NCBI RefSeq assembly: GCF_003427025.1
Contig: NZ_QVAI01000003.1
Location: 186,001-250,000 of the forward strand
Direction: 5' to 3'
DNA length: 64,000 bases
From: Jiangella endophytica
GTDB lineage: Bacteria; Actinomycetota; Actinomycetes; Jiangellales; Jiangellaceae
Positions within the stretch are counted from its first letter, which is position 1. Each line of letters starts with the position of its first letter. Both the position numbers and the translations under genes were made by a program. Below are positions 1 to 64,000 of the stretch, piece after piece. The notes beneath the pieces were generated by a model. That model worked only from the letters and a program-made list of their open reading frames with translations. It did not search any database and was not told the DNA's origin.

Positions 1-1172
1 CATCCGGCCAGCTCGACGTCGTGCCGGATGCGCCGCGCGCTGGCGTCCCAGCCCTGCGCGAGCAGCGACACCCACACCGGCAGCGCGTCGAACGGCCGCG
101 TGAACTGCGGCGTCCACTGGTAGCGCAGCATCATGTCGCTCTGCGCCACGGCGTCCAACTTGGCGTAGTCGGGCTGCAGCGTGAACGCGGCGACGTGCCG
201 GGACGGGTCGCGGAACAGCACGAGGCTGGCCGAGATCGGCATGTTCAGCCACTTGTGCGGGTCGCAGGTGATCGAGTCGGCCCGCTCGATGCCGGCGAAC
301 GCGGGCCGCAGCTCGTCGACCATCGCGGCAGGTCCGCCGTACGCGGCGTCGACGTGGAACCAGCAGCCGTGCCGCGCGGCGACGTCGGCCAGCTCGGCCA
401 GCGGGTCGATGGCGCCCAGCTCGGTCGTCCCGGCCGTCCCGACCACGGCGAGCGGCCGGACGCCGTCGGCGACGTCACGCAGGACGGCCGCCTCGACGGC
501 GTCCGGGCGGAGCCGGAACCGATCGTCCGTCGCGATGCGGCGGACCGCCGCGGTGCCGAGTCCGAGCAGGTCGGCAGCCCGGTCGACGGTCTCGTGCACG
601 TCGTCGGAGGCGTAGATCGCCAGCGGCGGCCCGGCGGCGACGCCGTCACGCCTGACGTCCCACCCGGCCAGCGCGTCGCGGGCGACGGCCAGCGCCATGA
701 GGTTCGCGGTGGCGCCGCCGGTGACGAACGCACCGGACGTCTCCGGCGGCAGCCCGAGCCGCGCGGCGAACCAGGCCAGCACGTGGTTCTCGATCTCCGT
801 CGCGGCCGGGCCGAGCGGCCAGCCGCCCAGGTTCTGGTTGATGCCCGCGGCCAGCAGCGCGGCGGGCGCTCCGGGGACGGTGCCGGCCCCGGTGATGAAC
901 GCCATGAAGCCGCCGTGGCCGGTCTGCGCGCCGTGCTCGAACACGACGGTGCGCAGATGCGCGAGCAGTTCGTCGTCGCCGAGTGGCTTGTCGGGCACGT
1001 CGCGGCCGTCGAGGACGGCGGCCCGGGTCTGCGCCGGGGTGTGCGGGTGCGTGACCGGGAGGCCGGGCAGCCGCCGCAGGTACTCCGTCCACAGCTCCAG
1101 CGTGGTCCGGCCGAATTCGGCGGCGCGGTCCGGCGTCCAGTCGAGGTCGGGGAGGGGTTCGGGTCGCTGCAT
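1..1172 (-). CDS. PLP-dependent decarboxylase (aromatic amino acid / group II type), 3' end cut by window
   Basis: The visible part (about 390 residues from ATG at 1172) is a fold-type I pyridoxal-phosphate enzyme of the group II amino acid decarboxylase family. The PLP lysine lies in CDPHKWLN (Lys307, codon 254-252), preceded by the HVDAAYGG motif that carries the cofactor-binding aspartate. An N-terminal INQNLGGWPLGPAATEIE stretch is typical of DOPA/tyrosine-decarboxylase-like members. It should decarboxylate an amino acid in the cytosol, but the substrate cannot be told from this sequence. The C-terminal part lies outside the window. It stands 39 bases before trmL on the same strand, so it could be downstream in one transcript or separate. 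Confidence 0.85.
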   Translation of the reverse strand, partial: MQRPEPLPDLDWTPDRAAEFGRTTLELWTEYLRRLPGLPVTHPHTPAQTRAAVLDGRDVPDKPLGDDELLAHLRTVVFEHGAQTGHGGFMAFITGAGTVPGAPAALLAAGINQNLGGWPLGPAATEIENHVLAWFAARLGLPPETSGAFVTGGATANLMALAVARDALAGWDVRRDGVAAGPPLAIYASDDVHETVDRAADLLGLGTAAVRRIATDDRFRLRPDAVEAAVLRDVADGVRPLAVVGTAGTTELGAIDPLAELADVAARHGCWFHVDAAYGGPAAMVDELRPAFAGIERADSITCDPHKWLNMPISASLVLFRDPSRHVAAFTLQPDYAKLDAVAQSDMMLRYQWTPQFTRPFDALPVWVSLLAQGWDASARRIRHDVELAG

Positions 1173-1215
1173 GGCCCGACGGTACGCCCGTGCGCGTGTG
1201 ACGGGCCGAGTGACG

Positions 1216-1677
1216 TCAGACGCCGGTGTAGTCGTGCTGGCGCCAGGCCTCGTAGACGGCGACGGCGGCCGAGTTCGACAGGTTCAGCGAGCGCCGTCCG
1301 GCCAGCATCGGGATGCGGACGCGGTCGGTGACGTGCCGGTCCTCGAGCACCTCGGCCGGCAGGCCGGTCGGCTCCGGGCCGAACAGCAGCACGTCGCCGG
1401 GCTGGTAACGGATGTCGCTGTGCCGCGTGGTGCCTGCGGTGGCGAACGCGTAGACGTTGGCCGGCGTCAGCGTGGCCCAGGCCGTGGCGAGATCGTCGTG
1501 CACCGTCACGCTGGCGAGGTCGTGGTAGTCGAGGCCGGCACGGCGCAGCTTGGCGTCGTCGAGGTCGAAGCCGAGCGGGCGGATCAGGTGCAGGTGGGCG
1601 CCGGTCGCAGCGACCATGCGGATGGCGTTGCCGGTGTTCGGCGGGATGCGCGGCTCGTAGAAGACGACGTGGAACAC
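1216..1677 (-). CDS. trmL: tRNA (cytidine(34)-2'-O)-methyltransferase (TrmL, SpoU family)
   Basis: This 153-residue protein is of normal TrmL length. It begins VFHVVFYEPRIPPNTGNAIR, the family N-terminus, and carries the SPOUT motifs: LFGPEPTGLP near residue 104 and IPMLAGRRSLNLSNSAAVAVYE near the C-terminus, which form the knotted S-adenosylmethionine site. The family methylates the 2'-OH of wobble nucleotide 34 in certain leucine tRNAs. I chose GTG 1677 as start because it matches the family N-terminus and a TACCCT box sits exactly 12-7 bases upstream (1684-1689), suggesting a leaderless mRNA. A longer in-frame reading upstream runs through the AraC-type gene in another frame and was not accepted. 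Confidence 0.92.
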   Translation of the reverse strand: MFHVVFYEPRIPPNTGNAIRMVAATGAHLHLIRPLGFDLDDAKLRRAGLDYHDLASVTVHDDLATAWATLTPANVYAFATAGTTRHSDIRYQPGDVLLFGPEPTGLPAEVLEDRHVTDRVRIPMLAGRRSLNLSNSAAVAVYEAWRQHDYTGV

Positions 1678-1683
1678 CCTGCG

Positions 1684-1689
1684 AGGGTA
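1684..1689 (-). promoter_or_regulatory. -10 box of trmL (leaderless)
   Basis: TACCCT read on the minus strand, with its last T seven bases before GTG 1677. This TANNNT spacing is the usual one for actinobacterial leaderless transcripts. No clear -35 box was found. Confidence 0.45.
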
Positions 1690-1694
1690 CGGCG

Positions 1695-2654
1695 TCAGCT
1701 GCGGAAGGTGCGCCGGTAGCCGGACGGCGACACGCCGAGGCTGGCGCGCAGGTGCTGGCGCATCGAGGCCGGTGTGCCGAAGCCGCAGCGGCGGGCGACC
1801 TCGTCGACGGTGAGGTCGCTGTCCTCGAGCAGGTGGCGGGCGCGGTCGACGCGCTGCTGGATGAGCCACTGGCCGGGGCTGACGCCGGCCTCCTGGCGGA
1901 ACCGGCGGGTGAACGTGCGCACGCTCATCGCCTGGCGGGTGGCGAGCTCCTGGAGGGTGAGCGGCTGGTCGAGGTGTTCGAGGGCCCAGCGGCGCGCGTC
2001 CGCGGTGGTGACGGCCGCCGGCTCGGGCACCGGCTGGTCGACGTACTGGGCCTGGCCGCCGTCGCGCCACGGCGGGACGAGGCAGCGGCGGGCGGCCCGG
2101 GTGGCGACGGCGGTGCCGAAGTCGCGGCGGACGATGTGCAGGCAGAGGTCGATGCCGGCCGCGACCCCCGCGGAGGTCAGGATGTCGCCGTCGTCGACGA
2201 ACAGCACGTCGGGGTCGAGCTTGACCTGCGGGAACAGCTGCGCGAAGCGGTCGGAACTGCGCCAGTGCGTCGTCGCCGGCCGCCCGTCGAGCAGGCCCGC
2301 GGCAGCCAGCGCGAACGCGCCGGTGCAGATCGAGACGAGCCTCGTCGTCCTGCCGATGCGGTCGAAGGCCGCCGCGAGGTCGTCGGGAAGCGTGCCGTCG
2401 CGCGAGATGCTGGTCGTCTCGTACGACGCCGGGACGACCACGGTGTCGGCCGTCGTCAGCGCTTCCGGGCCGTGCGGGACGACGACGTCGAAGTCGGCGT
2501 CGGTGCGGACGGTTCCCTGCTCGAGGCCGCAGGTGCGCACGTCGTACAGCGGCCGGCCGTCCGCGGTCCGGGCGCTGCCGAAGATGCGCGCCGGGATCGA
2601 CAGCTCGAACGGGATGACGCCGTGCCGGGCGAGCACGACCACGCGATGGGCCAT
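1695..2654 (-). CDS. AraC-family regulator with DJ-1/PfpI (GATase1-like) sensor domain
   Basis: A 319-residue transcription factor. Residues 1-190 form a class I glutamine-amidotransferase-like (DJ-1/PfpI) domain with the nucleophile-elbow motif SICTGAFALA (near 112) as in FtrA/GlxA/CdhR regulators, which use this fold to sense a ligand. Residues about 205-319 are an AraC/XylS DNA-binding domain with two helix-turn-helix motifs (LQELATRQAMSVRTFTRRF and VDEVARRCGFGTPASMRQHL). It is divergent from the MFS transporter at 2708 across 53 bases that hold a short inverted repeat, so the transporter is the likely target. Start ATG 2654 gives the normal N-terminus MAHRVVVLA. Confidence 0.9.
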   Translation of the reverse strand: MAHRVVVLARHGVIPFELSIPARIFGSARTADGRPLYDVRTCGLEQGTVRTDADFDVVVPHGPEALTTADTVVVPASYETTSISRDGTLPDDLAAAFDRIGRTTRLVSICTGAFALAAAGLLDGRPATTHWRSSDRFAQLFPQVKLDPDVLFVDDGDILTSAGVAAGIDLCLHIVRRDFGTAVATRAARRCLVPPWRDGGQAQYVDQPVPEPAAVTTADARRWALEHLDQPLTLQELATRQAMSVRTFTRRFRQEAGVSPGQWLIQQRVDRARHLLEDSDLTVDEVARRCGFGTPASMRQHLRASLGVSPSGYRRTFRS

Positions 2655-2672
2655 GGCCGGATTCTTTCACAT

Positions 2673-2690
2673 AGTGGCTGTCCGGCCACT
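2673..2690. promoter_or_regulatory. Inverted repeat between AraC-type gene and MFS gene
   Basis: AGTGGC, six bases, then GCCACT. It lies inside the short divergent intergenic region and is a candidate operator, probably for the AraC-type protein. Function is inferred from position only. Confidence 0.35.
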
Positions 2691-2707
2691 GGTGGAGCTG
2701 CCTGCCG

Positions 2708-4264
2708 GTGCCGCACCATCGTCGGGTGACGCAGACCGTGCCGGCCCACCCGTCCTCTGGTTCGCCGTCTTCTGGTTCGCCGTCCGCGCCGCGTCGCCCC
2801 GCCCGGATTCACCGGGCCTGGTGGGTCGCGCTCGTCGCGTTCGTCGCCCTGGTGGGTGCGGCGGCGTTCCGGGCCACGCCCAGCGTCATGATCGAGCCGT
2901 TCCGCGACGAGTTCGGCTGGTCGCACGGCACCATCTCGTTCGCGATCTCCGTCAACATCATGCTGTACGGGCTGACGTCGCCGTTCGCGGCCGCGCTGAT
3001 GGAGCGGTTCGGCATGCGGCGGGTGGTCTCCTTCGCGTTGTCGCTGGTCGCCGTCGGGAGCGGGCTGACCGTCTTCATGACGGCGAGTTGGCAGCTGGTG
3101 CTGTGCTGGGGCCTGCTGGTGGGCCTGGGGACGGGGTCGATGGCGCTGGCGTTCGTCGCCACCGTCACCGACCGCTGGTTCGCCGCGCGGCGGGGGCTGG
3201 TGTCCGGGATCCTCACCGCCGGGACGGCGACCGGTCAGCTGGTCTTCCTGCCGCTCCTCGCCCTGCTCATCGAAGACCACGGCTGGCGGCCGGCGTCGCT
3301 CATCGTCACCGGGGTCGCGTTGGCGGCGGTGCCGCTGGTGTGGTTCCTGCTCCGCGACCGCCCCGAGGACGTCGGTCTGCTTCCCTATGGCGCGGCTGCT
3401 CCGGATGGTGCGGCTGCTCCGGCTGAGTCACTCGGCACCGGGACGCCTCCGTCCGGGCCTCTCGACTCCGTGACTCTTCCGCCTGGGACTCGTGGCTCCA
3501 CGACCGTCCAGGCCGGGGCGCCGGGTTCCCCCAACGTTCCGTCCGAGTCGCCCGCCGCTGCCCTCGGCCCCTCTGATCAGGCCGCGTCTGCGCCTCTCGC
3601 CCCGTCAGCCGTCGAGCCCTCGCAGCGCGGGACGGGTGCGGCCACGCGCGCGATCACCGCCCTGACCACGGCCGCCCGGACGAAGGCGTTCTGGCTGCTC
3701 GCCGGCACCTTCGCCATCTGCGGCGCGTCGACCAACGGCCTCGTGGGCACCCACTTCGTGCCCGCCGCCCACGACCACGGCATGCCCGTCACGACGGCTG
3801 CCGGTCTGCTGGCGGTCATCGGCATCTTCGACCTGATCGGCACCGTCGCCTCCGGCTGGCTCACCGACCGGTTCGATCCGCGCCTGCTCCTCGGCGTCTA
3901 CTACGCGCTGCGTGGGGTGTCGCTGATGGTGCTGCCGCTGTTGCTGGCCGGCGAGGTGCATCCGCCGATGCTGTTCTTCATCGTCTTCTACGGGCTCGAC
4001 TGGGTCGCCACCGTCCCGCCGACGATCGCACTGTGCCGCGAGCATTTCGGCTCCTCCGGCCCGATCGTCTTCGGCTGGGTCCTGGCGTCGCATCAGATCG
4101 GGGCCGCTCTGGTCGCGTTCGGCGCGGGGCTGACGCGGGACGCCTACGGCAGCTACGACCTGGCCTGGATCAGCGCCGGCGCCCTCTGCGCCATGGCCGC
4201 CGCGATGGCCCTCGCCATCCGTCGCCGCATCCCACGGGGGCTCACCGCCGCCGACCAGCTGTAA
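2708..4264 (+). CDS. MFS transporter (oxalate/formate antiporter-like)
   Basis: About 518 residues with two six-helix halves, as expected for the major facilitator superfamily. The N-terminal half shows a strict helix pattern with RFGMRRVVSF between helices 2 and 3 (the MFS motif A loop). The second half begins near residue 320 with KAFWLLAGTFAICG and repeats motif A as WLTDRFDPRLLLG. The two halves are joined by an unusually long Pro/Ala/Ser/Gly-rich linker (about residues 230-320) in which no fold is visible. It probably exports or exchanges an organic anion; the substrate is unknown. GTG 2708 has a weak GGAG upstream. GTG 2726 with a CACCAT box 7 bases before it is an equally possible leaderless start. 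Regulation by the divergent AraC-type protein is likely. Confidence 0.85.
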   Translation: MPHHRRVTQTVPAHPSSGSPSSGSPSAPRRPARIHRAWWVALVAFVALVGAAAFRATPSVMIEPFRDEFGWSHGTISFAISVNIMLYGLTSPFAAALMERFGMRRVVSFALSLVAVGSGLTVFMTASWQLVLCWGLLVGLGTGSMALAFVATVTDRWFAARRGLVSGILTAGTATGQLVFLPLLALLIEDHGWRPASLIVTGVALAAVPLVWFLLRDRPEDVGLLPYGAAAPDGAAAPAESLGTGTPPSGPLDSVTLPPGTRGSTTVQAGAPGSPNVPSESPAAALGPSDQAASAPLAPSAVEPSQRGTGAATRAITALTTAARTKAFWLLAGTFAICGASTNGLVGTHFVPAAHDHGMPVTTAAGLLAVIGIFDLIGTVASGWLTDRFDPRLLLGVYYALRGVSLMVLPLLLAGEVHPPMLFFIVFYGLDWVATVPPTIALCREHFGSSGPIVFGWVLASHQIGAALVAFGAGLTRDAYGSYDLAWISAGALCAMAAAMALAIRRRIPRGLTAADQL

Positions 4265-4858
4265 TTCGGCCGATGCCGGCAGCCCGGTGAGCGGGTGCGC
4301 CGGGCGAGCACGTCCTCGCCCGGCCATGCTCATGGCGCTATTGGTGCTGCCCCGACGACACCAGCAGCGCCATGATCATGGTTCTCGTCGGTGCGGGGGC
4401 CTCGCTCGCGGTGTCGTTGACGGTGCGCGCGTGGGTTCCTGCGATGGCGCCTGACACCAGCCCACGGCACGGGCGCTGCTCGCTCCGGCGTCGACCTCGA
4501 TTGCCGGAATCGCCTTCTCGGCCCGGGGTCGGCGTCGGGTCCGCGTCCCTGGCTCTCGACGAGCGCCGTCGGCGGCCGAGCCGCTCTCTTGTGCCCAGCG
4601 ACCCTGAGGCGGCCACGGACACGCCGCCACCGAACAGAAACGCCACCCGCCTCCGTCGTGCTCGTCGGGGTTGGCCTCGGCTCGTTTCCGTCGTGCTCGC
4701 CGGCTCCGACACGAACCGAGGCATGGACCCTGCTGGGGCTCGCATGACCGCCGCGTCCATCGCCGGCACCGTCCGACCGCCCGCCGTCGTCGTCGACGCG
4801 GCGCGTCGCCCGGATGTCGCTGAGTCCCCCGTGCCCCGGCGTCGACGTGCAGACCCTC
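4265..4858. other. Gene-free region (594 bases)
   Basis: Apart from the hairpin at 4330-4375 I see no convincing gene. Open frames on both strands are Arg/Ala/Pro-rich with no domain, no good ribosome binding site and no consistent third-position bias. Confidence 0.6.
4330..4375. terminator. Hairpin downstream of MFS gene
   Basis: TCATGGCGCT (4330-4339) is perfectly complementary to AGCGCCATGA (4366-4375). A second helix TGGTG (4342-4346) / CACCA (4359-4363) stacks inside it. It begins 66 bases after the MFS stop codon. There is no T-tract, which is common for actinobacterial terminators. Confidence 0.5.
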
Positions 4859-5986
4859 CTAGATGTCGTCCGCGCGAACGGCCTCGGCGATGCGCCGCGT
4901 CGCTCGGCTGGCTCGCTGGCGTGCGGCCGCCCAGCTGATGCCGTGCCGAGCCGCCGCCGCACTACCGCCCGCGCAGCCGGGCGCCGGCGCGTAGATGTCG
5001 ACCAGCAGGGTCGCGTCCTCCCGGCTGACCGTGCCATTGCCGACTGCCCAGGCGAGCAATTCGAACACCTCCAGGTCCGCCGGCTCCGACACGCCGGCTC
5101 GGCCGGCCGGTTCGTCGGCGATGGCCGGGTGCAGGTACTCGGGGCTGGACGGAGTCTCGTGCCGCTGGTGGGCAAGCTCGGTCACGGTCAGCCGGAGTGT
5201 GTCCATGGCGATGTTCGCCGCCACCTTCACCGGCCGCCGCTCGATCGGATAGCCCGCGACGACCGTCCACAGCGCCGTCACGGCAGCCTGCTCGAGGTTG
5301 GCCCGCGAGTCACGTCCAGAGTGGGTGGCGGCGATGCGGACCGCCTTGCCGAGCATGAGCTGGAACGCCGATCGCAGTGCCAGCCCATCGCCCGCCCGGC
5401 CCAGCCGCAGCAAGGCCAGCAACACACCGTCGGCATCACGCCGGACGGCGGGCTCGAGGTCGGCCAGCGACCACACGTCAGCGAGCCGCCAGCCGGCAAC
5501 GGCCGCCGCCGTCGCCGGGTCGGCGCTCAAGCGGAGCCATTCGGCGTTCAGCTGCCCGACGAGGCTGTCGTCGCAGCGCCGCGCCGGACCCGTCGGACGG
5601 CCCGGGCTGGTGGGCCGGCTGGCGCGGGAACGATCCTTCGAGCCGGCCGACGGGCGAGCCGTGGCGGCATCGGTCGATCCGGCTCGGCCGGTCTCGGCGA
5701 TGGCGCCTTCCGCTCCCCGGAGACGAACCGCTGCCGACGCCACGGCGGACCTGGGGTCGTCGGTGTCGGCGGCGTCGCGGCGAGGGTGCTCGGCGTCGAC
5801 TGGCCGCTCGCCGGGGAGGCGCGATGACCGGCGGCGGGGGTGCTCGATGTTCGCCGGCGGGTCGTCCGGGACGCGAGCAGCCCGGCGGCGGGGATGGTCG
5901 GGGTCGGCCGGCACGTCGCGGGGAACGGCACTGGCTTGGCCGCGACGAACGCCTGCGGGCACAGGGGCGGTGGTGGCTGCGGACAC
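4859..5986 (-). CDS. Unrecognised protein with repeat-rich N-terminus and sigma-like C-terminal helices
   Basis: I do not recognise this 375-residue protein. Residues 1 to about 150 are disordered, Arg/Pro/Asp-rich, and hold three copies of a roughly 20-residue unit around D/E-HPRRR. Residues about 165-375 look folded and helical: NAEWLRLSADPATAAAVAGW, a middle part with RANLEQAAVTALWTVVAGYP, and a C-terminus ISWAAARQRASRATRRIAEA that resembles the recognition helices of a sigma-70 region 4 or other helix-turn-helix. A DNA-binding role is possible but unproven. GTG 5986 was chosen because GGAGGG lies about 8 bases upstream; a longer frame to 6112 lacks such a site. It is divergent from the gene at 6214. 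Confidence 0.65.
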   Translation of the reverse strand: MSAATTAPVPAGVRRGQASAVPRDVPADPDHPRRRAARVPDDPPANIEHPRRRSSRLPGERPVDAEHPRRDAADTDDPRSAVASAAVRLRGAEGAIAETGRAGSTDAATARPSAGSKDRSRASRPTSPGRPTGPARRCDDSLVGQLNAEWLRLSADPATAAAVAGWRLADVWSLADLEPAVRRDADGVLLALLRLGRAGDGLALRSAFQLMLGKAVRIAATHSGRDSRANLEQAAVTALWTVVAGYPIERRPVKVAANIAMDTLRLTVTELAHQRHETPSSPEYLHPAIADEPAGRAGVSEPADLEVFELLAWAVGNGTVSREDATLLVDIYAPAPGCAGGSAAAARHGISWAAARQRASRATRRIAEAVRADDI

Positions 5987-6134
5987 GGTGGCTCCCTCCG
6001 GGGGTGGAACGCCTCCACGCTCGCGAACCGCTCTTGCCCGGAGACTTGCCCGAGCGCCGTGTACGCAGATCAGAGCGGTTGCCCGACTGGCCCGGGCCAC
6101 TTGCCCGGCCACGTTCGGGCGCGGTTCTCCACAG

Positions 6135-6193
6135 GCTCAACTGGTCTGCGGAGTTGTCCACATTCCGGCGGATCGCCGTTGATCCAGTTGAGC
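6135..6193. promoter_or_regulatory. 10-base inverted repeat in divergent promoter region
   Basis: GCTCAACTGG (6135-6144) and CCAGTTGAGC (6184-6193) are exact reverse complements separated by 39 bases. They sit in the 227-base gap between the genes starting at 5986 and 6214. The spacing fits two half-sites for a regulator better than a terminator. Confidence 0.45.
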
Positions 6194-6213
6194 GGTCGGA
6201 GGAGGGTCGAGCC

Positions 6214-8628
<2,415 letters not shown>

Positions 8629-9439
8629 CCACGGCTGCGAGTCCCGTTCACCGACTCGGCACGGCCGCGTCGACGGCCGCGCTCGACGGGTGACGTGATC
8701 GGCACGATTCCGGGTGCTTGCATCGTGCTGGTCCGTGGCTCGGCTGTTCGTGCTGGTATCGCTGACGGCGCAGGCACGGGGCGTCGGCGTTGTCCGGGTG
8801 CGGGTGCGGGTGCGCGTGCGAGTTCGGGTTCGGGGCGTCGGCGTTGTGCGGGTGCGGGGTCGGCGTTGTCAGGGTGCGGGGCGTCCTCGTCCGAGCGTGG
8901 GCCCTGGCGTCACGGGCATCGCTCGGGCAGGTTCGCGGGACCGGGGGCGCTGCGCGGACCGTGTGCGCGTCGCCGTGCTGCGTCGGCTGAGCGAGCGGGC
9001 GGGTGGGACGGTTTCGGGGGTCACCGGGTCCGCGGCGTGTGTGCGAGCAGGGCCGGGCAGGTACGCGGCGGCGTCGAGGGCACGTGTGAGGGCGCCGTGC
9101 GTGCGGCGCGGGCCGGTACAGGGCGTCGAGGGCACGTGTGAGGGCGCCATGCGTGCGTTGAGGGCCGGTACGCGGCGTTGAAGGGACGCGGGCGGGTGCG
9201 CGGGGTCCAAGCGCGGGCGGGGTGCCGTGCATGCGGCGGGGGCGGTTCACGGCGCCGAGGGGCGGGGTCGGTGCGCAGTACGGTCGCGCGTCGCGGGACG
9301 TCCGCGCGCCGGGTAGTGACCTCGGTGGTCCGGAGCGATGTGACCGGCGGAGCGACCGTTGGTGACGAACCCCTTCTCACGGTGATCGAAACCCGGCAAG
9401 GTAGTGCCGCACGGGGGTGAGAGCCGAGAGAGCTGGGTG
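8629..9439. other. Gene-free, repeat-rich region (811 bases)
   Basis: Very G-rich on the plus strand, with GGGTGCGGGTGCG-type short repeats around 8776-8890 and a 52-base tandem repeat at 9071-9174. Frames here read as low-complexity Arg/Gly/Cys strings and shift between copies, so I accept no gene. The last part before 9440 presumably holds the promoter of the gamma-glutamyltransferase. Confidence 0.6.
9071..9174 (+). repeat. 52-base tandem repeat, two copies
   Basis: A unit starting GCGTCGAGGGCACGTGTGAG begins at 9071 and again at 9123 with a few substitutions, and a third degenerate start follows near 9172. Confidence 0.7.
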
Positions 9440-11293
9440 ATGGGTGTGCAGCGGAGTAGGCGGACAGCAGCCGTGGTCGCGGCCGGGGCGATCGCCGTGG
9501 CAGGAGCCGGGTTACTGGCGCCGGCACAGGCGGCCGAGTCCGATCGGACCGGGCCGGCCGAGCGACGGCACGCCTCACCGCCACCCAAGCAGCCCACCGC
9601 GACGGGTTATGGCGGTGCGGTCGCGACCGTCGACGCCGACGCGACGGCGGCGGGACTGGCGGTGCTGCGCCGGGGCGGGACGGCGGTCGACGCGGCGGTG
9701 GCGGCGGCAGCGGCGCTGGGTGTCAGCGAGCCGTTCTCCGCGGGCATCGGCGGCGGAGGGTTCTTCGTCTACTACGACGCCAGGTCCGGCGAGGTCAGCA
9801 CACTCGACGGGCGCGAGAGCGCACCGGCGACGGCGACGGAGCAGCGGTTCGTCGACCCCGCCACGGGAACGCCGCTCGCCTTCGCCGACGCCCGCGTGAG
9901 CGGGCTGTCGGTCGGGACGCCGGGCACACTCGCCACGTGGGCCGAGGCGCTGGAGCGCTGGGGCCGGTTCGGCCTCGCCCGCAACCTGCGCCCCGCCATC
10001 GACCTGGCCGAGGACGGCTTCGTGGTCGACGAGACGTTCCGGTCGCAGGTCGAGGCCAACGCCGCGATCTTCGCCGACTTCCCGGCGACGGCCGAGCTCT
10101 ACCTCCCCGGCGGCGTGCCACCCGCTGTCGGCACCGTCCTGCCGAACCATGATCTCGCCGACACCTACCGGCAGATCGCCCGCCACGGCATCGACGTGTT
10201 CTACGAAGGGCCGATCGCCGACGACATCGCCGCCACGGTGCAGGACCCGCCGGTCCGCGACGGCGCCACGCGCAACGTCCGGCCCGGAGACCTCACGACC
10301 GACGACCTGGCCCGCTACGAGGTCATCGAGCGCGACCCCACCCTGGTCGAGTACCGAGGCCGGCAGGTGTACGGCATGCCGCCGCCGTCGTCGGGCGGCT
10401 CGACCGTCGGCGAGGCGCTGAACATCCTCGAGAACTACGACCTCGGCGCCATGGACGAGGCGCAGGCGCTGCACCACTACCTCGAGGCGACGGCGCTCGC
10501 GTTCGCCGACCGCAACCGCTACGTCGGCGACCCCGACGTCATCGACGTGCCGCTGGACGAGTTGCTGTCGCAGGAGTTCGCCGACGAGCGCACCTGCCTG
10601 CTCGACCCCGGCGCCGCCGCGCCGAAGCCGGTCGCGCCGGGCGTGCCGGACGGCGACTACGGCGACGGCTGCACCACCGCGCCCGACCCTGCCGCCGTCC
10701 CCGACGAGGGGTCCACCACGCACCTGACCACGGCCGACCGCTGGGGCAACGTCGTCGCGTACACGCTGACGATCGAGCAGACCGGCGGCAGCGGCATCAC
10801 CGTTCCCGGCCGCGGTTTCCTGCTCAACAACGAGCTCACCGACTTCAACTTCACCCCCACCCAGGGCAGCGCGCCCGACCCGAACCTGCCCGGCCCGGAC
10901 AAGCGGCCGCGCTCCTCGATGGCGCCGACCATCGTGCTCGACGAGGACGGCGACCCGCTGCTGGCGGTCGGCAGCCCCGGTGGCGCGACCATCATCGGCA
11001 CGGTGCTGCAGACCCTGGTCAACCGCATCGACCTCGGCATGGACCTGCCCGAGGCGGTCGCCGCGCCGCGACTGTTCCAGCCGAACGGGGTCAACACGTC
11101 GACGGAGGGCGCGATCGCCTCCGGGCCGCTCGGTGCCCTCCTACGTGACGAGTACGGACACTCGCTCGCGACGACGGCGGAGATCGGCGCGGCCACCGGC
11201 ATCGAGTTCCTGGGACGGCATCGGCTGCAGGCGGTCGCGGAACCGGTCCGCCGCGGCGGCGGCAGCGCGGGAGTGGTTCTTCCCCGGCCGTAG
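9440..11293 (+). CDS. ggt: Secreted gamma-glutamyltransferase
   Basis: A 617-residue Ntn-hydrolase proenzyme. Residues 1-35 are a Sec signal peptide with a basic start (MGVQRSRRT), an Ala/Val core and a cleavage site near PAQAAE. The family motifs follow in order: GGTAVDAAVAAAAALGVSEP (near 80), GIGGGGFFVYYDA, PPPSSGGSTVGEALNIL (near 317), the autocleavage site STTHLTT with the nucleophile Thr426, LNNELTDFNF, and the C-terminal KRPRSSMAPTIV and GSPGGATIIGTVLQ. It transfers or hydrolyses gamma-glutamyl groups (glutathione-like peptides) outside the cell. ATG 9440 was preferred over the in-frame GTG 9404 because it gives a standard signal peptide. Confidence 0.93.
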   Translation: MGVQRSRRTAAVVAAGAIAVAGAGLLAPAQAAESDRTGPAERRHASPPPKQPTATGYGGAVATVDADATAAGLAVLRRGGTAVDAAVAAAAALGVSEPFSAGIGGGGFFVYYDARSGEVSTLDGRESAPATATEQRFVDPATGTPLAFADARVSGLSVGTPGTLATWAEALERWGRFGLARNLRPAIDLAEDGFVVDETFRSQVEANAAIFADFPATAELYLPGGVPPAVGTVLPNHDLADTYRQIARHGIDVFYEGPIADDIAATVQDPPVRDGATRNVRPGDLTTDDLARYEVIERDPTLVEYRGRQVYGMPPPSSGGSTVGEALNILENYDLGAMDEAQALHHYLEATALAFADRNRYVGDPDVIDVPLDELLSQEFADERTCLLDPGAAAPKPVAPGVPDGDYGDGCTTAPDPAAVPDEGSTTHLTTADRWGNVVAYTLTIEQTGGSGITVPGRGFLLNNELTDFNFTPTQGSAPDPNLPGPDKRPRSSMAPTIVLDEDGDPLLAVGSPGGATIIGTVLQTLVNRIDLGMDLPEAVAAPRLFQPNGVNTSTEGAIASGPLGALLRDEYGHSLATTAEIGAATGIEFLGRHRLQAVAEPVRRGGGSAGVVLPRP

Positions 11294-11880
11294 CGGGTGT
11301 CCGACGGCGAGCTGTAGTTCCCCGTGGGTGGTGAACGCGGGCGGCGCGGTGAGGCTGCGAGGCGCGAGTCGTGTGGTTGTGCGTCGCGGGCGGTACCGTG
11401 CGGCGCGAGGGCGGGGTCGTGGTGCGGTGCGGCAAGGCGGACGAGGAGTCGACGCGGTGCCATCGAGCGACCTCGATGACAACGCTGGTCTCGCCGACGG
11501 CGTCAGATCATGCGGTCGGCTGCGCGCATCCGCTCGACGTCTGGACTTTGGTCCGGGTCCGCGCCGCCGAGGATCCGTGGGACACCCACTGGACGAGTGC
11601 GCCCGATCGTCGGTGGTGGGGCTGCGGTGTGCCCGGGGATCGCGGACCACACCAGGCGTTCTCCCGCTCCACCAGGCAGGCATGCCACGTGATGCGCCAG
11701 AACGCCTGATGATGGCCCGTGTCCGCGACGACTGCTCAAGAGAACGGGCGAGCGGAGGACCGCCGACGTGCGGCCGGTGGTGACCGCCGGCTCGACCTGC
11801 GCGGCCGGTCCGCCCTCGGGCGCGGCCTCGAACGGTGAACCCGGGCCCGACGACCTACCGGCGGACCGGAGCGGAGAACC
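11294..11880. other. Gene-free region (587 bases)
   Basis: No convincing gene on either strand. A 112-codon frame at 11371-11709 has many Trp, Cys and His codons and no ribosome binding site, which is unlike a real gene of this genome. No strong hairpin was found after the ggt stop codon. Confidence 0.55.
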
Positions 11881-12204
11881 TCATGCGGACTCACTCGCCC
11901 CGGGGAGCAGCGGGCGCATGAACGTCCGCTCGTACCGGACGACGCACCCGGTCTCGTCGCGGATGGCATCGGCCGCGACGAAGTCCGGGTGCACGCCGAA
12001 GAGCGTCCGATACGCCTCGTAGGCGGCCAGGCTCGGAAAGCTGAACAGCGCGAGAGCCTGGTCGCTGGCGCCCTCACCGGGCAGGAAGTAGCCGTGGTGG
12101 GTCCCGCCGTGCTCGTTCACCAGCTCCATCCAACGGCGCGCGAACCGCTCGAAGTCGGCGATCTTGCGCGGGTCGACGGTGTAGGTGACGACGCACGTGA
12201 TCAC
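11881..12204 (-). CDS. NIPSNAP-family small protein
   Basis: 107 residues beginning VITCVVTYTVDPRKIADFER, the N-terminal strand and helix of NIPSNAP/dimeric alpha-beta barrel proteins. ARRWMELVNEHGGTHHGYFL and LFSFPSLAAYEAYRTLF are the other conserved blocks of the family. It probably forms a small dimeric barrel in the cytosol; its substrate is unknown. The start is GTG 12204, with TAGTGT exactly 12-7 bases upstream, suggesting a leaderless mRNA. Confidence 0.88.
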   Translation of the reverse strand: MITCVVTYTVDPRKIADFERFARRWMELVNEHGGTHHGYFLPGEGASDQALALFSFPSLAAYEAYRTLFGVHPDFVAADAIRDETGCVVRYERTFMRPLLPGASESA

Positions 12205-12210
12205 GCGCCG

Positions 12211-12216
12211 ACACTA
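12211..12216 (-). promoter_or_regulatory. -10 box of the NIPSNAP gene (leaderless)
   Basis: TAGTGT on the minus strand, ending seven bases before GTG 12204. Confidence 0.45.
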
Positions 12217-12227
12217 GCGGGCGGTGG

Positions 12228-12539
12228 TCAGGTGAGCGCGCGCAGGAGCGCCGTCGTTGCGGCGGCGACGATGATCACCACGAGGAACGACTGCCGCAGC
12301 AGCAGGGCGACGACCCCGGCGGCGACGCCGGCGAGCAGGCGCAGGTCGAGGCCGAGCGCACCGGCGTCGTCGAACAGCTCGACGGCGACGAGGCCGGCCA
12401 GCATCGCGACCGGCAGCATCGCCGCCACCCGCTGGACGTCGTCGCGCTCGAGGACCGACGGCGGCAACGAGACGCCGGCGAGCTTGAGCAGGTAGCAGCC
12501 GACGGAGGCGACGACGACAGCGACCCAGATGTCCGTCAT
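12228..12539 (-). CDS. azlD: AzlD-type branched-chain amino acid exporter subunit
   Basis: 103 residues with three to four hydrophobic helices (WVAVVVASVGCYLLKLAGV, VAAMLPVAMLAGLVAVELF and the C-terminal LVVIIVAAATTALLRAL). This is the length and pattern of AzlD/BrnE, the small partner of AzlC in efflux of branched-chain amino acids. Start ATG 12539 overlaps the azlC stop in ATGA, so the pair is translationally coupled. Confidence 0.9.
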   Translation of the reverse strand: MTDIWVAVVVASVGCYLLKLAGVSLPPSVLERDDVQRVAAMLPVAMLAGLVAVELFDDAGALGLDLRLLAGVAAGVVALLLRQSFLVVIIVAAATTALLRALT

Positions 12540-13222
12540 CGCGTCGCCTCCCGCCGCGGCAGCAGACCGGCGACGACGGCGATGGGAGCCGTCGCCAGCA
12601 CGGGCACCCCGGCCGGCACCAGCGGGATCAGCACCGTCGCCACCAGAGCGCCACCGGCCGCCACCCAGCGGCCCTCCGCCGTCCGCAGCCGCGGCCACAG
12701 CAGCGCCAGGAACGCCGCCGGGATCATCGCGTCGAGCCCGAGCGTCGCCGGGTCGCCGATCGCCGACCCGCCCACCGCCCCGGCCAGCGTCCCCGCGTTC
12801 CACAGCAGGAACAGCAGCACACCGGTGACCCAGAAGGCGTACCGCTGCGCGGGCCGCTCGTCGTGCCCGACCGCCATGGCCGTCGTCTCGTCGATGACCA
12901 GCTGGGCGGTCACCAGCCGGCGCGGCCCGGCCAGCGAGCGCCGGCCGAGGATGCGGGTCAGTGGCACTCCGTAGAACGCGTTGCGGACGCCCAGCAGCAG
13001 CGCCGTCGGGACGGCCGCCAGCCCGGCGCCGCCGCTGCCGATGACGCCGACCAGCGCGAACTGCGACGCGCCGCTGAACATCACCAGGCTCAGCACCATG
13101 GTCTGCCACACGCTGAGGCCGGACGCGACGGACACGGCGCCGAAGGACGCACCGAACGCGGCGGCGTACGCGGCGATGCCGGCGGCGTCGCGCCGGATCG
13201 CCGGCCGCGAATCGTCACTCAT
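12536..13222 (-). CDS. azlC: AzlC-type branched-chain amino acid exporter
   Basis: A 228-residue inner membrane protein with six or more helices. The N-terminal FGASFGAVSVASGLSVWQT, SLVMFSGASQFALVGVI and LLGVRNAFYGVPL are AzlC signatures. With AzlD it forms the exporter for branched-chain amino acids or related compounds. ATG 13222 is the start; a TACTGT box lies 14-9 bases upstream. A longer in-frame reading to 14038 crosses the genes at 13292 and 13966 antisense and is not real. Confidence 0.92.
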   Translation of the reverse strand: MSDDSRPAIRRDAAGIAAYAAAFGASFGAVSVASGLSVWQTMVLSLVMFSGASQFALVGVIGSGGAGLAAVPTALLLGVRNAFYGVPLTRILGRRSLAGPRRLVTAQLVIDETTAMAVGHDERPAQRYAFWVTGVLLFLLWNAGTLAGAVGGSAIGDPATLGLDAMIPAAFLALLWPRLRTAEGRWVAAGGALVATVLIPLVPAGVPVLATAPIAVVAGLLPRREATR

Positions 13223-13291
13223 GCGGCCAGACAGTACTGAACGGCGCAGACAGTGATGAGCCCGATTCCGCATCGCGATACCGCTACGCTG

Positions 13292-13885
13292 ATGCGCGTG
13301 CTGTTCCAGAAGCGCTTCTGGGCGGGCATCGCCGACGGCACGGTGACGCTGGCGTTCCGGCGCTGGGCCCGTCAACAGGTGCTGCCCGGCCGCCCGTACC
13401 GTACCCCGGCGGGCCGCATCGAGGTCACCGCGGTCGACGTCGTCGACCCCGCCGCCATCAGCGACGACGATGCGCGCGCCGCGGGTCATCCGGACGCCGC
13501 CAGCCTGCTGGCCGACCTCCCCGGCGACCCGGCGAACCCGACGTACCGCATCGAGTTCCGCCCTGCGGCCGACCCCGACCCGCGTGCCGAACTGGCCGCG
13601 GGCGGCGACCTGGAGCCGGCCGAGATCGCGGAGATCACCAAGCGGCTCGACCGCCTCGACCGCGCTTCGTCCTACGGGGCGTGGACCCGCGAGACGCTCC
13701 GGTTGATCGAGCAGCACCCCGAGCGCCGGGCCGGCGACCTCGCCGACATGGTCGGCCGCGAGCGGGCGCCGTTCAAGCTCGACGTGCGCAAGCTGAAGAA
13801 CCTCGGGCTGACGCAGAGCTTCCCGATCGGCTACCGCATCTCGCCCCGCGGCCGGGCGTTCCTCGACGCCACGACCGGCGGCTGA
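13292..13885 (+). CDS. ASCH-like domain protein with C-terminal winged helix
   Basis: 197 residues. The first 100 residues start MRVLFQKRFWAGIADGTVTL and continue as a small beta-barrel of ASCH/PUA type, a fold linked to RNA or modified-nucleotide recognition. The C-terminal part (about 120-197) reads TRETLRLIEQHPERRAGDLA, then APFKLDVRKLKNLGLTQSFP and GYRISPRGRAFLD, which has the layout of a winged helix. The start is not certain: GTG 13253 and ATG 13256 are in frame, but MRVLFQKRFW matches the family start. Its target is unknown. It is divergent from azlC. Confidence 0.75.
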   Translation: MRVLFQKRFWAGIADGTVTLAFRRWARQQVLPGRPYRTPAGRIEVTAVDVVDPAAISDDDARAAGHPDAASLLADLPGDPANPTYRIEFRPAADPDPRAELAAGGDLEPAEIAEITKRLDRLDRASSYGAWTRETLRLIEQHPERRAGDLADMVGRERAPFKLDVRKLKNLGLTQSFPIGYRISPRGRAFLDATTGG

Positions 13886-13965
13886 CGCGCGACGCGGCCG
13901 CGGGCCCGCAAGCGGCGCGCGCCCGCGAGCGGTCCGCGCCGGCGAGCGGACCCCGACGACCGGCG

Positions 13966-14601
13966 TCAGCGGCGCGGCTGGTCCGACGGCCCGACGTGGT
14001 CGTCGAGCCACCGCTTCAACGGCGCCAGCTCTCGCCACGCCGTCGCGATGTGCGTCGCCGCCGCCGGGGTGTGCAGCCAGTCGGGCGCGCCGACGTCGAT
14101 CCAGCCGACCAGCGCCTTCTGCCGCAGCAGCTCGATGCGGGGGTGGTCGGCGTCGTAGCCGCGAGGTCGCGTCTTCAACGCGTCGCCGCCGACCACGTAC
14201 CCGGCGTCGCGCACCGCCTCGACGATCTCGGCCAGCGGCTCGCCGCGCCGGGAGTCGTCGACGGCGACGCGGTAGCGGGCGATCTGGTCCGGCGCCATCT
14301 GGTAGTAGCCGACGGCGACGAACAGGCCGGGCGCGCCGACGTGCACGTAGTGGCCGCCGACGACCACGCCCTGGTGGGTTTTGTACGGGCTCTTGTCGGC
14401 GGCGAACCGGACGTCGCGGTACGGCCGGAAGAACCGGATCGGGCCGAACTCGGGGGAGAGCTCCTCGGCGAGCGCGCGCATCGGGTCGCGGACGGAGTTC
14501 TCGTAGACCTGCTTGTGCGCGGTCCAGAACGACTTGCTGTTGTCGTTCTCGAGGTCCTCGTAGAAATCCAGGGCCTCGACCGGGATGCCGGCGAACGTCA
14601 C
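13966..14601 (-). CDS. DUF2461 (TIGR02453) family protein
   Basis: 211 residues with the family pattern: FYEDLENDNSKSFWTAHKQV at the N-terminus, RFFRPYRDVRFAADKSPYKT in the middle, and LKTRPRGYDADHPR followed by hydrophobic strands. The biochemical function of the family is unknown. ATG 14601 overlaps the stop of the upstream acetyltransferase gene by four bases (ATGA), so the two form an operon. Confidence 0.9.
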   Translation of the reverse strand: MTFAGIPVEALDFYEDLENDNSKSFWTAHKQVYENSVRDPMRALAEELSPEFGPIRFFRPYRDVRFAADKSPYKTHQGVVVGGHYVHVGAPGLFVAVGYYQMAPDQIARYRVAVDDSRRGEPLAEIVEAVRDAGYVVGGDALKTRPRGYDADHPRIELLRQKALVGWIDVGAPDWLHTPAAATHIATAWRELAPLKRWLDDHVGPSDQPRR

Positions 14602-15167
14602 GACCCCGTCTCCGTCTCCGGAACGAGAGAGGTGTGCAGCCGCACCTGCCGCAGCGTGGCCGAGCCGTCGCCGGTCAGGTCGAGCGTGCGGTGCGCGGTG
14701 TCAGGCGCCCAGCCGGCCGGTTCGAGGAACCCGCGCATGACGTCGTCGCCGACGACAAGCCACATGCGGGCACGGGTGAAGCCGTCGGCGCGCAGGGTGT
14801 CGGCGACGGCGGCCAGCAGCCGGGAGCCGTGCCCCTCGCGGAGCTCGGCGGGGTCGACGTGGAACGCGACCACCTCGCCGTCGCCGGGCTGGGTGTCGGG
14901 GTCCTCGGACGGAGCGGTGGCGGCGAACCCGACCACCCGGCCGGCGTCGAGCGCGACCAGCACCCGGTGCCGGGCCGACGGCGGACGGGTGACGGCCTCG
15001 CGCCAGGCGGCCGCGAACGACGTGGCGTCGACGTCGGCGAGCAACGCCGGCGGCAACAGGGAGGCGTAGGACGCCGTCCACGCCCGGGCCTGCACGGCAC
15101 CGATGGCGTCGGTGTCGGCGGCCCAGGCGAGGCGGACGGAACGATCGGCGACGGGCTGCTCGGACAC
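14598..15167 (-). CDS. GNAT-family N-acetyltransferase
   Basis: 189 residues with the GNAT fold: RLAWAADTDAIGAVQARAW at the N-terminus, a VVAFHVDPAELREGHGSRLL block (motif A; the R/Q-x-x-G-x-G/A acetyl-CoA loop is here REGHGS), and a C-terminal FLEPAGWAPD motif typical of the family. The acceptor is unknown. Translation is coupled to the DUF2461 gene. GTG 15167 is preceded by TATCGT at -13 to -8, suggesting a leaderless mRNA. Confidence 0.87.
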   Translation of the reverse strand: MSEQPVADRSVRLAWAADTDAIGAVQARAWTASYASLLPPALLADVDATSFAAAWREAVTRPPSARHRVLVALDAGRVVGFAATAPSEDPDTQPGDGEVVAFHVDPAELREGHGSRLLAAVADTLRADGFTRARMWLVVGDDVMRGFLEPAGWAPDTAHRTLDLTGDGSATLRQVRLHTSLVPETETGS

Positions 15168-15174
15168 CCGCCCT

Positions 15175-15180
15175 ACGATA
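15175..15180 (-). promoter_or_regulatory. -10 box of the GNAT gene (leaderless)
   Basis: TATCGT on the minus strand, ending eight bases before GTG 15167, within the gap to the nos stop codon. Confidence 0.4.
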
Positions 15181-15188
15181 CGACGCGG

Positions 15189-16373
15189 CTAGGCACCGGT
15201 CCGCGCGTGGTAGGGGCACTCGGCGGGAACGTCGTCGCCCTGCGGCGGGGTCCAGCCGGGACTGGGCAGGAAACCGGGCAGCACCGTGGAGTCGTCGTAG
15301 TAGCGGTGGTAGGCCGGTGACGTGGTGCTGGACAGCGGCGGGACGACCCACGACCACTCGGCGTGCGCGGTGCGTCCGGCCCGCTCCTCCTTCTCGACGA
15401 ACCGCATGAACATCTCCGACTCGTGGTGGTGGTCGGCGATCTTCACGCCCATGGCGTCGAATGAGTGCAGCACCGCGCGGTTGATCTCGACGAGGACGCG
15501 GTCCTTCCACAGCGACCGGTTGTCGTCGACGTCGAGGCCGAGCAGCCGGCCCACCTGCGTCATGCGGTCGTACCGGTCGGCGTCGACGAGGTTGCGCGAG
15601 CCGATCTCCGTCCCCATGTACCAGCCGTTGAACGGCGCCGTGGGGTAGGTGATGCCGCCGATGCGCAGCGGCATCGACGAGATCGCGGGCACCGCGTGCC
15701 ACTTGAGGTCCAGTTCGGCGAACCAGGGGAACTCGGGGTGCGAGAGAGGTACCTCGAGGACGGCGTCGCCGGGGATGTCGAACAGTCGGACGCCGTCCTC
15801 GGGGGTCTCGACGGCCAGCGGCAGCACGTCGAAGTCGGTGCCCTTGCCGGACCAGCCCAGGCCCTCGACCCAGCGGGTGAACTCCGCCTGGGCGGGATCG
15901 CCGATGACGGAGTCCATGCCCTGATAGCCGGCGTACCGGATCAGCTGGCTGTTGTGCAGCCGCGGCGCGGGCCGGCCGGGCTGGTCGGGCGCGAACAGCG
16001 TGAGAACCGGCCGGAGGCGTCCGTCGTTCGTGGCGACGCGCAGGTGTTCGACGCACTCGGCGGCGACCCCCTCGGCCGTGCGGACGGACCGGCGGTCGCG
16101 GACGATCAGGCTGCGCCAGTAGAGCCGGCCGATGCAGCGGTTGGCGTTGCGCCAGGCCAGCCGCGCACCGAACTCCAGTTCCTCGGTGGTGTGGCTGAAC
16201 ATGCCGCGCCGGCCGAACTCGACCAGCGCCTCGCTGAACCGCTCCTCGGGGTCGGGAGCGTGGAGGTTCTCAGCCGCGTGCTGCCGGAAGAACGCTTCGG
16301 CTTCGCTGAGATCGACGGAGTGGATCGGAACGTCTGGAAGGCCCGGATGGTGGTGCGTCCCATCGGTCGTCAC
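15189..16373 (-). CDS. nos: Nitric oxide synthase, oxygenase domain only (bacterial NOS)
   Basis: A 394-residue heme enzyme that makes nitric oxide and citrulline from arginine using electrons from general reductases. The heme ligand is Cys80 in AWRNANRCIGR. LLPLAVETP-type strands, FPWFAELDLKWHAVPAIS and TYPTAPFNGWYMGTEIGSRN (arginine site with the conserved Glu) follow, then DHHHESEMFMRF and EWSWVVPPLSSTTSPAYHRY (pterin side). There is no reductase domain, as usual in bacteria. GTG 16373 has GGAGGAG about 8 bases upstream. It is divergent from the gene at 16760; the gap holds palindromes that may control it. Confidence 0.96.
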   Translation of the reverse strand: MTTDGTHHHPGLPDVPIHSVDLSEAEAFFRQHAAENLHAPDPEERFSEALVEFGRRGMFSHTTEELEFGARLAWRNANRCIGRLYWRSLIVRDRRSVRTAEGVAAECVEHLRVATNDGRLRPVLTLFAPDQPGRPAPRLHNSQLIRYAGYQGMDSVIGDPAQAEFTRWVEGLGWSGKGTDFDVLPLAVETPEDGVRLFDIPGDAVLEVPLSHPEFPWFAELDLKWHAVPAISSMPLRIGGITYPTAPFNGWYMGTEIGSRNLVDADRYDRMTQVGRLLGLDVDDNRSLWKDRVLVEINRAVLHSFDAMGVKIADHHHESEMFMRFVEKEERAGRTAHAEWSWVVPPLSSTTSPAYHRYYDDSTVLPGFLPSPGWTPPQGDDVPAECPYHARTGA

Positions 16374-16621
16374 AGGGTCAGCTCCTCCGCTGTCGCAGGT
16401 GGCGGGTTACCGGATTCCAGATGCGGACATTTCCGGCAAATCGCCCCGAACATGATCATCGTGCCGTGAAAATGACGCACCGTCACGAATAATCTCAGAA
16501 GGCGGACGGCGGCGTCTGGTGATCCACGGAATCCGTCCGGATCGGATGAAGTCAACCCGAACCGGGCGCTGGTCGTGAAGATCGAATCGGTGCAGGTCAT
16601 GGCGTCGACATCGATGATCAT
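16370..16621 (-). CDS. Possible small ORF coupled to nos
   Basis: 83 codons from ATG 16621 to a TGA that overlaps the nos start as GTGA. The C-terminus has a Cys-x-x-Cys (ICRKCPH). There is no good ribosome binding site and part of it has low GC at third positions, so it may be chance. I list it because of the perfect coupling geometry. Confidence 0.2.
   Translation of the reverse strand: MIIDVDAMTCTDSIFTTSARFGLTSSDPDGFRGSPDAAVRLLRLFVTVRHFHGTMIMFGAICRKCPHLESGNPPPATAEELTL
16473..16485. promoter_or_regulatory. TGACG-N3-CGTCA inverted repeat
   Basis: TGACG (16473-16477), CAC, CGTCA (16481-16485). It shares half-sites with the palindrome at 16679-16698 and lies about 100 bases upstream of nos. 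Confidence 0.35.
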
Positions 16622-16678
16622 CAGGCCGTGACCAGGAGTGATGTGGTGAGAAGAGTCCCACGGGTCACTCCGGTACCG

Positions 16679-16698
16679 AGCGTGACGGCCGTCACGCT
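16679..16698. promoter_or_regulatory. 20-base perfect palindrome
   Basis: AGCGTGACGGCCGTCACGCT, a perfect palindrome with TGACG/CGTCA half-sites. A third half-site, GCGTGACG, follows at 16699-16706. It lies 62 bases before the gene at 16760, a likely operator. The cognate regulator is unknown. Confidence 0.5.
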
Positions 16699-16759
16699 GC
16701 GTGACGAAGCCGGAGAAAACCGCTGGACCGTCGCCCTCGCCCGCGGCTAGTCATGGGGG

Positions 16760-17836
16760 ATGACGGAGAACGGGTCGCGAGCCGCGCTGGGCCGGGTCGT
16801 GCGACGGGTCGGCGGCGGCGACGTGCTCGAAGTGCTGGCCGGGCTGCCGGGATCGGAGCTGACCACGCTGCAGCTCGAGTTGATGCGCCGCCGCGCGGGT
16901 GCGCTGTCGCCGGCTGCGGTGCTCGAGCGGTACCGGCGCGACCGGTTCACCGCGCCGGCCGCGGTGCCGTTCGAGGCGTTGCGGCGGGTCGAGGACGTAC
17001 TGCTCGACGCGCTGGCGGCGCAGCCGTCGCCGGTCGAGGTGGTGACGCTGGCTCCGCTGGCGCCGCTCGGGGCGCACTCGGTGCTCGCGACGGTCGACCA
17101 GAACAAGGTGGTCTCGACGGTCCGCGGCACCGACGTCGCCGCCGACCCGACCAACGGGCTGGCGCTCGAGGCGGCCGTCCGGCGCCAGGATCTCCAGCGC
17201 GCGGCCGCGGGTGCGGCTGCCGACCGGACGACCGCCGGGCAGGCGTCCGCCGGGCAGGCGACCGCCGGGCGGCCGAGTGGGTCGGCCGGGGTGGTGCGGC
17301 TGGCGGCCGTTCAGCGGGTCGTGCGCGCCCAACTCGTCGACGGGCCGGCGATGTTCGCCCACTTCTCCCTGTTCGCGCAGGTGACGGCCGGCCGCGACCT
17401 CGGCGGGCGCGAGTTCGAGCGAGCCGCGCTGGCGGAGCAGCTGGCGGTCATCACGCGCGCGTTGCCGCTGCTCGGCGCCGAGGCGGTGGAGGTGCGGCTG
17501 ACGGTCCTCGATCCACGGCTCGAACAGGTCGCCGACGCGACTCTCGGCGCCCTCGGCCCCGACGCCGCCCCCTCCGACGCCGCCGCCCCCGATGCCGGCC
17601 CGGGCGCCGGCCCCGGCGTCGTTCCCGTCACTGGCGTCCTCGATCCGGGCCGTGCGTCCGGGCGTGGCTATTACGAGGGCCTGTGCTTCAAGGTGCTGGC
17701 CCGGCTCGGCGGCGAGCTGGTCGAGGTCGGCGACGGCGGGTTCGCCGGCTGGACCCGTGAGCTGCTCAGCAACCGGAAGGAGCGGCTGCTGATCAGCGGC
17801 CTCGGCATCGACCGGCTGGTCGCCACCCGCTCGTGA
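16760..17836 (+). CDS. Unrecognised protein, possibly class II synthetase-like fold
   Basis: A 358-residue protein I cannot assign. The N-terminal 80 residues are helical and basic (RAALGRVVRRVGGGDVLEVL). The middle has a striking block, APLGAHSVLATVDQNKVVST followed by VRGTDVAADPTNGLALEAA, and the C-terminus reads GRGYYEGLCFKVLARLGGEL, which loosely resembles the GGRYDGL motif of HisS/HisZ-type proteins. Two Ala-rich inserts (about 155-175 and 270-290) interrupt it. It has no membrane helix. A role close to tRNA synthetase-like regulatory proteins is only a guess. It ends 71 bases before paaA on the same strand, but paaA has its own promoter. Confidence 0.65.
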   Translation: MTENGSRAALGRVVRRVGGGDVLEVLAGLPGSELTTLQLELMRRRAGALSPAAVLERYRRDRFTAPAAVPFEALRRVEDVLLDALAAQPSPVEVVTLAPLAPLGAHSVLATVDQNKVVSTVRGTDVAADPTNGLALEAAVRRQDLQRAAAGAAADRTTAGQASAGQATAGRPSGSAGVVRLAAVQRVVRAQLVDGPAMFAHFSLFAQVTAGRDLGGREFERAALAEQLAVITRALPLLGAEAVEVRLTVLDPRLEQVADATLGALGPDAAPSDAAAPDAGPGAGPGVVPVTGVLDPGRASGRGYYEGLCFKVLARLGGELVEVGDGGFAGWTRELLSNRKERLLISGLGIDRLVATRS

Positions 17837-17847
17837 CGCGTCAATGT

Positions 17848-17887
17848 TGTTACACCGAAGCAGCAGGAATGCTGGACAGGTGTCACA
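17848..17887. promoter_or_regulatory. Inverted repeat at paa promoter
   Basis: TGTTACACC (17848-17856) and GGTGTCACA (17879-17887) pair with one mismatch across 22 bases and flank the -35 box of paaA. Candidate operator for a phenylacetate-type repressor; the regulator gene is not in the window. Confidence 0.4.
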
Positions 17888-17901
17888 TCCGGGCCTAGCC
17901 T
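17873..17901 (+). promoter_or_regulatory. paaA promoter (-35 TGGACA, -10 TAGCCT)
   Basis: TGGACA (17873-17878), a 17-base spacer, then TAGCCT (17896-17901). The predicted transcription start falls on or next to ATG 17908, giving a leaderless paa mRNA. Confidence 0.6.
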
Positions 17902-17907
17902 GGAGCC

Positions 17908-18870
17908 ATGGCGCCAACCGACCAGCGAGCCGACGAGCGAGAGGCGGCGTTCTACGCGATCGTCGACTCCGACGGGCGCATCGAGCCGCGCGACGACATG
18001 CCCGAGGCGTACCGCAGGACGCTGGTGCGCCAGATCGCGCAACACGCCCACTCCGAGATCATCGGCATGCAGCCGGAGGGCAACTGGATCAGCCGGGCGC
18101 CGAGCCTGCGCCGCAAGGCGATCCTGCTGGCCAAGGTGCAGGACGAGGCCGGCCACGGGCTCTACCTGTACGCGGCGGCCGAAACGCTCGGCGTGAGCCG
18201 CGACCAGCTGCTGGACCTGCTGCACACCCGGAAGCAGAAGTACTCGTCGATCTTCAACTACCCGACGCTGACGTGGGCCGACGTCGGCGCGATCGGCTGG
18301 CTCGTCGACGGCGCGGCCATCACGAACCAGGTGCCGCTGACCCGCTGCTCGTACGGTCCGTACGCCCGCGCGATGGTCCGCATCTGCAAGGAGGAGTCCT
18401 TCCACCAGCGGCAGGGCTTCGAAGCGCTGCTGACGCTCACCCGCGGCACTCCCGCGCAGAAGGCGATGGCCCAGGACGCGCTGGACCGCTGGTGGTACCC
18501 GAGCCTGGCCATGTTCGGCCCGCCCGACAGCGGCGAGCAGGTCTCCGGCGGCCACACCGAGCAGTCGATGCGCTGGGGCATCAAGCGCTTCAGCAACGAC
18601 GAGCTGCGGCAGCGCTTCGTCGACATGACGGTGCCGCAGTCGGAGGTGCTCGGGCTGAGCATCCCCGATCCCGATCTGCGCTGGAACGAGGAGCGCGGCC
18701 ACTACGACTTCACCGCGCCCGACTACGACGAGCTGTTCCGCGTCATCAAGGGCGACGGTCCCTGCAACGCACAGCGGCTCGAGCACCGCGTCACCGCGCA
18801 CGCCGACGGCGCCTGGGTGCGCGAGGCCGCGGCGGCGTACGCGAGCAAGAAGAGGGAGCAGGCGGCATGA
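17908..18870 (+). CDS. paaA: Phenylacetyl-CoA 1,2-epoxidase subunit PaaA (catalytic)
   Basis: 320 residues, the di-iron oxygenase subunit of the PaaABC(E) epoxidase, which converts phenylacetyl-CoA to the ring 1,2-epoxide. The ferritin-like four-helix bundle carries [20 protein letters not shown] (DEAGH iron site, near 75) and [16 protein letters not shown] (EESFH iron site, near 163). [20 protein letters not shown] is another strong family block. First gene of a compact paaABCDE operon with four-base overlaps downstream. Confidence 0.97.
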
Positions 18871-19154
18871 CCAGCACCGAATGGCCGCTCTGGGAGGTCT
18901 TCGTCCGCGCCAGGCGCGGCCTGTCGCACATCCACGTCGGCAGCCTGCACGCGCCCGACGCCGCCATGGCGGTCCGCAACGCCCGCGACGTCTACACCCG
19001 CCGCGGCGAGGGCGTCTCGATCTGGGTCGTGCCGTCCGACCAGATCACCGCCAGCAGCCCGGACGAGAAGGACGCGTTCTTCGACCCCGCCGCCGACAAG
19101 GTCTACCGTCACCCGACCTTCTACGAGGTGCCGGCGGAGGCGAAGCACCTGTGA
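18867..19154 (+). CDS. paaB: Phenylacetyl-CoA epoxidase subunit PaaB
   Basis: 95 residues, standard PaaB length. It starts [20 protein letters not shown] and continues [20 protein letters not shown], ending near [13 protein letters not shown], all family blocks. PaaB is a small structural subunit that bridges PaaAC heterodimers and is needed for activity. ATG 18867 overlaps the paaA stop (ATGA). Confidence 0.97.
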
Positions 19155-19894
19155 GGGACCGCTACGCACTGGCGCTCGGCGACGACGCCCTGGTCCTGGC
19201 GCAGCGGCTGGGGGAGTGGGTGGCCCGGGCGCCCGAGCTGGAGGAGGACGTCGCGCTGGCGAACATCGCGCTGGACCTGCTCGGCCAGGCCCGCACGCTG
19301 CTCACGTACGCCGGCGAGCTGGAGGGCGCCGGCCGCGACGAGGACGTCCTCGCGTACTGGCGCGACGACCGCGACTTCCGCAACGTCCTGCTGGTCGAGC
19401 TGCCGAACGGCGACTTCGCGGTGACGATGGCCCGCCAGCTGCTGTTCGCCGCCTACCAGTACGAGCTGTACGACCGCCTGCGCGCCAGCACCGACGACAC
19501 GCTGGCCGCCGTCGCCGGGAAGGCGGTCAAGGAGGTCCACTATCACCGCGACCACGCCACCCAGTGGGTGCTGCGCCTCGGCGACGGGACGGACGAGAGC
19601 CACCGCCGCATGGCCGAGGGCCTGCGGGCCGTCTGGCCGTACGCCGACGAGCTCTTCGACGGCGACGACGTCACCGCCGCGCTGAGCGCCGAGGGCGTCG
19701 CCGTCGACCCCGCGACGCTGCGCGAGCCGTGGACCGCCTACGTCGGCGGCGTGCTGGCCGAAGCCGGCCTCGAGCCGCCCGCGGACGCGACGCCCCGCCG
19801 AGGCGGCCGCCGCGGCCTGCACACCGAGCAGCTCGGCTACCTGCTCGCTGAGATGCAGCACCTGCACCGGTCGCATCCTGGGGTGACGTGGTGA
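19151..19894 (+). CDS. paaC: Phenylacetyl-CoA epoxidase subunit PaaC (structural)
   Basis: 247 residues from GTG 19151, overlapping paaB by four bases. It is the inactive ferritin-like partner of PaaA. LALGDDALVLAQRLGEWVAR, EEDVALANIALDLLGQARTL and KAVKEVHYHRDHATQWVLRL are the conserved helices. The C-terminus HTEQLGYLLAEMQHLHRSHP is also typical. It forms the heterodimer core with PaaA. Confidence 0.97.
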   Translation: MRDRYALALGDDALVLAQRLGEWVARAPELEEDVALANIALDLLGQARTLLTYAGELEGAGRDEDVLAYWRDDRDFRNVLLVELPNGDFAVTMARQLLFAAYQYELYDRLRASTDDTLAAVAGKAVKEVHYHRDHATQWVLRLGDGTDESHRRMAEGLRAVWPYADELFDGDDVTAALSAEGVAVDPATLREPWTAYVGGVLAEAGLEPPADATPRRGGRRGLHTEQLGYLLAEMQHLHRSHPGVTW

Positions 19895-20367
19895 GCGGCG
19901 TGCGCGAGATCGTCGCGGCGGTCCCGGACCCGGAGCTGCCGGTGGTGACGATCGAGCAGCTCGGCATCCTGCGCGACGTCCGGGTCGGCGACGGCGGGCA
20001 GGTCACCGTCGACATCACGCCGACGTACTCCGGCTGCCCGGCGATGGACGCCATCCGCGCCGACATCGTCGCCGCGCTGGCCGGGCAGGGGATCGACACG
20101 GTCGACGTCCGTACCGTGCTCGCGCCGGCGTGGACGACCGACTGGATCACCCCCGACGGACGCACGGCCCTGGAGGAGCACGGCATCGCCCCGCCCGGGC
20201 CCGCGCCGGCCGGCGGCGCCGTCACCGCCCTCACCCTCACCGTGCGCTGCCCGCACTGCGGCTCGCCGGACACCCGCGAGCTGTCCCGGTTCGGCTCGAC
20301 GGCGTGCAAGGCGCTCTGGGTCTGCCGGGCCTGCCAGGAGCCGTTCGACCACGTGAAGGCGCTATGA
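19891..20367 (+). CDS. paaD: Phenylacetate degradation protein PaaD (Fe-S assembly type, SufT-like)
   Basis: 158 residues from GTG 19891 (GTG 19888 is an alternative). Residues 1-90 are a MIP18/SufT-like domain: VPDPELPVVTIEQLGILRDV and PTYSGCPAMDAIRADI. The C-terminus has CPHCGSPDTRELSRFGSTAC and CRACQEPFDHVK, a zinc-ribbon-like four-cysteine cluster typical of PaaD. It is thought to help mature the iron centres of the epoxidase or PaaE. Overlaps paaC and paaE by four bases each. Confidence 0.95.
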   Translation: MSGVREIVAAVPDPELPVVTIEQLGILRDVRVGDGGQVTVDITPTYSGCPAMDAIRADIVAALAGQGIDTVDVRTVLAPAWTTDWITPDGRTALEEHGIAPPGPAPAGGAVTALTLTVRCPHCGSPDTRELSRFGSTACKALWVCRACQEPFDHVKAL

Positions 20368-21470
20368 CGACGACCACCTCGGCCCCGCGAGCCAGACGGC
20401 ACTCCGTCACCCACCGGCTGCGCGTCGCCGGCGTCGAGCGGCTGACCGACGACGCCGTCGCGGTCACGTTCGCCGTGCCGGCCGAGCTGGCTGCCGACTA
20501 CGACTTCGCCGCCGGCCAGCACGTCAACGTCGCCCTGCCCGGCGGCGACGGCACGCGGCGCAGCTACTCGATCTGCTCGCCGGCCGGGTCCGGAGTGCTG
20601 CGCATCGCGGTGAAGCGGATCCCCGGCGGCGTCTTCTCGTCGCACGCGCTGCAGACCCTCGCGGCCGGCGACGAGGTCGACGTCATGACGCCGGCCGGGC
20701 GGTTCACGCCGTCGTTCCGGCCGGAGCAGGCCCGGCACTACGCGCTGGTCGCGGCCGGCAGCGGCATCACGCCGGTGCTGTCGATCGTCTCGACGGCGCT
20801 GGAGACCGAACCGGGCAGCCGGGTCACGCTGCTCTACGGCAACCGGACGTCGTCGTCGGTGATGTTCCTGGACGAGCTGGCCGATCTGAAGGACCGGCAC
20901 CCCGACCGCCTGCAGCTGGTGCACGTGCTGTCGCGCGAGCCCGGGTCGACGGAGCTGCTGTCGGGGCGGCTCGACGGCGAACGCCTCGGCCGGGTGCTCG
21001 ACACCCTGCTGCCGCCGGACACCGTCGACGACTGGTACCTGTGCGGCCCGTACGACCTGATCACGACCGCCCGGGCCGTGCTGGCCGGCCGCGGCGTCGA
21101 CCGTGCCCACGTCCACGCCGAGCTGTACCACGTCGGCGACCCGCCGCCGGCGATCCGCTCCGAGGTCACAGCGGCCCGTTCCGCCGCTGTGACCTGTGCC
21201 GTCTCCGCCTCGCTCGACGGGCGTCGCACCGAGGTGACCGTCGACGACCCGGACGAGACCGTGCTCGAGGCCGTCCTCCGCGTCCGCAACGACGCCCCGT
21301 TCGCCTGCAAGGGCGGCGTCTGCGGCACCTGCCGGGCGAAGGTGCTCGACGGCGCCGTCACGATGGAGCGCCGCTACGCCCTCGAGGACGACGAGATCGA
21401 GGCGGGCTACGTGCTGACCTGCCAGTCGCACCCCACGACGCCCACCCTCGAGGTCGACTACGACGCCTGA
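20364..21470 (+). CDS. paaE: Phenylacetyl-CoA epoxidase reductase PaaE
   Basis: 368 residues. Residues 15-120 form the FAD-binding barrel with RRSYSICSP (FAD motif near 69). Residues 125-245 are the NAD(P)H domain (VAAGSGITPVLSIVSTAL, LLYGNRTSSSVMFLDEL, YLCGPYDLI). The C-terminus (about 270-368) is a plant-type 2Fe-2S ferredoxin domain with CKGGVCGTCRAKV and a fourth Cys in VLTCQSHP. It passes electrons from NADPH to PaaA. Its last 13 bases overlap the convergent response-regulator gene. Confidence 0.97.
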   Translation: MTTTTSAPRARRHSVTHRLRVAGVERLTDDAVAVTFAVPAELAADYDFAAGQHVNVALPGGDGTRRSYSICSPAGSGVLRIAVKRIPGGVFSSHALQTLAAGDEVDVMTPAGRFTPSFRPEQARHYALVAAGSGITPVLSIVSTALETEPGSRVTLLYGNRTSSSVMFLDELADLKDRHPDRLQLVHVLSREPGSTELLSGRLDGERLGRVLDTLLPPDTVDDWYLCGPYDLITTARAVLAGRGVDRAHVHAELYHVGDPPPAIRSEVTAARSAAVTCAVSASLDGRRTEVTVDDPDETVLEAVLRVRNDAPFACKGGVCGTCRAKVLDGAVTMERRYALEDDEIEAGYVLTCQSHPTTPTLEVDYDA

Positions 21471-22126
21471 CCCACGAGGCCGTTCTCGTAGGCGGCGATG
21501 ACCAGCTGGGCGCGGTCGCGGGCGGCCAGCTTGGCCAGCAGGTGGCCGATGTGCGTCTTCACCGTCTTGATCGAGATGGTCAGCGCCGCCGCGATCTCGT
21601 CGTTCGACAGCCCGGCGGCGACCAGTGCCAGCACCTCGGTCTCGCGCTCGGTCAGCACGTCCAGCCGGGCGCCGGCCGGACCCGCGGCGGGCCGGCCGAG
21701 GTAGTGCTCGACCAGCCGGGTCAGGATGCTCGGCGCGAACAGCGACTCGCCGTCGTGGGTGCGCCGCACCGCGTCGAGCAGCTGCTCCGGCCGGGCGTCC
21801 TTGAGCAGGAAGCCGCTGGCGCCGGCCCGGAGCGCGGCGTACACGTACTCGTCCAGCTCGAACATGCTCAGTACCAGGACGCGGACGGCGGCGAGCGCGG
21901 GGTCGGCGGAGATGCGCCGGGTGGCCTCGATGCCGTCGCCGCCGGGCATGCGGATGTCCATGAGGACGACGTCCGGCCGCAGCTCGGCGGCGAGCCCGGC
22001 CGCCTCGCCGCCGGTCGCGGCCGTCCCGGCGACGGCGAGGTCCGGCGTGGCGTCGAGCAGCAGCGCCAGGCTGTGCCGCAGCAGCGGCTGGTCGTCGGCG
22101 ATCAGGACGCGGACGGGCGCGGTCAC
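21458..22126 (-). CDS. NarL/LuxR-type response regulator
   Basis: 222 residues. Residues 1-120 are a receiver domain: the acidic pair in VLIADDQPLL, the phospho-acceptor Asp in DVVLMDIRMPGGDG (about 56), and the Lys in GFLLKDARPEQL. Residues 155-222 are a LuxR-type helix-turn-helix (LTERETEVLALVAAGLSNDEIA, then KTVKTHIGHLLAKL). GTG 22126 overlaps the upstream kinase stop (GTGA). It converges on paaE with a 13-base overlap. The likely target is the divergent ABC transporter at 23107, because such DesK/DesR-like pairs commonly neighbour their ABC target. Confidence 0.94.
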   Translation of the reverse strand: MTAPVRVLIADDQPLLRHSLALLLDATPDLAVAGTAATGGEAAGLAAELRPDVVLMDIRMPGGDGIEATRRISADPALAAVRVLVLSMFELDEYVYAALRAGASGFLLKDARPEQLLDAVRRTHDGESLFAPSILTRLVEHYLGRPAAGPAGARLDVLTERETEVLALVAAGLSNDEIAAALTISIKTVKTHIGHLLAKLAARDRAQLVIAAYENGLVGQAS

Positions 22127-23007
22127 GTGGCGGCTCGGGCGTCGTCCGGCAGCGCGGCGGTGACGGTGAAGCCGGCGCCGTCGGCGCCCGCCGTGAGCGT
22201 CCCGCCGAGCGCCGTCACCCGCTCCCGCAGGCCGGCCAGACCGTGCCCGGCTCCGGGCCGGGGCTCCCAGCCGGCGGCCGGGCCGTCGTCGCCGACCGTC
22301 ACGACGAGCGTCGCGCCGTCGCGGCGCACGCCGACCCGCACCCGGGTGGGGCCGGCGTGCCGGGCGGCGTTGCTCAGCGCCTCGCGGACGACGGCGCACC
22401 CGGTGAGCTGTGTGCCCGGCGAGACGCCGGCCGGCCCGAGAGGGTCGAGGGACGCCTCGAGGGACGCCTCGAGGGACGCCTCGAGACCGGCGCCGCGAGC
22501 CGCCGCGACGATGCCGGGGAGGTCGGCCAGCGACTCGGCCGGCCGCAGCGCCGGCGCGGCGTCCGGGGTGCGCAGGACGGTGAGCATGCGGCGCAGTTCG
22601 GTGGTGGTCTCGCGGCTGACCGTCTCGATGTCGGACAGCGCGGACGCCTGCTCGGCCGAGCCGTCCGGGCCGGTCAACCGCGTGGCCACGGCGGCGCGGA
22701 CGGTGATCAGGCCGAGCCCGTGCGAGACGAGGTCGTGCAGGTCGCCGGCGATTCGCAGCCGCTCCGCCTGCGCGGCCCGTTCGCCGGCCCACACCGCCAG
22801 CCGGTCCTCGTGGGCACGGCGCTCGCGGCGGGTGCGCCAGACCGCCCAGACCGAGACCAGCACCGCCAGCGCGACGACGGTCAGCGGCAGCACCCGTGCC
22901 GCCGGTCCCGTGGTCCCCACCACCATCAGCACGGCGACCAGCAGGAAGAGCGCCACCCACGCCGCCGGCCAGGCCCGGGAGCGCCAGGTCGGGCGGCCGG
23001 TCTCCAT
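22123..23007 (-). CDS. DesK/NarX-type sensor histidine kinase
   Basis: 294 residues. Two hydrophobic stretches (about 12-32 and 38-58) put it in the membrane with almost no outside domain. The HisKA_3 phospho-site is in RIAGDLHDLVSHGLGLI (His near 92). The ATPase part has VREALSNAARHA (N box), VGDDGPAAGW (G1) and GHGLAGLRERVTALGG (G2). An unusual threefold LEAS repeat (12-base DNA repeat at 22446-22490) lies between dimerisation and ATPase domains. ATG 23007 has TAGACT at -12 to -7, so the mRNA is probably leaderless. Confidence 0.94.
   Translation of the reverse strand: METGRPTWRSRAWPAAWVALFLLVAVLMVVGTTGPAARVLPLTVVALAVLVSVWAVWRTRRERRAHEDRLAVWAGERAAQAERLRIAGDLHDLVSHGLGLITVRAAVATRLTGPDGSAEQASALSDIETVSRETTTELRRMLTVLRTPDAAPALRPAESLADLPGIVAAARGAGLEASLEASLEASLDPLGPAGVSPGTQLTGCAVVREALSNAARHAGPTRVRVGVRRDGATLVVTVGDDGPAAGWEPRPGAGHGLAGLRERVTALGGTLTAGADGAGFTVTAALPDDARAAT
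22446..22490 (-). repeat. 12-base in-frame tandem repeat in kinase gene
   Basis: The unit CCTCGAGGGACG (plus strand) occurs about three times, adding copies of Leu-Glu-Ala-Ser to the kinase linker. Likely slippage-derived. Confidence 0.7.
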
Positions 23008-23013
23008 GCGCCG

Positions 23014-23019
23014 AGTCTA
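23014..23019 (-). promoter_or_regulatory. -10 box of the kinase-regulator operon (leaderless)
   Basis: TAGACT on the minus strand, ending seven bases before ATG 23007. Confidence 0.45.
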
Positions 23020-23071
23020 GGGACGCCACGGCGCCTGGGCATCGGACCAGGGTCCGAGCGACCGTGGCCCG

Positions 23072-23100
23072 ATGACAACGCGTCCGCGCTGGGCTGACAT
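23072..23100 (+). promoter_or_regulatory. Promoter of ABC transporter operon
   Basis: ATGACA (23072-23077), a 17-base spacer, then TGACAT (23095-23100), ending seven bases before ATG 23107. Predicted leaderless mRNA. Likely controlled by the divergent two-component system. Confidence 0.5.
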
Positions 23101-23106
23101 GGGCGC

Positions 23107-23811
23107 ATGCTGACCTTCGACGATCTGGTGAAGCGCCGCGGCTCGCGCGACGTCCTCGCCGGTGTGACCTTCCGCGCCGAGCCGGGCCGCGTCACCGCCT
23201 TCCTCGGTCCGAACGGCGCCGGCAAGTCCTCGACCCTGCGGATCCTGCTCGGGCTGGATCGCCCGACGTCAGGCCGCGCGCTGGTCGGCGGGCGGCCGTA
23301 CCGGGACCTGCGGCGGCCGCTGCGGGTGGTCGGATCGGTACTGGACGGGTCCGGCGCACACCGGTCGCGTCCGGCGCGGCAGCACCTCGCATGGGTGGCG
23401 CGCAGCAACGGCATCGCGCGGCGGCGGGTCGGCGAGGTGCTGGAGCAGGTCGGGCTGGCGGACGCGGCGCGGGTGCGGGCCGGTCGGCTGTCGCTGGGGA
23501 TGGGGCAGCGGCTCGGGCTGGCCGCCGCGCTGCTCGGCGAGCCGGCGGCGCTGGTGCTGGACGAGCCGGTGAACGGGCTGGACCCGGAGGGGATCCGGTG
23601 GATCCGCGGGCTGCTGCGCTCCTACGCCGACGACGGCGGGACGGTGCTGCTGTCCAGCCACCTGATGGGGGAGGTCGCCGCGCTGGCCGACGACCTCGTG
23701 GTGATCGCCGGTGGACGGATCGTGGCGGCCGGGCCGCTGGGCGCCGTCACCGCCGGGTATCCGTCGCTGGAGGAGGCGTTCTTCGCACTGACCGCAGGGG
23801 GCTCGCGATGA
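23107..23811 (+). CDS. ABC transporter ATP-binding protein
   Basis: 234 residues, one nucleotide-binding domain: Walker A GPNGAGKSST (near 38), signature RLSLGMGQRLGLAAAL, Walker B AALVLDEPVNGLDPEG, and switch His in LLSSHLMGEVA. It is of the BcrA/NatA-type subfamily that pairs with ABC-2 permeases for antibiotic, lipid or sodium export. Overlaps the permease start by four bases. Confidence 0.95.
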   Translation: MLTFDDLVKRRGSRDVLAGVTFRAEPGRVTAFLGPNGAGKSSTLRILLGLDRPTSGRALVGGRPYRDLRRPLRVVGSVLDGSGAHRSRPARQHLAWVARSNGIARRRVGEVLEQVGLADAARVRAGRLSLGMGQRLGLAAALLGEPAALVLDEPVNGLDPEGIRWIRGLLRSYADDGGTVLLSSHLMGEVAALADDLVVIAGGRIVAAGPLGAVTAGYPSLEEAFFALTAGGSR

Positions 23812-24518
23812 GCCGGCCCGACGCCGTCGCGGCCGAGTGGCGCAAGGCACTCACCTTGCCGGCGACGGTCGTGGCGCTCGCGGTCGCCGTCATCGGGCCG
23901 GTCGCACTGGCCGGCCTCAACGCGAGCCAGGGCGACACCGGCTCCGCCGCCGAGGCCGCGTTCGCCGCGTCGCCGCTGCTCACCGTCGGCGCGATCGTCA
24001 TCGGCGCCGTGACCATGGGGAGCGAGTACTCCGGCGGCCGCCCGGTCGCCGCCACGTTCGCCGCGATGCCGCGCCGCGCGATGGTGCTGGCGGCGAAGGC
24101 GGCCGTCGTGTCCGGGCTGGTCGTCGCGGCGTCCGCCGTCGCGATGCCCGTGGCGCTGGGGGTAGCCGGCGGCGCCCCGGGCGATCTCGAGCCGGGCCAG
24201 TGGCTCGGCGTCACCGTCTACGCGGTGCTGACGGCGCTGATCGCGCTCGGCATCACGACGCTGACCCGCAGCATCGTCGTCCCGCTGATCGTGCTGGTGG
24301 CGAACGGGACCGTCGTGTCGGTGTCGTTCCTGCTGCACGGGGTGACGCCGCTGGCGCGTTACCTGCCCGACCTCGCCGGCATGCGGCTGCTCGCCGGCGA
24401 CGACCAGCTGGCGATCGACGACGCGCTGGCGCCGGTGCCCGGCGGGCTGGTCATGGCCGCCTGGACGGCGGCGCTGCTCGCCGTCGCCGGAGTCGTCCTG
24501 CACCGACGCGACGTCTGA
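23808..24518 (+). CDS. ABC-2 type transporter permease
   Basis: 236 residues with about six membrane helices. MSRPDAVAAEWRKALTLPAT is the typical ABC-2 N-terminus (interface helix with E-x-x-K), and MGSEYSGGRPVAATFAAMPR matches the helix 2-3 loop of this class. Partner of the ATPase at 23107. The substrate is unknown. Confidence 0.9.
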   Translation: MSRPDAVAAEWRKALTLPATVVALAVAVIGPVALAGLNASQGDTGSAAEAAFAASPLLTVGAIVIGAVTMGSEYSGGRPVAATFAAMPRRAMVLAAKAAVVSGLVVAASAVAMPVALGVAGGAPGDLEPGQWLGVTVYAVLTALIALGITTLTRSIVVPLIVLVANGTVVSVSFLLHGVTPLARYLPDLAGMRLLAGDDQLAIDDALAPVPGGLVMAAWTAALLAVAGVVLHRRDV

Positions 24519-24534
24519 GCCGGGCGGCGCCCGC

Positions 24535-24540
24535 TAGGCT
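24535..24540 (+). promoter_or_regulatory. Possible -10 box of the HAD gene
   Basis: TAGGCT nine bases before GTG 24549, in the short gap after the permease. Suits a leaderless or near-leaderless transcript. Confidence 0.35.
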
Positions 24541-24548
24541 CCCATGCC

Positions 24549-25190
24549 GTGGTGCTGAAAGCCGATGCGATCCTGCTCGACCTCGACGGGACGCTGGTCG
24601 ACTCGACCGACTCCATCGCGCGCTCCTGGCTGCGCTGGTGCCGTCAGTACGACGTCGACCCCGCACGGCTGGCCGACGCACACGGGCGCACCACCGCCGA
24701 CATCGTCGCCGACCTCCTGCCGGGGCCGCTGGTCAGCGCCGCGTTGGCGCGCATCGACGAGTTCGAGATCGAGGACGCCGGCGCGGTGCGGCCGATGCCG
24801 GGCGCGGCCGAGCTGCTGGCGTCCATCCCGGCCGGCCGCCGCGCCGTCGTCACGTCCGGCAGCACCGTCATCGCCACCGCCCGCATGCGTGCCGCCGGGC
24901 TGGAGCCGCCGGACGTCGTCGTCACCGCCGACGACGTCCTGCGCGGCAAGCCGCACCCGGAGCCGTACCTGCTCGGCGCGCAACGGCTCGGCGTCGAGCC
25001 CACCCGGTGCGTGGTCATCGAGGACGCGCCCAGCGGCATCACCGCGGCCCGGGCGGCCGGCATGGCCGTCGTCGGGATCGTCTCGACCCACGAGGCGCGG
25101 CAGCTGGAGGCCGACCTCGTCGCCGCCAGTCCCGCCCACGTCCGGATCGACGGAACCGGCCCGCTGCTCGTCGACGTCACAACCCCATGA
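24549..25190 (+). CDS. HAD-family sugar-phosphatase-like hydrolase
   Basis: 213 residues with the four HAD motifs: DLDGTLVDSTDS (nucleophile Asp near 12), VVTSGST (motif II), GKPHPEPYLLGAQRLG with the conserved Lys (III), and VIEDAPSGITAARAAGM (IV). It resembles the beta-phosphoglucomutase/2-deoxyglucose-6-phosphatase group and probably dephosphorylates a small sugar phosphate. GTG 24549 or GTG 24552 is the start. Overlaps the PrsW gene by four bases. Confidence 0.92.
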   Translation: MVLKADAILLDLDGTLVDSTDSIARSWLRWCRQYDVDPARLADAHGRTTADIVADLLPGPLVSAALARIDEFEIEDAGAVRPMPGAAELLASIPAGRRAVVTSGSTVIATARMRAAGLEPPDVVVTADDVLRGKPHPEPYLLGAQRLGVEPTRCVVIEDAPSGITAARAAGMAVVGIVSTHEARQLEADLVAASPAHVRIDGTGPLLVDVTTP

Positions 25191-26317
25191 CCGGGCCCGT
25201 GAGCGCGCTCGCGCCGCACCAGCCGTGGAGCCGGCAGCAGCGCCGGCGCGTCTTCTGGCCGGTCCTCGGGCTGGTCGCGGCGGCGGTCTGCGCCGTCGTC
25301 GTGGTCGGGCTCGCGGTCGGCGACCTCCCGGCGTCGACCGTCGCCACCGCCACCCTGTTCGCGCTGCTCCCGGTCGTCGTGGTCGTCAGCGCGTTCCTGT
25401 GGCTGGACCGGTGGGAGCCCGAGCCCGGGCGAACGATGCTGGCAGCCTTCCTGTGGGGCGGCGGCGTCGCGACGCTCGGCGCGCTGCTGGTGAACTCCGT
25501 GGTCGCGGTGACGTACGGCGAGTACACGTCGTCGGTGGTGTCGGCGCCGTTCGCCGAGGAGGCGCTGAAGGGCGCGTTCCTCGTCGGCCTGCTCTGGCGG
25601 CAGCGCGACGAACTGGACGGACTGGTCGACGGCATCGTCTACGCGGGGCTGGTGGCGGCCGGGTTCGCGTTCGTCGAGAACATCCTCTACCTGGGCCGGG
25701 CCTTCGACACCGCGTCGATCGACGGCTACAGCGTGTTCGTCGTGCGCGGCATCTTCTCGCCGTTCGCGCACCCGCTGTTCACCGTGTTCATCGGCATCGC
25801 CGTCGGCATCGCGGCCCAGCGGCGGTCGGTGGCGGCGCGGGTCGTGCTGCCGTTCGTCGGGTATCTGCTGGCGGCCGGGCTGCACGCGCTGTGGAACGCG
25901 TCGGCGCTGTGGGACGACGGCCAGGGCTTCGTCGCCGTCTACGTCGTCGTCATGGTGCCGCTGTTCGCCGGCATGCTCAGCATCGCGCTCTGGCAGCGCC
26001 GCCGCGAGCAGCGCGTCGTCGCGTCGCGCCTGGGCGAGTTCGTGCAGGCCGGGTGGATCCCGTGGTACGAGGTCGACCTGCTGTCGACGATGCGCAGCCG
26101 GCGCCGCTGGACCGCGGCCATGAAGGCGCAGTATGGACGCGAGGCCGCTGGCGCCGTGCGTGCCTACCAGGGGGCCGTCACCGAACTGGCGTTCCTCGTC
26201 ACCCGGCTGCGACGCGGCCGCGTGGACGAGCGCACCGACCCCCGGCTGGCCGAACTGCTCGGCTTCGTGAACCAGACCCGCGCCCGGGCCGTCGCCCTGA
26301 CCAGCGCCGGACGGTGA
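25187..26317 (+). CDS. PrsW-family intramembrane metalloprotease
   Basis: 376 residues with eight or so membrane helices. The family motifs are visible: SAPFAEEALKGAFLVGLL (EE-x-x-K, near 127), GFAFVENILYL (near 165), SPFAHPLFTVFIGIAVG and AGLHALWNASAL (His and Asn/Trp motif). In Bacillus PrsW cleaves an anti-sigma factor; the target here is unknown. The C-terminal 110 residues form a cytosolic, Arg-rich helical tail. Coupled to the HAD gene by an ATGA overlap. Confidence 0.92.
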   Translation: MTGPVSALAPHQPWSRQQRRRVFWPVLGLVAAAVCAVVVVGLAVGDLPASTVATATLFALLPVVVVVSAFLWLDRWEPEPGRTMLAAFLWGGGVATLGALLVNSVVAVTYGEYTSSVVSAPFAEEALKGAFLVGLLWRQRDELDGLVDGIVYAGLVAAGFAFVENILYLGRAFDTASIDGYSVFVVRGIFSPFAHPLFTVFIGIAVGIAAQRRSVAARVVLPFVGYLLAAGLHALWNASALWDDGQGFVAVYVVVMVPLFAGMLSIALWQRRREQRVVASRLGEFVQAGWIPWYEVDLLSTMRSRRRWTAAMKAQYGREAAGAVRAYQGAVTELAFLVTRLRRGRVDERTDPRLAELLGFVNQTRARAVALTSAGR

Positions 26318-26325
26318 GGCGAGTC

Positions 26326-26337
26326 GGCTCGCGAGCC
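26326..26337. promoter_or_regulatory. 12-base palindrome upstream of dapA
   Basis: GGCTCGCGAGCC, perfect palindrome over the expected -35 position of dapA. Could be an operator or part of a terminator for the PrsW gene. Confidence 0.3.
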
Positions 26338-26347
26338 CGGATCACGG

Positions 26348-26353
26348 TAGCCT
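26348..26353 (+). promoter_or_regulatory. -10 box of dapA (leaderless)
   Basis: TAGCCT ending seven bases before ATG 26360, the same sequence and spacing as at paaA. Confidence 0.5.
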
Positions 26354-26359
26354 TCATCC

Positions 26360-27292
26360 ATGCCTGACGAGCTCTTCACCCTCGCCGCCGCCACGTCCGG
26401 CGCGCCTGGGGCCGCACCCTTCGGCCGCGTGTCGGTCGCCATGGTCACGCCGTTCCTCGACGACGGCGGGCTCGACCTCGAAGGGACCGCCGCCCTGGCG
26501 GAGAAGCTCGTCGACGACGGCGCCGACGGCATCGTCGTCTCCGGTACCACCGGCGAGAGCCCCACCACGTCCGACGCCGAGAAGGACCTCGTCCTGCGGG
26601 CCGTGGTCGAGGCCGTCGGCTCGCGCGCCCGCGTCGTCGCCGGCGTCGGCACCTACGACACCCGCCACACCAGCGAGCTGGCGCAGGCCGCGCAGAAGGC
26701 CGGGGCCCACGGCCTGCTGGTCGTCACGCCCTACTACAGCCGCCCCCCGCAGGAGGCGCTGTACCAGCACTTCACCGCCATCGCGTCGGCCACCGACCTG
26801 CCGGTCATGCTCTACGACATCCCGGTCCGCTCCGGCGTGCCCATCAAGACCGAGACGCTGGTCCGGCTGGCCGAGCACGACCGCATCGTCGCGGTCAAGG
26901 ACGCCAAGGGCGACGTGTTCGCCTCGTCGGAGGTCATGGCCCGCACCGGGCTGGCCTACTACAGCGGCGACGACGCCCTCAACCTCGCCCTGCTCGCGCA
27001 CGGCGCCGTGGGCGTCGTCAGCGTGGTCGGGCACGTCGCGGCCGGTGAGTACGCGCAGATGGTGCGCGCCATCGACTCCGGCGACCTGCCGCGGGCCCTG
27101 GAGCTGCACCGGCGGCTCATCCCGGCCGTCCGCGGCATCATGACCCGAACCCAAGGAGCCATCATGGCCAAGGCCGCCGTCGAGCTTCGCGGCGTCATCC
27201 GGAACCGCACGGTCCGCTCGCCCCTCATCCCCGCCACCGACGAGCAGGTCGCGCTGCTGCGCGCCGACCTCGCCGAGGCGGGGCTCGCATGA
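26360..27292 (+). CDS. dapA: 4-hydroxy-tetrahydrodipicolinate synthase (DapA)
   Basis: 310 residues, a TIM-barrel class I aldolase that condenses pyruvate with aspartate semialdehyde in lysine/diaminopimelate synthesis. VSGTTGESPTTSDAEK (pyruvate-binding GTTGE), VVTPYYSRPPQEALYQHF, the catalytic Tyr in MLYDIPVRSGV and the Schiff-base Lys in RIVAVKDAKGD are all present. An N-terminal extension of about 20 residues precedes the barrel. The rnj start overlaps its stop by four bases, the usual dapA-rnj pairing of actinobacteria. Confidence 0.97.
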   Translation: MPDELFTLAAATSGAPGAAPFGRVSVAMVTPFLDDGGLDLEGTAALAEKLVDDGADGIVVSGTTGESPTTSDAEKDLVLRAVVEAVGSRARVVAGVGTYDTRHTSELAQAAQKAGAHGLLVVTPYYSRPPQEALYQHFTAIASATDLPVMLYDIPVRSGVPIKTETLVRLAEHDRIVAVKDAKGDVFASSEVMARTGLAYYSGDDALNLALLAHGAVGVVSVVGHVAAGEYAQMVRAIDSGDLPRALELHRRLIPAVRGIMTRTQGAIMAKAAVELRGVIRNRTVRSPLIPATDEQVALLRADLAEAGLA

Positions 27293-28977
27293 GCCATCCG
27301 CACCCGGAACTTCCCTCGCCACCACCGCTCGACCCGGCCGCGCTGCGCGTCGTCCCGCTCGGCGGACTGGGCGAGGTCGGCCGCAACATGACCGTGTTCG
27401 AGCACGGCGGCCGGCTGCTCGTCGTCGACTGCGGCGTGCTGTTCCCCGAGGACAACCAGCCCGGCGTCGACCTCATCCTGCCCGACTTCGAGTACATCAG
27501 GGACCGCCTGGACGACGTCGAGGCGATCCTGCTCACGCACGGGCACGAGGACCACATCGGCGCCGTGCCGTTCCTGCTCCGCGAGAAGCAGGACATCCCG
27601 GTCGTCGGCTCCCGGCTGACCCTCGCCCTGGTCGAGGCGAAGCTCAAGGAGCACCGCATCGACGCCTACCAGCTGCAGGTCCGCGAAGGTCAGACGGAGC
27701 GGTTCGGCCCGTTCGAGGTCGAGTTCCTCGCGGTCAACCACTCCATCCCGGACGCGCTGGCGCTGGCCATCCGCACCCCCTCCGGGGTCGTGCTGCACAC
27801 CGGCGACTTCAAGATGGACCAGCTGCCGCTCGACGGCCGGCTCACCGACCTCAACGGCTTCGCCCGGCTCGGCGACGCCGGCGTCGACCTGTTCATGGTC
27901 GACTCCACCAACGCCGAGGTGCCGGGGTTCACGCCGCACGAGCGCGACATCGCCGACGTCCTCGACGGCGTCTTCGCCCGCGCGCCGCGACGCGTCGTCG
28001 TCGCGTCGTTCGCCAGCCACGTGCACCGCGTGCAGCAGGTGCTCGACGTCGCCGTCGCCCACGGCCGCAAGGTCGCGTTCGTCGGCCGGTCGATGGTGCG
28101 CAACATGGGCATCGCCCGCGACCTCGGCTACCTCACCGTCCCCGGCGGCACGCTGGTCGACCTCAAGAGCATCGACAACCTCCCGCCCGACAAGGTCGTG
28201 CTCATGTCCACCGGCTCCCAGGGCGAGCCGATGGCGGCGCTCTCGCGCATCGCCAACCGCGACCACCCGGCCATCCACATCGAGCCCGGCGACGTCGTCG
28301 TGCTGGCGTCGTCGCTGATCCCGGGCAACGAGAACGCCGTCTCCCGCGTCATCAACGGCCTCACCCGCGAGGGCGCCACCGTCGTGCACAAGGGCAACGC
28401 CAAGGTGCACACGTCCGGGCACGCCTCCGCCGGCGAGCTGCTGTTCGCGTACAACCTGGTCAAGCCGCGCAACGTCATGCCGATCCACGGCGAGACCCGG
28501 CACCTGTTCGCCAACGCCGACATCGCCGTCGCGGCGGGGGTGCCGCGCGAGCGGGTGGCGCTGGCCGAGGACGGCGTCGTCGTCGACCTCGTCGACGGCG
28601 TCGCACGCGTGGTGGGCGCCGTGCCGTGCGGCTACGTCTACGTCGACGGCTCCAACGTCGGCGGCGTGGCCGAGGCGTCGCTGAAGGACCGCCGGATCCT
28701 CGGCGAAGAGGGCTTCATCTCCGTCGTCGTGGTCGTCGACTCCGTCACCGGGAAGGTCACCGGCGGTCCCGAGATCCACGCCCGCGGGTTCGCCGAGGAC
28801 GACAGCGTCTTCGACGACATCCGGCCCGAGCTGATCAGCGCGCTGGAGAAGGCCGCCGAGGGCGGCAACGCCGACACCTACCAGCTGCAGCAGACGGTGC
28901 GCCGCACCATCGGCCGCTGGGTCGGCGGCCGGCTGCGGCGCCGCCCGATGATCATTCCGGTGGTCGTGGAGTCGTAG
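27289..28977 (+). CDS. rnj: Ribonuclease J
   Basis: 562 residues, metallo-beta-lactamase/beta-CASP nuclease that acts in mRNA decay and rRNA maturation with 5'-3' exonuclease and endonuclease activity. The zinc ligands are in LTHGHEDHIGAVPFLL (near 83), VNHSIPDALALAI, HTGDFKMDQLP and the late MPIHGETRHL. The beta-CASP part holds ASFASHVHRVQQVLD and VLMSTGSQGEPMAALSR. The last ~100 residues form the C-terminal domain. Coupled to dapA. Confidence 0.97.
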   Translation: MSHPHPELPSPPPLDPAALRVVPLGGLGEVGRNMTVFEHGGRLLVVDCGVLFPEDNQPGVDLILPDFEYIRDRLDDVEAILLTHGHEDHIGAVPFLLREKQDIPVVGSRLTLALVEAKLKEHRIDAYQLQVREGQTERFGPFEVEFLAVNHSIPDALALAIRTPSGVVLHTGDFKMDQLPLDGRLTDLNGFARLGDAGVDLFMVDSTNAEVPGFTPHERDIADVLDGVFARAPRRVVVASFASHVHRVQQVLDVAVAHGRKVAFVGRSMVRNMGIARDLGYLTVPGGTLVDLKSIDNLPPDKVVLMSTGSQGEPMAALSRIANRDHPAIHIEPGDVVVLASSLIPGNENAVSRVINGLTREGATVVHKGNAKVHTSGHASAGELLFAYNLVKPRNVMPIHGETRHLFANADIAVAAGVPRERVALAEDGVVVDLVDGVARVVGAVPCGYVYVDGSNVGGVAEASLKDRRILGEEGFISVVVVVDSVTGKVTGGPEIHARGFAEDDSVFDDIRPELISALEKAAEGGNADTYQLQQTVRRTIGRWVGGRLRRRPMIIPVVVES

Positions 28978-29040
28978 CCGAGCCCGCCGGCGCAGCCGGC
29001 CGACTCGGGGTGTCGCGGCTGGGCAGCAGGGTTCGGTGCC

Positions 29041-29087
29041 GAGGTGTAGACGCTGACGCCAACAGCTGGCGTGTGCGTCTACACCTC
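29041..29087. terminator. Strong hairpin after rnj
   Basis: GAGGTGTAGACGC (29041-29053) pairs perfectly with GCGTCTACACCTC (29075-29087). A 2x2 internal loop separates it from a second helix ACGCCA (29056-29061) / TGGCGT (29067-29072). No T-tract. It starts 64 bases after the rnj stop, so it is likely the terminator of dapA-rnj. Confidence 0.7.
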
Positions 29088-29197
29088 GACGGAGGACTCC
29101 CCGCCCCGCGTCGTCCAGTGCGGCATTGAAACCTCAACCATCGCGTTCATGCCGCCGTGCATGGGCCGGAGACCTGTGCTGCCGGACGCCGCCGCCC

Positions 29198-29203
29198 TAG
29201 CCT
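29198..29203 (+). promoter_or_regulatory. -10 box of lipoprotein gene
   Basis: TAGCCT, followed by GGAGGAGG at 29214-29221 and GTG 29228. Unlike most genes here this one has a short leader and a canonical ribosome binding site. Confidence 0.4.
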
Positions 29204-29227
29204 CGTGACGGGCGGAGGAGGTGTGCG

Positions 29228-29686
29228 GTGCGATCTGCCGGTGTCGCGGTGCTCGCGCTGGTCATGGCGAGCTGCGGGCTGCTCGGCGACGACGGCGACA
29301 GCGACGCGGTGGGCGTGCTGGACATCGAGGTCGGCCAGTGCTTCACCGCACCCGCCGAGGTGCAGGCCGAGCTCACCGAGCTGACCAGCGTGCCGTGCGA
29401 CAGCGGGCACGACCAGGAGGCGTACGCCGTCGTCGCCTACACCGGTCCCGACGGCGAGGAGGCAGGCGCGTTCCCGGGAGCCGACGCGCTCACCAGGTTC
29501 GCCGACGGCGCCTGCGCGCAGGAATTCGGTGAATACGTCGGCACGAGCTATCTGGATTCTTCGCTCTTCTTCACCTATCTGCTCCCGTCCGTACGCGGCT
29601 GGGAGGACGGCGACTCCGATGTCGTGTGTTTCGTGACCACAACGGGCGCGAAACTCGACGCGTCCGTGCGCGACTCCGGAATGTAG
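29228..29686 (+). CDS. Small lipoprotein with Septum_form-like domain
   Basis: 152 residues. The N-terminus has a short hydrophobic stretch followed by the lipobox-like VMASCGLL (Cys16), so it is probably lipid-anchored outside the membrane. The mature part shows DIEVGQCFTAP, VPCDSGHDQEAYAVV, CAQEFGEYVG and DVVCFVTT, the spaced Cys pattern of the Septum_form family (PF13845), whose role in division is poorly supported. It stands between the rnj terminator and the injection-system genes. Whether it belongs to either is unclear. Confidence 0.8.
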   Translation: MRSAGVAVLALVMASCGLLGDDGDSDAVGVLDIEVGQCFTAPAEVQAELTELTSVPCDSGHDQEAYAVVAYTGPDGEEAGAFPGADALTRFADGACAQEFGEYVGTSYLDSSLFFTYLLPSVRGWEDGDSDVVCFVTTTGAKLDASVRDSGM

Positions 29687-29709
29687 GCGCAATTCGAGGG
29701 AGAAACGAC

Positions 29710-30096
29710 ATGGGTGCTCCGCAGGTGGTCGACTCCGCGCAGACGATCTGCTCGTTCGGCACCGCCCCCTCGTCGCTGGGCGTGCTGCCACTGGCGCGGG
29801 TGACGGTCGAGGGCCGTCCGGCCGCCACCGTCGACGACGCCGTCCCGCTGGTCAACATCCGGCCGTTCAACACCTGCGTCAGCCTGGCGAACCCCATGGT
29901 CGCGGCCGCGACGAGCGCCGCGATGGGCGTCCTGACACCGCAGCCGTGCCTACCGGCGACATCGACGTGGCTGCCCGGCTCGCCGCTGACGACCGTCGGC
30001 GGGCGACAGGCGCTGACGCTCGGGTCGACCTGCCGCTGCCAGTGGGGCGGGGTCATCGTGGTCGCACAGCCGGGCAGCGTCCGCACCACGTCCTGA
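29710..30096 (+). CDS. PAAR-like protein (DUF4280 type), probable spike tip
   Basis: 128 residues from ATG 29710 behind GAGGGAG. VVDSAQTICSFGTAPSSLGV and the repeated PLVNIRPFNTCVSLANPMVA, QPCLPATSTWLPGSPL, ALTLGSTCRCQWGGVI are the strand-rich, Cys-containing pattern of DUF4280/PAAR-like proteins, which cap the VgrG spike and pierce the membrane. In many clusters this gene follows the spike gene; here it is first in the operon, 149 bases before the sheath gene. Confidence 0.85.
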   Translation: MGAPQVVDSAQTICSFGTAPSSLGVLPLARVTVEGRPAATVDDAVPLVNIRPFNTCVSLANPMVAAATSAAMGVLTPQPCLPATSTWLPGSPLTTVGGRQALTLGSTCRCQWGGVIVVAQPGSVRTTS

Positions 30097-30245
30097 CGCC
30101 ATTCGCGCGTCCATGCGCGCGTGCATGAGCCGAAGCAATTCCGAAGCGCCGACGTGGTGCCCAAGAATGGTGCCTCGAACGATTCCGGGACCGGCGGGGA
30201 CGTGGTCGAACCGGTGCGGATTCCACGCTCGAGAAAGAGGTCGTC

Positions 30246-31817
30246 GTGCCCACTTACACAGCGCCAGGCGTGTACGTCGAAGAGGTTCCCTCGTCGCAGA
30301 AGGTCCTCACCGCGGTCCCCACGGCGATCGCCGCTTTCGTCGGATTCACCGAACGCGCCCCGGCCGACGACCCCGCCGACCCGCAGGGCCTCGCACCCCG
30401 TCTGGTGACCAGCTGGTCTCAGTACGAGCAGCTCTACGGCGGCTTCGCCAAGGGCGCCATGCTGCCGCTCTCGGTCTATGGGTACTTCCAGAACGGCGGC
30501 GCGCTCGCCTACATCGTCCGGGTGCCCAACAGCGAGCCCGCGGGGGAGCCGTCGGCGGTGGCCCTGCCGGCCGCCGACCGCAGCCTCGGCAGCCCACTGG
30601 TCATCGAGAGCGTGGAACCCGACGCGGCGCTGACGGTCGCGGTCACGGCCCAGGAGCCGGACGACGTCGACGACACCGCGCCGGCGCCGTTCACCATCGA
30701 CATCCTCGACGGCGACGACGTCGTCGAGTCCTACCCCGGCCTCACCCTCGGTGGGCCACGCGACGCCGCCACCGTCGTCAACGCCGCCTCCACGCGGGTC
30801 ACCGTGAAGGTCGCGCTGGCCGAGGACACCGACCTCACCGGCCAGCTCGACCTCATGCGGCCCGGTCAGTACCCGCTGCAGCCGGCCACGCCCCGGCCGG
30901 TGCCGGTGACGGGCCGCCGCTTCGCCGGCTCCGAGTCCGCACGCACCGGCATCAACGGCCTCGCCATCGCCGAGGACGTCACCATGATCGTGGTTCCCGA
31001 CCTCATCACGGCGGCCACCACGGATGACGGCAGCGTCGACCTCAGCCTCTGGAAGGCCGTGCAGACTGCGCTCATCGCGCACTGCGAGCAGTACTCCAAC
31101 CGGATGGCCGTCCTCGACGCCCCGCCAGGCATGACGCCGCAGCAGATCAAGGAGTGGCGCTCGGACCAGGCGCAGTACGACTCGCCGTTCGCCGCGCTCT
31201 ACTACCCGTGGATCACGGTCGAGAACCCCGGCGCCACCAACGGCGACGCCACGGTCCTCATCCCGCCGTCCGGCCACGTCGCCGGCGTGTGGGCGCGCAC
31301 CGACCAGGCCCGCGGTGTGTGGAAGGCCCCGGCCAACGACACCATCCGCGGCGTCCTCGACATCGAGCGGCCCATCACCCAGAACGAGCAGTCCGTCCTC
31401 AACCCCGTCGGCGTCAACTGCATCCGCCCCTTCGGCACCCGAGGCATCCGCATCTGGGGCGCCCGCACGCTGTCGTCGGACACCGACTGGACCTACCTGA
31501 ACGTGCGCCGGCTGTTCAACATGGTGGAGGCGACCATCATGGACGGCACCCAGTGGGCGGTGTTCGAGCCCAACGACACCAAGCTCTGGGAAGGCGTCTC
31601 GCGGACGCTCACCGGTTTCCTGCACGGGCTCTGGCAGGCCGGCGCGCTGTTCGGGCAGTCCGCGGCCCAGGCCTTCTACGTCAAGTGCGACGCCGAGACC
31701 AACCCGCCGGACTCCATCGACCAGGGCAAACTCGTGGTCGAGGTGGGTCTCGCGCCGGTCAAGCCGGCGGAGTTCGTGGTGTTCCGGATCAGCCAGACCA
31801 AGCAGAGCGCCGCCTGA
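30246..31817 (+). CDS. Contractile tail sheath protein
   Basis: 523 residues, the outer sheath subunit whose contraction drives the inner tube. PTYTAPGVYVEEVPSSQKVL is the conserved sheath N-terminus, with AAFVGFTERAPADDP next. The C-terminal domain is strongly conserved: YYPWITVENPG, ARTDQARGVWKAPANDTIRG, NPVGVNCIRPFGTRGIRIWG and WTYLNVRRLFNMVEATI. A single sheath gene is present, whereas Afp/PVC clusters have two or three. GTG 30246 has AGAGG about 6 bases upstream. Confidence 0.96.
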   Translation: MPTYTAPGVYVEEVPSSQKVLTAVPTAIAAFVGFTERAPADDPADPQGLAPRLVTSWSQYEQLYGGFAKGAMLPLSVYGYFQNGGALAYIVRVPNSEPAGEPSAVALPAADRSLGSPLVIESVEPDAALTVAVTAQEPDDVDDTAPAPFTIDILDGDDVVESYPGLTLGGPRDAATVVNAASTRVTVKVALAEDTDLTGQLDLMRPGQYPLQPATPRPVPVTGRRFAGSESARTGINGLAIAEDVTMIVVPDLITAATTDDGSVDLSLWKAVQTALIAHCEQYSNRMAVLDAPPGMTPQQIKEWRSDQAQYDSPFAALYYPWITVENPGATNGDATVLIPPSGHVAGVWARTDQARGVWKAPANDTIRGVLDIERPITQNEQSVLNPVGVNCIRPFGTRGIRIWGARTLSSDTDWTYLNVRRLFNMVEATIMDGTQWAVFEPNDTKLWEGVSRTLTGFLHGLWQAGALFGQSAAQAFYVKCDAETNPPDSIDQGKLVVEVGLAPVKPAEFVVFRISQTKQSAA

Positions 31818-31845
31818 CCGGCGACCACCACCGAAGGAGACCGAC

Positions 31846-32325
31846 ATGCCTCAGGCAGGACTGTTCCGCAACGACCCGATGATCGCCATGAACTTCTTCC
31901 TCGAGATCGACGGGGAAGTGGTGAGCGCGCTCATGTCGGTGGGTGGGCTGGACATCGAACTCGGTGTCATGAAGGTGACCCAGACGGGGCCCGACGGGAA
32001 GAAGCAACAGGTCAAGTCGATCGGCCAGGTGGTCGAGACACCGGACATCCAGCTCACCCGGGTGGCGAGCAGCGACATGGCGCAGGACCCGCTGTGGCAG
32101 TGGTTCAACGACATCCGCACCGCCGGTCTCGGCTCCGATCGTGCCGCCAAGCGCAAGAACGGCTCCGTCGTCATCTACGACTCCGCCTACACGGAGGTCT
32201 CGCGGTTCAACTTCTTCAACGGCTGGCCCAGCAAGATCGGCACCGACCAGCTGTCCGTCGACGGCGGCGAGGCGATCAAGGAGACCATCACCCTGGTCGT
32301 CGAGCGTCTCGAGCGGGTCAAGTGA
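31846..32325 (+). CDS. Inner tube protein 1 (T4 gp19-like)
   Basis: 159 residues of the tail-tube family. GLFRNDPMIAMNFFLEIDGE, VGGLDIELGVMKVTQTGPDG, TPDIQLTRVASSDMAQDPLW and VVIYDSAYTEVSRFNFFNGW match the beta-barrel tube fold that stacks as hexameric rings inside the sheath. A clear AAGGAG lies upstream of ATG 31846. The next gene overlaps its stop by four bases. Confidence 0.95.
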   Translation: MPQAGLFRNDPMIAMNFFLEIDGEVVSALMSVGGLDIELGVMKVTQTGPDGKKQQVKSIGQVVETPDIQLTRVASSDMAQDPLWQWFNDIRTAGLGSDRAAKRKNGSVVIYDSAYTEVSRFNFFNGWPSKIGTDQLSVDGGEAIKETITLVVERLERVK

Positions 32326-32825
32326 GCCTGCAGACCCGGTACGAGTTCGTCCTGCCGCGCGGGTACGTCGACCGCGACGGCACCCTGCACCGGGGCGGGA
32401 CCATGCGGCTGGCGACGGCGCGCGACGAGCTCGAACCGCTGCGCGACCCCATGGTCGACGGTCCGGACGACCCGCGGCTCACGATCCTCGTGCTGGCCCG
32501 CGTCGTCGAGACCCTCGGCTCGCTGGAACTGGTGACGCCGCACGAGATCGAGAACCTGTTCGCCGTCGACCTTGCGTTCCTGCAGGACTTCTACGGCGTC
32601 ATCAACTTCGGTAGCCAGGACGACTACGAGGCGTTGCTGCAGGGCCAGCAGGAGCTGCTCGGGCCGGTGCGGGGCGCCGATGGCACGGGGGCACGCACGA
32701 CCGCGCCGGCGGCGGAGGCGGCGGCCCCGAATGAGCCGGTCACCGTCGGCGCGCCGGAGCCGGCGGTGCGGGCACCGCGTCCCGGACGGTCGGCGATCGA
32801 GGAGCTCCCGGGCGTCGGCAGGTGA
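32322..32825 (+). CDS. Phage-type tail assembly protein
   Basis: 167 residues from GTG 32322. The first 120 residues (RYEFVLPRGYVDRDGTLHRG, MRLATARDELEPLRDP, LTILVLARVVETLGSLE, IENLFAVDLAFLQDFYGVIN) match tail assembly proteins of the Mu gp41-like group found beside tube genes. In phages such proteins chaperone the tape measure; the role in injection systems is not settled. The last 45 residues are a Pro/Ala-rich tail. Confidence 0.82.
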   Translation: MSLQTRYEFVLPRGYVDRDGTLHRGGTMRLATARDELEPLRDPMVDGPDDPRLTILVLARVVETLGSLELVTPHEIENLFAVDLAFLQDFYGVINFGSQDDYEALLQGQQELLGPVRGADGTGARTTAPAAEAAAPNEPVTVGAPEPAVRAPRPGRSAIEELPGVGR

Positions 32826-32831
32826 GCCGAG

Positions 32832-33005
32832 GTGCTGCGCTACCCGGCCGACGCGCTCTGGCAGGAGATCGCGTACCTCGCCTACCACCTGCACTGGCCG
32901 CTGGACACGTTGCTCGACCTGGAGCATCTCGACCGGGTCCGGATGATCCGGGCCGTCGGATCCTTGAACGACCGCGCATGGGAGGCGGTGCGCGAGCATG
33001 CCTGA
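32832..33005 (+). CDS. DUF6760 family small protein
   Basis: 57 residues, GTG 32832 to TGA 33005. LRYPADALWQEIAYLAYHLH, then WPLDTLLDLEHLDRVRMI, is the helical pattern of the small DUF6760 proteins that sit in injection-system clusters in the place of Afp6. It starts six bases after the previous stop and overlaps the next gene by eight bases. Function unknown; a linker or assembly factor is likely. Confidence 0.82.
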   Translation: MLRYPADALWQEIAYLAYHLHWPLDTLLDLEHLDRVRMIRAVGSLNDRAWEAVREHA

Positions 33006-33483
33006 GGCGGACTACCTGGGCGGCGAGCCGACCAGCTCGAACCGGTTCCTCTTCGAGGTCGACGGTGTCGAGATCGGGACCTTCCGCGAGGTGCGTGGCC
33101 TGGAGGTGACGGCCGTGCTGGAGGAGTACGCCGAGGGCGGTGAGAACGGCTACGTCCATCGTCTCCCCGGCCGGTTGAGCTGGCCCAATCTGGTCTTCCG
33201 GCGCGGCCTCACCCAGGGCGACGCGCTGTTCGCGTGGGTGAACAAGACCGCGGGCCAGGGCTTCGCCGCGGCCGGCGACTCGCTGGTCCGCAGCACAGGT
33301 GCCGTGACGGTCCTCGGCGAGCGCGGCGAACGGTTGCGCGCCTGGGAGTTCGACGGTGTCTTCGCGGTCCGCTGGACCGGGCCGAATTTCGACGTCGAGA
33401 GCGCGCACTCCTTGGAGGAGGAGCTCGAGGTGGCGCACAACGGTTTCCGGTCGCGGACCTCGAGCGGATCGGGTGCCACGTGA
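32998..33483 (+). CDS. Inner tube protein 2 (tube initiator, Pvc5/Afp5 type)
   Basis: 161 residues of the gp19-like tube family, but diverged from tube 1: SSNRFLFEVDGVEIGTFREV, RGLEVTAVLEEYAEGGENGY, RGLTQGDALFAWVNKTAGQG and LRAWEFDGVFAVRWTGPNFD. The second tube paralogue usually forms the ring that joins spike and tube. The last 13 residues are Ser/Gly-rich. Confidence 0.92.
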   Translation: MPEADYLGGEPTSSNRFLFEVDGVEIGTFREVRGLEVTAVLEEYAEGGENGYVHRLPGRLSWPNLVFRRGLTQGDALFAWVNKTAGQGFAAAGDSLVRSTGAVTVLGERGERLRAWEFDGVFAVRWTGPNFDVESAHSLEEELEVAHNGFRSRTSSGSGAT

Positions 33484-36400
33484 GCGGGGGCGTCGGGGGC
33501 TGGGCGAGCACGGCGAGTTCCGCCGGCACGGCGGATGCTGCCGGGTCGGCGGGTGCGGCGGGTGCGGTCGTTCGGGATGAGGCGGCCGGTTCGGACGAGG
33601 CGGACCGGTCCGCGCTGGGGCGAGCGGCCGCGATGCGACACCGGCCGGCCCGGCGTGCCCGTGGTGCGTCGGACCGCTCCGGCCTCGGCGACCTCGCGTG
33701 CGGCCTGAACGCCTTCGCGGTCACCGTCGGCCGGTCCCGTGTCGTGCGGCGGGCGCTGACCTCGGTGACGGGACGTGGGGTGCGGCCGGCGGGCGTCGCT
33801 GACGCCGAGGTCGTGGACGGTCCCGTGCGTCCGCCGCGCTGGTGGTGGCCGTCGACGGCCGACACTGTGGCCGGCGCCTCGGCCGACACTGTGGCCGGCG
33901 TCGCGGCCGGCACCGTGGTCGGCGTCGCGGGCGCGCACGCAGCTGTGGCGCCTGGGCTGGCCCGGGTCGTGCGACGGGTGCCGAGGGAGTCGACGTACGC
34001 TCCCGGCGGGTTCTCCGGGCGGCTCGCCCCCAGAGCCGTGCCGATGCGGTTGCCGGTCGAGGTCGCGGCGGCCGGTCCCATGCTCGCGCCGCAGGACTCG
34101 CGCCGCCGGTCGGCACCCCGCGCCGGATCGAGGGCCTCGGCCGTGGTGCCGGCGGCCGCCGAGGGCGACTCGCGGGGCGTAGCCGCGGCAGACGAGGGCT
34201 CACCCGTGGCGCCGGCGGCGGTCGGGAGCGGCGCAGTCGTGGGCGGCGGGGTTGTGAGCGGCGCGGTCGCGAGGGGCGCGGTGCAGGCTCTGCGCCGGGC
34301 GGCCACGGCCGCGGCGGGCGGAGCGCCGGCCCGGCAAGCGCGGGTTCGCCGGTCGATGGCCAGGACGACGGTCGCGGTGCCGGTCGCGCGCAGTGCCGCC
34401 GCGGGATCGACCCGGGGCGCCGGGCCGCACGGGCTTCACGGGCTGGTCCCCGCTCCGAGTCCCGGTCCGGCGGTGGCGTCCGGCGGCCGCTCCGGTGGTG
34501 GCGGTGCTGGGACCCCTGGGCGTGCCGACGCGGGAGCCGTCCCGGGAGCCGGCGCGGGAGCCGTCCCTGGGGTGGCCGACGTGGGCGCCGGGGTCGGCCC
34601 CGTGGCGCGGCGAGCGACGGTCGTGACCGGCGATTCGCGCTCGAGCCTCCGGCCCAGCACCGCGCCCGCGGCCGCAGCGGCCCGCGTGGAAGCTGGGCGA
34701 CCAGCCCGGCCCGAGGCGGTGACCGGCGCGGCGGTGACCGGCGCGGCGGTGACCGGCGCGGCGGAGGCGGCGGGCGGTGCGGCGGGCCGGCGGGCATTCG
34801 GCCGTGTGGCGGCCCTGGTCGCGGCCGCCGGGCGTCGTGTGGACACTGTGGCGGAGAGCGGCTCGCACACCCGGCCCGGTGTGGGCGGGAGTGTCGGCCG
34901 TCGTGCACTGGAGCGGCCGGCATGGGGGCTCGCGTCGCGGGTGGCGGCGGTTCGTCGTGCTGGCGGCCGTCCGAGCTCGACCGACGCCGGTGGTGCGGCG
35001 TGGCCGGACGTGGCAGACCCCGCGATGCGGCCTGGTGGAGGTCGTGCGGGCACGGGCGGCGAGGACTCGGCCGCGACAGCGGGCGGCGGATCGCGCAGTG
35101 TGGTCGCGGGCCTTGCGGATGGGAGCGAGGAGGCTCGACCCGCGCAGGCCCGGCTCGGTGCCGAGGGAGTGGGCCGAACGGTGAGGCGCAGCGTGACCGG
35201 CGCGGCGCGAGGACTCGCCCCCGCAGCCCGCCCGCCGGAGGCCGGGTACGCCACCACACCACCCGGCGGGCTCGGAACGGCGTTCTCGCGTGGCGCCATC
35301 GGCGACGCGCGGTCGCCGGTCGGCGCGACGGCTTCGGCAGTCCGGTGGACGCCGGCCGGGCGGTTGTCCCGCGCGGTGGGCGCGAGCGCACGGCCGGACG
35401 CCGGCCGTGCGCATCCGGGCGAACCGGAGGCGGCCGGCGCCGGCCTGGGAAGAACCCCGGCGGCAATGCGCGGCCGGTCCGTGGCGATGCGCGGCCCAGC
35501 CGTGGCGACGACCAGCCCGGCGACGACCAGCCCGGCGACGACCAACCTGCCTGCGACGACACGCTCGGCCGAGCGGCGACCGGGGTCCGGTGCCGCGGGG
35601 ACGGCTGGGCCTGGCGTGGCGGGGGCGGCCGGGCGCGGCGTGGCGGGCGATCGGTCCGCCGGATGGGTGGTGGGGGGCGTGCCGGCGCTGCACCTCGGCG
35701 CGCGTGGGCGTGGCGCGCGCGGTGGCCGGTCGGTGGCACCGGCGGTGTGGGGCGCGCCGTCGCGCAGCACCGTGCCGGTCAGGCGCCGAGCGCGCGACGA
35801 CGGAGCGGAGTTCGCCCGCGGGAGGACGAGTCGCGCGAGGACGACCGGAGGACAGCCCGTGCGAGTGCCGCCCGGCACGGTCGTGGGGGGTTCGATCGTG
35901 CCGGGCACCGCGGCGGCGGGGCCCGGGCCGTGGGCCGCGGCCGGGACCGCGGGGGTGCACGAGATCGCCCCCGCGGTCCTCGGCCGGGTGCTGGCGGGTG
36001 GGCTGACGCGACTGCCGGGGCCGGCGCCGACCGTCCTGCGAGCCCATGACGAGGCGGCGCTGACGGGGACATCCATGGGCGTGCGGACGGACCGGGTGGC
36101 GCCGCCGCGGATGTCGATCGCGCCGCCGGTGGCCGTCGTCGGAGCGCCGGGGGTCCGGCCGGGCGAGACGGCGACCGGGATCGTGCGTGCCGCGACTCGT
36201 CCGTCCGGCTCCGGACCGCTGCCGACGAGACCCGACGTCCCGGCCGCCGGAACGGTCGCCGGCACGGCCGCACCCGGCTGGGCGGCGCCGCCTGCCGCCG
36301 GTCCGACCGGCGCTGCCCACCCGGCCGGCACGGCCGGACCGTCCGGTCAGCCGGCCGGACCGTCCGAGCCGCCCGGCGGACCGGAACCGCCGGCCCGGTG

Positions 36401-36527
36401 GCGTCTCACCGACCTGGATCCCGCCGACCTGGCCGAGCTGGCGGACCTGGTGCTGGAGCGGATCGAAGGACGCGTCCGCGGTGAGTTGGAGCGGCGCGGG
36501 CGCCGCGGAGTACCGGGGGTGTTCTAG
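33480..36527 (+). CDS. 1015-residue low-complexity protein with conserved C-terminal helix
   Basis: GTG 33480 overlaps the previous stop by four bases, and TAG 36525-36527 overlaps the next start by one, so this frame is fixed by coupling at both ends. About 970 residues are Ala, Gly, Arg, Pro, Ser and Thr with no fold visible; in-frame repeats occur at 33858-33929, 34716-34760 and 35505-35549. The last 40 residues differ: LTDLDPADLAELADLVLERI followed by EGRVRGELERRGRR, an amphipathic helix of a kind seen at this place in other CIS clusters. It may be a swollen linker protein, a tape measure or cargo. As GC is extreme here, length alone does not prove translation of the whole. Confidence 0.65.
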   Translation: MSGGVGGWASTASSAGTADAAGSAGAAGAVVRDEAAGSDEADRSALGRAAAMRHRPARRARGASDRSGLGDLACGLNAFAVTVGRSRVVRRALTSVTGRGVRPAGVADAEVVDGPVRPPRWWWPSTADTVAGASADTVAGVAAGTVVGVAGAHAAVAPGLARVVRRVPRESTYAPGGFSGRLAPRAVPMRLPVEVAAAGPMLAPQDSRRRSAPRAGSRASAVVPAAAEGDSRGVAAADEGSPVAPAAVGSGAVVGGGVVSGAVARGAVQALRRAATAAAGGAPARQARVRRSMARTTVAVPVARSAAAGSTRGAGPHGLHGLVPAPSPGPAVASGGRSGGGGAGTPGRADAGAVPGAGAGAVPGVADVGAGVGPVARRATVVTGDSRSSLRPSTAPAAAAARVEAGRPARPEAVTGAAVTGAAVTGAAEAAGGAAGRRAFGRVAALVAAAGRRVDTVAESGSHTRPGVGGSVGRRALERPAWGLASRVAAVRRAGGRPSSTDAGGAAWPDVADPAMRPGGGRAGTGGEDSAATAGGGSRSVVAGLADGSEEARPAQARLGAEGVGRTVRRSVTGAARGLAPAARPPEAGYATTPPGGLGTAFSRGAIGDARSPVGATASAVRWTPAGRLSRAVGASARPDAGRAHPGEPEAAGAGLGRTPAAMRGRSVAMRGPAVATTSPATTSPATTNLPATTRSAERRPGSGAAGTAGPGVAGAAGRGVAGDRSAGWVVGGVPALHLGARGRGARGGRSVAPAVWGAPSRSTVPVRRRARDDGAEFARGRTSRARTTGGQPVRVPPGTVVGGSIVPGTAAAGPGPWAAAGTAGVHEIAPAVLGRVLAGGLTRLPGPAPTVLRAHDEAALTGTSMGVRTDRVAPPRMSIAPPVAVVGAPGVRPGETATGIVRAATRPSGSGPLPTRPDVPAAGTVAGTAAPGWAAPPAAGPTGAAHPAGTAGPSGQPAGPSEPPGGPEPPARWRLTDLDPADLAELADLVLERIEGRVRGELERRGRRGVPGVF
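33858..33929 (+). repeat. 24-base tandem repeat, three copies
   Basis: Unit begins GCCGACACTGTGGCCGGC, repeated at 33858, 33882 and 33906 (last copy diverged). In frame inside the low-complexity gene. Confidence 0.75.
34716..34760 (+). repeat. 15-base tandem repeat, three exact copies
   Basis: GCGGTGACCGGCGCG three times, encoding Ala-Val-Thr-Gly-Ala repeats in the low-complexity protein. Confidence 0.8.
35505..35549 (+). repeat. 15-base tandem repeat, two exact and one diverged copy
   Basis: GCGACGACCAGCCCG at 35505 and 35520, then a variant; encodes Ala-Thr-Thr-Ser-Pro units. Confidence 0.75.
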
Positions 36528-37180
36528 TGGCGACGGAGAAGGCGTTCCTGGAGATCGAGGGCGGTGAACGGCTGCCGTGCCTGTTCAACCCGGCCCAGCT
36601 CACCGTGGGCAGGACGAACGAGTGGGCGGCCGACCGGCTGCCGGGCAAGGGTGTGCCGACGCTGCGCTACGCGGGCGCCCGATCCGGTTGGCTGCGTCTG
36701 GAGCTGTTCTTCGACACCACCCACGACGGCAGCCCGGTGACGAAGTACACGGGGAAGATCGTCGGCCTGATGGAGGTCGACCTGAATCTCCCCGGGACGG
36801 ACGAGACCACGAACAACGCGCGCCCGCCGTACGTGACGTTCCACTGGGGCGACCTGCACTCGTTCAAGGCCGTCGTCAGTGACCTGGAGCTGGCGTTCAC
36901 CTACTTCTCGTCCGCCGGGGTGCCGCTGCGGGCCCGGCTCTGGCTGACGCTGCGCCAGTACGAGCCGTCGAACGCGTTCGGGCCGCAGAACCCGACGTCG
37001 GGGACACCGCGTCCGCACCGGGTGCACCGGGTCCGGCCAGGCGAGACGCTGGACCGGATCTCGGCCGCCTACTACGGCGACGCCACTCGCTGGCGGGTGC
37101 TGGCCGGGGCGAACGCCATCGCCGACCCGCTCGACCTGCGGCCCGGCCGCCTGCTCTCGATCCCGAGGCTGGAATCGTGA
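36527..37180 (+). CDS. LysM-containing baseplate protein (Pvc7/Afp7 type)
   Basis: 217 residues from GTG 36527. Residues 1-155 (EKAFLEIEGGERLPCLFNPA, VGRTNEWAADRLPGKGVPTL, LRLELFFDTTHDGSPVTKYT) match the tail-hub adaptor domain. Residues 167-214 are a LysM domain (HRVRPGETLDRISAAYYGD, WRVLAGANAIADPLDLRPGR). In phage tails and CIS this protein joins the spike complex to tube and baseplate; the LysM motif here is structural and need not bind peptidoglycan. Confidence 0.93.
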   Translation: MATEKAFLEIEGGERLPCLFNPAQLTVGRTNEWAADRLPGKGVPTLRYAGARSGWLRLELFFDTTHDGSPVTKYTGKIVGLMEVDLNLPGTDETTNNARPPYVTFHWGDLHSFKAVVSDLELAFTYFSSAGVPLRARLWLTLRQYEPSNAFGPQNPTSGTPRPHRVHRVRPGETLDRISAAYYGDATRWRVLAGANAIADPLDLRPGRLLSIPRLES

Positions 37181-38946
37181 CCACGGCGCCGGAGGTCCGG
37201 GTCGGCGGATCGCTGCTGACCGGCAAGTGGCTCGAGGCGCTGGTCGAGCTGCGGGCCGACCGCGGGCTGCGCACCGTCGGCTCCATCGTCCTGCGCTTCA
37301 CCGACCCCGGCTACGCCCTGGCCTCGTCGTCGGCCTTCGGCGTGGGGACGACCATCGAGGTCGGCGTCATGGGCAAGGGGCAGCTCGCCGAGGGCGCCGT
37401 CACCGGCATCGCCGTCGAGCAGCGCGACGGGCTCCCGCCGGAGCTCGTCGTCACGGCTCACGACGGCGCCCGCAAGCTGGCCGGGAGCCCGGTCGTGCGG
37501 ACCTTCACCGAGCAGTCCTTTCACGACGTGGTGGGGAAGGTGGCGGGCGCCGTCGGGCTCGGTGTGCGGCTGCCCGGCTCGGAGACCGGGATACAGACCC
37601 ACGTCCTGCAGGTGGGCACCGACCTCGAGTTCCTCGACGAGGTGGCCGACCGGCTCAGCTGGGACTGGTGGGTGGACGACGGCACCGTCGTCGCGACGCT
37701 GCCCGGCACCGGCCCGAAGCTGACCCGAGCCCTCGGCAAGGACCTCCAGGAATTCTCGGCGAGCGCGGTCGACGTGCCCACCGAGGTCCAGGTGCGCGGC
37801 TGGAACCCCTGGAAGAAGGAGGCCGTGGCGTCCGATCCCGCGCTCGTCGATGCCACCACAGTGATGTCCAAGGCACCGCTGCTGGACGTGTTCAGCGGCG
37901 CGATCGGGAACACCAAGGAGAGGAAGCGTCGGGTCGACGTCGTGCGGACGGTCGCGAACAAGAACGAGGCCGACGAGGTCGCCGGGTCGCTGCGCGACTC
38001 GATCGCGCGGGCCGCGGTCACCGCACGGGGCCGTGGCCTGGTGGACCCGGCGATGACGCCGGGCACCGCGCTGACGGTGACGAACGCGGGTCCGGTGTCC
38101 GGCACCTACCACGTCAGCCGCATCGAGCACGTGTACCGGCGCACGGGCTTTCACACCCGGTTCGTGGCCGGCGACCGGGCGCCCGCCTCGCTGGTGGACC
38201 TGCTGGGCGGCCGCGAGGACGTCGGGCGCGGCCGCGCCGACGCCGGCGGCCGGTTCTACGGCCTGATGAGCGGCATCGTCACGGACGTGCGGGATCCGGA
38301 GAAGCGCGGCCGGGCGAAGGTGCGCTTCCCCGCGTTCACACCCCTGGACAACAGCGACTGGGCGCGGGTCGCCACCGTCGGCGCCGGCCCCGGCCGCGGT
38401 CTGACGGTGCTCCCGGAGGTGGACGACGAGGTTCTGGTCGCGTTCGAGGGCGGCGACCTGCGTCACCCGGTGATCCTCGCCGGCCTGCACAACAGCAAGG
38501 ACAAGATTCCGCAGCACGAGATCACGGCGGGCACCGGCGTGCAGCACCGGCGTTTCACCTCCCGGCTGGGTCACGTGATCGAGCTGGCCGACGGCACCGG
38601 GGAGAAGAACGAGCACGTCCTGATCGCGCTGGCCGGCGGGAAGCACCGGATCCGGCTGGGCAAGGACCGCATGGACGTCGAGCTGCCGGCGAACGTGCCG
38701 ATGTCGATCAAGGTGGGCCGGGCCACGATCACCGTCGACGGGCAGAACCGGATCGCCGTCGAGGCGGCGGAGATCTCGGTCAAGGCGGAGGACAAGCTCA
38801 CGCTCTCGGGCAACAGCGTCGACATCAAGGCGACCGCCACGCTCGGGCTCAGCGCGAGCACCCTGACGGCGAAGGGCACCGGGGCGGCGAGCCTCGAGAG
38901 CGACGGCGTCGCCACCGTCAAGGGAAAGGCGGTGGCGATCAATTGA
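37177..38946 (+). CDS. VgrG-type spike protein (Pvc8/Afp8 type)
   Basis: 589 residues from GTG 37177. Residues 1 to about 340 are the gp27-like hub (LRFTDPGYALASSSAFGVGT, ELVVTAHDGARKLAG, FLDEVADRLSWDWWVDDGTV). About 355-450 is the gp5 OB-fold (FYGLMSGIVTDVRDPEKRGR, VLPEVDDEVLVAFEGGDLRH). The rest is a regular strand-rich region (IAVEAAEISVKAEDKLTLSG) that should form the trimeric beta-helix needle. No C-terminal toxin domain is attached. Confidence 0.95.
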   Translation: MTTAPEVRVGGSLLTGKWLEALVELRADRGLRTVGSIVLRFTDPGYALASSSAFGVGTTIEVGVMGKGQLAEGAVTGIAVEQRDGLPPELVVTAHDGARKLAGSPVVRTFTEQSFHDVVGKVAGAVGLGVRLPGSETGIQTHVLQVGTDLEFLDEVADRLSWDWWVDDGTVVATLPGTGPKLTRALGKDLQEFSASAVDVPTEVQVRGWNPWKKEAVASDPALVDATTVMSKAPLLDVFSGAIGNTKERKRRVDVVRTVANKNEADEVAGSLRDSIARAAVTARGRGLVDPAMTPGTALTVTNAGPVSGTYHVSRIEHVYRRTGFHTRFVAGDRAPASLVDLLGGREDVGRGRADAGGRFYGLMSGIVTDVRDPEKRGRAKVRFPAFTPLDNSDWARVATVGAGPGRGLTVLPEVDDEVLVAFEGGDLRHPVILAGLHNSKDKIPQHEITAGTGVQHRRFTSRLGHVIELADGTGEKNEHVLIALAGGKHRIRLGKDRMDVELPANVPMSIKVGRATITVDGQNRIAVEAAEISVKAEDKLTLSGNSVDIKATATLGLSASTLTAKGTGAASLESDGVATVKGKAVAIN

Positions 38947-39389
38947 GCGACGACGACGGCCCGGTCCGCGCGCCGCTGCCGCCGGACCGCCTCGACGCCG
39001 ACGTCGTCGGCCGCGGGTTCTTCTGGCCGCTGCAGGTCGACCACACCGGCTCGATCCGGCTGACGACAGGGCCGGAGGAGCTGGACCGTTCGATGCGGGT
39101 GATCCTGCTGACCGCGCCCGGCGAGCGGGTCATGCGCCCGCAGTTCGGCTGCCGCATCTGGGAGCTCATGTTCGAGCCGATTACACCGAACCTCATCGGG
39201 CTGATCGCCGAGGCCGTCCGCGAGGCGATCGCCCGCTGGGAGCCGCGGGTCGAGGTCGAGGAGGTGACACCGGTCCAGGACGACGAGGAGTCCGGCCTGG
39301 TGCGCATCGGCATCGTCTACCGGGTCCGGACGACGAACGACCGCCGCAACCTGGTCTACCCGTTCTACGTCATCCCGCGTGAGGAGTGA
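38943..39389 (+). CDS. Baseplate wedge protein gp25/gpW (Pvc9/Afp9 type)
   Basis: 148 residues, start TTG 38943 overlapping the spike stop as TTGA. GFFWPLQVDHTGSIRLTTGP, EELDRSMRVILLTAPGERVM, RPQFGCRIWELMFEP and ARWEPRVEVEEVTPV are diagnostic of the gp25-like family, which starts sheath polymerisation. The next in-frame ATG or GTG would cut into the conserved domain, so TTG is the best start. Confidence 0.93.
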   Translation: MSDDDGPVRAPLPPDRLDADVVGRGFFWPLQVDHTGSIRLTTGPEELDRSMRVILLTAPGERVMRPQFGCRIWELMFEPITPNLIGLIAEAVREAIARWEPRVEVEEVTPVQDDEESGLVRIGIVYRVRTTNDRRNLVYPFYVIPREE

Positions 39390-39392
39390 GCC

Positions 39393-41318
39393 ATGCCGTT
39401 GCCCGCACCGAACCTGGACGACCGGCGGTTCCAGGACATCGTCGACGAGGCGAAGCGGCTGATCCCGCGGTACTGCCCCGAGTGGACCAACCACAACGTC
39501 GCCGACCCCGGCGTCGCGCTGATCGAGCTGTTCGCGTGGATGAGCGAGAGCGTGATCTTCCGGCTCAACCAGGTGCCGGAGAAGCTCTACGTGCACTTCC
39601 TCAACCTCGTCGGCATCGAGCCGTTCCCGCCGTCGGTGGCGCGGGCCGACCTCACGTTCTGGCTGTCCGCGGCGCTGGACCGGACGGTGGTCGTGCCGGC
39701 CGGCACCCCGGTGGCGACGGCGGGCGCGCCGGACCGGGTGGTGTTCGCCACCGTTGACGAGCTCGCGATCCGTCCGCCGCGGCTGACCGGGCTGATCACC
39801 TCGGACGCGGCCGAGCGGATCAGCGACCGCTGGAGCGACTTCACCGTCCTCGGTCTGCCGGTCGAGTGCTTCTCGCCGCGGCTGACCCCGGGGGACGCGG
39901 TCGTCCTCGGGTTCGCGGAGAGCCTCGCCGGCGCCGCCGTCCGGTTCACCATCGCCGCCGAGGCCGAGGGCATCGGGGTCGATCCGCGTCGCCCGCCGCT
40001 GGTGTGGGAGGCGTGGACGGGGGAGGCCTGGGTGGCCGCGGCCGTGCACCGCGACACCACCGGCGGGCTGAACCGCGACGGCGAGATCGTGCTGCTCATC
40101 CCGCGCGAGCACCGGTCGTTGCGCCTGGGCGACCGGACGGCGTACTGGGTGCGCGGGCGGCTGCGTGAGCCCGACCCCGGTCAGCCGACCTACCGTCGGC
40201 CGCCGCGGATCCGGTCGCTCGAGGTGGCGACCATCGGCGGCACGACGGCGGCCGAGCACGCCAGCGCCGTCCCGGCCGAGTCGCTGGGCCGCTCCGTCGG
40301 CGCACCGGGCCAGGTGTTCGCCGTCTCGGCGGCTCCCGTCCTGCCCAGGCGCGGCGACGAGGTGGTGCGGGTCGTCGACCGTGACGGGGCGCGGACCTGG
40401 ACCGAGGTGCCCGACTTCGCCGACAGCGGCCCGGACGATCGGCACGTCGTGTGGGACGCGGCGACGGGCGAGGTGCGGTTCGGGCCACGGGTGCGCTATC
40501 CCGACGGCAGCAGCCGCCAGCACGGTGCCGTTCCTGCCGACGGCGCCGAGATCGCCGTCAGCGGCTACCGCACCGGCGGCGGCCGGTCCGGCAACGTCGG
40601 CACGCACACCCTCACCGAGCTGCTGACGACCGTCCCTTACGTCGCGTCGGTGACGAATCTGGCACCGGCGGCGGGCGGCGTCGACGCCGAGACCGTCGCC
40701 GAGGCGAAGGTGCGTGGCCCGCTGACGCTGCGCACGGGGCGCAGGGCGGTGACCGCAGGCGACTTCGAACGGCTGGCCCGTGAGGCGTCGGCGCAGGTGG
40801 CGCGGGCACGGTGTCTGCCCGGCGACGGCACCGCGCGCGTCATGCTCGTCCCGCACGTGCGCAGCCATCCGCGCGACCACCGGCTGGACGACTTCGCGCT
40901 CACGCCGCACCTCCTCGACACCGTCGGCACGCACCTGGACCGGCACCGGCTCGTCGGCACCGGCGTCGAACTGGCCACGCCGTACTACCAGGGCGTCAGC
41001 GTGGTGGCCATGGTCCGTGCGGCGCCTGGACGGCCCGCCGAGCTGGTCAGCGGCCGCATCGTCGAGGAGCTCACCCGGTACGTGAACCCGCTGACCGGCG
41101 GGGCCGACGGCGCCGGCTGGCCGTTCGACGCCGACCTCAGTTTCGCCGCCGTCTCGCAGCTGATCGAGGCGGTCGACGGCGTGGACCGCGTGGACGAGGT
41201 GCTGCTGTTCGAGTACGACCTGCGCACCGGCCGCCGGCTGGGCAGCGGACGTGACATCATCCGGCTGTCGCCGGACTCGTTGTTCCTGTCCGCCGCCCAC
41301 CAGGTGGTGGTCCGGTGA
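39393..41318 (+). CDS. Baseplate J-like protein (TIGR02243 type)
   Basis: 641 residues from ATG 39393 with GAGGAG upstream. LPAPNLDDRRFQDIVDEAKR, CPEWTNHNVADPGVALIELF and AWMSESVIFRLNQVPEKLYV are typical of the putative large baseplate component family. The C-terminal third (GDFERLAREASAQVARARCL, and the YVNPLTGGADGAGWPFDADL block) is the baseplate J/gp47 part. It forms the wedge of the baseplate. Afp/PVC systems carry two such proteins; only one is found here. Confidence 0.93.
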   Translation: MPLPAPNLDDRRFQDIVDEAKRLIPRYCPEWTNHNVADPGVALIELFAWMSESVIFRLNQVPEKLYVHFLNLVGIEPFPPSVARADLTFWLSAALDRTVVVPAGTPVATAGAPDRVVFATVDELAIRPPRLTGLITSDAAERISDRWSDFTVLGLPVECFSPRLTPGDAVVLGFAESLAGAAVRFTIAAEAEGIGVDPRRPPLVWEAWTGEAWVAAAVHRDTTGGLNRDGEIVLLIPREHRSLRLGDRTAYWVRGRLREPDPGQPTYRRPPRIRSLEVATIGGTTAAEHASAVPAESLGRSVGAPGQVFAVSAAPVLPRRGDEVVRVVDRDGARTWTEVPDFADSGPDDRHVVWDAATGEVRFGPRVRYPDGSSRQHGAVPADGAEIAVSGYRTGGGRSGNVGTHTLTELLTTVPYVASVTNLAPAAGGVDAETVAEAKVRGPLTLRTGRRAVTAGDFERLAREASAQVARARCLPGDGTARVMLVPHVRSHPRDHRLDDFALTPHLLDTVGTHLDRHRLVGTGVELATPYYQGVSVVAMVRAAPGRPAELVSGRIVEELTRYVNPLTGGADGAGWPFDADLSFAAVSQLIEAVDGVDRVDEVLLFEYDLRTGRRLGSGRDIIRLSPDSLFLSAAHQVVVR

Positions 41319-41860
41319 GGCCGCCGCAGTGGCTGGTCACCCAGATGCCGACCGGCATGCTGGACGACGACTTCTTCGTCCGGTTCCTCTCGATCTTCCA
41401 GCACGGCGCCGACTCGCTGGCCGAAGGCGCGGACAACCTCGAGCACCTGGGCGACGTCACCGTCGCCCCGGACGCGATGGTGCGCTGGCTGGCAGGCTGG
41501 ATCGGGCTCGACGGCCTGGATCCGTCGCTGCCCGGCCGCGCCGCACGCACCGTCGTCCGGGCCTCGGCGCAGACGCTGGCCTGGCGCGGCACCCGGCACG
41601 GCCTGACCCGCACGCTGGAGGTCCTCAGCGGCGGGCCGGCCGAGGTGGTCGACGGCGGCGGCGTCTGGCTGGAGGGGGAGGCGCCGCCCGACCCGGCCTG
41701 GGTGCGGATGACGGTGTCCGCGACGGGCTGGCTGTCCGAGCCGGACTTCGCCGCGGTCGTCGCCGACGAGGTCCCCGCGCACGTACGGGCGCAGTTGTGG
41801 GTGGGCGACCGGATGATCTGGACGTCGGACGGAGGCGGCCATGGCCCTGGATCGCACTGA
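41315..41860 (+). CDS. Tail protein I-like baseplate protein (TIGR02242 type)
   Basis: 181 residues from GTG 41315, overlapping the J-like gene by four bases. FFVRFLSIFQHGADSLAEGA, RWLAGWIGLDGLDPSLPGRA and SAQTLAWRGTRHGLTRTLEV match the P2 gpI-like domain that completes the baseplate wedge. Its end overlaps the zinc-ribbon gene by 20 bases. Confidence 0.9.
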   Translation: MRPPQWLVTQMPTGMLDDDFFVRFLSIFQHGADSLAEGADNLEHLGDVTVAPDAMVRWLAGWIGLDGLDPSLPGRAARTVVRASAQTLAWRGTRHGLTRTLEVLSGGPAEVVDGGGVWLEGEAPPDPAWVRMTVSATGWLSEPDFAAVVADEVPAHVRAQLWVGDRMIWTSDGGGHGPGSH

Positions 41861-42425
41861 TCCCGAACCGCGCGTCGCGCCGGCCCGCGTCGACGTCACC
41901 CCGGTCGCGCTGGAGCCGCTGGACCCGCCGCCGGCGGCGGTACCGGCCGGACCGGTCGCCGCCACGGCCGTCGGCCCCACACCGGCCGTGGGCGCGGCCG
42001 AGCCCGTCGTGTGCCCGCGCTGCGGCACGCCCGGCCTGGTCGACCTGGCCCGGCGCGACGCCGCCGGCTTCTGCGCCCGGTGCGACTATCCGCTGTTCTG
42101 GGTGGTCCGCCAGTCCGCGGCCGGTGCGGCCGACGCCGGCGACGACGCCCGCCGCCGGCTGCCCGGCACCGTCGGCGCGCAGACCATCGCGTCGCTGCCC
42201 TGCCCGCACTGCGCCGAGCCGAACCCGCCGCGGGCCGAGGTGTGCCTGCGCTGCGGCCGGCCGATGGTGGTCGTGCCCGCGCCGGTCCCGGTGGCCGTCG
42301 TCGTGCCGCCGCCGCCCGCTCCGGCGCCGCCGCCGGCTCCCTGGTATCCGCCGCTCTGGCTCGTGCTGTTCGTCGTCGGCCTGATCGTCCTCACCGGTCT
42401 CGGCCTGGTCGCGCTGCTCGGCTGA
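41841..42425 (+). CDS. Zinc-ribbon protein with C-terminal membrane anchor
   Basis: 194 residues. Residues 1-55 are Pro/Ala-rich. Two four-cysteine zinc ribbons follow: Cys58, 61, 78, 81 and Cys121, 124, 135, 138. A Pro-rich spacer leads to one hydrophobic helix at about 170-192 (LWLVLFVVGLIVLTGLGLVA) that ends the protein, so it is tail-anchored with its ribbons in the cytosol. It is the last gene of the structural operon and overlaps the baseplate gene, so it may link the baseplate to the membrane. No known CIS component was recognised. Confidence 0.8.
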   Translation: MALDRTDPEPRVAPARVDVTPVALEPLDPPPAAVPAGPVAATAVGPTPAVGAAEPVVCPRCGTPGLVDLARRDAAGFCARCDYPLFWVVRQSAAGAADAGDDARRRLPGTVGAQTIASLPCPHCAEPNPPRAEVCLRCGRPMVVVPAPVPVAVVVPPPPAPAPPPAPWYPPLWLVLFVVGLIVLTGLGLVALLG

Positions 42426-42437
42426 CCGGCGACGTCG

Positions 42438-45400
42438 TCACCCCTCGTCGGCGAGCACCGTGACGACGACCGGTGCGGAGTCGACGGCGTGCGGGCCCGT
42501 GCCGTAGCGGACGATGAACGTGTGCTCGCCGGCCGCGAGCTCCTCGACGGCGAACTCGCCCTCGCCGCCGGCGCCGGGCGACACCGCGGCGCCCACCGGC
42601 CCGTCGGCGTCGTGCAGCCGCAGCGTGCGCCCGCTGACCACGGGGTCGACGACCGCGAGCAGCTCGACCAGGTCGCCGGCGCCGACCGCTCCCGCGGGCC
42701 CGGTCAGCGTGACCAGCGGCTCGACGACGGTCACGGTGAGCAGGTCCTGGGAGCCGCCGTGATCGGCGGACTCGAAGACGGCCTCGACCGTGTGGCCGCC
42801 GGGGTCGTCGAACACGTGCTCCAGCTCGGCGGTCCCGTCGTCGACCGGCACGGAGCCGATCTCGTCGCCGTCGACCACGAACGTGACGCTGCCGCCGCCG
42901 GCCGCGGCGCCGGCGGACGTCACCGTCGCGCCCAGCGTCGCCGCCGCGCCGGCGACCGGTTGCTCGGGGGTGACCGCCAGCTCCAGCGTCGTCGCGGGCG
43001 GGCCGGTCAGCGTGAACCGGGCCGGCACGTCGGCCGCGCCGAGGGGCACGTCCACGGTGGCCGGCGTGACGGTCCAGCCGGCGAACCCGCCGGGCACCTC
43101 GGCGGCGACGGTGTACGCGCCGGCGGGCAGGTACGCGGTGACCGTGCCGGCGTCGACCAGCAGGTCGTCGGCGAACACCGTCGCGTCGTCGGCGCCGGTG
43201 ATCACGACGTCCACCGACCCGGGCGCGTCCTGGCCGGCGGACCGGGCATCCATGCGCACCCGCACCTCGGTCACCTCGATGGTGAGATCACGGCTGCCGT
43301 CCTCGGGCGGGTCGCTGCGGTGCACACCGACGTGCCCGGCCGGACCGGTCAGGGTCGCGGACCAGTCACCGGGCGGCACCTGGGCGAACGTGGTCGCGTA
43401 GGTGGAGCCGCCGGAGCGGACCACCGGCTGTGGCGCCGGCGCCGGGTCGCCGCCGGCGCTGGTCAGCGTCACCATGGCCCCGGTGAGATCCCAGCCGTTG
43501 ACCGCCTCGGCGGTCACGGTGACCGGCTGCGCCTCGGCATAGAGGACGATGTCGAAGGCGACGATCTGCCCGGCCGCCACCGTCACCGTCCGGGTCGTGG
43601 GCGTGTACGGCTGCCCGGCCCGCGGACGGACGTCGACCAGGTAGGTGCCGTCGGCCAGCGCGGCGAACTCGAACACCGGCCCCGCCTGGACCGGGTCGTC
43701 CCCGGCCGCCGGGCAGCGGTCGTCGACCACGTCCTCGACCCGGCACAGCCAGGTGTCGACCTCGTCGAGCGGCTCGGCCGGGTTGGTGCCGGACTGCCCG
43801 CTGACCGTGCCCTGAACCGTGTTCGTCAGCTGCGTCACCGGCACGTTGAAGGTGCTGGCGGCGCCGGGCTCGGGCCGGACGGTGAGGGTCAGCGGCGCGT
43901 AGTTCTCGCCGCTGACCCGCAGCGTCTGCGGGACGGGCGGCACGCCGGTGAACCGGTAGCAGCCGGTGCCCCCGTCGCAGGGGGCCGCCGTCTGGACGAC
44001 GCCGCCGCGCAGCAGTTCGACGGTCATGCCCGGCAGCGGCTGCGGCGGCTCGCCGCCGGTTCCGGGCACGTAGACGTTGACGAACACGTCGACGGGTTCG
44101 GCGGTGACCGCGACGACGAACGGGTCGGCGTTGCCGTCGGGGTAGACGGCCTGGTGGTCCGCGGTGATCTGGACCGGCAGCGGCGTCGCGTCGAAGGCGT
44201 ACCCGTCGGGCGGGTCGGCCCGCACCTCCCACGTGCCCGGCAGCAGCCCGGCGACGTCGCGGCTGCCGGTGACGGTGAACCGGCCGCCCGGCCCCGACAC
44301 CGCGGAGAACTCCAGTCCGGACGCGTGCCGTGCGACGACGGTGCCGCCCACGAGCGGTGCCGCCACGACCTCGCCGTCGACGACGGTGTGCGACCGGAGC
44401 ACGCCGCTGATCTCGCCCAGCTTCACGAGCGCGAGCTGGTAGGAGCCGACGCCGTCGGGTGGCACCTGGAACGGGGCCGGGTCCGGCTCCGGCACGCCGC
44501 CGGTGACGGGCCGCCCGGCGGTGAAGCTGTCGAACCGGTAGCCGGCCGCCTCGACCCGCACGGTGTAGCGGCCGCCCGGTGGCAGCAGGCTGGGCAGTTC
44601 GGTGAAGACGGTGCGGTTGGTGCCCGGCTCGGCGGCCCGGGTCTGTTCCGGCACGCCGGGCGCGCTGAGCACCAGCCGGGCGCCGTAGACGGGTTCGCCC
44701 GCGGCATCGACGGTGGCGAGCTCGAGGGCGCCGTGCCGCGACAGCACGAACCCGTCGAGCTGCTGGCGGCCGCCGGTCGTGACCAGGGCGACGTCCACCT
44801 GGACGCTGACCTCGGCGTAACCCGGTAGCCGTGCCTCGACGACGTACCGGCCCGGACGTGCCAGCGTCGCGCGGGTGTCGCCGGGACCCTCGCCGCACTC
44901 GTTCGTGTAGCCGGTGTCCACCCGCTGGGCGGGGTCGGACCAGATCAGGCATCCGCCGGGGGTGACGGTGATCCGGGTCGCCTCCGCGCCCGGCGGGGCA
45001 GCCGTCACCGTCAGCTCGGCCTGCGACAGGTCGGCGGCGGCCTCCGGGACCAGCTGGACCCGGCCCTGCACCGGCCGTCCGGTGGGGGTCAGGGTGAGCC
45101 GCAGCTGCTGCCCTTCGGAGACGGCGACGCCGATGAGCCGGGACCGCTCGTAGCCGTCCTTCGTGGCGGTGAGGTCGACCCGTGAGTCGACGATCGGCAG
45201 CACGGCCTCCGGGAGCGGGCTCCGGCCGGGTTCGGGCACGACCGCGAACAGGCCGTCGGCGTCGGTGAGGACGGTGGCGCTCTGGTGGACCGGCAGCAGG
45301 CCGTCGTAGCCGACGATGCCGGTGACCTGCACCTGCACGCCGCCGACCCCGACCGGGCCGGTGTCGTCGAGCTCGTGCGCCACCTGGCCGGTGAAGCTGC

Positions 45401-48400
45401 GCGAGGCGCCGGTCAGGGTGAGGGCCAGCGGGATCTCGTTGTTGAGGCCGGCCGTCGAGAGCACCTCGCCGGTGAGCACCCGCGGCGGGTCGGACCCGGG
45501 GACCGGCCAGCCGAACAGCACCCGGTACTGCACCCCCGGCCGCAGGTGGGCGACGGCGTACACGCCGCTCGCCTCGTCGGTGCGGTCGACGCGGACCTGC
45601 TCGGTGACGTCGTCGTCGCCCGCGAACACGCGGACGGTGGCGCCGGCGGCCGGTTGCGATGCGCTCTCGCCGTCGTTGGCCTGCACCGTGACGCGCAGCC
45701 GGCCGAGCCGGTCCAGCGCGGCGTCGTAGCGGCGGACGTCGCCGGGGAACAGCGTGATGGTGACGGGGTCGACGGGACGGTACTCCGGGTCGCCGGGCCG
45801 CACGGACACGTCGTAGCCGCCCGACGGCAGGCCGGTCAGCTCGTAGCCGCCGTTGACGCCGGTGAACGCGCAGTGCGCGCCGCCCTCGATCCGGCACCGC
45901 GGCGCGTCCGGGTCGGGGGTGACGGGGACGCAGTCGCCCAGGCTCTCGGGATCGGCGCCGGCCGGTGCGGCGACGACGCAGGTGCCGTCGGGGACGGCGC
46001 CCACGCGGGCGGTGATCGTGCCGACGACGGACGGCGCCGGCAGCAGCGCCGCGACCGGTGCGTTCACCGTCGCGTCCATGGGGACCTCGACGCGGATCCG
46101 CTCCGGCTCGTAGCCGGGCGCGGTGACCGTCAGCTCGTACAGGCCCGGCAGCAGGCCCGGTTCGTCCGGCCCGGGCAGCGTGTAGCTCGCGTCCGGGGCG
46201 AACGTGGTGGTCAGCTCGCGCGGCGCGCCGTCCAGGCCGGTGGCGGTGGTGGCCACCGTCACCAGGCACGGCTCGTCGGGAAGCAGCGCCGGACAGCTGA
46301 CCGGCCCGCCGCCGGTGCTCGCGTCGACGGCCCGCCCGACGATGACCGACGTGTCGGTCAGCCCGTTGCCGGGGATCGGTGTGAGCGCCAGGTCCGCCGT
46401 CGCCACGGACCCCGCCGTCACCTCGACCCGCGCATACGCCGTGACGTGCCCGAACACCTCCGCGGACAGCACGTAGGAACCGGGCGCGACGCCGGAGACG
46501 CGGTAGCCGCCGGTGCCGGCCGCGCTCATCACCTTGTACGCCGCGCCCTCGTCGCCGGAGAGCGTGAGCCCGCCGGCCAGCGGCCGGCCGGCGTCGTCGG
46601 TGACCACGCCGGCCACCTCGCCACCTGCCGGGACCAGCCGGGTGTCCAACCGGCGCACGGGCCGGCCGGGGTCGGTGAGCGTGACCTCGCGGGTCTGCGT
46701 CTGGTAGCCGTCGCCGGCGACGGTGACCGTGTAGCGGCCGGGCAGCGGGAGGTCCGGCAGCGTGAACAGACCGGGGCCGCCGGCCTCGCCGCCGGTGGTC
46801 GCCGTGGTGGCGGTGCGGACGGTCCGGCCGTCGTCGGCCGTGACGGTGACGCCGCCGAGCCCGCGGGTGGCACCGGTGGCGTCGCGCCCCGTGACCTGGC
46901 CGGTCAGCGTGGTGACGCCGCGGCGCAGCGCGAGGTCCCGCGCCTCCTCGCCGCCCGCGTCCAACTCGACCAGGGCCGCGCTCGCACCGAGGCCACCGGC
47001 GGTGGCGGTGACGAGGTACGTCGACGGCGCCGACAGTCCGTCGACCGCCCAGCTGCCGACGTCACCGGTGGTGCTCGTGCTGGTGGTGACGGTGACGGTG
47101 CCGTCGGTGAGGGTCAGTTCCGCCCCGCCCACCGGGCCGTCCGGTCCGGTCACCGTGCCGGACAACCGGCCGTCGCCCGGCCGCAGCTCCACCTCGATCG
47201 GCTCGGCGGCCGCCGTGGCGTCGACCACGCGGCGTTCGGTCTGGAAGCCGGCTTTCGAGACCGTGACCAGGTAGTGGCCGCCGGTGCCGAGACCCGCGAA
47301 CGCCCAGGCGCCGTCCTCGTTGGTGACGGTGCTGCGGGTCTGGTCGACGGCGGCGCCGCCGGCCCTTCCGGGGGCCGCGGCGGGCGGCGGGACCTTCGCG
47401 TCGTCGCCGGACTCGCCGAACGCCGACGTGGGCGCGACGGAGACGGTGACGCCGCCGGGCTGATCGGCCTGCACCAGGCCGCTGAGCCGCAGCTCCTCCG
47501 TGGCGGCGCCGTGGTCCTCGCCGGTGCCGCCACCGCCGGCGTCGCCCTCGCCCTCGCCCCCGCCCTCGCCGGAGCCGGAGCCGGTGCCGGCGCCCGGGCG
47601 CCCGCCGTCGTCCGCGGCCGTACCGGCCTCGGCCTGCCGTTCCTCGAGCCGGTCGACCAACCGGGGGAGCCCGACGACAGCCGCCGCGACCCAGACCGCG
47701 AGCACCGCCGCCAAGGCGACCGCGCGCTTCGCCACCGACCCGATCAGCGGCCTGGCCACGACCACACCGTGCGCCGTCGCCGGGGCGTGTGGCCCGCGCG
47801 CGACCGCCGAGTAGCCGAACCGTGTCGTGTCGCCCGTGAACCGGAGCCGGCGCGGGCCGACCCGCCCACCCACCGCCAGCGCCGCCCGGCCCGGCACCTC
47901 GACCGTGCGCCGCCGGGGGGTGGCTCGCAGACCGTCCGGCGCGTGCAGCTCGAGGTCGACCGTCGCCGGTTCGGGCGCGGCGTTGGTCAGGACGAGGCGG
48001 ATGCCGCGGCGCCAGGCGGTGCGCACCTCGCCGGGTTCCGCGGACACCGTGACCGAAGGCGGCCGGTCGACGGTGAGCACGGACTCGGCGACCGTGGCCC
48101 GGCTGGTGACGGCGCCGGTCGCCGGGTCGCCGCTCTGCGCCGCCACGACGAACGGGTAGGCGGCGGCGACCGTCCCCGGCGGCGGCAGGAGCTCCAGCTC
48201 GACCGTCGCGACGGTTCGCGGCGGCAGCCCGACCACGCGCGCCGGGACCGGTGCCCACCCGCCGTCGAGCCCGAGGACGGTGAGTGTGACGTCGCGCGGG
48301 CCATCGGCGCCGTGGTGCACCCGCACCGTCAGTGCGGCGGGCTGCCCTGCGGCGCCCTGCGGCTCGCGGGTGACCTCGACGACCGGCCCGGCCTCGATCA

Positions 48401-48401
48401 T
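42438..48401 (-). CDS. Giant single-pass membrane protein with carboxypeptidase-regulatory-like repeats (1)
   Basis: 1987 residues from ATG 48401. Residues 1-220 are a beta-rich region of the COG1470/NEW3 kind (VVEVTREPQGAAGQPAALTV). ARPLIGSVAKR precedes a transmembrane helix at about 226-245. An acidic Gly/Ser linker (250-290) follows, then more than a dozen prealbumin-like repeats, each with a G-x-V-T start and a Y-x-V-T-x-x-x-x-G-Y/F end (for example GRYTVTVAGDGYQTQTREVT). The end holds Ig-like units (TVEAVFESADHGGSQDLLTV). There is no signal peptide, so the N-terminus is probably cytosolic and the repeats outside. It overlaps the previous gene in ATGA. The design resembles the Streptomyces CIS membrane adaptor CisA. 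Confidence 0.85.
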   Translation of the reverse strand: MIEAGPVVEVTREPQGAAGQPAALTVRVHHGADGPRDVTLTVLGLDGGWAPVPARVVGLPPRTVATVELELLPPPGTVAAAYPFVVAAQSGDPATGAVTSRATVAESVLTVDRPPSVTVSAEPGEVRTAWRRGIRLVLTNAAPEPATVDLELHAPDGLRATPRRRTVEVPGRAALAVGGRVGPRRLRFTGDTTRFGYSAVARGPHAPATAHGVVVARPLIGSVAKRAVALAAVLAVWVAAAVVGLPRLVDRLEERQAEAGTAADDGGRPGAGTGSGSGEGGGEGEGDAGGGGTGEDHGAATEELRLSGLVQADQPGGVTVSVAPTSAFGESGDDAKVPPPAAAPGRAGGAAVDQTRSTVTNEDGAWAFAGLGTGGHYLVTVSKAGFQTERRVVDATAAAEPIEVELRPGDGRLSGTVTGPDGPVGGAELTLTDGTVTVTTSTSTTGDVGSWAVDGLSAPSTYLVTATAGGLGASAALVELDAGGEEARDLALRRGVTTLTGQVTGRDATGATRGLGGVTVTADDGRTVRTATTATTGGEAGGPGLFTLPDLPLPGRYTVTVAGDGYQTQTREVTLTDPGRPVRRLDTRLVPAGGEVAGVVTDDAGRPLAGGLTLSGDEGAAYKVMSAAGTGGYRVSGVAPGSYVLSAEVFGHVTAYARVEVTAGSVATADLALTPIPGNGLTDTSVIVGRAVDASTGGGPVSCPALLPDEPCLVTVATTATGLDGAPRELTTTFAPDASYTLPGPDEPGLLPGLYELTVTAPGYEPERIRVEVPMDATVNAPVAALLPAPSVVGTITARVGAVPDGTCVVAAPAGADPESLGDCVPVTPDPDAPRCRIEGGAHCAFTGVNGGYELTGLPSGGYDVSVRPGDPEYRPVDPVTITLFPGDVRRYDAALDRLGRLRVTVQANDGESASQPAAGATVRVFAGDDDVTEQVRVDRTDEASGVYAVAHLRPGVQYRVLFGWPVPGSDPPRVLTGEVLSTAGLNNEIPLALTLTGASRSFTGQVAHELDDTGPVGVGGVQVQVTGIVGYDGLLPVHQSATVLTDADGLFAVVPEPGRSPLPEAVLPIVDSRVDLTATKDGYERSRLIGVAVSEGQQLRLTLTPTGRPVQGRVQLVPEAAADLSQAELTVTAAPPGAEATRITVTPGGCLIWSDPAQRVDTGYTNECGEGPGDTRATLARPGRYVVEARLPGYAEVSVQVDVALVTTGGRQQLDGFVLSRHGALELATVDAAGEPVYGARLVLSAPGVPEQTRAAEPGTNRTVFTELPSLLPPGGRYTVRVEAAGYRFDSFTAGRPVTGGVPEPDPAPFQVPPDGVGSYQLALVKLGEISGVLRSHTVVDGEVVAAPLVGGTVVARHASGLEFSAVSGPGGRFTVTGSRDVAGLLPGTWEVRADPPDGYAFDATPLPVQITADHQAVYPDGNADPFVVAVTAEPVDVFVNVYVPGTGGEPPQPLPGMTVELLRGGVVQTAAPCDGGTGCYRFTGVPPVPQTLRVSGENYAPLTLTVRPEPGAASTFNVPVTQLTNTVQGTVSGQSGTNPAEPLDEVDTWLCRVEDVVDDRCPAAGDDPVQAGPVFEFAALADGTYLVDVRPRAGQPYTPTTRTVTVAAGQIVAFDIVLYAEAQPVTVTAEAVNGWDLTGAMVTLTSAGGDPAPAPQPVVRSGGSTYATTFAQVPPGDWSATLTGPAGHVGVHRSDPPEDGSRDLTIEVTEVRVRMDARSAGQDAPGSVDVVITGADDATVFADDLLVDAGTVTAYLPAGAYTVAAEVPGGFAGWTVTPATVDVPLGAADVPARFTLTGPPATTLELAVTPEQPVAGAAATLGATVTSAGAAAGGGSVTFVVDGDEIGSVPVDDGTAELEHVFDDPGGHTVEAVFESADHGGSQDLLTVTVVEPLVTLTGPAGAVGAGDLVELLAVVDPVVSGRTLRLHDADGPVGAAVSPGAGGEGEFAVEELAAGEHTFIVRYGTGPHAVDSAPVVVTVLADEG

Positions 48402-50977
48402 TCCCAGTCTCCGTTCGGAGTGGTCCCGGTCGAGGCGGCGGCCGCGACGTTCAGCGTCACGGCGGCCGCCTCGCTGGCCGCGACGGTGAACGGCGGCGAG
48501 GCGGCGGCGGGCGCCGCGCCGGCCTGCAGGCGCACGTCGACGACGTAGTGCTCCGGGGCATCCAGCTCGGCGAAGAAGGCCTGACCGTCGCTGCCGGTGC
48601 GGACGGAGGCGACCGGTGCCGCGGCGGTGCCGTACTCGGTGGCCCGGTAGAGGTCGACGACGGCGCCGGCCACCGGGCCGTCGTCGGCGACGACGGTCGC
48701 CGTGACCGAGGCGGGCGCGGCCAGTTGGAGGTCGAGGTCGCGGTTCCCGCCGGCCTCGAGGGTGACGGTGGTGGCGGCCGGCGTGGAGCCCGGCCGCGAC
48801 GCCGTGACGGTGTACGTGCCGGGCGGCAGCTGCGGGAGCACGTAGCGGCCCACGTCGCCGGCCGGCTGCGACGACGACGTCACGGCGTAGGTGCGCGATC
48901 CGGACACCGCGGTGACGGTGACGTTGCCGGCCGGGCCCACACTGCCGTCGACGGCGTTGCGCAGGCTCACACTGCCGGTGAGGTCGGCGCCCGCCGGGTG
49001 CAACGCGACGGTGACGCCGTCGGCCGGCGACCCTCCGGCGGTGATGGCGCCGAACGCGTCCAGCATCACCTGCACGGTCTGCGCGGCGAGGCCGGGGCCG
49101 GCGAACGTCACGGTGTAGGTGGCCGGGACGGGCAGCCCGCCCAGGCGCCACGAGCCCGCCTCGCCGGTGCTCTGCGTGACGGTGCTCAGCGACGTCGTGC
49201 CGTCGCTGACGGTGACCTCGACGCCCGTCGCCGGTCCGCCGCCGGGCAGCTCCGTCACCCGGCCGAACAGTTCGCCGGCGTCGGTGCCCAGCGTCACGGA
49301 CACCCCGGTCAGCTGCTGCCCGGCGGACAGGTCGAGCGTGAGCGTCTGCGCGGCGTGCCCGGGTGCCGCGACCACGACGGTGAACGTGCCCGGCGTCGGC
49401 AGGTTCCGCAGCGTGAACGCGCCGACGTCGCCCTCGGTCAGCGACACCGTCCGCGCGGTGGAGTCGCCGGCCGTCGCCACCACGGACGCGCCGCCGATCG
49501 GCCCGGCGGCGCCCCGCACCTCGCCGGCGATGATGCCGTCGCCCTCGCGCAGCCGGATCGTGATGCCGGTGCGTTCCTCACCGCCGGTGAGGTCCACGCG
49601 CTGGACCTCGGTGGCGTAGCCGGGCTTGCCGACGACGACGTCGTACACCCCTGGCGAGGGCACGCCGTCGATCTCGAACGAGCCGTCGGAGCCGACCGGC
49701 ACCTCACGCAGGACGGCGCCGGCCGCGCCGCCCTGCGGGTCGGCCACGGCGCCGTCGGCCACGCCCGTCTCGGCCTGGCCGCCGAGCTGCTCCAGCGGGA
49801 TCCGCAGGCTCACCGTCGCCCCAGAGACGTCGGCGCCCTCGACGGTGCCGGCCAGCACCGCCGGAAGTCCGCCGAGTGCCACGTCGGCCGCGTCGGGGCT
49901 CTGGCCGCCCGTGACCTCGACCGGTGCCGCCGCCGCGCTGTCCATCGCCGCCGGGTACCAGAGGTCGGAATAGCCGGCGCCGCGGAAGCGCAGCAGGTAG
50001 CCGCCGTCGGACAGTCCGTCGACCACGTACGTGCCGTCGTCCTCGGTCGCGGTGGTGGCCACCGGCGCGGTGGGGTCGTCCACGGCGTACGCCTCGACGG
50101 CGACGCCGGGCAGCGGCGCACCGGTGGTGATGAGGCGGACGGTCCCGGTCAGCGTCGCTCGGCCGGCGCCGGCGGCGTCGTCGCGCGACTGGGCCACCTC
50201 GATGGCGAGGTCGCGATCGGCGGCCGAGCGGTTCACCACGCCTGCCAGCGCGGCGGTGATGACGACGGCGAACACCGTCACGGCGGCGAGCAGACCGGCC
50301 AGGGCGATCGTGCCGCGACCCAGCACCGGGCGCTGCACCATGCTGCCGGGCGCCTCGCCCAGCGGCTGCGCGCCCGCCGCGGCCGCGGCGTCGACGTCCG
50401 GCTCCAGCCGCACGGCCAGCGCCCGCACCGCGGGCGAGCCGAGCAGCGGGCGGCGAGCGCGCGCCTCGACCCGGGCGGACAGGCTCTCCCCGGGCGCCAG
50501 CCGCACCGACGCGGGCACGAACCGGAAGCCGATGCGGTCCTCGGGGTCGGTGCCGGCGAACGCACCCTCGACCGTGGTGTTGCCGGTGTTGCGCACCGTG
50601 ACACCGAACGAGGCCCGCCGCCCGGCCGTGACGGCGGCCGGGTCGAGCGTGACGGTGGTGCCCGGCGCCGCGGCGACCCGCAACTCCAGCTCGGCGACCG
50701 TGGCGTGGTGGGGCGGCGTGGTCTCGCGCACCTGGACGGCCAGCCGGCGCTCGCCGGCGGGCAGGTCGGGCGGCGGCGTCAGCGTGACGGTGACGACGAC
50801 GCTGCTCCCGGGGAACAGCGTCGGCGTCGCGTCGTCGACCGTGACCCAGGCCGGGTCGGCGCCGAGCACCCGCACCTGATAACCGCTGATGATCTCGCCG
50901 GTGTTGGTGATCTCGACCCGTACCGTCGCGGGCCCGCCGGTGGCCTCCAGCACCTGCGGCGCCGCGGTCACGCGCAC
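48398..50977 (-). CDS. Large single-pass membrane protein with carboxypeptidase-regulatory-like repeats (2)
   Basis: 859 residues from GTG 50977 (GTG 50971 is an alternative). Residues 1-215 hold two NEW3-like beta units (VRVEITNTGEIISGYQVRVL and SFGVTVRNTGNTTVEGAFAG). QRPVLGRG leads into the helix at about 222-247 (IALAGLLAAVTVFAVVITAA). The outer part has about six repeats, such as GTYVVDGLSDGGYLLRFRGA and GVYDVVVGKPGYATEVQRVD. Paralogue of its two neighbours. A frame open to 51127 is not needed because the upstream gene ends at 50979. Confidence 0.86.
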   Translation of the reverse strand: MRVTAAPQVLEATGGPATVRVEITNTGEIISGYQVRVLGADPAWVTVDDATPTLFPGSSVVVTVTLTPPPDLPAGERRLAVQVRETTPPHHATVAELELRVAAAPGTTVTLDPAAVTAGRRASFGVTVRNTGNTTVEGAFAGTDPEDRIGFRFVPASVRLAPGESLSARVEARARRPLLGSPAVRALAVRLEPDVDAAAAAGAQPLGEAPGSMVQRPVLGRGTIALAGLLAAVTVFAVVITAALAGVVNRSAADRDLAIEVAQSRDDAAGAGRATLTGTVRLITTGAPLPGVAVEAYAVDDPTAPVATTATEDDGTYVVDGLSDGGYLLRFRGAGYSDLWYPAAMDSAAAAPVEVTGGQSPDAADVALGGLPAVLAGTVEGADVSGATVSLRIPLEQLGGQAETGVADGAVADPQGGAAGAVLREVPVGSDGSFEIDGVPSPGVYDVVVGKPGYATEVQRVDLTGGEERTGITIRLREGDGIIAGEVRGAAGPIGGASVVATAGDSTARTVSLTEGDVGAFTLRNLPTPGTFTVVVAAPGHAAQTLTLDLSAGQQLTGVSVTLGTDAGELFGRVTELPGGGPATGVEVTVSDGTTSLSTVTQSTGEAGSWRLGGLPVPATYTVTFAGPGLAAQTVQVMLDAFGAITAGGSPADGVTVALHPAGADLTGSVSLRNAVDGSVGPAGNVTVTAVSGSRTYAVTSSSQPAGDVGRYVLPQLPPGTYTVTASRPGSTPAATTVTLEAGGNRDLDLQLAAPASVTATVVADDGPVAGAVVDLYRATEYGTAAAPVASVRTGSDGQAFFAELDAPEHYVVDVRLQAGAAPAAASPPFTVAASEAAAVTLNVAAAASTGTTPNGDWE

Positions 50978-50978
50978 G

Positions 50979-53237
50979 TCAGCGCACCGCCTCGAGCCGC
51001 AGGTGCGCGACGGTGTCGGCGGCCGGCTCGACCTCGGCGACCGCGCTCGCCAGCACCCGGCCGTCGACCCGGACCGACACCGTGTAGACGCCGGCCGGCA
51101 CCGCGGCCAGCACGTACCGGCCGCCACCGGTCGACGTCGTGCTCCACACCGTCGCGCCGTCGGTGAGCTCGACCGTCAGCCCGGCCGCCGCACCGTCCTC
51201 GGCGTCGGTCACCCGGCCGGTGACCCGGCCCAGTCCGTCCAGCATCGTCACGGTGAGCGGCGGCGTCGCGGCCGACCCGGACACCGTCACGGGGACCGTC
51301 TGCGGCTGATAGCCGTCGTGTTCGAACGTGAGCGTGTACGCGCCCGGCGGCAGCCCGCCGACGGTGAAGCCGCCGACGGCCCCGTCGGTCAGCGTCGTCG
51401 TGGTCACCGGCTCGGCCAGCCCGCCGACCGTCACCGTCGCGCCGCCCAGGCCCGCACCGCCGGGCGTCAGCAGGGTGCCGCTGACGGTGCCGGCGCCGCC
51501 CGTCAGCGACACCGCGAGGTCGGTGACGGCCTGTCCGGCGGCCAGTTCCACCACCGCGGTCTGCGCCGCGTAGCCGTCGAGCACGAACGTCAGGACGTAG
51601 GTGCCCGGCGTCGGCAGGCCGGGCAGCACGAACCGGCCGACCTCGCCGACGGTGGGCGTGCCGGCGCTGATCGCCTCGTCGCCGACGGTGGTGCTGACGG
51701 TGACCCCGCCCAGTGCCCGGTCCCCGTCGGTGACGACACCGGCGATCCGGCCGTCGCCGGTGGCCAGCCGCACCTCGGAGACGAACCGCTGCTGCCCGCC
51801 GGTGACGTGCTCGACGACGGTGGCGGGGCGGTACCCGTCGGCCTCGAAGGTCAGCTCGTAGCTGCCCGGTGCCGGCAGCCCCGCCAGCGTGTAGGAGCCG
51901 TCGGCCGCGGTGGTCGCGGTGTACTCCGCGGGCGAGGCGCCGTCGTCGCCGGTCCACGCGGGCCGGGCGGTCACCGTCGCCGGGACGGGCTCGACGGCGT
52001 CGCCCGGGTCGACGGCGCCACGCAGCGACGCCGGCTCGCCGGTGACGACGACGTCCGTGCCGGAAGTGGTGCGCTGGGCGGTCGCGGCGACCGGCTCGGC
52101 ACCCGCGTCGTCGGGAGCGGCCGGGTACCAGACCGGCGGGTAGCCGTCGGCTCCGAAGCGCACCAGGTAGTCGCCCGGGAACAGCCCGGCCAGCGTGTAC
52201 CCGCCGTCGGCCTGGCTCGCCGCCGAACTGACCACGACCAGCCCGCCGGGCGTGCGGCGCAGCGCCTCGACGGTGATCTGGCCGACCGGCTCACCGCTGG
52301 CCGCGCCGGTGACGGTGCCGGTGATGGTGCCTCCGACGCCGGGCGGCAGCAGGCCGTTCTTGGGCAGCGCCCCGGCGGGCGCCTCGGCGGCCGGCGCCGC
52401 CGTGCCTCCGGCCGTGCCGTCCGCCGTGTTCTGCGCCGCCGGCTGCGTCGCCGCGAAGAACGAGGCCGGCGCCGTCCTGACCGCCGGCTCCGCGCCCAGC
52501 ACCTGGGTGATGCCGAGCAGGAACGCCGCCGCCCACAGGGCGACGATCGAGGCGAGCACCAGGACGGTGAGCAACCCACGCCCGACGACCGGTCGCTGCC
52601 GCAGCGTGAGCGGCAGGCTCGCCTCGGCGTCGGGGCCGCTGACCTGCGCGGTGAGGATGCGATCGAGGTCGCCGCCCAGCCAGCGCCGCGGCGCTCGGGC
52701 CGTGACCAGCGTCGTGGCGACGGCACCGGGCCCCAGCCGCAGCGTCGCCGGGGTGAACCGGAGGCTGGTGGCCCGGCCGGCGTCGGCGGCCGTGCAGGTG
52801 AGGTCCAGCGTGGTGTTGCCGAGGTTGGCCACCTCGACGGCGAACTCGGCGCGCCCACGGCTGCGCACCACACTCGGCCGGGCCGCCAGCGCGACGGCCG
52901 GGCGTCGCGGCACGGCGAGGTCGAGGTCGACGGTCTCGGCGGCGGGTCCCGCGTGCTGTGAGTCCAGCGCGACGACGACCGGATGCCGCCCGGCCGGATG
53001 GGTGGGCGGCACCGTGACGGTGACGGCGATGGTGCCCTCGGCGTCGGGGAAGAGGGACAGCAGCGGCGGCCGCGCCGTCACGGCGCCGGGCGGCAGCCCC
53101 AGGGCGCGCACGGTGAACCCGTCGATGACGTCGGCGGTGTTGGTGACCGTGAGCAGCAGCTCGGCGCTGCCTCCGGGCTCGACGTCGAGTCGTGCGGCGC
53201 TGGCCGTGACCCGCGGGCCGGTGCCGACGCGGCTCAC
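50979..53237 (-). CDS. Large single-pass membrane protein with carboxypeptidase-regulatory-like repeats (3)
   Basis: 752 residues from GTG 53237, overlapping the DUF4255 stop by four bases (GTGA). Residues 1-215 hold two NEW3-like units (SAELLLTVTNTADVIDGFTV and AEFAVEVANLGNTTLDLTCT). RQRPVVGRG precedes the helix at about 221-243 (LLTVLVLASIVALWAAAFLL). The outside part has about six prealbumin-like repeats (GGYTLAGLFPGDYLVRFGAD, GSYELTFEADGYRPATVVEH, GAYTLTFEHDGYQPQTVPVT). First of the three paralogues in the operon. Confidence 0.87.
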   Translation of the reverse strand: MSRVGTGPRVTASAARLDVEPGGSAELLLTVTNTADVIDGFTVRALGLPPGAVTARPPLLSLFPDAEGTIAVTVTVPPTHPAGRHPVVVALDSQHAGPAAETVDLDLAVPRRPAVALAARPSVVRSRGRAEFAVEVANLGNTTLDLTCTAADAGRATSLRFTPATLRLGPGAVATTLVTARAPRRWLGGDLDRILTAQVSGPDAEASLPLTLRQRPVVGRGLLTVLVLASIVALWAAAFLLGITQVLGAEPAVRTAPASFFAATQPAAQNTADGTAGGTAAPAAEAPAGALPKNGLLPPGVGGTITGTVTGAASGEPVGQITVEALRRTPGGLVVVSSAASQADGGYTLAGLFPGDYLVRFGADGYPPVWYPAAPDDAGAEPVAATAQRTTSGTDVVVTGEPASLRGAVDPGDAVEPVPATVTARPAWTGDDGASPAEYTATTAADGSYTLAGLPAPGSYELTFEADGYRPATVVEHVTGGQQRFVSEVRLATGDGRIAGVVTDGDRALGGVTVSTTVGDEAISAGTPTVGEVGRFVLPGLPTPGTYVLTFVLDGYAAQTAVVELAAGQAVTDLAVSLTGGAGTVSGTLLTPGGAGLGGATVTVGGLAEPVTTTTLTDGAVGGFTVGGLPPGAYTLTFEHDGYQPQTVPVTVSGSAATPPLTVTMLDGLGRVTGRVTDAEDGAAAGLTVELTDGATVWSTTSTGGGRYVLAAVPAGVYTVSVRVDGRVLASAVAEVEPAADTVAHLRLEAVR

Positions 53238-53818
53238 CCGCGCCGCCCGGTCTCGGTGACCGCCGACACCGCGCGGGTGCGGCCCTCGACCCGCTGCACG
53301 GGCGGAGCGGCCGGCCGCCAGTCGGGAAGGTCGGCGGCCACGGTCGCGATCAGCGTGAACGAGGCCTTGTGCGGGCCGCCCAGCGAGCTCCAGAGTTCCC
53401 GGGTGCGGTGGGTGTCGTCCTTGCCCAGGCTCAGCCGGACGCCCGCCGCCAGTGGCGCCGCCAGGTGCTCGGGCGGTACGGCCTGGTGGCTCAGCGCGAG
53501 TCCGAGCACATCGCCGAGCAGCCGGTGCTCCTCCGGCACCGTGGCCGCCCAGGCGCTGACCAGGTAGTGCAGGTCGACCAGCGGAGCGTCGTCGCGCACC
53601 TCCCGGCGGCCGTCCGGGCCGAGCCGGCTGCCGCCGCCCACCGGGGGCAGCGTGCTGCGGCTGACGGCGTAGAGGAACAGGTTGACGACCACCCGGCTCA
53701 GCTGAGCCGACCAGGTGCCCGACGGCCGTTCGAAGGAGACGTCCCCGATGTCGGGGGGCAACGGGAGGGTGGCGCGCAGGAGCCGCTCCAGGCCCTCGTC
53801 CACCGCCGGAATCTGCAT
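53234..53818 (-). CDS. DUF4255 protein, tube/sheath terminator (Pvc16/Afp16 type)
   Basis: 194 residues from ATG 53818 with GGCGGAG upstream. MQIPAVDEGLERLLRATLPL, FERPSGTWSAQLSRVVVNLF and LVDLHYLVSAWAATVPEEHR are the DUF4255 (Pvc16 N-terminal) motifs. The protein caps the distal end of tube and sheath and sets the final length. A longer frame to 53860 lacks support. It is 106 bases after the ATPase gene and translationally coupled to the first membrane protein gene. Confidence 0.93.
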   Translation of the reverse strand: MQIPAVDEGLERLLRATLPLPPDIGDVSFERPSGTWSAQLSRVVVNLFLYAVSRSTLPPVGGGSRLGPDGRREVRDDAPLVDLHYLVSAWAATVPEEHRLLGDVLGLALSHQAVPPEHLAAPLAAGVRLSLGKDDTHRTRELWSSLGGPHKASFTLIATVAADLPDWRPAAPPVQRVEGRTRAVSAVTETGRRG

Positions 53819-53924
53819 CGCTCCGCCCACCTCGCCTCCGCGACCGCGGCTCTCATCCAATCCGGCGCCGGGCGCTCGCGGCAGGCCCGGCGAACCTGCG
53901 AGTCGGCATGAACGCGGCCGGCGC

Positions 53925-55859
53925 TCAGCCCGCCGGCGGCCAGCCGGCCGGCAACCGGCGGCCCAGCTTGCGGTACTCGCGGGCGGTCGCCGCCACCAGC
54001 AGGCCCATGCCGACGGCCGCGCCGGCGACGGCGGCGTCGTAGGCGGCGGCGAGGACGATGTTGCGGATGTCCGCGCCGCTCAGCTCCGCCGCCGCGGCCA
54101 GGGAAGCGAGGTCCGGGGGATCGGCCGGGTCCGTGCCGGCGAGCTGGCGGACGTGGTGCGCCCAGAGGCGCTCGCGGGTGGCCGGGTCCGGGTCCGGGAA
54201 GTGGATGACGAAGTGCAGCCGCCGGGAGAACGCCGCGTCCAGGTTGCCGCGCAGGTTCGTCGCCAGGACCGTGATGCCGTCGAACCGCTCCATCCGCTGC
54301 AGCAGGTAGGACACCTCGAGGTTCGCGTAGCGGTCGCGCGAGTCCTGCACGGCCGAACGGCTGCCGAAGATCGCGTCGGCCTCGTCGAAGAACAGCACGA
54401 CGTCGTGCGTCTCGGCCTCGTGGAACACCCGCTCCAGGTTCTTCTCCGTCTCGCCGACGTACTTGTCCACGAGTCCCGCGAGATCCACCTGGTAGAGGTC
54501 GAGACCCAGCGCATCGGCGACGACGTGCGCGGCCAGCGTCTTGCCGGTGCCGGGACCGCCGCTGAACATGGCGGCGATGCCGGTGCCTTTGCCGCCCTTG
54601 CCCTGCACGGCGCCCTGCGCGAGCACGTCGCCGCGGTGCCGGGCCCACTGGACCAGCCGGGTCAGCTCCGCCCGGGCGTCGGGCGGCAGCACGATGTCCT
54701 CGAACGAGGTCGCCACCGGCGCCGTGGGCCCGGCGTGCCGGTGGACGGGTCCGCCGCCGCTGAGCCGCCGGACCGACTCGCGGACCAGCGCGGCGTCGGC
54801 GCCGCCGCCGCGGACGGCGGCGAGCATGCGGGTGTGCTCGGCGGCGACGGCGATCTGGCCGGGCCCGAGCCGCGCACCGGCGGCGATCACCGCGTCGCCA
54901 CCGGCCTCGTCGCCGAGCTCGCGGGCCCACAGCTGGGCCCGCGAGGCGACCGGCAGCGGTGGCACCGCCGCGATGTACGGGAGCCGGCGGGTGGCCCGCG
55001 GGTCCCAGGCGCGCTGCCCGACCGCCACCACCGGCACGGCCGCCTCGAGCAGCCGGTCGAACAGCCACCTGTGCTCGTCGCCGGCCAGGTCGTCGGCGCC
55101 GGCCAGCACCAGGCCGGCGGTCTGCAGCGCCGCCTCGCGGGTCAGCTCGGTCAGCAGGCCCGGCAGGTCGCAGCCGGCCGGGCGCCGGCTGAGGTCGGCG
55201 ACCAGCCAGTCGACGCCGAGGCGGGCGAACGCCGCGGCCGCGGTCTCGGCGCCGGGGGAGCCCGGCGGCCCGTGCAGCCAGCAGAGCCGGACCCCGGACC
55301 GGATGGCCTCGGCCAGCTCGGCGCCGTGCTCGGCCGCGAGCGGCTCGGCGTGCAGCACGAGCCGCTGCAGCTGGGGCTCGGGCAGGTCGTCACCGACCAG
55401 GTGGGCGACCACGCGGTCGGCGATGCGCAGGCACCGGGTCAGCGCCGGGCCGTCGCCGGTGAGACCGGCCAGGCCGTGCCGGACCAGCCGGCCCGACGAC
55501 GACAGCCTGGCCCGGCCGGCCGCCGACAGCGCCGGCACCCCGCACAGGTGCAGCGCCAGGGCGGCCGTCGGGCGTCCCTGCGTCGCCTCACCGCCGAGCA
55601 GCGCGAACACCGTCGCGAACGAGGGATCCGCCTCGGCGGCGAACGCGGTCAGCAGCAGGTCGGTCTCGAGCGGGTCCAGGCCGAACACGGCGGCCGTGCT
55701 CGCGAGCAGGTCGTCGCCCTCGGCCGACTCGCCCGCGTGGTCGCGGCGCAGTGCGTCGACCGCGGCGGCCAGCCGCGGGCCGGCCGCGTCGCCGGGCAGC
55801 TCGCGCTGCTTCACCACGTCAGCGACCGCGTCCACCAGTCGACCCAGGCTCGGTGCCAT
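53925..55859 (-). CDS. AAA+ ATPase of contractile injection system (Pvc15/Afp15 type)
   Basis: 644 residues. The N-terminal 400 residues hold a winged-helix-like and a degenerate AAA region (LCWLHGPPGSPGAETAAAAF lacks a normal Walker A Lys). The active AAA domain has Walker A GGPGTGKT (434-441), Walker B VVLFFDEADAIFG (about 487), sensor 1 ITVLATNLRGNLDAAF and the Arg-finger region SRRLHF. Afp15/Pvc15 proteins help particle assembly. TAGCAT lies 12-7 bases before ATG 55859 (leaderless), the likely promoter of the whole minus-strand operon. Confidence 0.94.
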   Translation of the reverse strand: MAPSLGRLVDAVADVVKQRELPGDAAGPRLAAAVDALRRDHAGESAEGDDLLASTAAVFGLDPLETDLLLTAFAAEADPSFATVFALLGGEATQGRPTAALALHLCGVPALSAAGRARLSSSGRLVRHGLAGLTGDGPALTRCLRIADRVVAHLVGDDLPEPQLQRLVLHAEPLAAEHGAELAEAIRSGVRLCWLHGPPGSPGAETAAAAFARLGVDWLVADLSRRPAGCDLPGLLTELTREAALQTAGLVLAGADDLAGDEHRWLFDRLLEAAVPVVAVGQRAWDPRATRRLPYIAAVPPLPVASRAQLWARELGDEAGGDAVIAAGARLGPGQIAVAAEHTRMLAAVRGGGADAALVRESVRRLSGGGPVHRHAGPTAPVATSFEDIVLPPDARAELTRLVQWARHRGDVLAQGAVQGKGGKGTGIAAMFSGGPGTGKTLAAHVVADALGLDLYQVDLAGLVDKYVGETEKNLERVFHEAETHDVVLFFDEADAIFGSRSAVQDSRDRYANLEVSYLLQRMERFDGITVLATNLRGNLDAAFSRRLHFVIHFPDPDPATRERLWAHHVRQLAGTDPADPPDLASLAAAAELSGADIRNIVLAAAYDAAVAGAAVGMGLLVAATAREYRKLGRRLPAGWPPAG

Positions 55860-55865
55860 GGCCGG

Positions 55866-55871
55866 ATGCTA
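55866..55871 (-). promoter_or_regulatory. -10 box of the ATPase operon (leaderless)
   Basis: TAGCAT on the minus strand, ending seven bases before ATG 55859. It would drive ATPase, DUF4255 and the three membrane protein genes. Confidence 0.5.
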
Positions 55872-56008
55872 GGCCCGTCCGGCCCGCCCGCGGGAGGCCG
55901 GCGGCGCCCGGCCGGCGCGATTCATGCACACGTGCTTGTGCCGCGTCCGGCCCGCCCGCGGCGACGCGCTGCTTGGCTGGACGCAGCCGGCCGACGACAG
56001 GGGAGAGC

Positions 56009-58420
56009 ATGTCCGTGCACCGTGACCGGGCCGTGAAGCCGGCGGCCCGCACCGACCGCCCCGGACCCGGCGAGGACGCGTCGCTCGCGGCCTGGGGATT
56101 GCTCGAGCCCGCGCCCGGACGGGCCCACGACACCGCTCGTCGCGCGCCCGCCGGCCACGCGGACCCGCTCGGCGGCAGCCTCGTCGCCCCGGACGTGGCC
56201 GCGCGGCTGCGCCGCCGCCCGGCCGGACGCCCGCTGCCCGACGGCGTGGCCGGCTCCATGGGCGCGGCGTTCGGCGCCGACCTGAGCGGCGTGCGGGTGC
56301 ACACCGACGCCGAGGCGGCCGGTCTGGCCGCCTCGTTGCAGGCCACGGCCTTCACCGTCGGGTCGGACATCTACTTCGGCCGCGGCGCCTACGCACCCGC
56401 CACCGACGCGGGGCGGCGGCTGCTCGCCCACGAGCTCGCGCACACGCTGCAGGCCCCGGCGGGCACGGGCGGCGCGCTCACCGTCGGGCGGGCCGACGAC
56501 CCCGCGGAGCGCGAGGCCGACCGGATGGCCGACGCCGCCCTCGCCGGCGTCGCCGTCCGCCGCCACCTCGCCGACGGACCGGCCGGCGCCGCCGCCGTAC
56601 GGAGGTTCGTCACCGCCGCGCAGTTCGACGAGTGGACCAGCGAAGGGCCGCTCACCCGTGCGAGTACCGCACAGAAGGCGATCAAGAAGCTGCTCGTGGA
56701 GTACAGCGCGCTGTGCGTCCCGGAGAACGACCTCGCCGGGCTCAGCACGAAGAAGCGAAGGTCGACGCTGCGCGGCCGTACGGGTGCCGTCCCGGCGGAC
56801 CGCATCGACGAGGCGCTGGACCTCATCGCCCGCATGAACGAGGCCGCGAGCCTCTGGGTGCAGAACCACCGGCTCACCGACGAGACCACCGCGGGCAACG
56901 GCGCCGACCTCGTCGACGACCCCACCCGTCGGCGCCGGATGGCCGGTATGACCGACTTTCTGCGCGACCTGAACGTCGAGAAGGCCGCGCTCGAGGGCCG
57001 CAAGGGCCAGGGCGGCGACGCCGCGGCGGTGACCCAGCGCGACTTCACCGGCGATCCCGACGCCCGGGCGAAGCTGCAGAAGCACTACACCGGCGACCTC
57101 GACTCGATCCTGACCGGCCTGGCGGCGCCGCTCGACCTGCTCCTGCCGCACGCAGGCGACGGCGCCACCTTCGACGTCGGCTTCCTCGTCCCGATTCCCG
57201 ACACCCCGGTGATGATCGGCGGCATCCTCCGGTTCGTGACCCTGCGCAGCGACGGCGGCGCGGTCTCGGTGCAGCTGGAGGTCGCGCCGCAGATCGCGGT
57301 CGGCATCCCGATGGGCCAGGTGAAGGCGCTGTTCGGCGGCTATGTGAAGTCGTCGGGCAAGACCGCCGCGCATGCCATGACGCTGCTGTCGTACCTGCTC
57401 TACCGGCAGCTGCGCGAGAGCAACCTGCCCGAGGAGATCACCACGCTCATGTGGGGCGGCGGCACCACACGGTTCCACCGCATCAAGGCCGACCAGTGGT
57501 CGCGCGGGGTCGAGAAGACGATGTGGGGGAGCACCACCCCCGGCGACGACGCCGCCAACTACGTCGAGATCGGCTCGTTCGGCGAGGCCTCGGCCAAGGT
57601 CGGCAACGAGGACCTGCTGGCCGTCACGGCGACCGCGAAGGTGATCGCCGGCGAGCGGTACGACCGCACGTCCATCGACAACCGCAAGAAGGGCGGCGCC
57701 GGCGCCCGGAACGTCCGCTCCGACGGCCTGTTCACGCGCAAAATCGCCGCGTTGGCCGATCGCGGCGCCGAGAAGCACCTGTCGCGCAAGACCTTCACGC
57801 TCACGTTGTCGGAGAAGGTGGTCGCGGGCCCGGTGTTCTCCGGCGATCTCATCGGCACCGTGACCCTCCGCGAGCAGGGCCTGCGTAAGGAGAACCGGAA
57901 GAAGGACGGCTCGGTGAACTGGCTCATCGAGGACATCGGCCTCACCGGCAAGGTCAGTGCGAAGCTGCCGCTCGGCGGCGCGGCCCAGAGCGCGGTCAAG
58001 GGCGCCGCGGAGCTCACCCGGCTGTTCCGCGCGTCCAGCGTGAAGCTCGCCGGCGAGGCGAAGCGCACGGCCGCTCAGAAGGGCGGCTCGGTCGGCAACC
58101 TCGCGAGCTTCGCCACCGGCGCCGCCGACCTGCCGCCGCCGGCGGAGGCCGGGTTCGCCGGCCTGGCCGGCACCGTCGCCGAGACCGGGGCGACCATCGC
58201 CACCAGCGTCGGCCTGCGGCTCGAGCTGTCCGGCAACCTCGCGCTCAGCGCGGCCGGCGACCCGAAGTGGACCGTCGGCATGGACGTGCGCATGTTCAAC
58301 TCCGGCGCCGCCACCGACCTCGGCTATGTCAGCGCGAACGTCGAGCGTTCCCAGCGGCTGTTCGGGCTGAAGTGGGAGAGCGGCAAGGGCGACTGGACGA
58401 AGGGCTTCGCCGAGCGCTGA
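56009..58420 (+). CDS. DUF4157 (eCIS core) protein with large unknown C-terminus
   Basis: 803 residues from ATG 56009 with GGGAGAG upstream. Residues about 70-148 are the DUF4157 domain: LPDGVAGSMGAAFGADLSGV, RVHTDAEAAGLAASLQATAF and a zincin-like HELAHTLQ (His141-Glu-x-x-His145). About 190-350 is helical with many charged residues. About 350-803 shows alternating strands (VMIGGILRFVTLRSDGG, SVQLEVAPQIAVG, LRLELSGNLALSAAGDPKWT) without a family I recognise. DUF4157 is a marker of extracellular CIS and is often joined to cargo or toxin domains, so this may be the effector. Divergent from the ATPase gene. Confidence 0.88.
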   Translation: MSVHRDRAVKPAARTDRPGPGEDASLAAWGLLEPAPGRAHDTARRAPAGHADPLGGSLVAPDVAARLRRRPAGRPLPDGVAGSMGAAFGADLSGVRVHTDAEAAGLAASLQATAFTVGSDIYFGRGAYAPATDAGRRLLAHELAHTLQAPAGTGGALTVGRADDPAEREADRMADAALAGVAVRRHLADGPAGAAAVRRFVTAAQFDEWTSEGPLTRASTAQKAIKKLLVEYSALCVPENDLAGLSTKKRRSTLRGRTGAVPADRIDEALDLIARMNEAASLWVQNHRLTDETTAGNGADLVDDPTRRRRMAGMTDFLRDLNVEKAALEGRKGQGGDAAAVTQRDFTGDPDARAKLQKHYTGDLDSILTGLAAPLDLLLPHAGDGATFDVGFLVPIPDTPVMIGGILRFVTLRSDGGAVSVQLEVAPQIAVGIPMGQVKALFGGYVKSSGKTAAHAMTLLSYLLYRQLRESNLPEEITTLMWGGGTTRFHRIKADQWSRGVEKTMWGSTTPGDDAANYVEIGSFGEASAKVGNEDLLAVTATAKVIAGERYDRTSIDNRKKGGAGARNVRSDGLFTRKIAALADRGAEKHLSRKTFTLTLSEKVVAGPVFSGDLIGTVTLREQGLRKENRKKDGSVNWLIEDIGLTGKVSAKLPLGGAAQSAVKGAAELTRLFRASSVKLAGEAKRTAAQKGGSVGNLASFATGAADLPPPAEAGFAGLAGTVAETGATIATSVGLRLELSGNLALSAAGDPKWTVGMDVRMFNSGAATDLGYVSANVERSQRLFGLKWESGKGDWTKGFAER

Positions 58421-58455
58421 CGGTGGCCGGGCCGCGCGACGACCCGGCCACCGTC
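58419..58455. terminator. Hairpin between convergent genes, overlapping a stop codon
   Basis: GACGGTGGCCGGG (58419-58431) pairs perfectly with CCCGGCCACCGTC (58443-58455) across 11 bases. The left arm starts inside the TGA of the DUF4157 gene. Bidirectional terminator for that gene and the convergent one at 58466. Confidence 0.7.
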
Positions 58456-58465
58456 CGGCCCGGGC

Positions 58466-59275
58466 TCAGCCGGCCGCCGCCAGCGGCATGCTCAGCACCG
58501 CCTGGCCCATGGTCGGCACGGCGTCGGCCGGCGTCGGCGGGGTCAGCAACGAGTCGATCAGCGCGAGACTGGCCTGGGCGAACAGCGTCCCGGCGCGCAA
58601 CGGGTCGTTGCCGAAGGCGTCGGGGTCGGTGAGGTAGCGCAGCGCGAGGCCGTAGGACATCGCGTTCACCGCCTCGGCGATGTCGCCGGAGTCGATACCG
58701 GGCAGTGGCTCCCGGCCGGCCGCGGCGTAATGGTCGTCGGCCAGCTTCGCCCATCGTTCGTGGTCGTCGGAGCGGGCCTGGCGCATCATCGCGTTCAGCG
58801 CCGGATCCGTCGCCGCCAGCGAGGTGAACATCGCCCACAGGGGGAACGCCTCCTCGCCCAGCATCCGGTGCACCGCGGCCGCGGCGATGCGGTACGCCTC
58901 CGGCGTGCTCACCGGCATTCCACCGCGAGCCTCCGCGACGTGGTCCATCTGGGCCTGGGTGGTCGAGGACTCGACCCGCTGCACCACCCAGGCGACGAGG
59001 TCGCGGTGGAAGTCGGCCATGCGGACCCACCGGTCCTCGACGATGGCCTTGCTCCGGCGCAGCCCGGTGCGGTGGTTGTAGGCGCGCACCAGTTCCTCGC
59101 GGGTCGGCCAGCGCAGCTGGGGCACCCGCTGAGTGAGGTCCGTCGTCACCTCCGTCTGCGGTTCCAGCATCAGGCCGACGCCCAGATCGAGCAGCGCGTG
59201 CGTGTCGGGATCGTCGGCCTGCGTGTGCGGCCTTCGCAAGTGGCTCAGGACGGACCCCACCCTGGTCTCGGACAT
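58466..59275 (-). CDS. Unrecognised helical protein, TetR-C-terminus-like
   Basis: 269 residues from ATG 59275 with GGGAGAG upstream. The sequence is almost all helical: LRWPTREELVRAYNHRTGLR, RRSKAIVEDRWVRMADFHRD, then LVAWVVQRVESSTTQAQMDH and LMLEPQTEVTTDLTQRV near the start. The layout of the C-terminal 180 residues resembles ligand-binding domains of TetR-type regulators, but no clear DNA-binding helix-turn-helix was seen at the N-terminus. It stands between the injection system and the PucR gene. Regulation of either is a guess. Confidence 0.65.
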   Translation of the reverse strand: MSETRVGSVLSHLRRPHTQADDPDTHALLDLGVGLMLEPQTEVTTDLTQRVPQLRWPTREELVRAYNHRTGLRRSKAIVEDRWVRMADFHRDLVAWVVQRVESSTTQAQMDHVAEARGGMPVSTPEAYRIAAAAVHRMLGEEAFPLWAMFTSLAATDPALNAMMRQARSDDHERWAKLADDHYAAAGREPLPGIDSGDIAEAVNAMSYGLALRYLTDPDAFGNDPLRAGTLFAQASLALIDSLLTPPTPADAVPTMGQAVLSMPLAAAG

Positions 59276-59550
59276 CGTGCTCTCCCACCCTCGAGTGCCG
59301 GACGCCCCCCGCTGACGATGGTGGGATCGCTAGATCAACTTCGCCATGGGCGGAGTGCACGGTCATGAGTGAGCGCTCTGTGTATTCCGCCCTATCGGCC
59401 GAAAGGTGAGTGTGCGGGGGAAAGGCGACCAGTCGCCGACTTCCGGAGAATTGCGGTTGATTGTCCGGATTAATGGTTTTCGCGGGAGTGTGGATTCGGC
59501 CCGCTGCCTGCGGAAACCGGGCACCGCATTCGGTGCGTCGGCCCCCACGA

Positions 59551-59556
59551 CATACT
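59551..59556 (+). promoter_or_regulatory. Possible -10 box of the PucR-type gene
   Basis: CATACT ending eight bases before ATG 59564. The 288-base gap upstream is AT-richer around 59450-59490 but shows no other clear signal. Confidence 0.35.
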
Positions 59557-59563
59557 GGATGAC

Positions 59564-61165
59564 ATGCCACGCTCAGAATCCGCCGTCATGCTGGCGGAAT
59601 TGCTCGCGCTCGGCCTCCTCGGCGAGCACGACGTCGTGGCCGGACACCGCGGGCTGGCTCACGAGGTCACGTCGGCGGTGGTCGGAACGTCGCCGCGGCA
59701 GCTCGACGAACTGCCCGCCGGCTGCCTGCCGCTGTTCCCGCGCGAGCGCCTGGCGGTCGAGGAGGTGTCCGCCGACGTCGCGCTCCGGGTGGCGCATCGA
59801 CGCGGGCTCGCGGGGCTGGTCGCCGAGCGCACCACCAACGCGCTCCCCGAGGTCACGAGCCGGTTGGCCGACCGGTTCGGCATGCCGCTGGTCCTGGTCG
59901 ACAGGCTCGACGCACAGGCCGCCGCGGCCGCGATCGACCGGCACCTGCGCGGGCCGCAGTTGGCCGGGCTGCGCATGGTCGACACCATGCTGACCCGGCT
60001 GCGTCGGGTACCCGACAGCGCCGACGGACTGCTCGCCGCGGTCCAGGCCGCGGCCGGACTGCCGGCGGCCATGATCGACGGCCGTGGCGCGACGGTGGCC
60101 GGCGATCCCGGCACCGTCGACCCCGGCTCCCGGGCCGAACTGGTGAAGCGGCTGCCCGGCGGCGGGCCGGCCGCGCCGGTGATGCTGTTCGGCGAGGGCC
60201 ACACGCTCATCTGCCATCCCGCCACGGTCGCCGACGGCCTGCCGGCCAACCTGTGGCTGGTGGCGCGGCTGCCGCTGGCCGGGCGCGGCATGGTCGAGTC
60301 CGTCGGCCGCGTGCTCGCGCTGGGCTCCTGGGCGTACACCGCCTGGATCGCCACGACCTCGCTGGACGGCGAGCGCGACGCCCGGTACCGCGCGGTGGTC
60401 CTCGCCGACGTCGTCGAGTACGCCGACGACATCGCGCCGGGCACGTCCGAGCGGGCGACCGCGCTGGGCTGGCGGCTCAGCGGCTGGCACGTCGGGATCC
60501 ACCTCAACATCGACCAGGCCGTCGGGCCGGGCGTGCGGCCGACGTCGCTCATCGCGGGGCTGGAACGGGTGCTGCGCGACAACGATCTGCCGCACGATCT
60601 CATCCAGCGCCCGGGCGGCTGGGCCGCCTGGCGGACCCACCAGAGCGAGCCGGAGCCCGAGGAGGTCGACCGGCTGGCCCGGCGGCTCGGCCACGCGCTG
60701 CGCACCTTCCGCGACGACCACCCCGGCGTGCTGGTCGCCGGAGGGCTGGGCTCGGGCCATGAGGGCGCCGAGGGCATCGGCGCGTCACTGCACGAGGCCC
60801 GCCAGGCCAGCCTGCTGGCGCGGGCCCGCGGCGGGTCGGGTGCGGTCGAGACCTTCGGCTCGATGAGCGTCGAGCGCCTGCTGTCGGGCTGGCAGCGCTC
60901 GGAGCCGCTGCTGCGTGCCACGTCGTCGCTGCTGGCGCCCTTGCGCGAGGTGGATCCGGGCGGCGACCTCGTGCGCACGCTGATGATCTATCTCGACCAC
61001 GAGTCGTCGGCCACCGCCACCGCCAACGTGCTCAACGTGCACCGCAACACCGTCCTGCAGCGACTCGAGCGGATCCGCGGGCTCCTGCCGCTGGACCTCT
61101 CGCGGCCCAACGACCGGCTGGTCGCGCACCTGGCCGCTCGCGCCGTCGCCGACGAGGAGGCGTGA
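59564..61165 (+). CDS. PucR-family transcriptional regulator
   Basis: 533 residues. The N-terminal 130 residues resemble the PucR purine-catabolism-type domain (LGEHDVVAGHRGLAHEVTSA, then LDELPAGCLPLF). The middle is a GGDEF-related/PAS-like sensor (GWRLSGWHVGIHLNIDQAVG, SLHEARQASLLARARGGSGA). The C-terminus has the PucR helix-turn-helix LDHESSATATANVLNVHRNT then VLQRLERIRGLL. It converges on the hydantoinase-like and DUF917 genes, ending 15 bases from them, and is their likely regulator, as PucR genes often adjoin this pair. Confidence 0.9.
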   Translation: MPRSESAVMLAELLALGLLGEHDVVAGHRGLAHEVTSAVVGTSPRQLDELPAGCLPLFPRERLAVEEVSADVALRVAHRRGLAGLVAERTTNALPEVTSRLADRFGMPLVLVDRLDAQAAAAAIDRHLRGPQLAGLRMVDTMLTRLRRVPDSADGLLAAVQAAAGLPAAMIDGRGATVAGDPGTVDPGSRAELVKRLPGGGPAAPVMLFGEGHTLICHPATVADGLPANLWLVARLPLAGRGMVESVGRVLALGSWAYTAWIATTSLDGERDARYRAVVLADVVEYADDIAPGTSERATALGWRLSGWHVGIHLNIDQAVGPGVRPTSLIAGLERVLRDNDLPHDLIQRPGGWAAWRTHQSEPEPEEVDRLARRLGHALRTFRDDHPGVLVAGGLGSGHEGAEGIGASLHEARQASLLARARGGSGAVETFGSMSVERLLSGWQRSEPLLRATSSLLAPLREVDPGGDLVRTLMIYLDHESSATATANVLNVHRNTVLQRLERIRGLLPLDLSRPNDRLVAHLAARAVADEEA

Positions 61166-61180
61166 TCCGCCCGGACCCGA

Positions 61181-62737
61181 TCAGGGCTCCGCGAGCGGAC
61201 CGGCCGCCGTCACCACCACCCGCGCGGAGTCGCCGGGCAGGTGGGCCAGTGGCACCTCGAAGATGCGGGTGATGCGCACCCGGTCCGGTGCGGCCCCGGC
61301 CCGGACGGCGGCCTCGTGCGCCAACTGCCGGGCCTCGTCGAGGCAGGCCCGGCGGCTGGTGAGATCGAACCGGTACACGCGGTGGGCGGTCCCGGAGGCC
61401 TCGGCGACGGCCGCGCCCACGGCGTTCGCCACGGCGCCGTCGGCGGGCCGGACCACCGCCCGGATGCCAGGCAGCTCGTCCGGCACCAGGTGCGCGGCAC
61501 CGCCGACGGCCACCAGCGGCAGAGTCCCCGCGGAGGCGCGGATCCGATCGGTCAGCTCGGCCAGGCGGCGGTCGACGGAGGCGACGACGGCCGCCGCGGT
61601 CGGCCCGTCGACCGGCAGCTGCGACGCCGGGACCGTCCCGAACGCCGTCCGCCCGGCCACCACCGACACGTCGCTGAGGGTCAGGACGGCGCCGCCGAAG
61701 ATCAGCGCGTCGGTGCTGATGGCCGCGCCGACGCTCTGCGGGCCGACGGCGTAGCCGCCGTCCGGCGCGGGCCGGACCACGCTGCCGCCGCCGAGCGCGC
61801 TGGAGATGAGGTCGGGCAGCAGATAGTTGGTGCGCACGCCGCCGATCTCCGTCGGCATCGTCGACACCCGCGGGAACCCGCCGCTCAGCACGCCGACATC
61901 CGTGGAACTGCCACCGACGTCGACGACCACGGCGTCGTCCAGGCCGCTCAGGTGGTGGGCGCCCCGCATGGAGTTCGTCGGGCCGGAGGCGATGGTGCGC
62001 ACCGGATACCGGGCGGCGCGGTCGGCGGTGAGCAGCGTGCCGTCGTTCTCCGTCAGGTACGTGGCGCAATCCAGGCCCAGCTCGCGCAGCGCGGCGCCGA
62101 GCGCACGCACCAGCCTCGCGATGACGCCGGTCAGCGCGCCGTTCAGGATCGCGGCGTTCTCCCGTTCGATCAGGCCCGGACCGCCCACGCGGTGCGCCGG
62201 CGTGACAGTGCACGACGGCAGCAGCCGGTCCAGCATGTCGGCGGCCCGCTGTTCGTGGTCGGCGTTGACGACGGAGCCGGTGGCCGCGACGGCCACCGCG
62301 TCGGCCCGGTGCGCGCAGGCCGCCGCGAAGGCGGCCACGGCGTCCTCGTCGAGTGGCGCGAGCTCCTTGCCCTCGTGGTCGTGCCCGCCGCGGACCATGG
62401 CGACCGGCCCGCCGGCCTGCTCGACCAGGTCGCCCGGCCAGCCCGTGAACGGAGGCACGAGCGACGTCGCCGGCGCTCCGATGCGCAGCACCCCGACCCG
62501 TGCCAGCATGCGCCGCTCGACGATCGCGTTCACCGCCTGCGTCGTCCCCAGGACCAGCCTGGTCACGGCCTGCCGGTCGACATCGGCCAGGACCGCGGCC
62601 AGTGCCTGCCGGATCCCGACCATGAGGTCGCCGCTGGTGGTGGCCTTGTGCCTGGCGACGACGGTGCCGTCGCGGTCGACGGCGGCGGCGTCGGTGTTGG
62701 TGCCGCCGACGTCGACGCCCACGCGCAGCGTTCTCAC
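61181..62737 (-). CDS. Hydantoinase/oxoprolinase A-like protein (HyuA N-terminal type)
   Basis: 518 residues from GTG 62737. It starts LRVGVDVGGTNTDAAAVDRD, the phosphate-binding motif of ATP-dependent hydantoinase/5-oxoprolinase A subunits. VLGTTQAVNAIVERR, YLTENDGTLLTADRAARYPV, TIASGPTNSMRGAHHLSGLD and VVDVGGSSTDVGVLSGGFPR are the other actin-like ATPase motifs. At about 520 residues it lacks the C-terminal extension of full HyuA. There is no HyuB gene; a DUF917 gene takes its place. The substrate is unknown. Confidence 0.92.
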   Translation of the reverse strand: MRTLRVGVDVGGTNTDAAAVDRDGTVVARHKATTSGDLMVGIRQALAAVLADVDRQAVTRLVLGTTQAVNAIVERRMLARVGVLRIGAPATSLVPPFTGWPGDLVEQAGGPVAMVRGGHDHEGKELAPLDEDAVAAFAAACAHRADAVAVAATGSVVNADHEQRAADMLDRLLPSCTVTPAHRVGGPGLIERENAAILNGALTGVIARLVRALGAALRELGLDCATYLTENDGTLLTADRAARYPVRTIASGPTNSMRGAHHLSGLDDAVVVDVGGSSTDVGVLSGGFPRVSTMPTEIGGVRTNYLLPDLISSALGGGSVVRPAPDGGYAVGPQSVGAAISTDALIFGGAVLTLSDVSVVAGRTAFGTVPASQLPVDGPTAAAVVASVDRRLAELTDRIRASAGTLPLVAVGGAAHLVPDELPGIRAVVRPADGAVANAVGAAVAEASGTAHRVYRFDLTSRRACLDEARQLAHEAAVRAGAAPDRVRITRIFEVPLAHLPGDSARVVVTAAGPLAEP

Positions 62738-63807
62738 ACCGGCAGCCCCCTGTCCACGTAGTCGAGGTCGTAACCGAACGCGCGCGGCCCGCCCAGCGCG
62801 AGCCCGTCGGGCTCGCGCCAGCGCTCGTGCGCCGGCACGACCAGCACCTCGACCCGCTGGCCGTACGTCACGCTGTCGGTGGTCACCGGCCAGCCGGTGT
62901 CGACGTCGAGCAGCGTGATGGCGTCGGGGACGGTCGCGACGGCCCGGCCGGCCTCGGTGACCACCAGGTTCTCGTTCTGGAAGTCCACCCGGAGCAGCCG
63001 GTCCGGCTCGGCCAGGTGCTCCAGCGTCGCGGTGCCGCGGGTCGATCCCCGGGAGGTGCGGCGCAGCACGTCCGTCACCGTGCCGCTGAACACGACCTGC
63101 GCTCCCGTGGAGGCGAGGAAGGCGGCGTGGGCGCCCGGGGTGCCCGAGTGGATGGCGCGCAGCAGGCGGCCGACCTCGCGGCAGCGGCTCAGCGACCCCA
63201 GGGCCGCGTGCGCACGGCACTGCTCACCGTTCATGGGGTAGGCGGCGACGGTGGCGACCATGCCCAGCTCGGCGACGGCGGCCCTGGTCAGCCGCTCACC
63301 GGTGTGGTTGTCGGTGGCGTCGATGACCAGGGTGTTGCCCAGCGCGCCGACCACGCAGACCGGGGAGACGTCGATGCCGGCGAGGGTGAACAGGGTGGTC
63401 TCGAGCCGGGGGAACGGCCGTCGCATGCCGTCGGCGTCGATGCACGGCAGGCCGACCTCCGCGGCCGCGACCAGCGGGAACAGGGTCCTGATGCCGCCGA
63501 TCCCGAGCGGCAGGACGGCCACGCCCCGGCGTCCGGCGTACCGCTGCATCGCCTCGAGTGCGCGCCGGGCGTCGCCCTCGCCGGGGAACTGCTCCGCCAG
63601 GACGGCGGGCGCGCCGGCCACCGCGACCGGCAGCACCAGGCCGTCGGCCGGCACGTCGCCCGCCTGCACCACGGGCACCGGTCCGTGCAGGTCGATGGCC
63701 CGGTGGAGCATGAGCTTGGCCAGGTGGGCGTCGCCGCCCCCGCCGCACCCGAGAACGGCCGCGCCGAGCGCCAGATCGTCGACGTCAGCACTGTCCACCT
63801 GTTGCAC
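62734..63807 (-). CDS. DUF917 domain protein
   Basis: 357 residues from GTG 63807 with GGAG six bases upstream. LALGAAVLGCGGGGDAHLAK at the N-terminus, PLGIGGIRTLFPLVAAAEVG, LPCIDADGMRRPFPRLETTL and FSGTVTDVLRRTSRGSTRGT are DUF917 motifs. DUF917 proteins regularly occur with hydantoinase-like genes; the activity is not known. Overlaps that gene by four bases (GTGA). Divergent from ftsK across 76 bases. Confidence 0.92.
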   Translation of the reverse strand: MQQVDSADVDDLALGAAVLGCGGGGDAHLAKLMLHRAIDLHGPVPVVQAGDVPADGLVLPVAVAGAPAVLAEQFPGEGDARRALEAMQRYAGRRGVAVLPLGIGGIRTLFPLVAAAEVGLPCIDADGMRRPFPRLETTLFTLAGIDVSPVCVVGALGNTLVIDATDNHTGERLTRAAVAELGMVATVAAYPMNGEQCRAHAALGSLSRCREVGRLLRAIHSGTPGAHAAFLASTGAQVVFSGTVTDVLRRTSRGSTRGTATLEHLAEPDRLLRVDFQNENLVVTEAGRAVATVPDAITLLDVDTGWPVTTDSVTYGQRVEVLVVPAHERWREPDGLALGGPRAFGYDLDYVDRGLPV

Positions 63808-63870
63808 GAGCCGCTCCGTTCCACCGACGCGCCGGTGCCTGTGGGACTAAAGATACGAGTGTGTCGGATG

Positions 63871-63876
63871 TAATGT
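63871..63876 (+). promoter_or_regulatory. -10 box of ftsK (leaderless)
   Basis: TAATGT ending eight bases before ATG 63884. Confidence 0.4.
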
Positions 63877-63883
63877 GATCTCC

Positions 63884-64000
63884 ATGGCGACCCGAACAGC
63901 CACGGCTCGGTCGCGAAGCTCGTCGGGTACCCCGAAGCGGCGTACCCCGGCTCGCGGCCGGAAGCGTCGCGCCCCTGAGCCACCCCCGCCGCCGCCACCT
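63884..64000 (+). CDS. ftsK: Probable DNA translocase FtsK/SpoIIIE, N-terminus only
   Basis: Only 39 codons from ATG 63884 are in the window. MATRTATARSRSSSGTPKRR followed by TPARGRKRRAPEPPPPPP is the basic then Pro-rich start typical of actinobacterial FtsK, before its membrane helices. Position supports this: ftsK lies shortly after dapA-rnj in many actinomycetes, here separated from rnj by the injection-system region. The identity rests on this short stretch and context. Confidence 0.55.
   Translation, partial: MATRTATARSRSSSGTPKRRTPARGRKRRAPEPPPPPPP

Follow-up and report, generated by a model that had tools for sequence, protein, structure and literature searches.

Three tandem paralogous proteins of the contractile injection system gene cluster of Jiangella endophytica, predicted to be membrane partners related to Sco4256-4258

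Three tandem paralogous proteins encoded with a contractile injection system (CIS) of Jiangella endophytica, here called A, B and C, appear to be distant members of the Sco4256-4258 family of Streptomyces, on the basis of their architecture, gene position, copy number and co-occurrence with the CIS. There is about an even chance that these proteins are membrane-resident partners of the CIS that face the cell wall; they may keep the CIS at the envelope and not themselves be the poison that is injected. This bears on how a cytoplasmic, free-floating CIS reaches the envelope and fires. The window analysed is the whole stretch of 64,000 nt from assembly GCF_003427025.1 (contig NZ_QVAI01000003.1, positions 186,001-250,000 of the forward strand), in which the following genes are located.

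29626..30096, plus strand, DUF4280/PAAR-like tip protein
30246..31817, plus strand, sheath
31846..32325, plus strand, tube protein 1 (gp19-like)
32998..33483, plus strand, tube protein 2 (gp19-like)
36527..37180, plus strand, CIS_tube + LysM hub protein
37177..38946, plus strand, spike (Phage_base_V)
39393..41318, plus strand, baseplate J-like wedge protein
41315..41860, plus strand, Tail_P2_I-like wedge protein
41841..42425, plus strand, protein at the position of CisA, 194 aa, with four CxxC motifs (zinc ribbons) and a C-terminal transmembrane (TM) segment from about residue 175
42438..48401, minus strand, protein C, 1987 aa
48398..50977, minus strand, protein B, 859 aa
50979..53237, minus strand, protein A, 752 aa
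53234..53818, minus strand, Pvc16_N (DUF4255) cap-type protein (E 6e-25; ATG start picked by the authors)
53925..55859, minus strand, AAA+ ATPase of the CIS (AAA, E 2e-25)
55991..58420, plus strand, eCIS_core (PF13699) protein, candidate effector (E 2.8e-29; start chosen by the authors within the open frame 55751-58420)

The genes for A, B and C lie head-to-tail downstream of the AAA+ and DUF4255/Pvc16 genes, as stated in a first-pass annotation of this DNA, and this minus-strand run is convergent to the plus-strand CIS cluster of tip, sheath, tubes, hub, spike, wedges and zinc-ribbon protein. The eCIS_core gene is divergent from the ATPase gene. Protein lengths and gene junctions given in that annotation, with neighbours overlapping by four bases or lying one base apart, were both right on recheck. 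There is a four-base overlap between DUF4255 and A (GTGA), a one-base gap between A and B (TGA-c-GTG) and a four-base overlap between B and C (ATGA), thus translational coupling is likely. The genome is 7.85 Mb in 89 contigs and has a single sheath match. A protein search with residues 1-250 of A scored the 7989 candidates with most words in common; among the matches listed, the closest named relatives are from Jiangella mangrovi, Jiangella sp. DSM 45060 (92%) and Phytoactinopolyspora alkaliphila (58%).

A, B and C have a common plan in which two Ig/PapD-like domains are followed by a single TM helix at around residue 225 and then by carboxypeptidase-regulatory-like repeats. The N-terminal regions of A and B align with 32% identity over 256 columns (E 1e-29), those of A and C over 237 columns (E 9e-6), and those of B and C over 127 columns only (E 4e-6). 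Shuffling of residues 1-225 gave z values of 27.5 (A-B), 11.4 (A-C) and 8.4 (B-C), indicating paralogy beyond chance. Both measures uphold the earlier claim that about 220 N-terminal residues are common to the three. Each protein has a single strong hydrophobic segment, starting at residue 225 (A), 230 (B) or 227 (C), and an N-terminus that is not hydrophobic, in agreement with the TM helix at about 221-247 and the absence of a signal peptide described before. The R-P-V/L-x-G motif is also present, ahead of the TM segment.

52494..52580, minus strand, TM helix of A, residues 220-248 (hydrophobicity and predicted fold)
50234..50290, minus strand, TM segment of B, 19-residue window from residue 230 (hydrophobicity)
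47667..47723, minus strand, TM segment of C, 19-residue window from residue 227 (hydrophobicity)

The long carboxypeptidase-regulatory-like arrays are recognized as PF13620 in all three proteins, with whole-protein E-values of 1.1e-51 (A), 4.9e-45 (B) and 2e-55 (C); 5, 6 and 9 stretches, respectively, are individually within the limit (E 1). The N-terminal units had been called NEW3-like. A beta/Ig-type fold is borne out by the model, but NEW3 itself (PF10633) is not, its best match being E 0.011, in B. CARDB, a domain similar to NEW3, is at the Pfam cut-off in B (24.1 bits against 22.7). Neither PF13699 (eCIS_core/DUF4157) nor a tape-measure family is listed in the Pfam scan of A, B and C.

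The N-terminus of A is predicted to fold as two Ig/ASH-PapD-like sandwiches, with a pLDDT of 95 for the N-domain model. The modelled layout of A is an Ig/PapD-like pair at about residues 9-218, the TM helix at about 220-248, a disordered linker at about 248-300 and approximately five beta domains up to residue 743. B and C have related N-terminal domains followed by their TM windows and carboxypeptidase-regulatory-like arrays, that of C being the longest of the three. The outer arrays are about 500 aa (A), 600 aa (B) and 1700 aa (C). By the rule of thumb that such a domain is about 3.5-4 nm long, the five domains of A would span about 20 nm and the roughly twenty of C about 70-80 nm.

A, B, C and their relatives are predicted to be single-pass proteins with the N-terminus inside and the C-terminus outside. 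This was assessed in 39 members, being A, B and C of the window and 36 of 64 reference relatives selected by the authors. Those excluded were mostly second copies of one gene, near-copies from genome G305 and cut genes; loci L002-L004 (the window copies), L023, L028, L029 and L031 had been removed before the reference list was made, and the start codons of the relatives were assigned by script. A strong TM segment is present in 38 of the 39, mostly at 2.2-3.3 on the Kyte-Doolittle scale, and none of the 39 has a hydrophobic window of 1.6 or more in its first 40 residues. Net charge is higher on the N flank of the TM segment in 27 of 38, lower in 7 and equal in 4. The N-in/C-out orientation proposed earlier stands as a prediction on these two grounds; lysine and arginine alone are higher on the N flank in just 20 of 38 (equal in 6, lower in 12).

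Sco4256-4258 are CIS-associated "effectors" of Streptomyces coelicolor that have a single TM helix, a highly similar N-terminus and, in Sco4257 and Sco4258, a ricin domain, and they are encoded close to the sheath gene sco4253 (PMC10066040). Deletion of sco4256-4258 leaves about 85% of the tubes empty, against about 97% filled in the wild type, and abolishes nisin-induced death, and each of the three proteins lowers the viability of E. coli (PMC10066040). Sco4256 was present in all three particle preparations, as was Sco4242 (CisA); it has been called a putative toxin, and its domain 1 matches pilus chaperones by HHpred (PMC10020575). The S. coelicolor proteins are likened to A, B and C by this published description rather than by sequence alignment. 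Both sets have a chaperone/Ig-type N-domain, for which the fold predicted here agrees with the published pilus-chaperone match, one TM helix after it, tandem copies and a location in the CIS cluster. A, B and C differ from Sco4257 and Sco4258 in having carboxypeptidase-regulatory-like repeats and no ricin in their outer part. However, ricin does not define the family, since it is in only two of the three members and is replaced by ChW or PG_binding_1 in Streptomyces relatives.

In genome G193, taken as Streptomyces because a protein of it is 93% like one of S. rishiriensis, two tandem genes between those for the sheath and AAA encode relatives (465-470 aa) that have this N-domain and a TM segment from residue 222. 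A search with a G193 relative found 219 loci; among the best 76, of which 75 are titled Streptomyces, the sheath is present at 61, AAA at 66 and both at 59, which fits the published description of Sco4256-4258. In the named Streptomyces loci the relatives sit between sheath and AAA, whereas A, B and C come after Pvc16, and the Streptomyces relatives have one ricin, ChW or PG-binding outer domain in place of long arrays.

Judged from their sequences, the outer domains of the family (carboxypeptidase-like repeats, ricin, ChW, peptidoglycan-binding and PASTA) look like binding modules, not enzymes. Clustering by C-terminal part took in 112 of 114 Streptomyces-type copies, those of sufficient length, and gave 17 clusters. 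Ricin, ChW or PG_binding_1 is over the Pfam cut-off in 16 of the 17 cluster representatives, and the remaining one, L168, has a ChW match below the cut-off. PF03498 (CDtoxinA, the cytolethal distending toxin A/C domain) is over the cut-off in four, on their ricin region, a match which we attribute to the lectin fold of a subunit without catalytic activity. In the 17 representatives of these 112 homologues, no domain of a catalytic toxin was found. For the 39 diverse members, the 25 of 35 Pfam families listed include PF13620 repeats in 22 members and PASTA in 2, and no catalytic toxin domain. Outer domains of wall- or sugar-binding type are in keeping with the earlier view that the outside repeats sense the wall or another cell.

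A total of 296 actinobacterial genomes were searched with the N-domain alignment of A, B and C, with up to eight candidates scored per genome, so that the N-domain counts are lower bounds. An N-domain match is present in at least 31 genomes and a sheath in 31 (28 pass Pfam's cut-off and three are below it); the two occur together in at least 22 (Fisher p 3e-19, not corrected for relatedness). With a stricter N-domain set, 19 of 23 genomes have a sheath. Both genes are within 20 kb on the same contig in 14 of these 19 and on different contigs in five (G100, G124, G183, G236 and G246). A sheath was not found in 9 of the 31 N-domain genomes, including G091, G156 and G188 with good N-domain matches, and an N-domain was not found among the candidates scored in 9 of the 31 sheath genomes. 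The CIS linkage is strong yet not strict. Among 60 relatives, seven including the window's genome have a sheath, and the other six all have an N-domain match (weak in G324).

Nine clusters contain the triplet (the window, G063, G113, G123, G215, G226, G296, G305 and G316). The order Pvc16-A-B-C is found in all nine, which are not nine independent cases because four come from the window's family. Eight of the C genes terminate inside a contig and encode proteins of about 1820 to 3870 aa, and that of G063 runs off its contig. A tree built from 41 N-domains places A, B and C each on one side of a branch with support of 86/91, 88/94 and 93/86, these branches being present in 84, 89 and 93% of bootstrap trees. 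This support is moderate, none of it reaching the tool's 95/80 mark, and the root is a midpoint only. The three branches are separate from 15 of the 18 short rows, Streptomyces included. The tree is without C of G215, all G305 rows and L027, and G108 was called A by similarity alone. Given the constant order and one moderately supported clade for each, the triplication looks old, with each copy kept, and the simplest reading is that it predates these lineages. Retention of every copy argues for three non-interchangeable roles. The gene order, the clades and hence what looks like an old triplication with its copies kept are new. N-domain proteins of about 400 aa in G156, G091 and G188 (L016, L024 and L026), where no sheath was found, form a clade of their own (100/100).

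The first-pass annotation had suggested that A, B and C are an expanded set of CisA. CisA (Sco4242) spans the membrane by a TM helix, with its N-terminus in the cytosol and a domain on the outside (PMC12237407); the cytosolic part mostly lacks structure and contains a stretch rich in Cys ahead of the TM helix (PMC12237407, PMC10020575). A, B and C share this gross plan, being CIS-linked and single-pass with a predicted cytosolic N-terminus and outside C-terminus, with binding domains as their outer part. An expansion of CisA itself is nevertheless highly improbable, and is disfavoured by the lack of sequence similarity, the different cytosolic part and the different gene position. Profile comparison by hhalign with two proteins assigned to the CisA type from their position and plan saw no homology (probability 0.1, E 0.6); an alignment of this kind had been proposed as a check. 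The cytosolic part of A, B and C is modelled as two Ig-like domains where that of CisA is for the most part unstructured and has a Cys-rich segment, and they are encoded elsewhere, whereas CisA is directly downstream of the wedge genes.

In the window, the 41841-42425 protein, which has zinc ribbons, a terminal TM segment and no outer domain, is encoded immediately behind the wedge gene, where CisA would be expected. It matches the zinc ribbon of CisA in profile comparison (probability 81.7, E 1.1e-5, 42 columns). Homology is likely but not sure because zinc ribbons are common, and this protein is the best candidate for the counterpart of CisA. The gene at this position is without an outer domain in all nine triplet clusters, and a CisA-type protein with one is present in all three short-type clusters where the gene was found (G193, G343 and G204); G193 carries it together with genes of the A/B/C family. 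Roseiflexus CIS systems are reported to lack close CisA homologues (PMC12998442), and a protein like that at 41841-42425 could be the CisA counterpart sought in such systems. Of the earlier proposal of docking or trigger proteins, a docking or envelope-facing role stands as the leading mechanism; the kinship with CisA is not supported.

The preferred reading, that A, B and C are wall-facing membrane partners of the CIS, would start from an old triplication of which all three lineages were retained independently, their genes lying immediately behind that of the CIS cap. The proteins would be located in the cytoplasmic membrane, where the cytosolic Ig/PapD-like pair may attach to the free-floating CIS (or to its cap or baseplate). 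The outer rods may hold on to the cell wall or sense it, and that of C is perhaps long enough to pass beyond it. Together they could form an envelope station required for productive firing, in which the zinc-ribbon/TM protein would perform CisA's docking job and the eCIS_core protein would be the more likely cargo. Counted in favour are the family plan, CIS linkage, gene order, clades, N-domain model, TM segments, binding-type outer domains and eCIS_core neighbour, as well as the CisA-position gene, bare in the nine triplet clusters and with an outer domain in the three short-type ones. A bolder version, which we consider rather unlikely, is that the Streptomyces "effectors" are non-injected membrane receptors and that the Jiangella-type trio of graded length, A and B wall-deep and C wall-crossing, took over the outside-sensing of CisA, whose counterpart would thus be reduced to a mere zinc-ribbon anchor.

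In AFP and PVC, the effector slot is the position immediately behind the cap gene. The location of A, B and C in this slot counts against an envelope station, as do an N-in/C-out orientation that is predicted only and a linkage that is not strict. A pure membrane station also leaves unexplained the empty tubes after sco4256-4258 deletion (PMC10066040), and Sco4256 is in all particle preparations, though CisA is too (PMC10020575).

The gene position, the empty tubes and the presence of Sco4256 in particles favour the alternative, published for Sco4256-4258, of injected effectors. In this view A, B and C would be carried inside the tube and expelled when the sheath contracts, after which they would insert in a membrane by the TM helix and disrupt the envelope. 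It is kept as a possible, if somewhat less probable, explanation because the empty-tube phenotype favours it. The PF03498 matches in Streptomyces representatives could be read in the same way, but this domain belongs to a presumably lectin-type, non-catalytic subunit, and no catalytic toxin domain was found in the 17 representatives or among the families listed for the 39 members. A strongly hydrophobic internal helix should, moreover, enter the membrane during synthesis, and a candidate eCIS_core cargo is encoded next door. The loss of nisin-induced death and the lowered viability of E. coli (PMC10066040) fit injection, but E. coli toxicity is reported for CisA too (PMC12237407). The Streptomyces CIS effectors Tme and Sle1, which are disordered or coiled-coil and tape-measure-related, have predicted TM helices (PMC11126660, PMC13277306), as have A, B and C, likewise in an actinobacterial CIS cluster. 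In contrast to these, A, B and C match no tape-measure family in the Pfam scan, and unlike eCIS_core cargo such as the neighbouring 55991-58420 protein they are without PF13699. A further alternative, a role of A, B and C as surface adhesins or wall proteins encoded in the operon with no CIS contact, is improbable. Their outer repeats would resemble generic adhesive arrays, and some N-domain genomes have no sheath found, but the invariant Pvc16-A-B-C order, the N-domain matches in six of six other sheath-bearing genomes among the 60 relatives and the S. coelicolor deletion phenotype (PMC10066040) speak against it.

Relatives of Sco4256 were already known in other actinomycetes, cyanobacteria and Chloroflexi (PMC10020575). 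The present analysis adds a trio that looks old, whose members have been retained independently, carry long outer rods and are encoded behind the cap gene. It also adds that the outer parts resemble binding modules more than enzymes, and that the gene at the CisA position beside the trio is bare. Whether such proteins are injected effectors or a membrane station can thereby be put to direct experiment in a species amenable to genetics.

Other genes of these clusters were observed. The eCIS_core protein is likely to be cargo of this CIS, and has tblastn matches at the equivalent place in G296, G305 and G316. The same three genomes have relatives of a big low-complexity Arg/Ala/Gly-rich frame at 33234-36527 (plus strand, start uncertain), which lies between the tube protein 2 and hub genes and has no match in the Pfam scan. 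In G123, two extra N-domain genes of the carboxypeptidase-repeat type (L052:1300-5885) are upstream of the same CIS cluster and outside the A, B and C branches. In G226, a second sheath gene lies about 16 kb from an additional N-domain gene (C1:4373474-4390648), both distant from the trio cluster of this genome. A Septum_form-domain protein with a lipobox-like start, judged by eye, is encoded at 29228-29686 (plus strand) adjoining the PAAR-like gene; the two genes are also side by side in G123, G226, G296, G305 and G316, and the protein is apparently an exported CIS neighbour.
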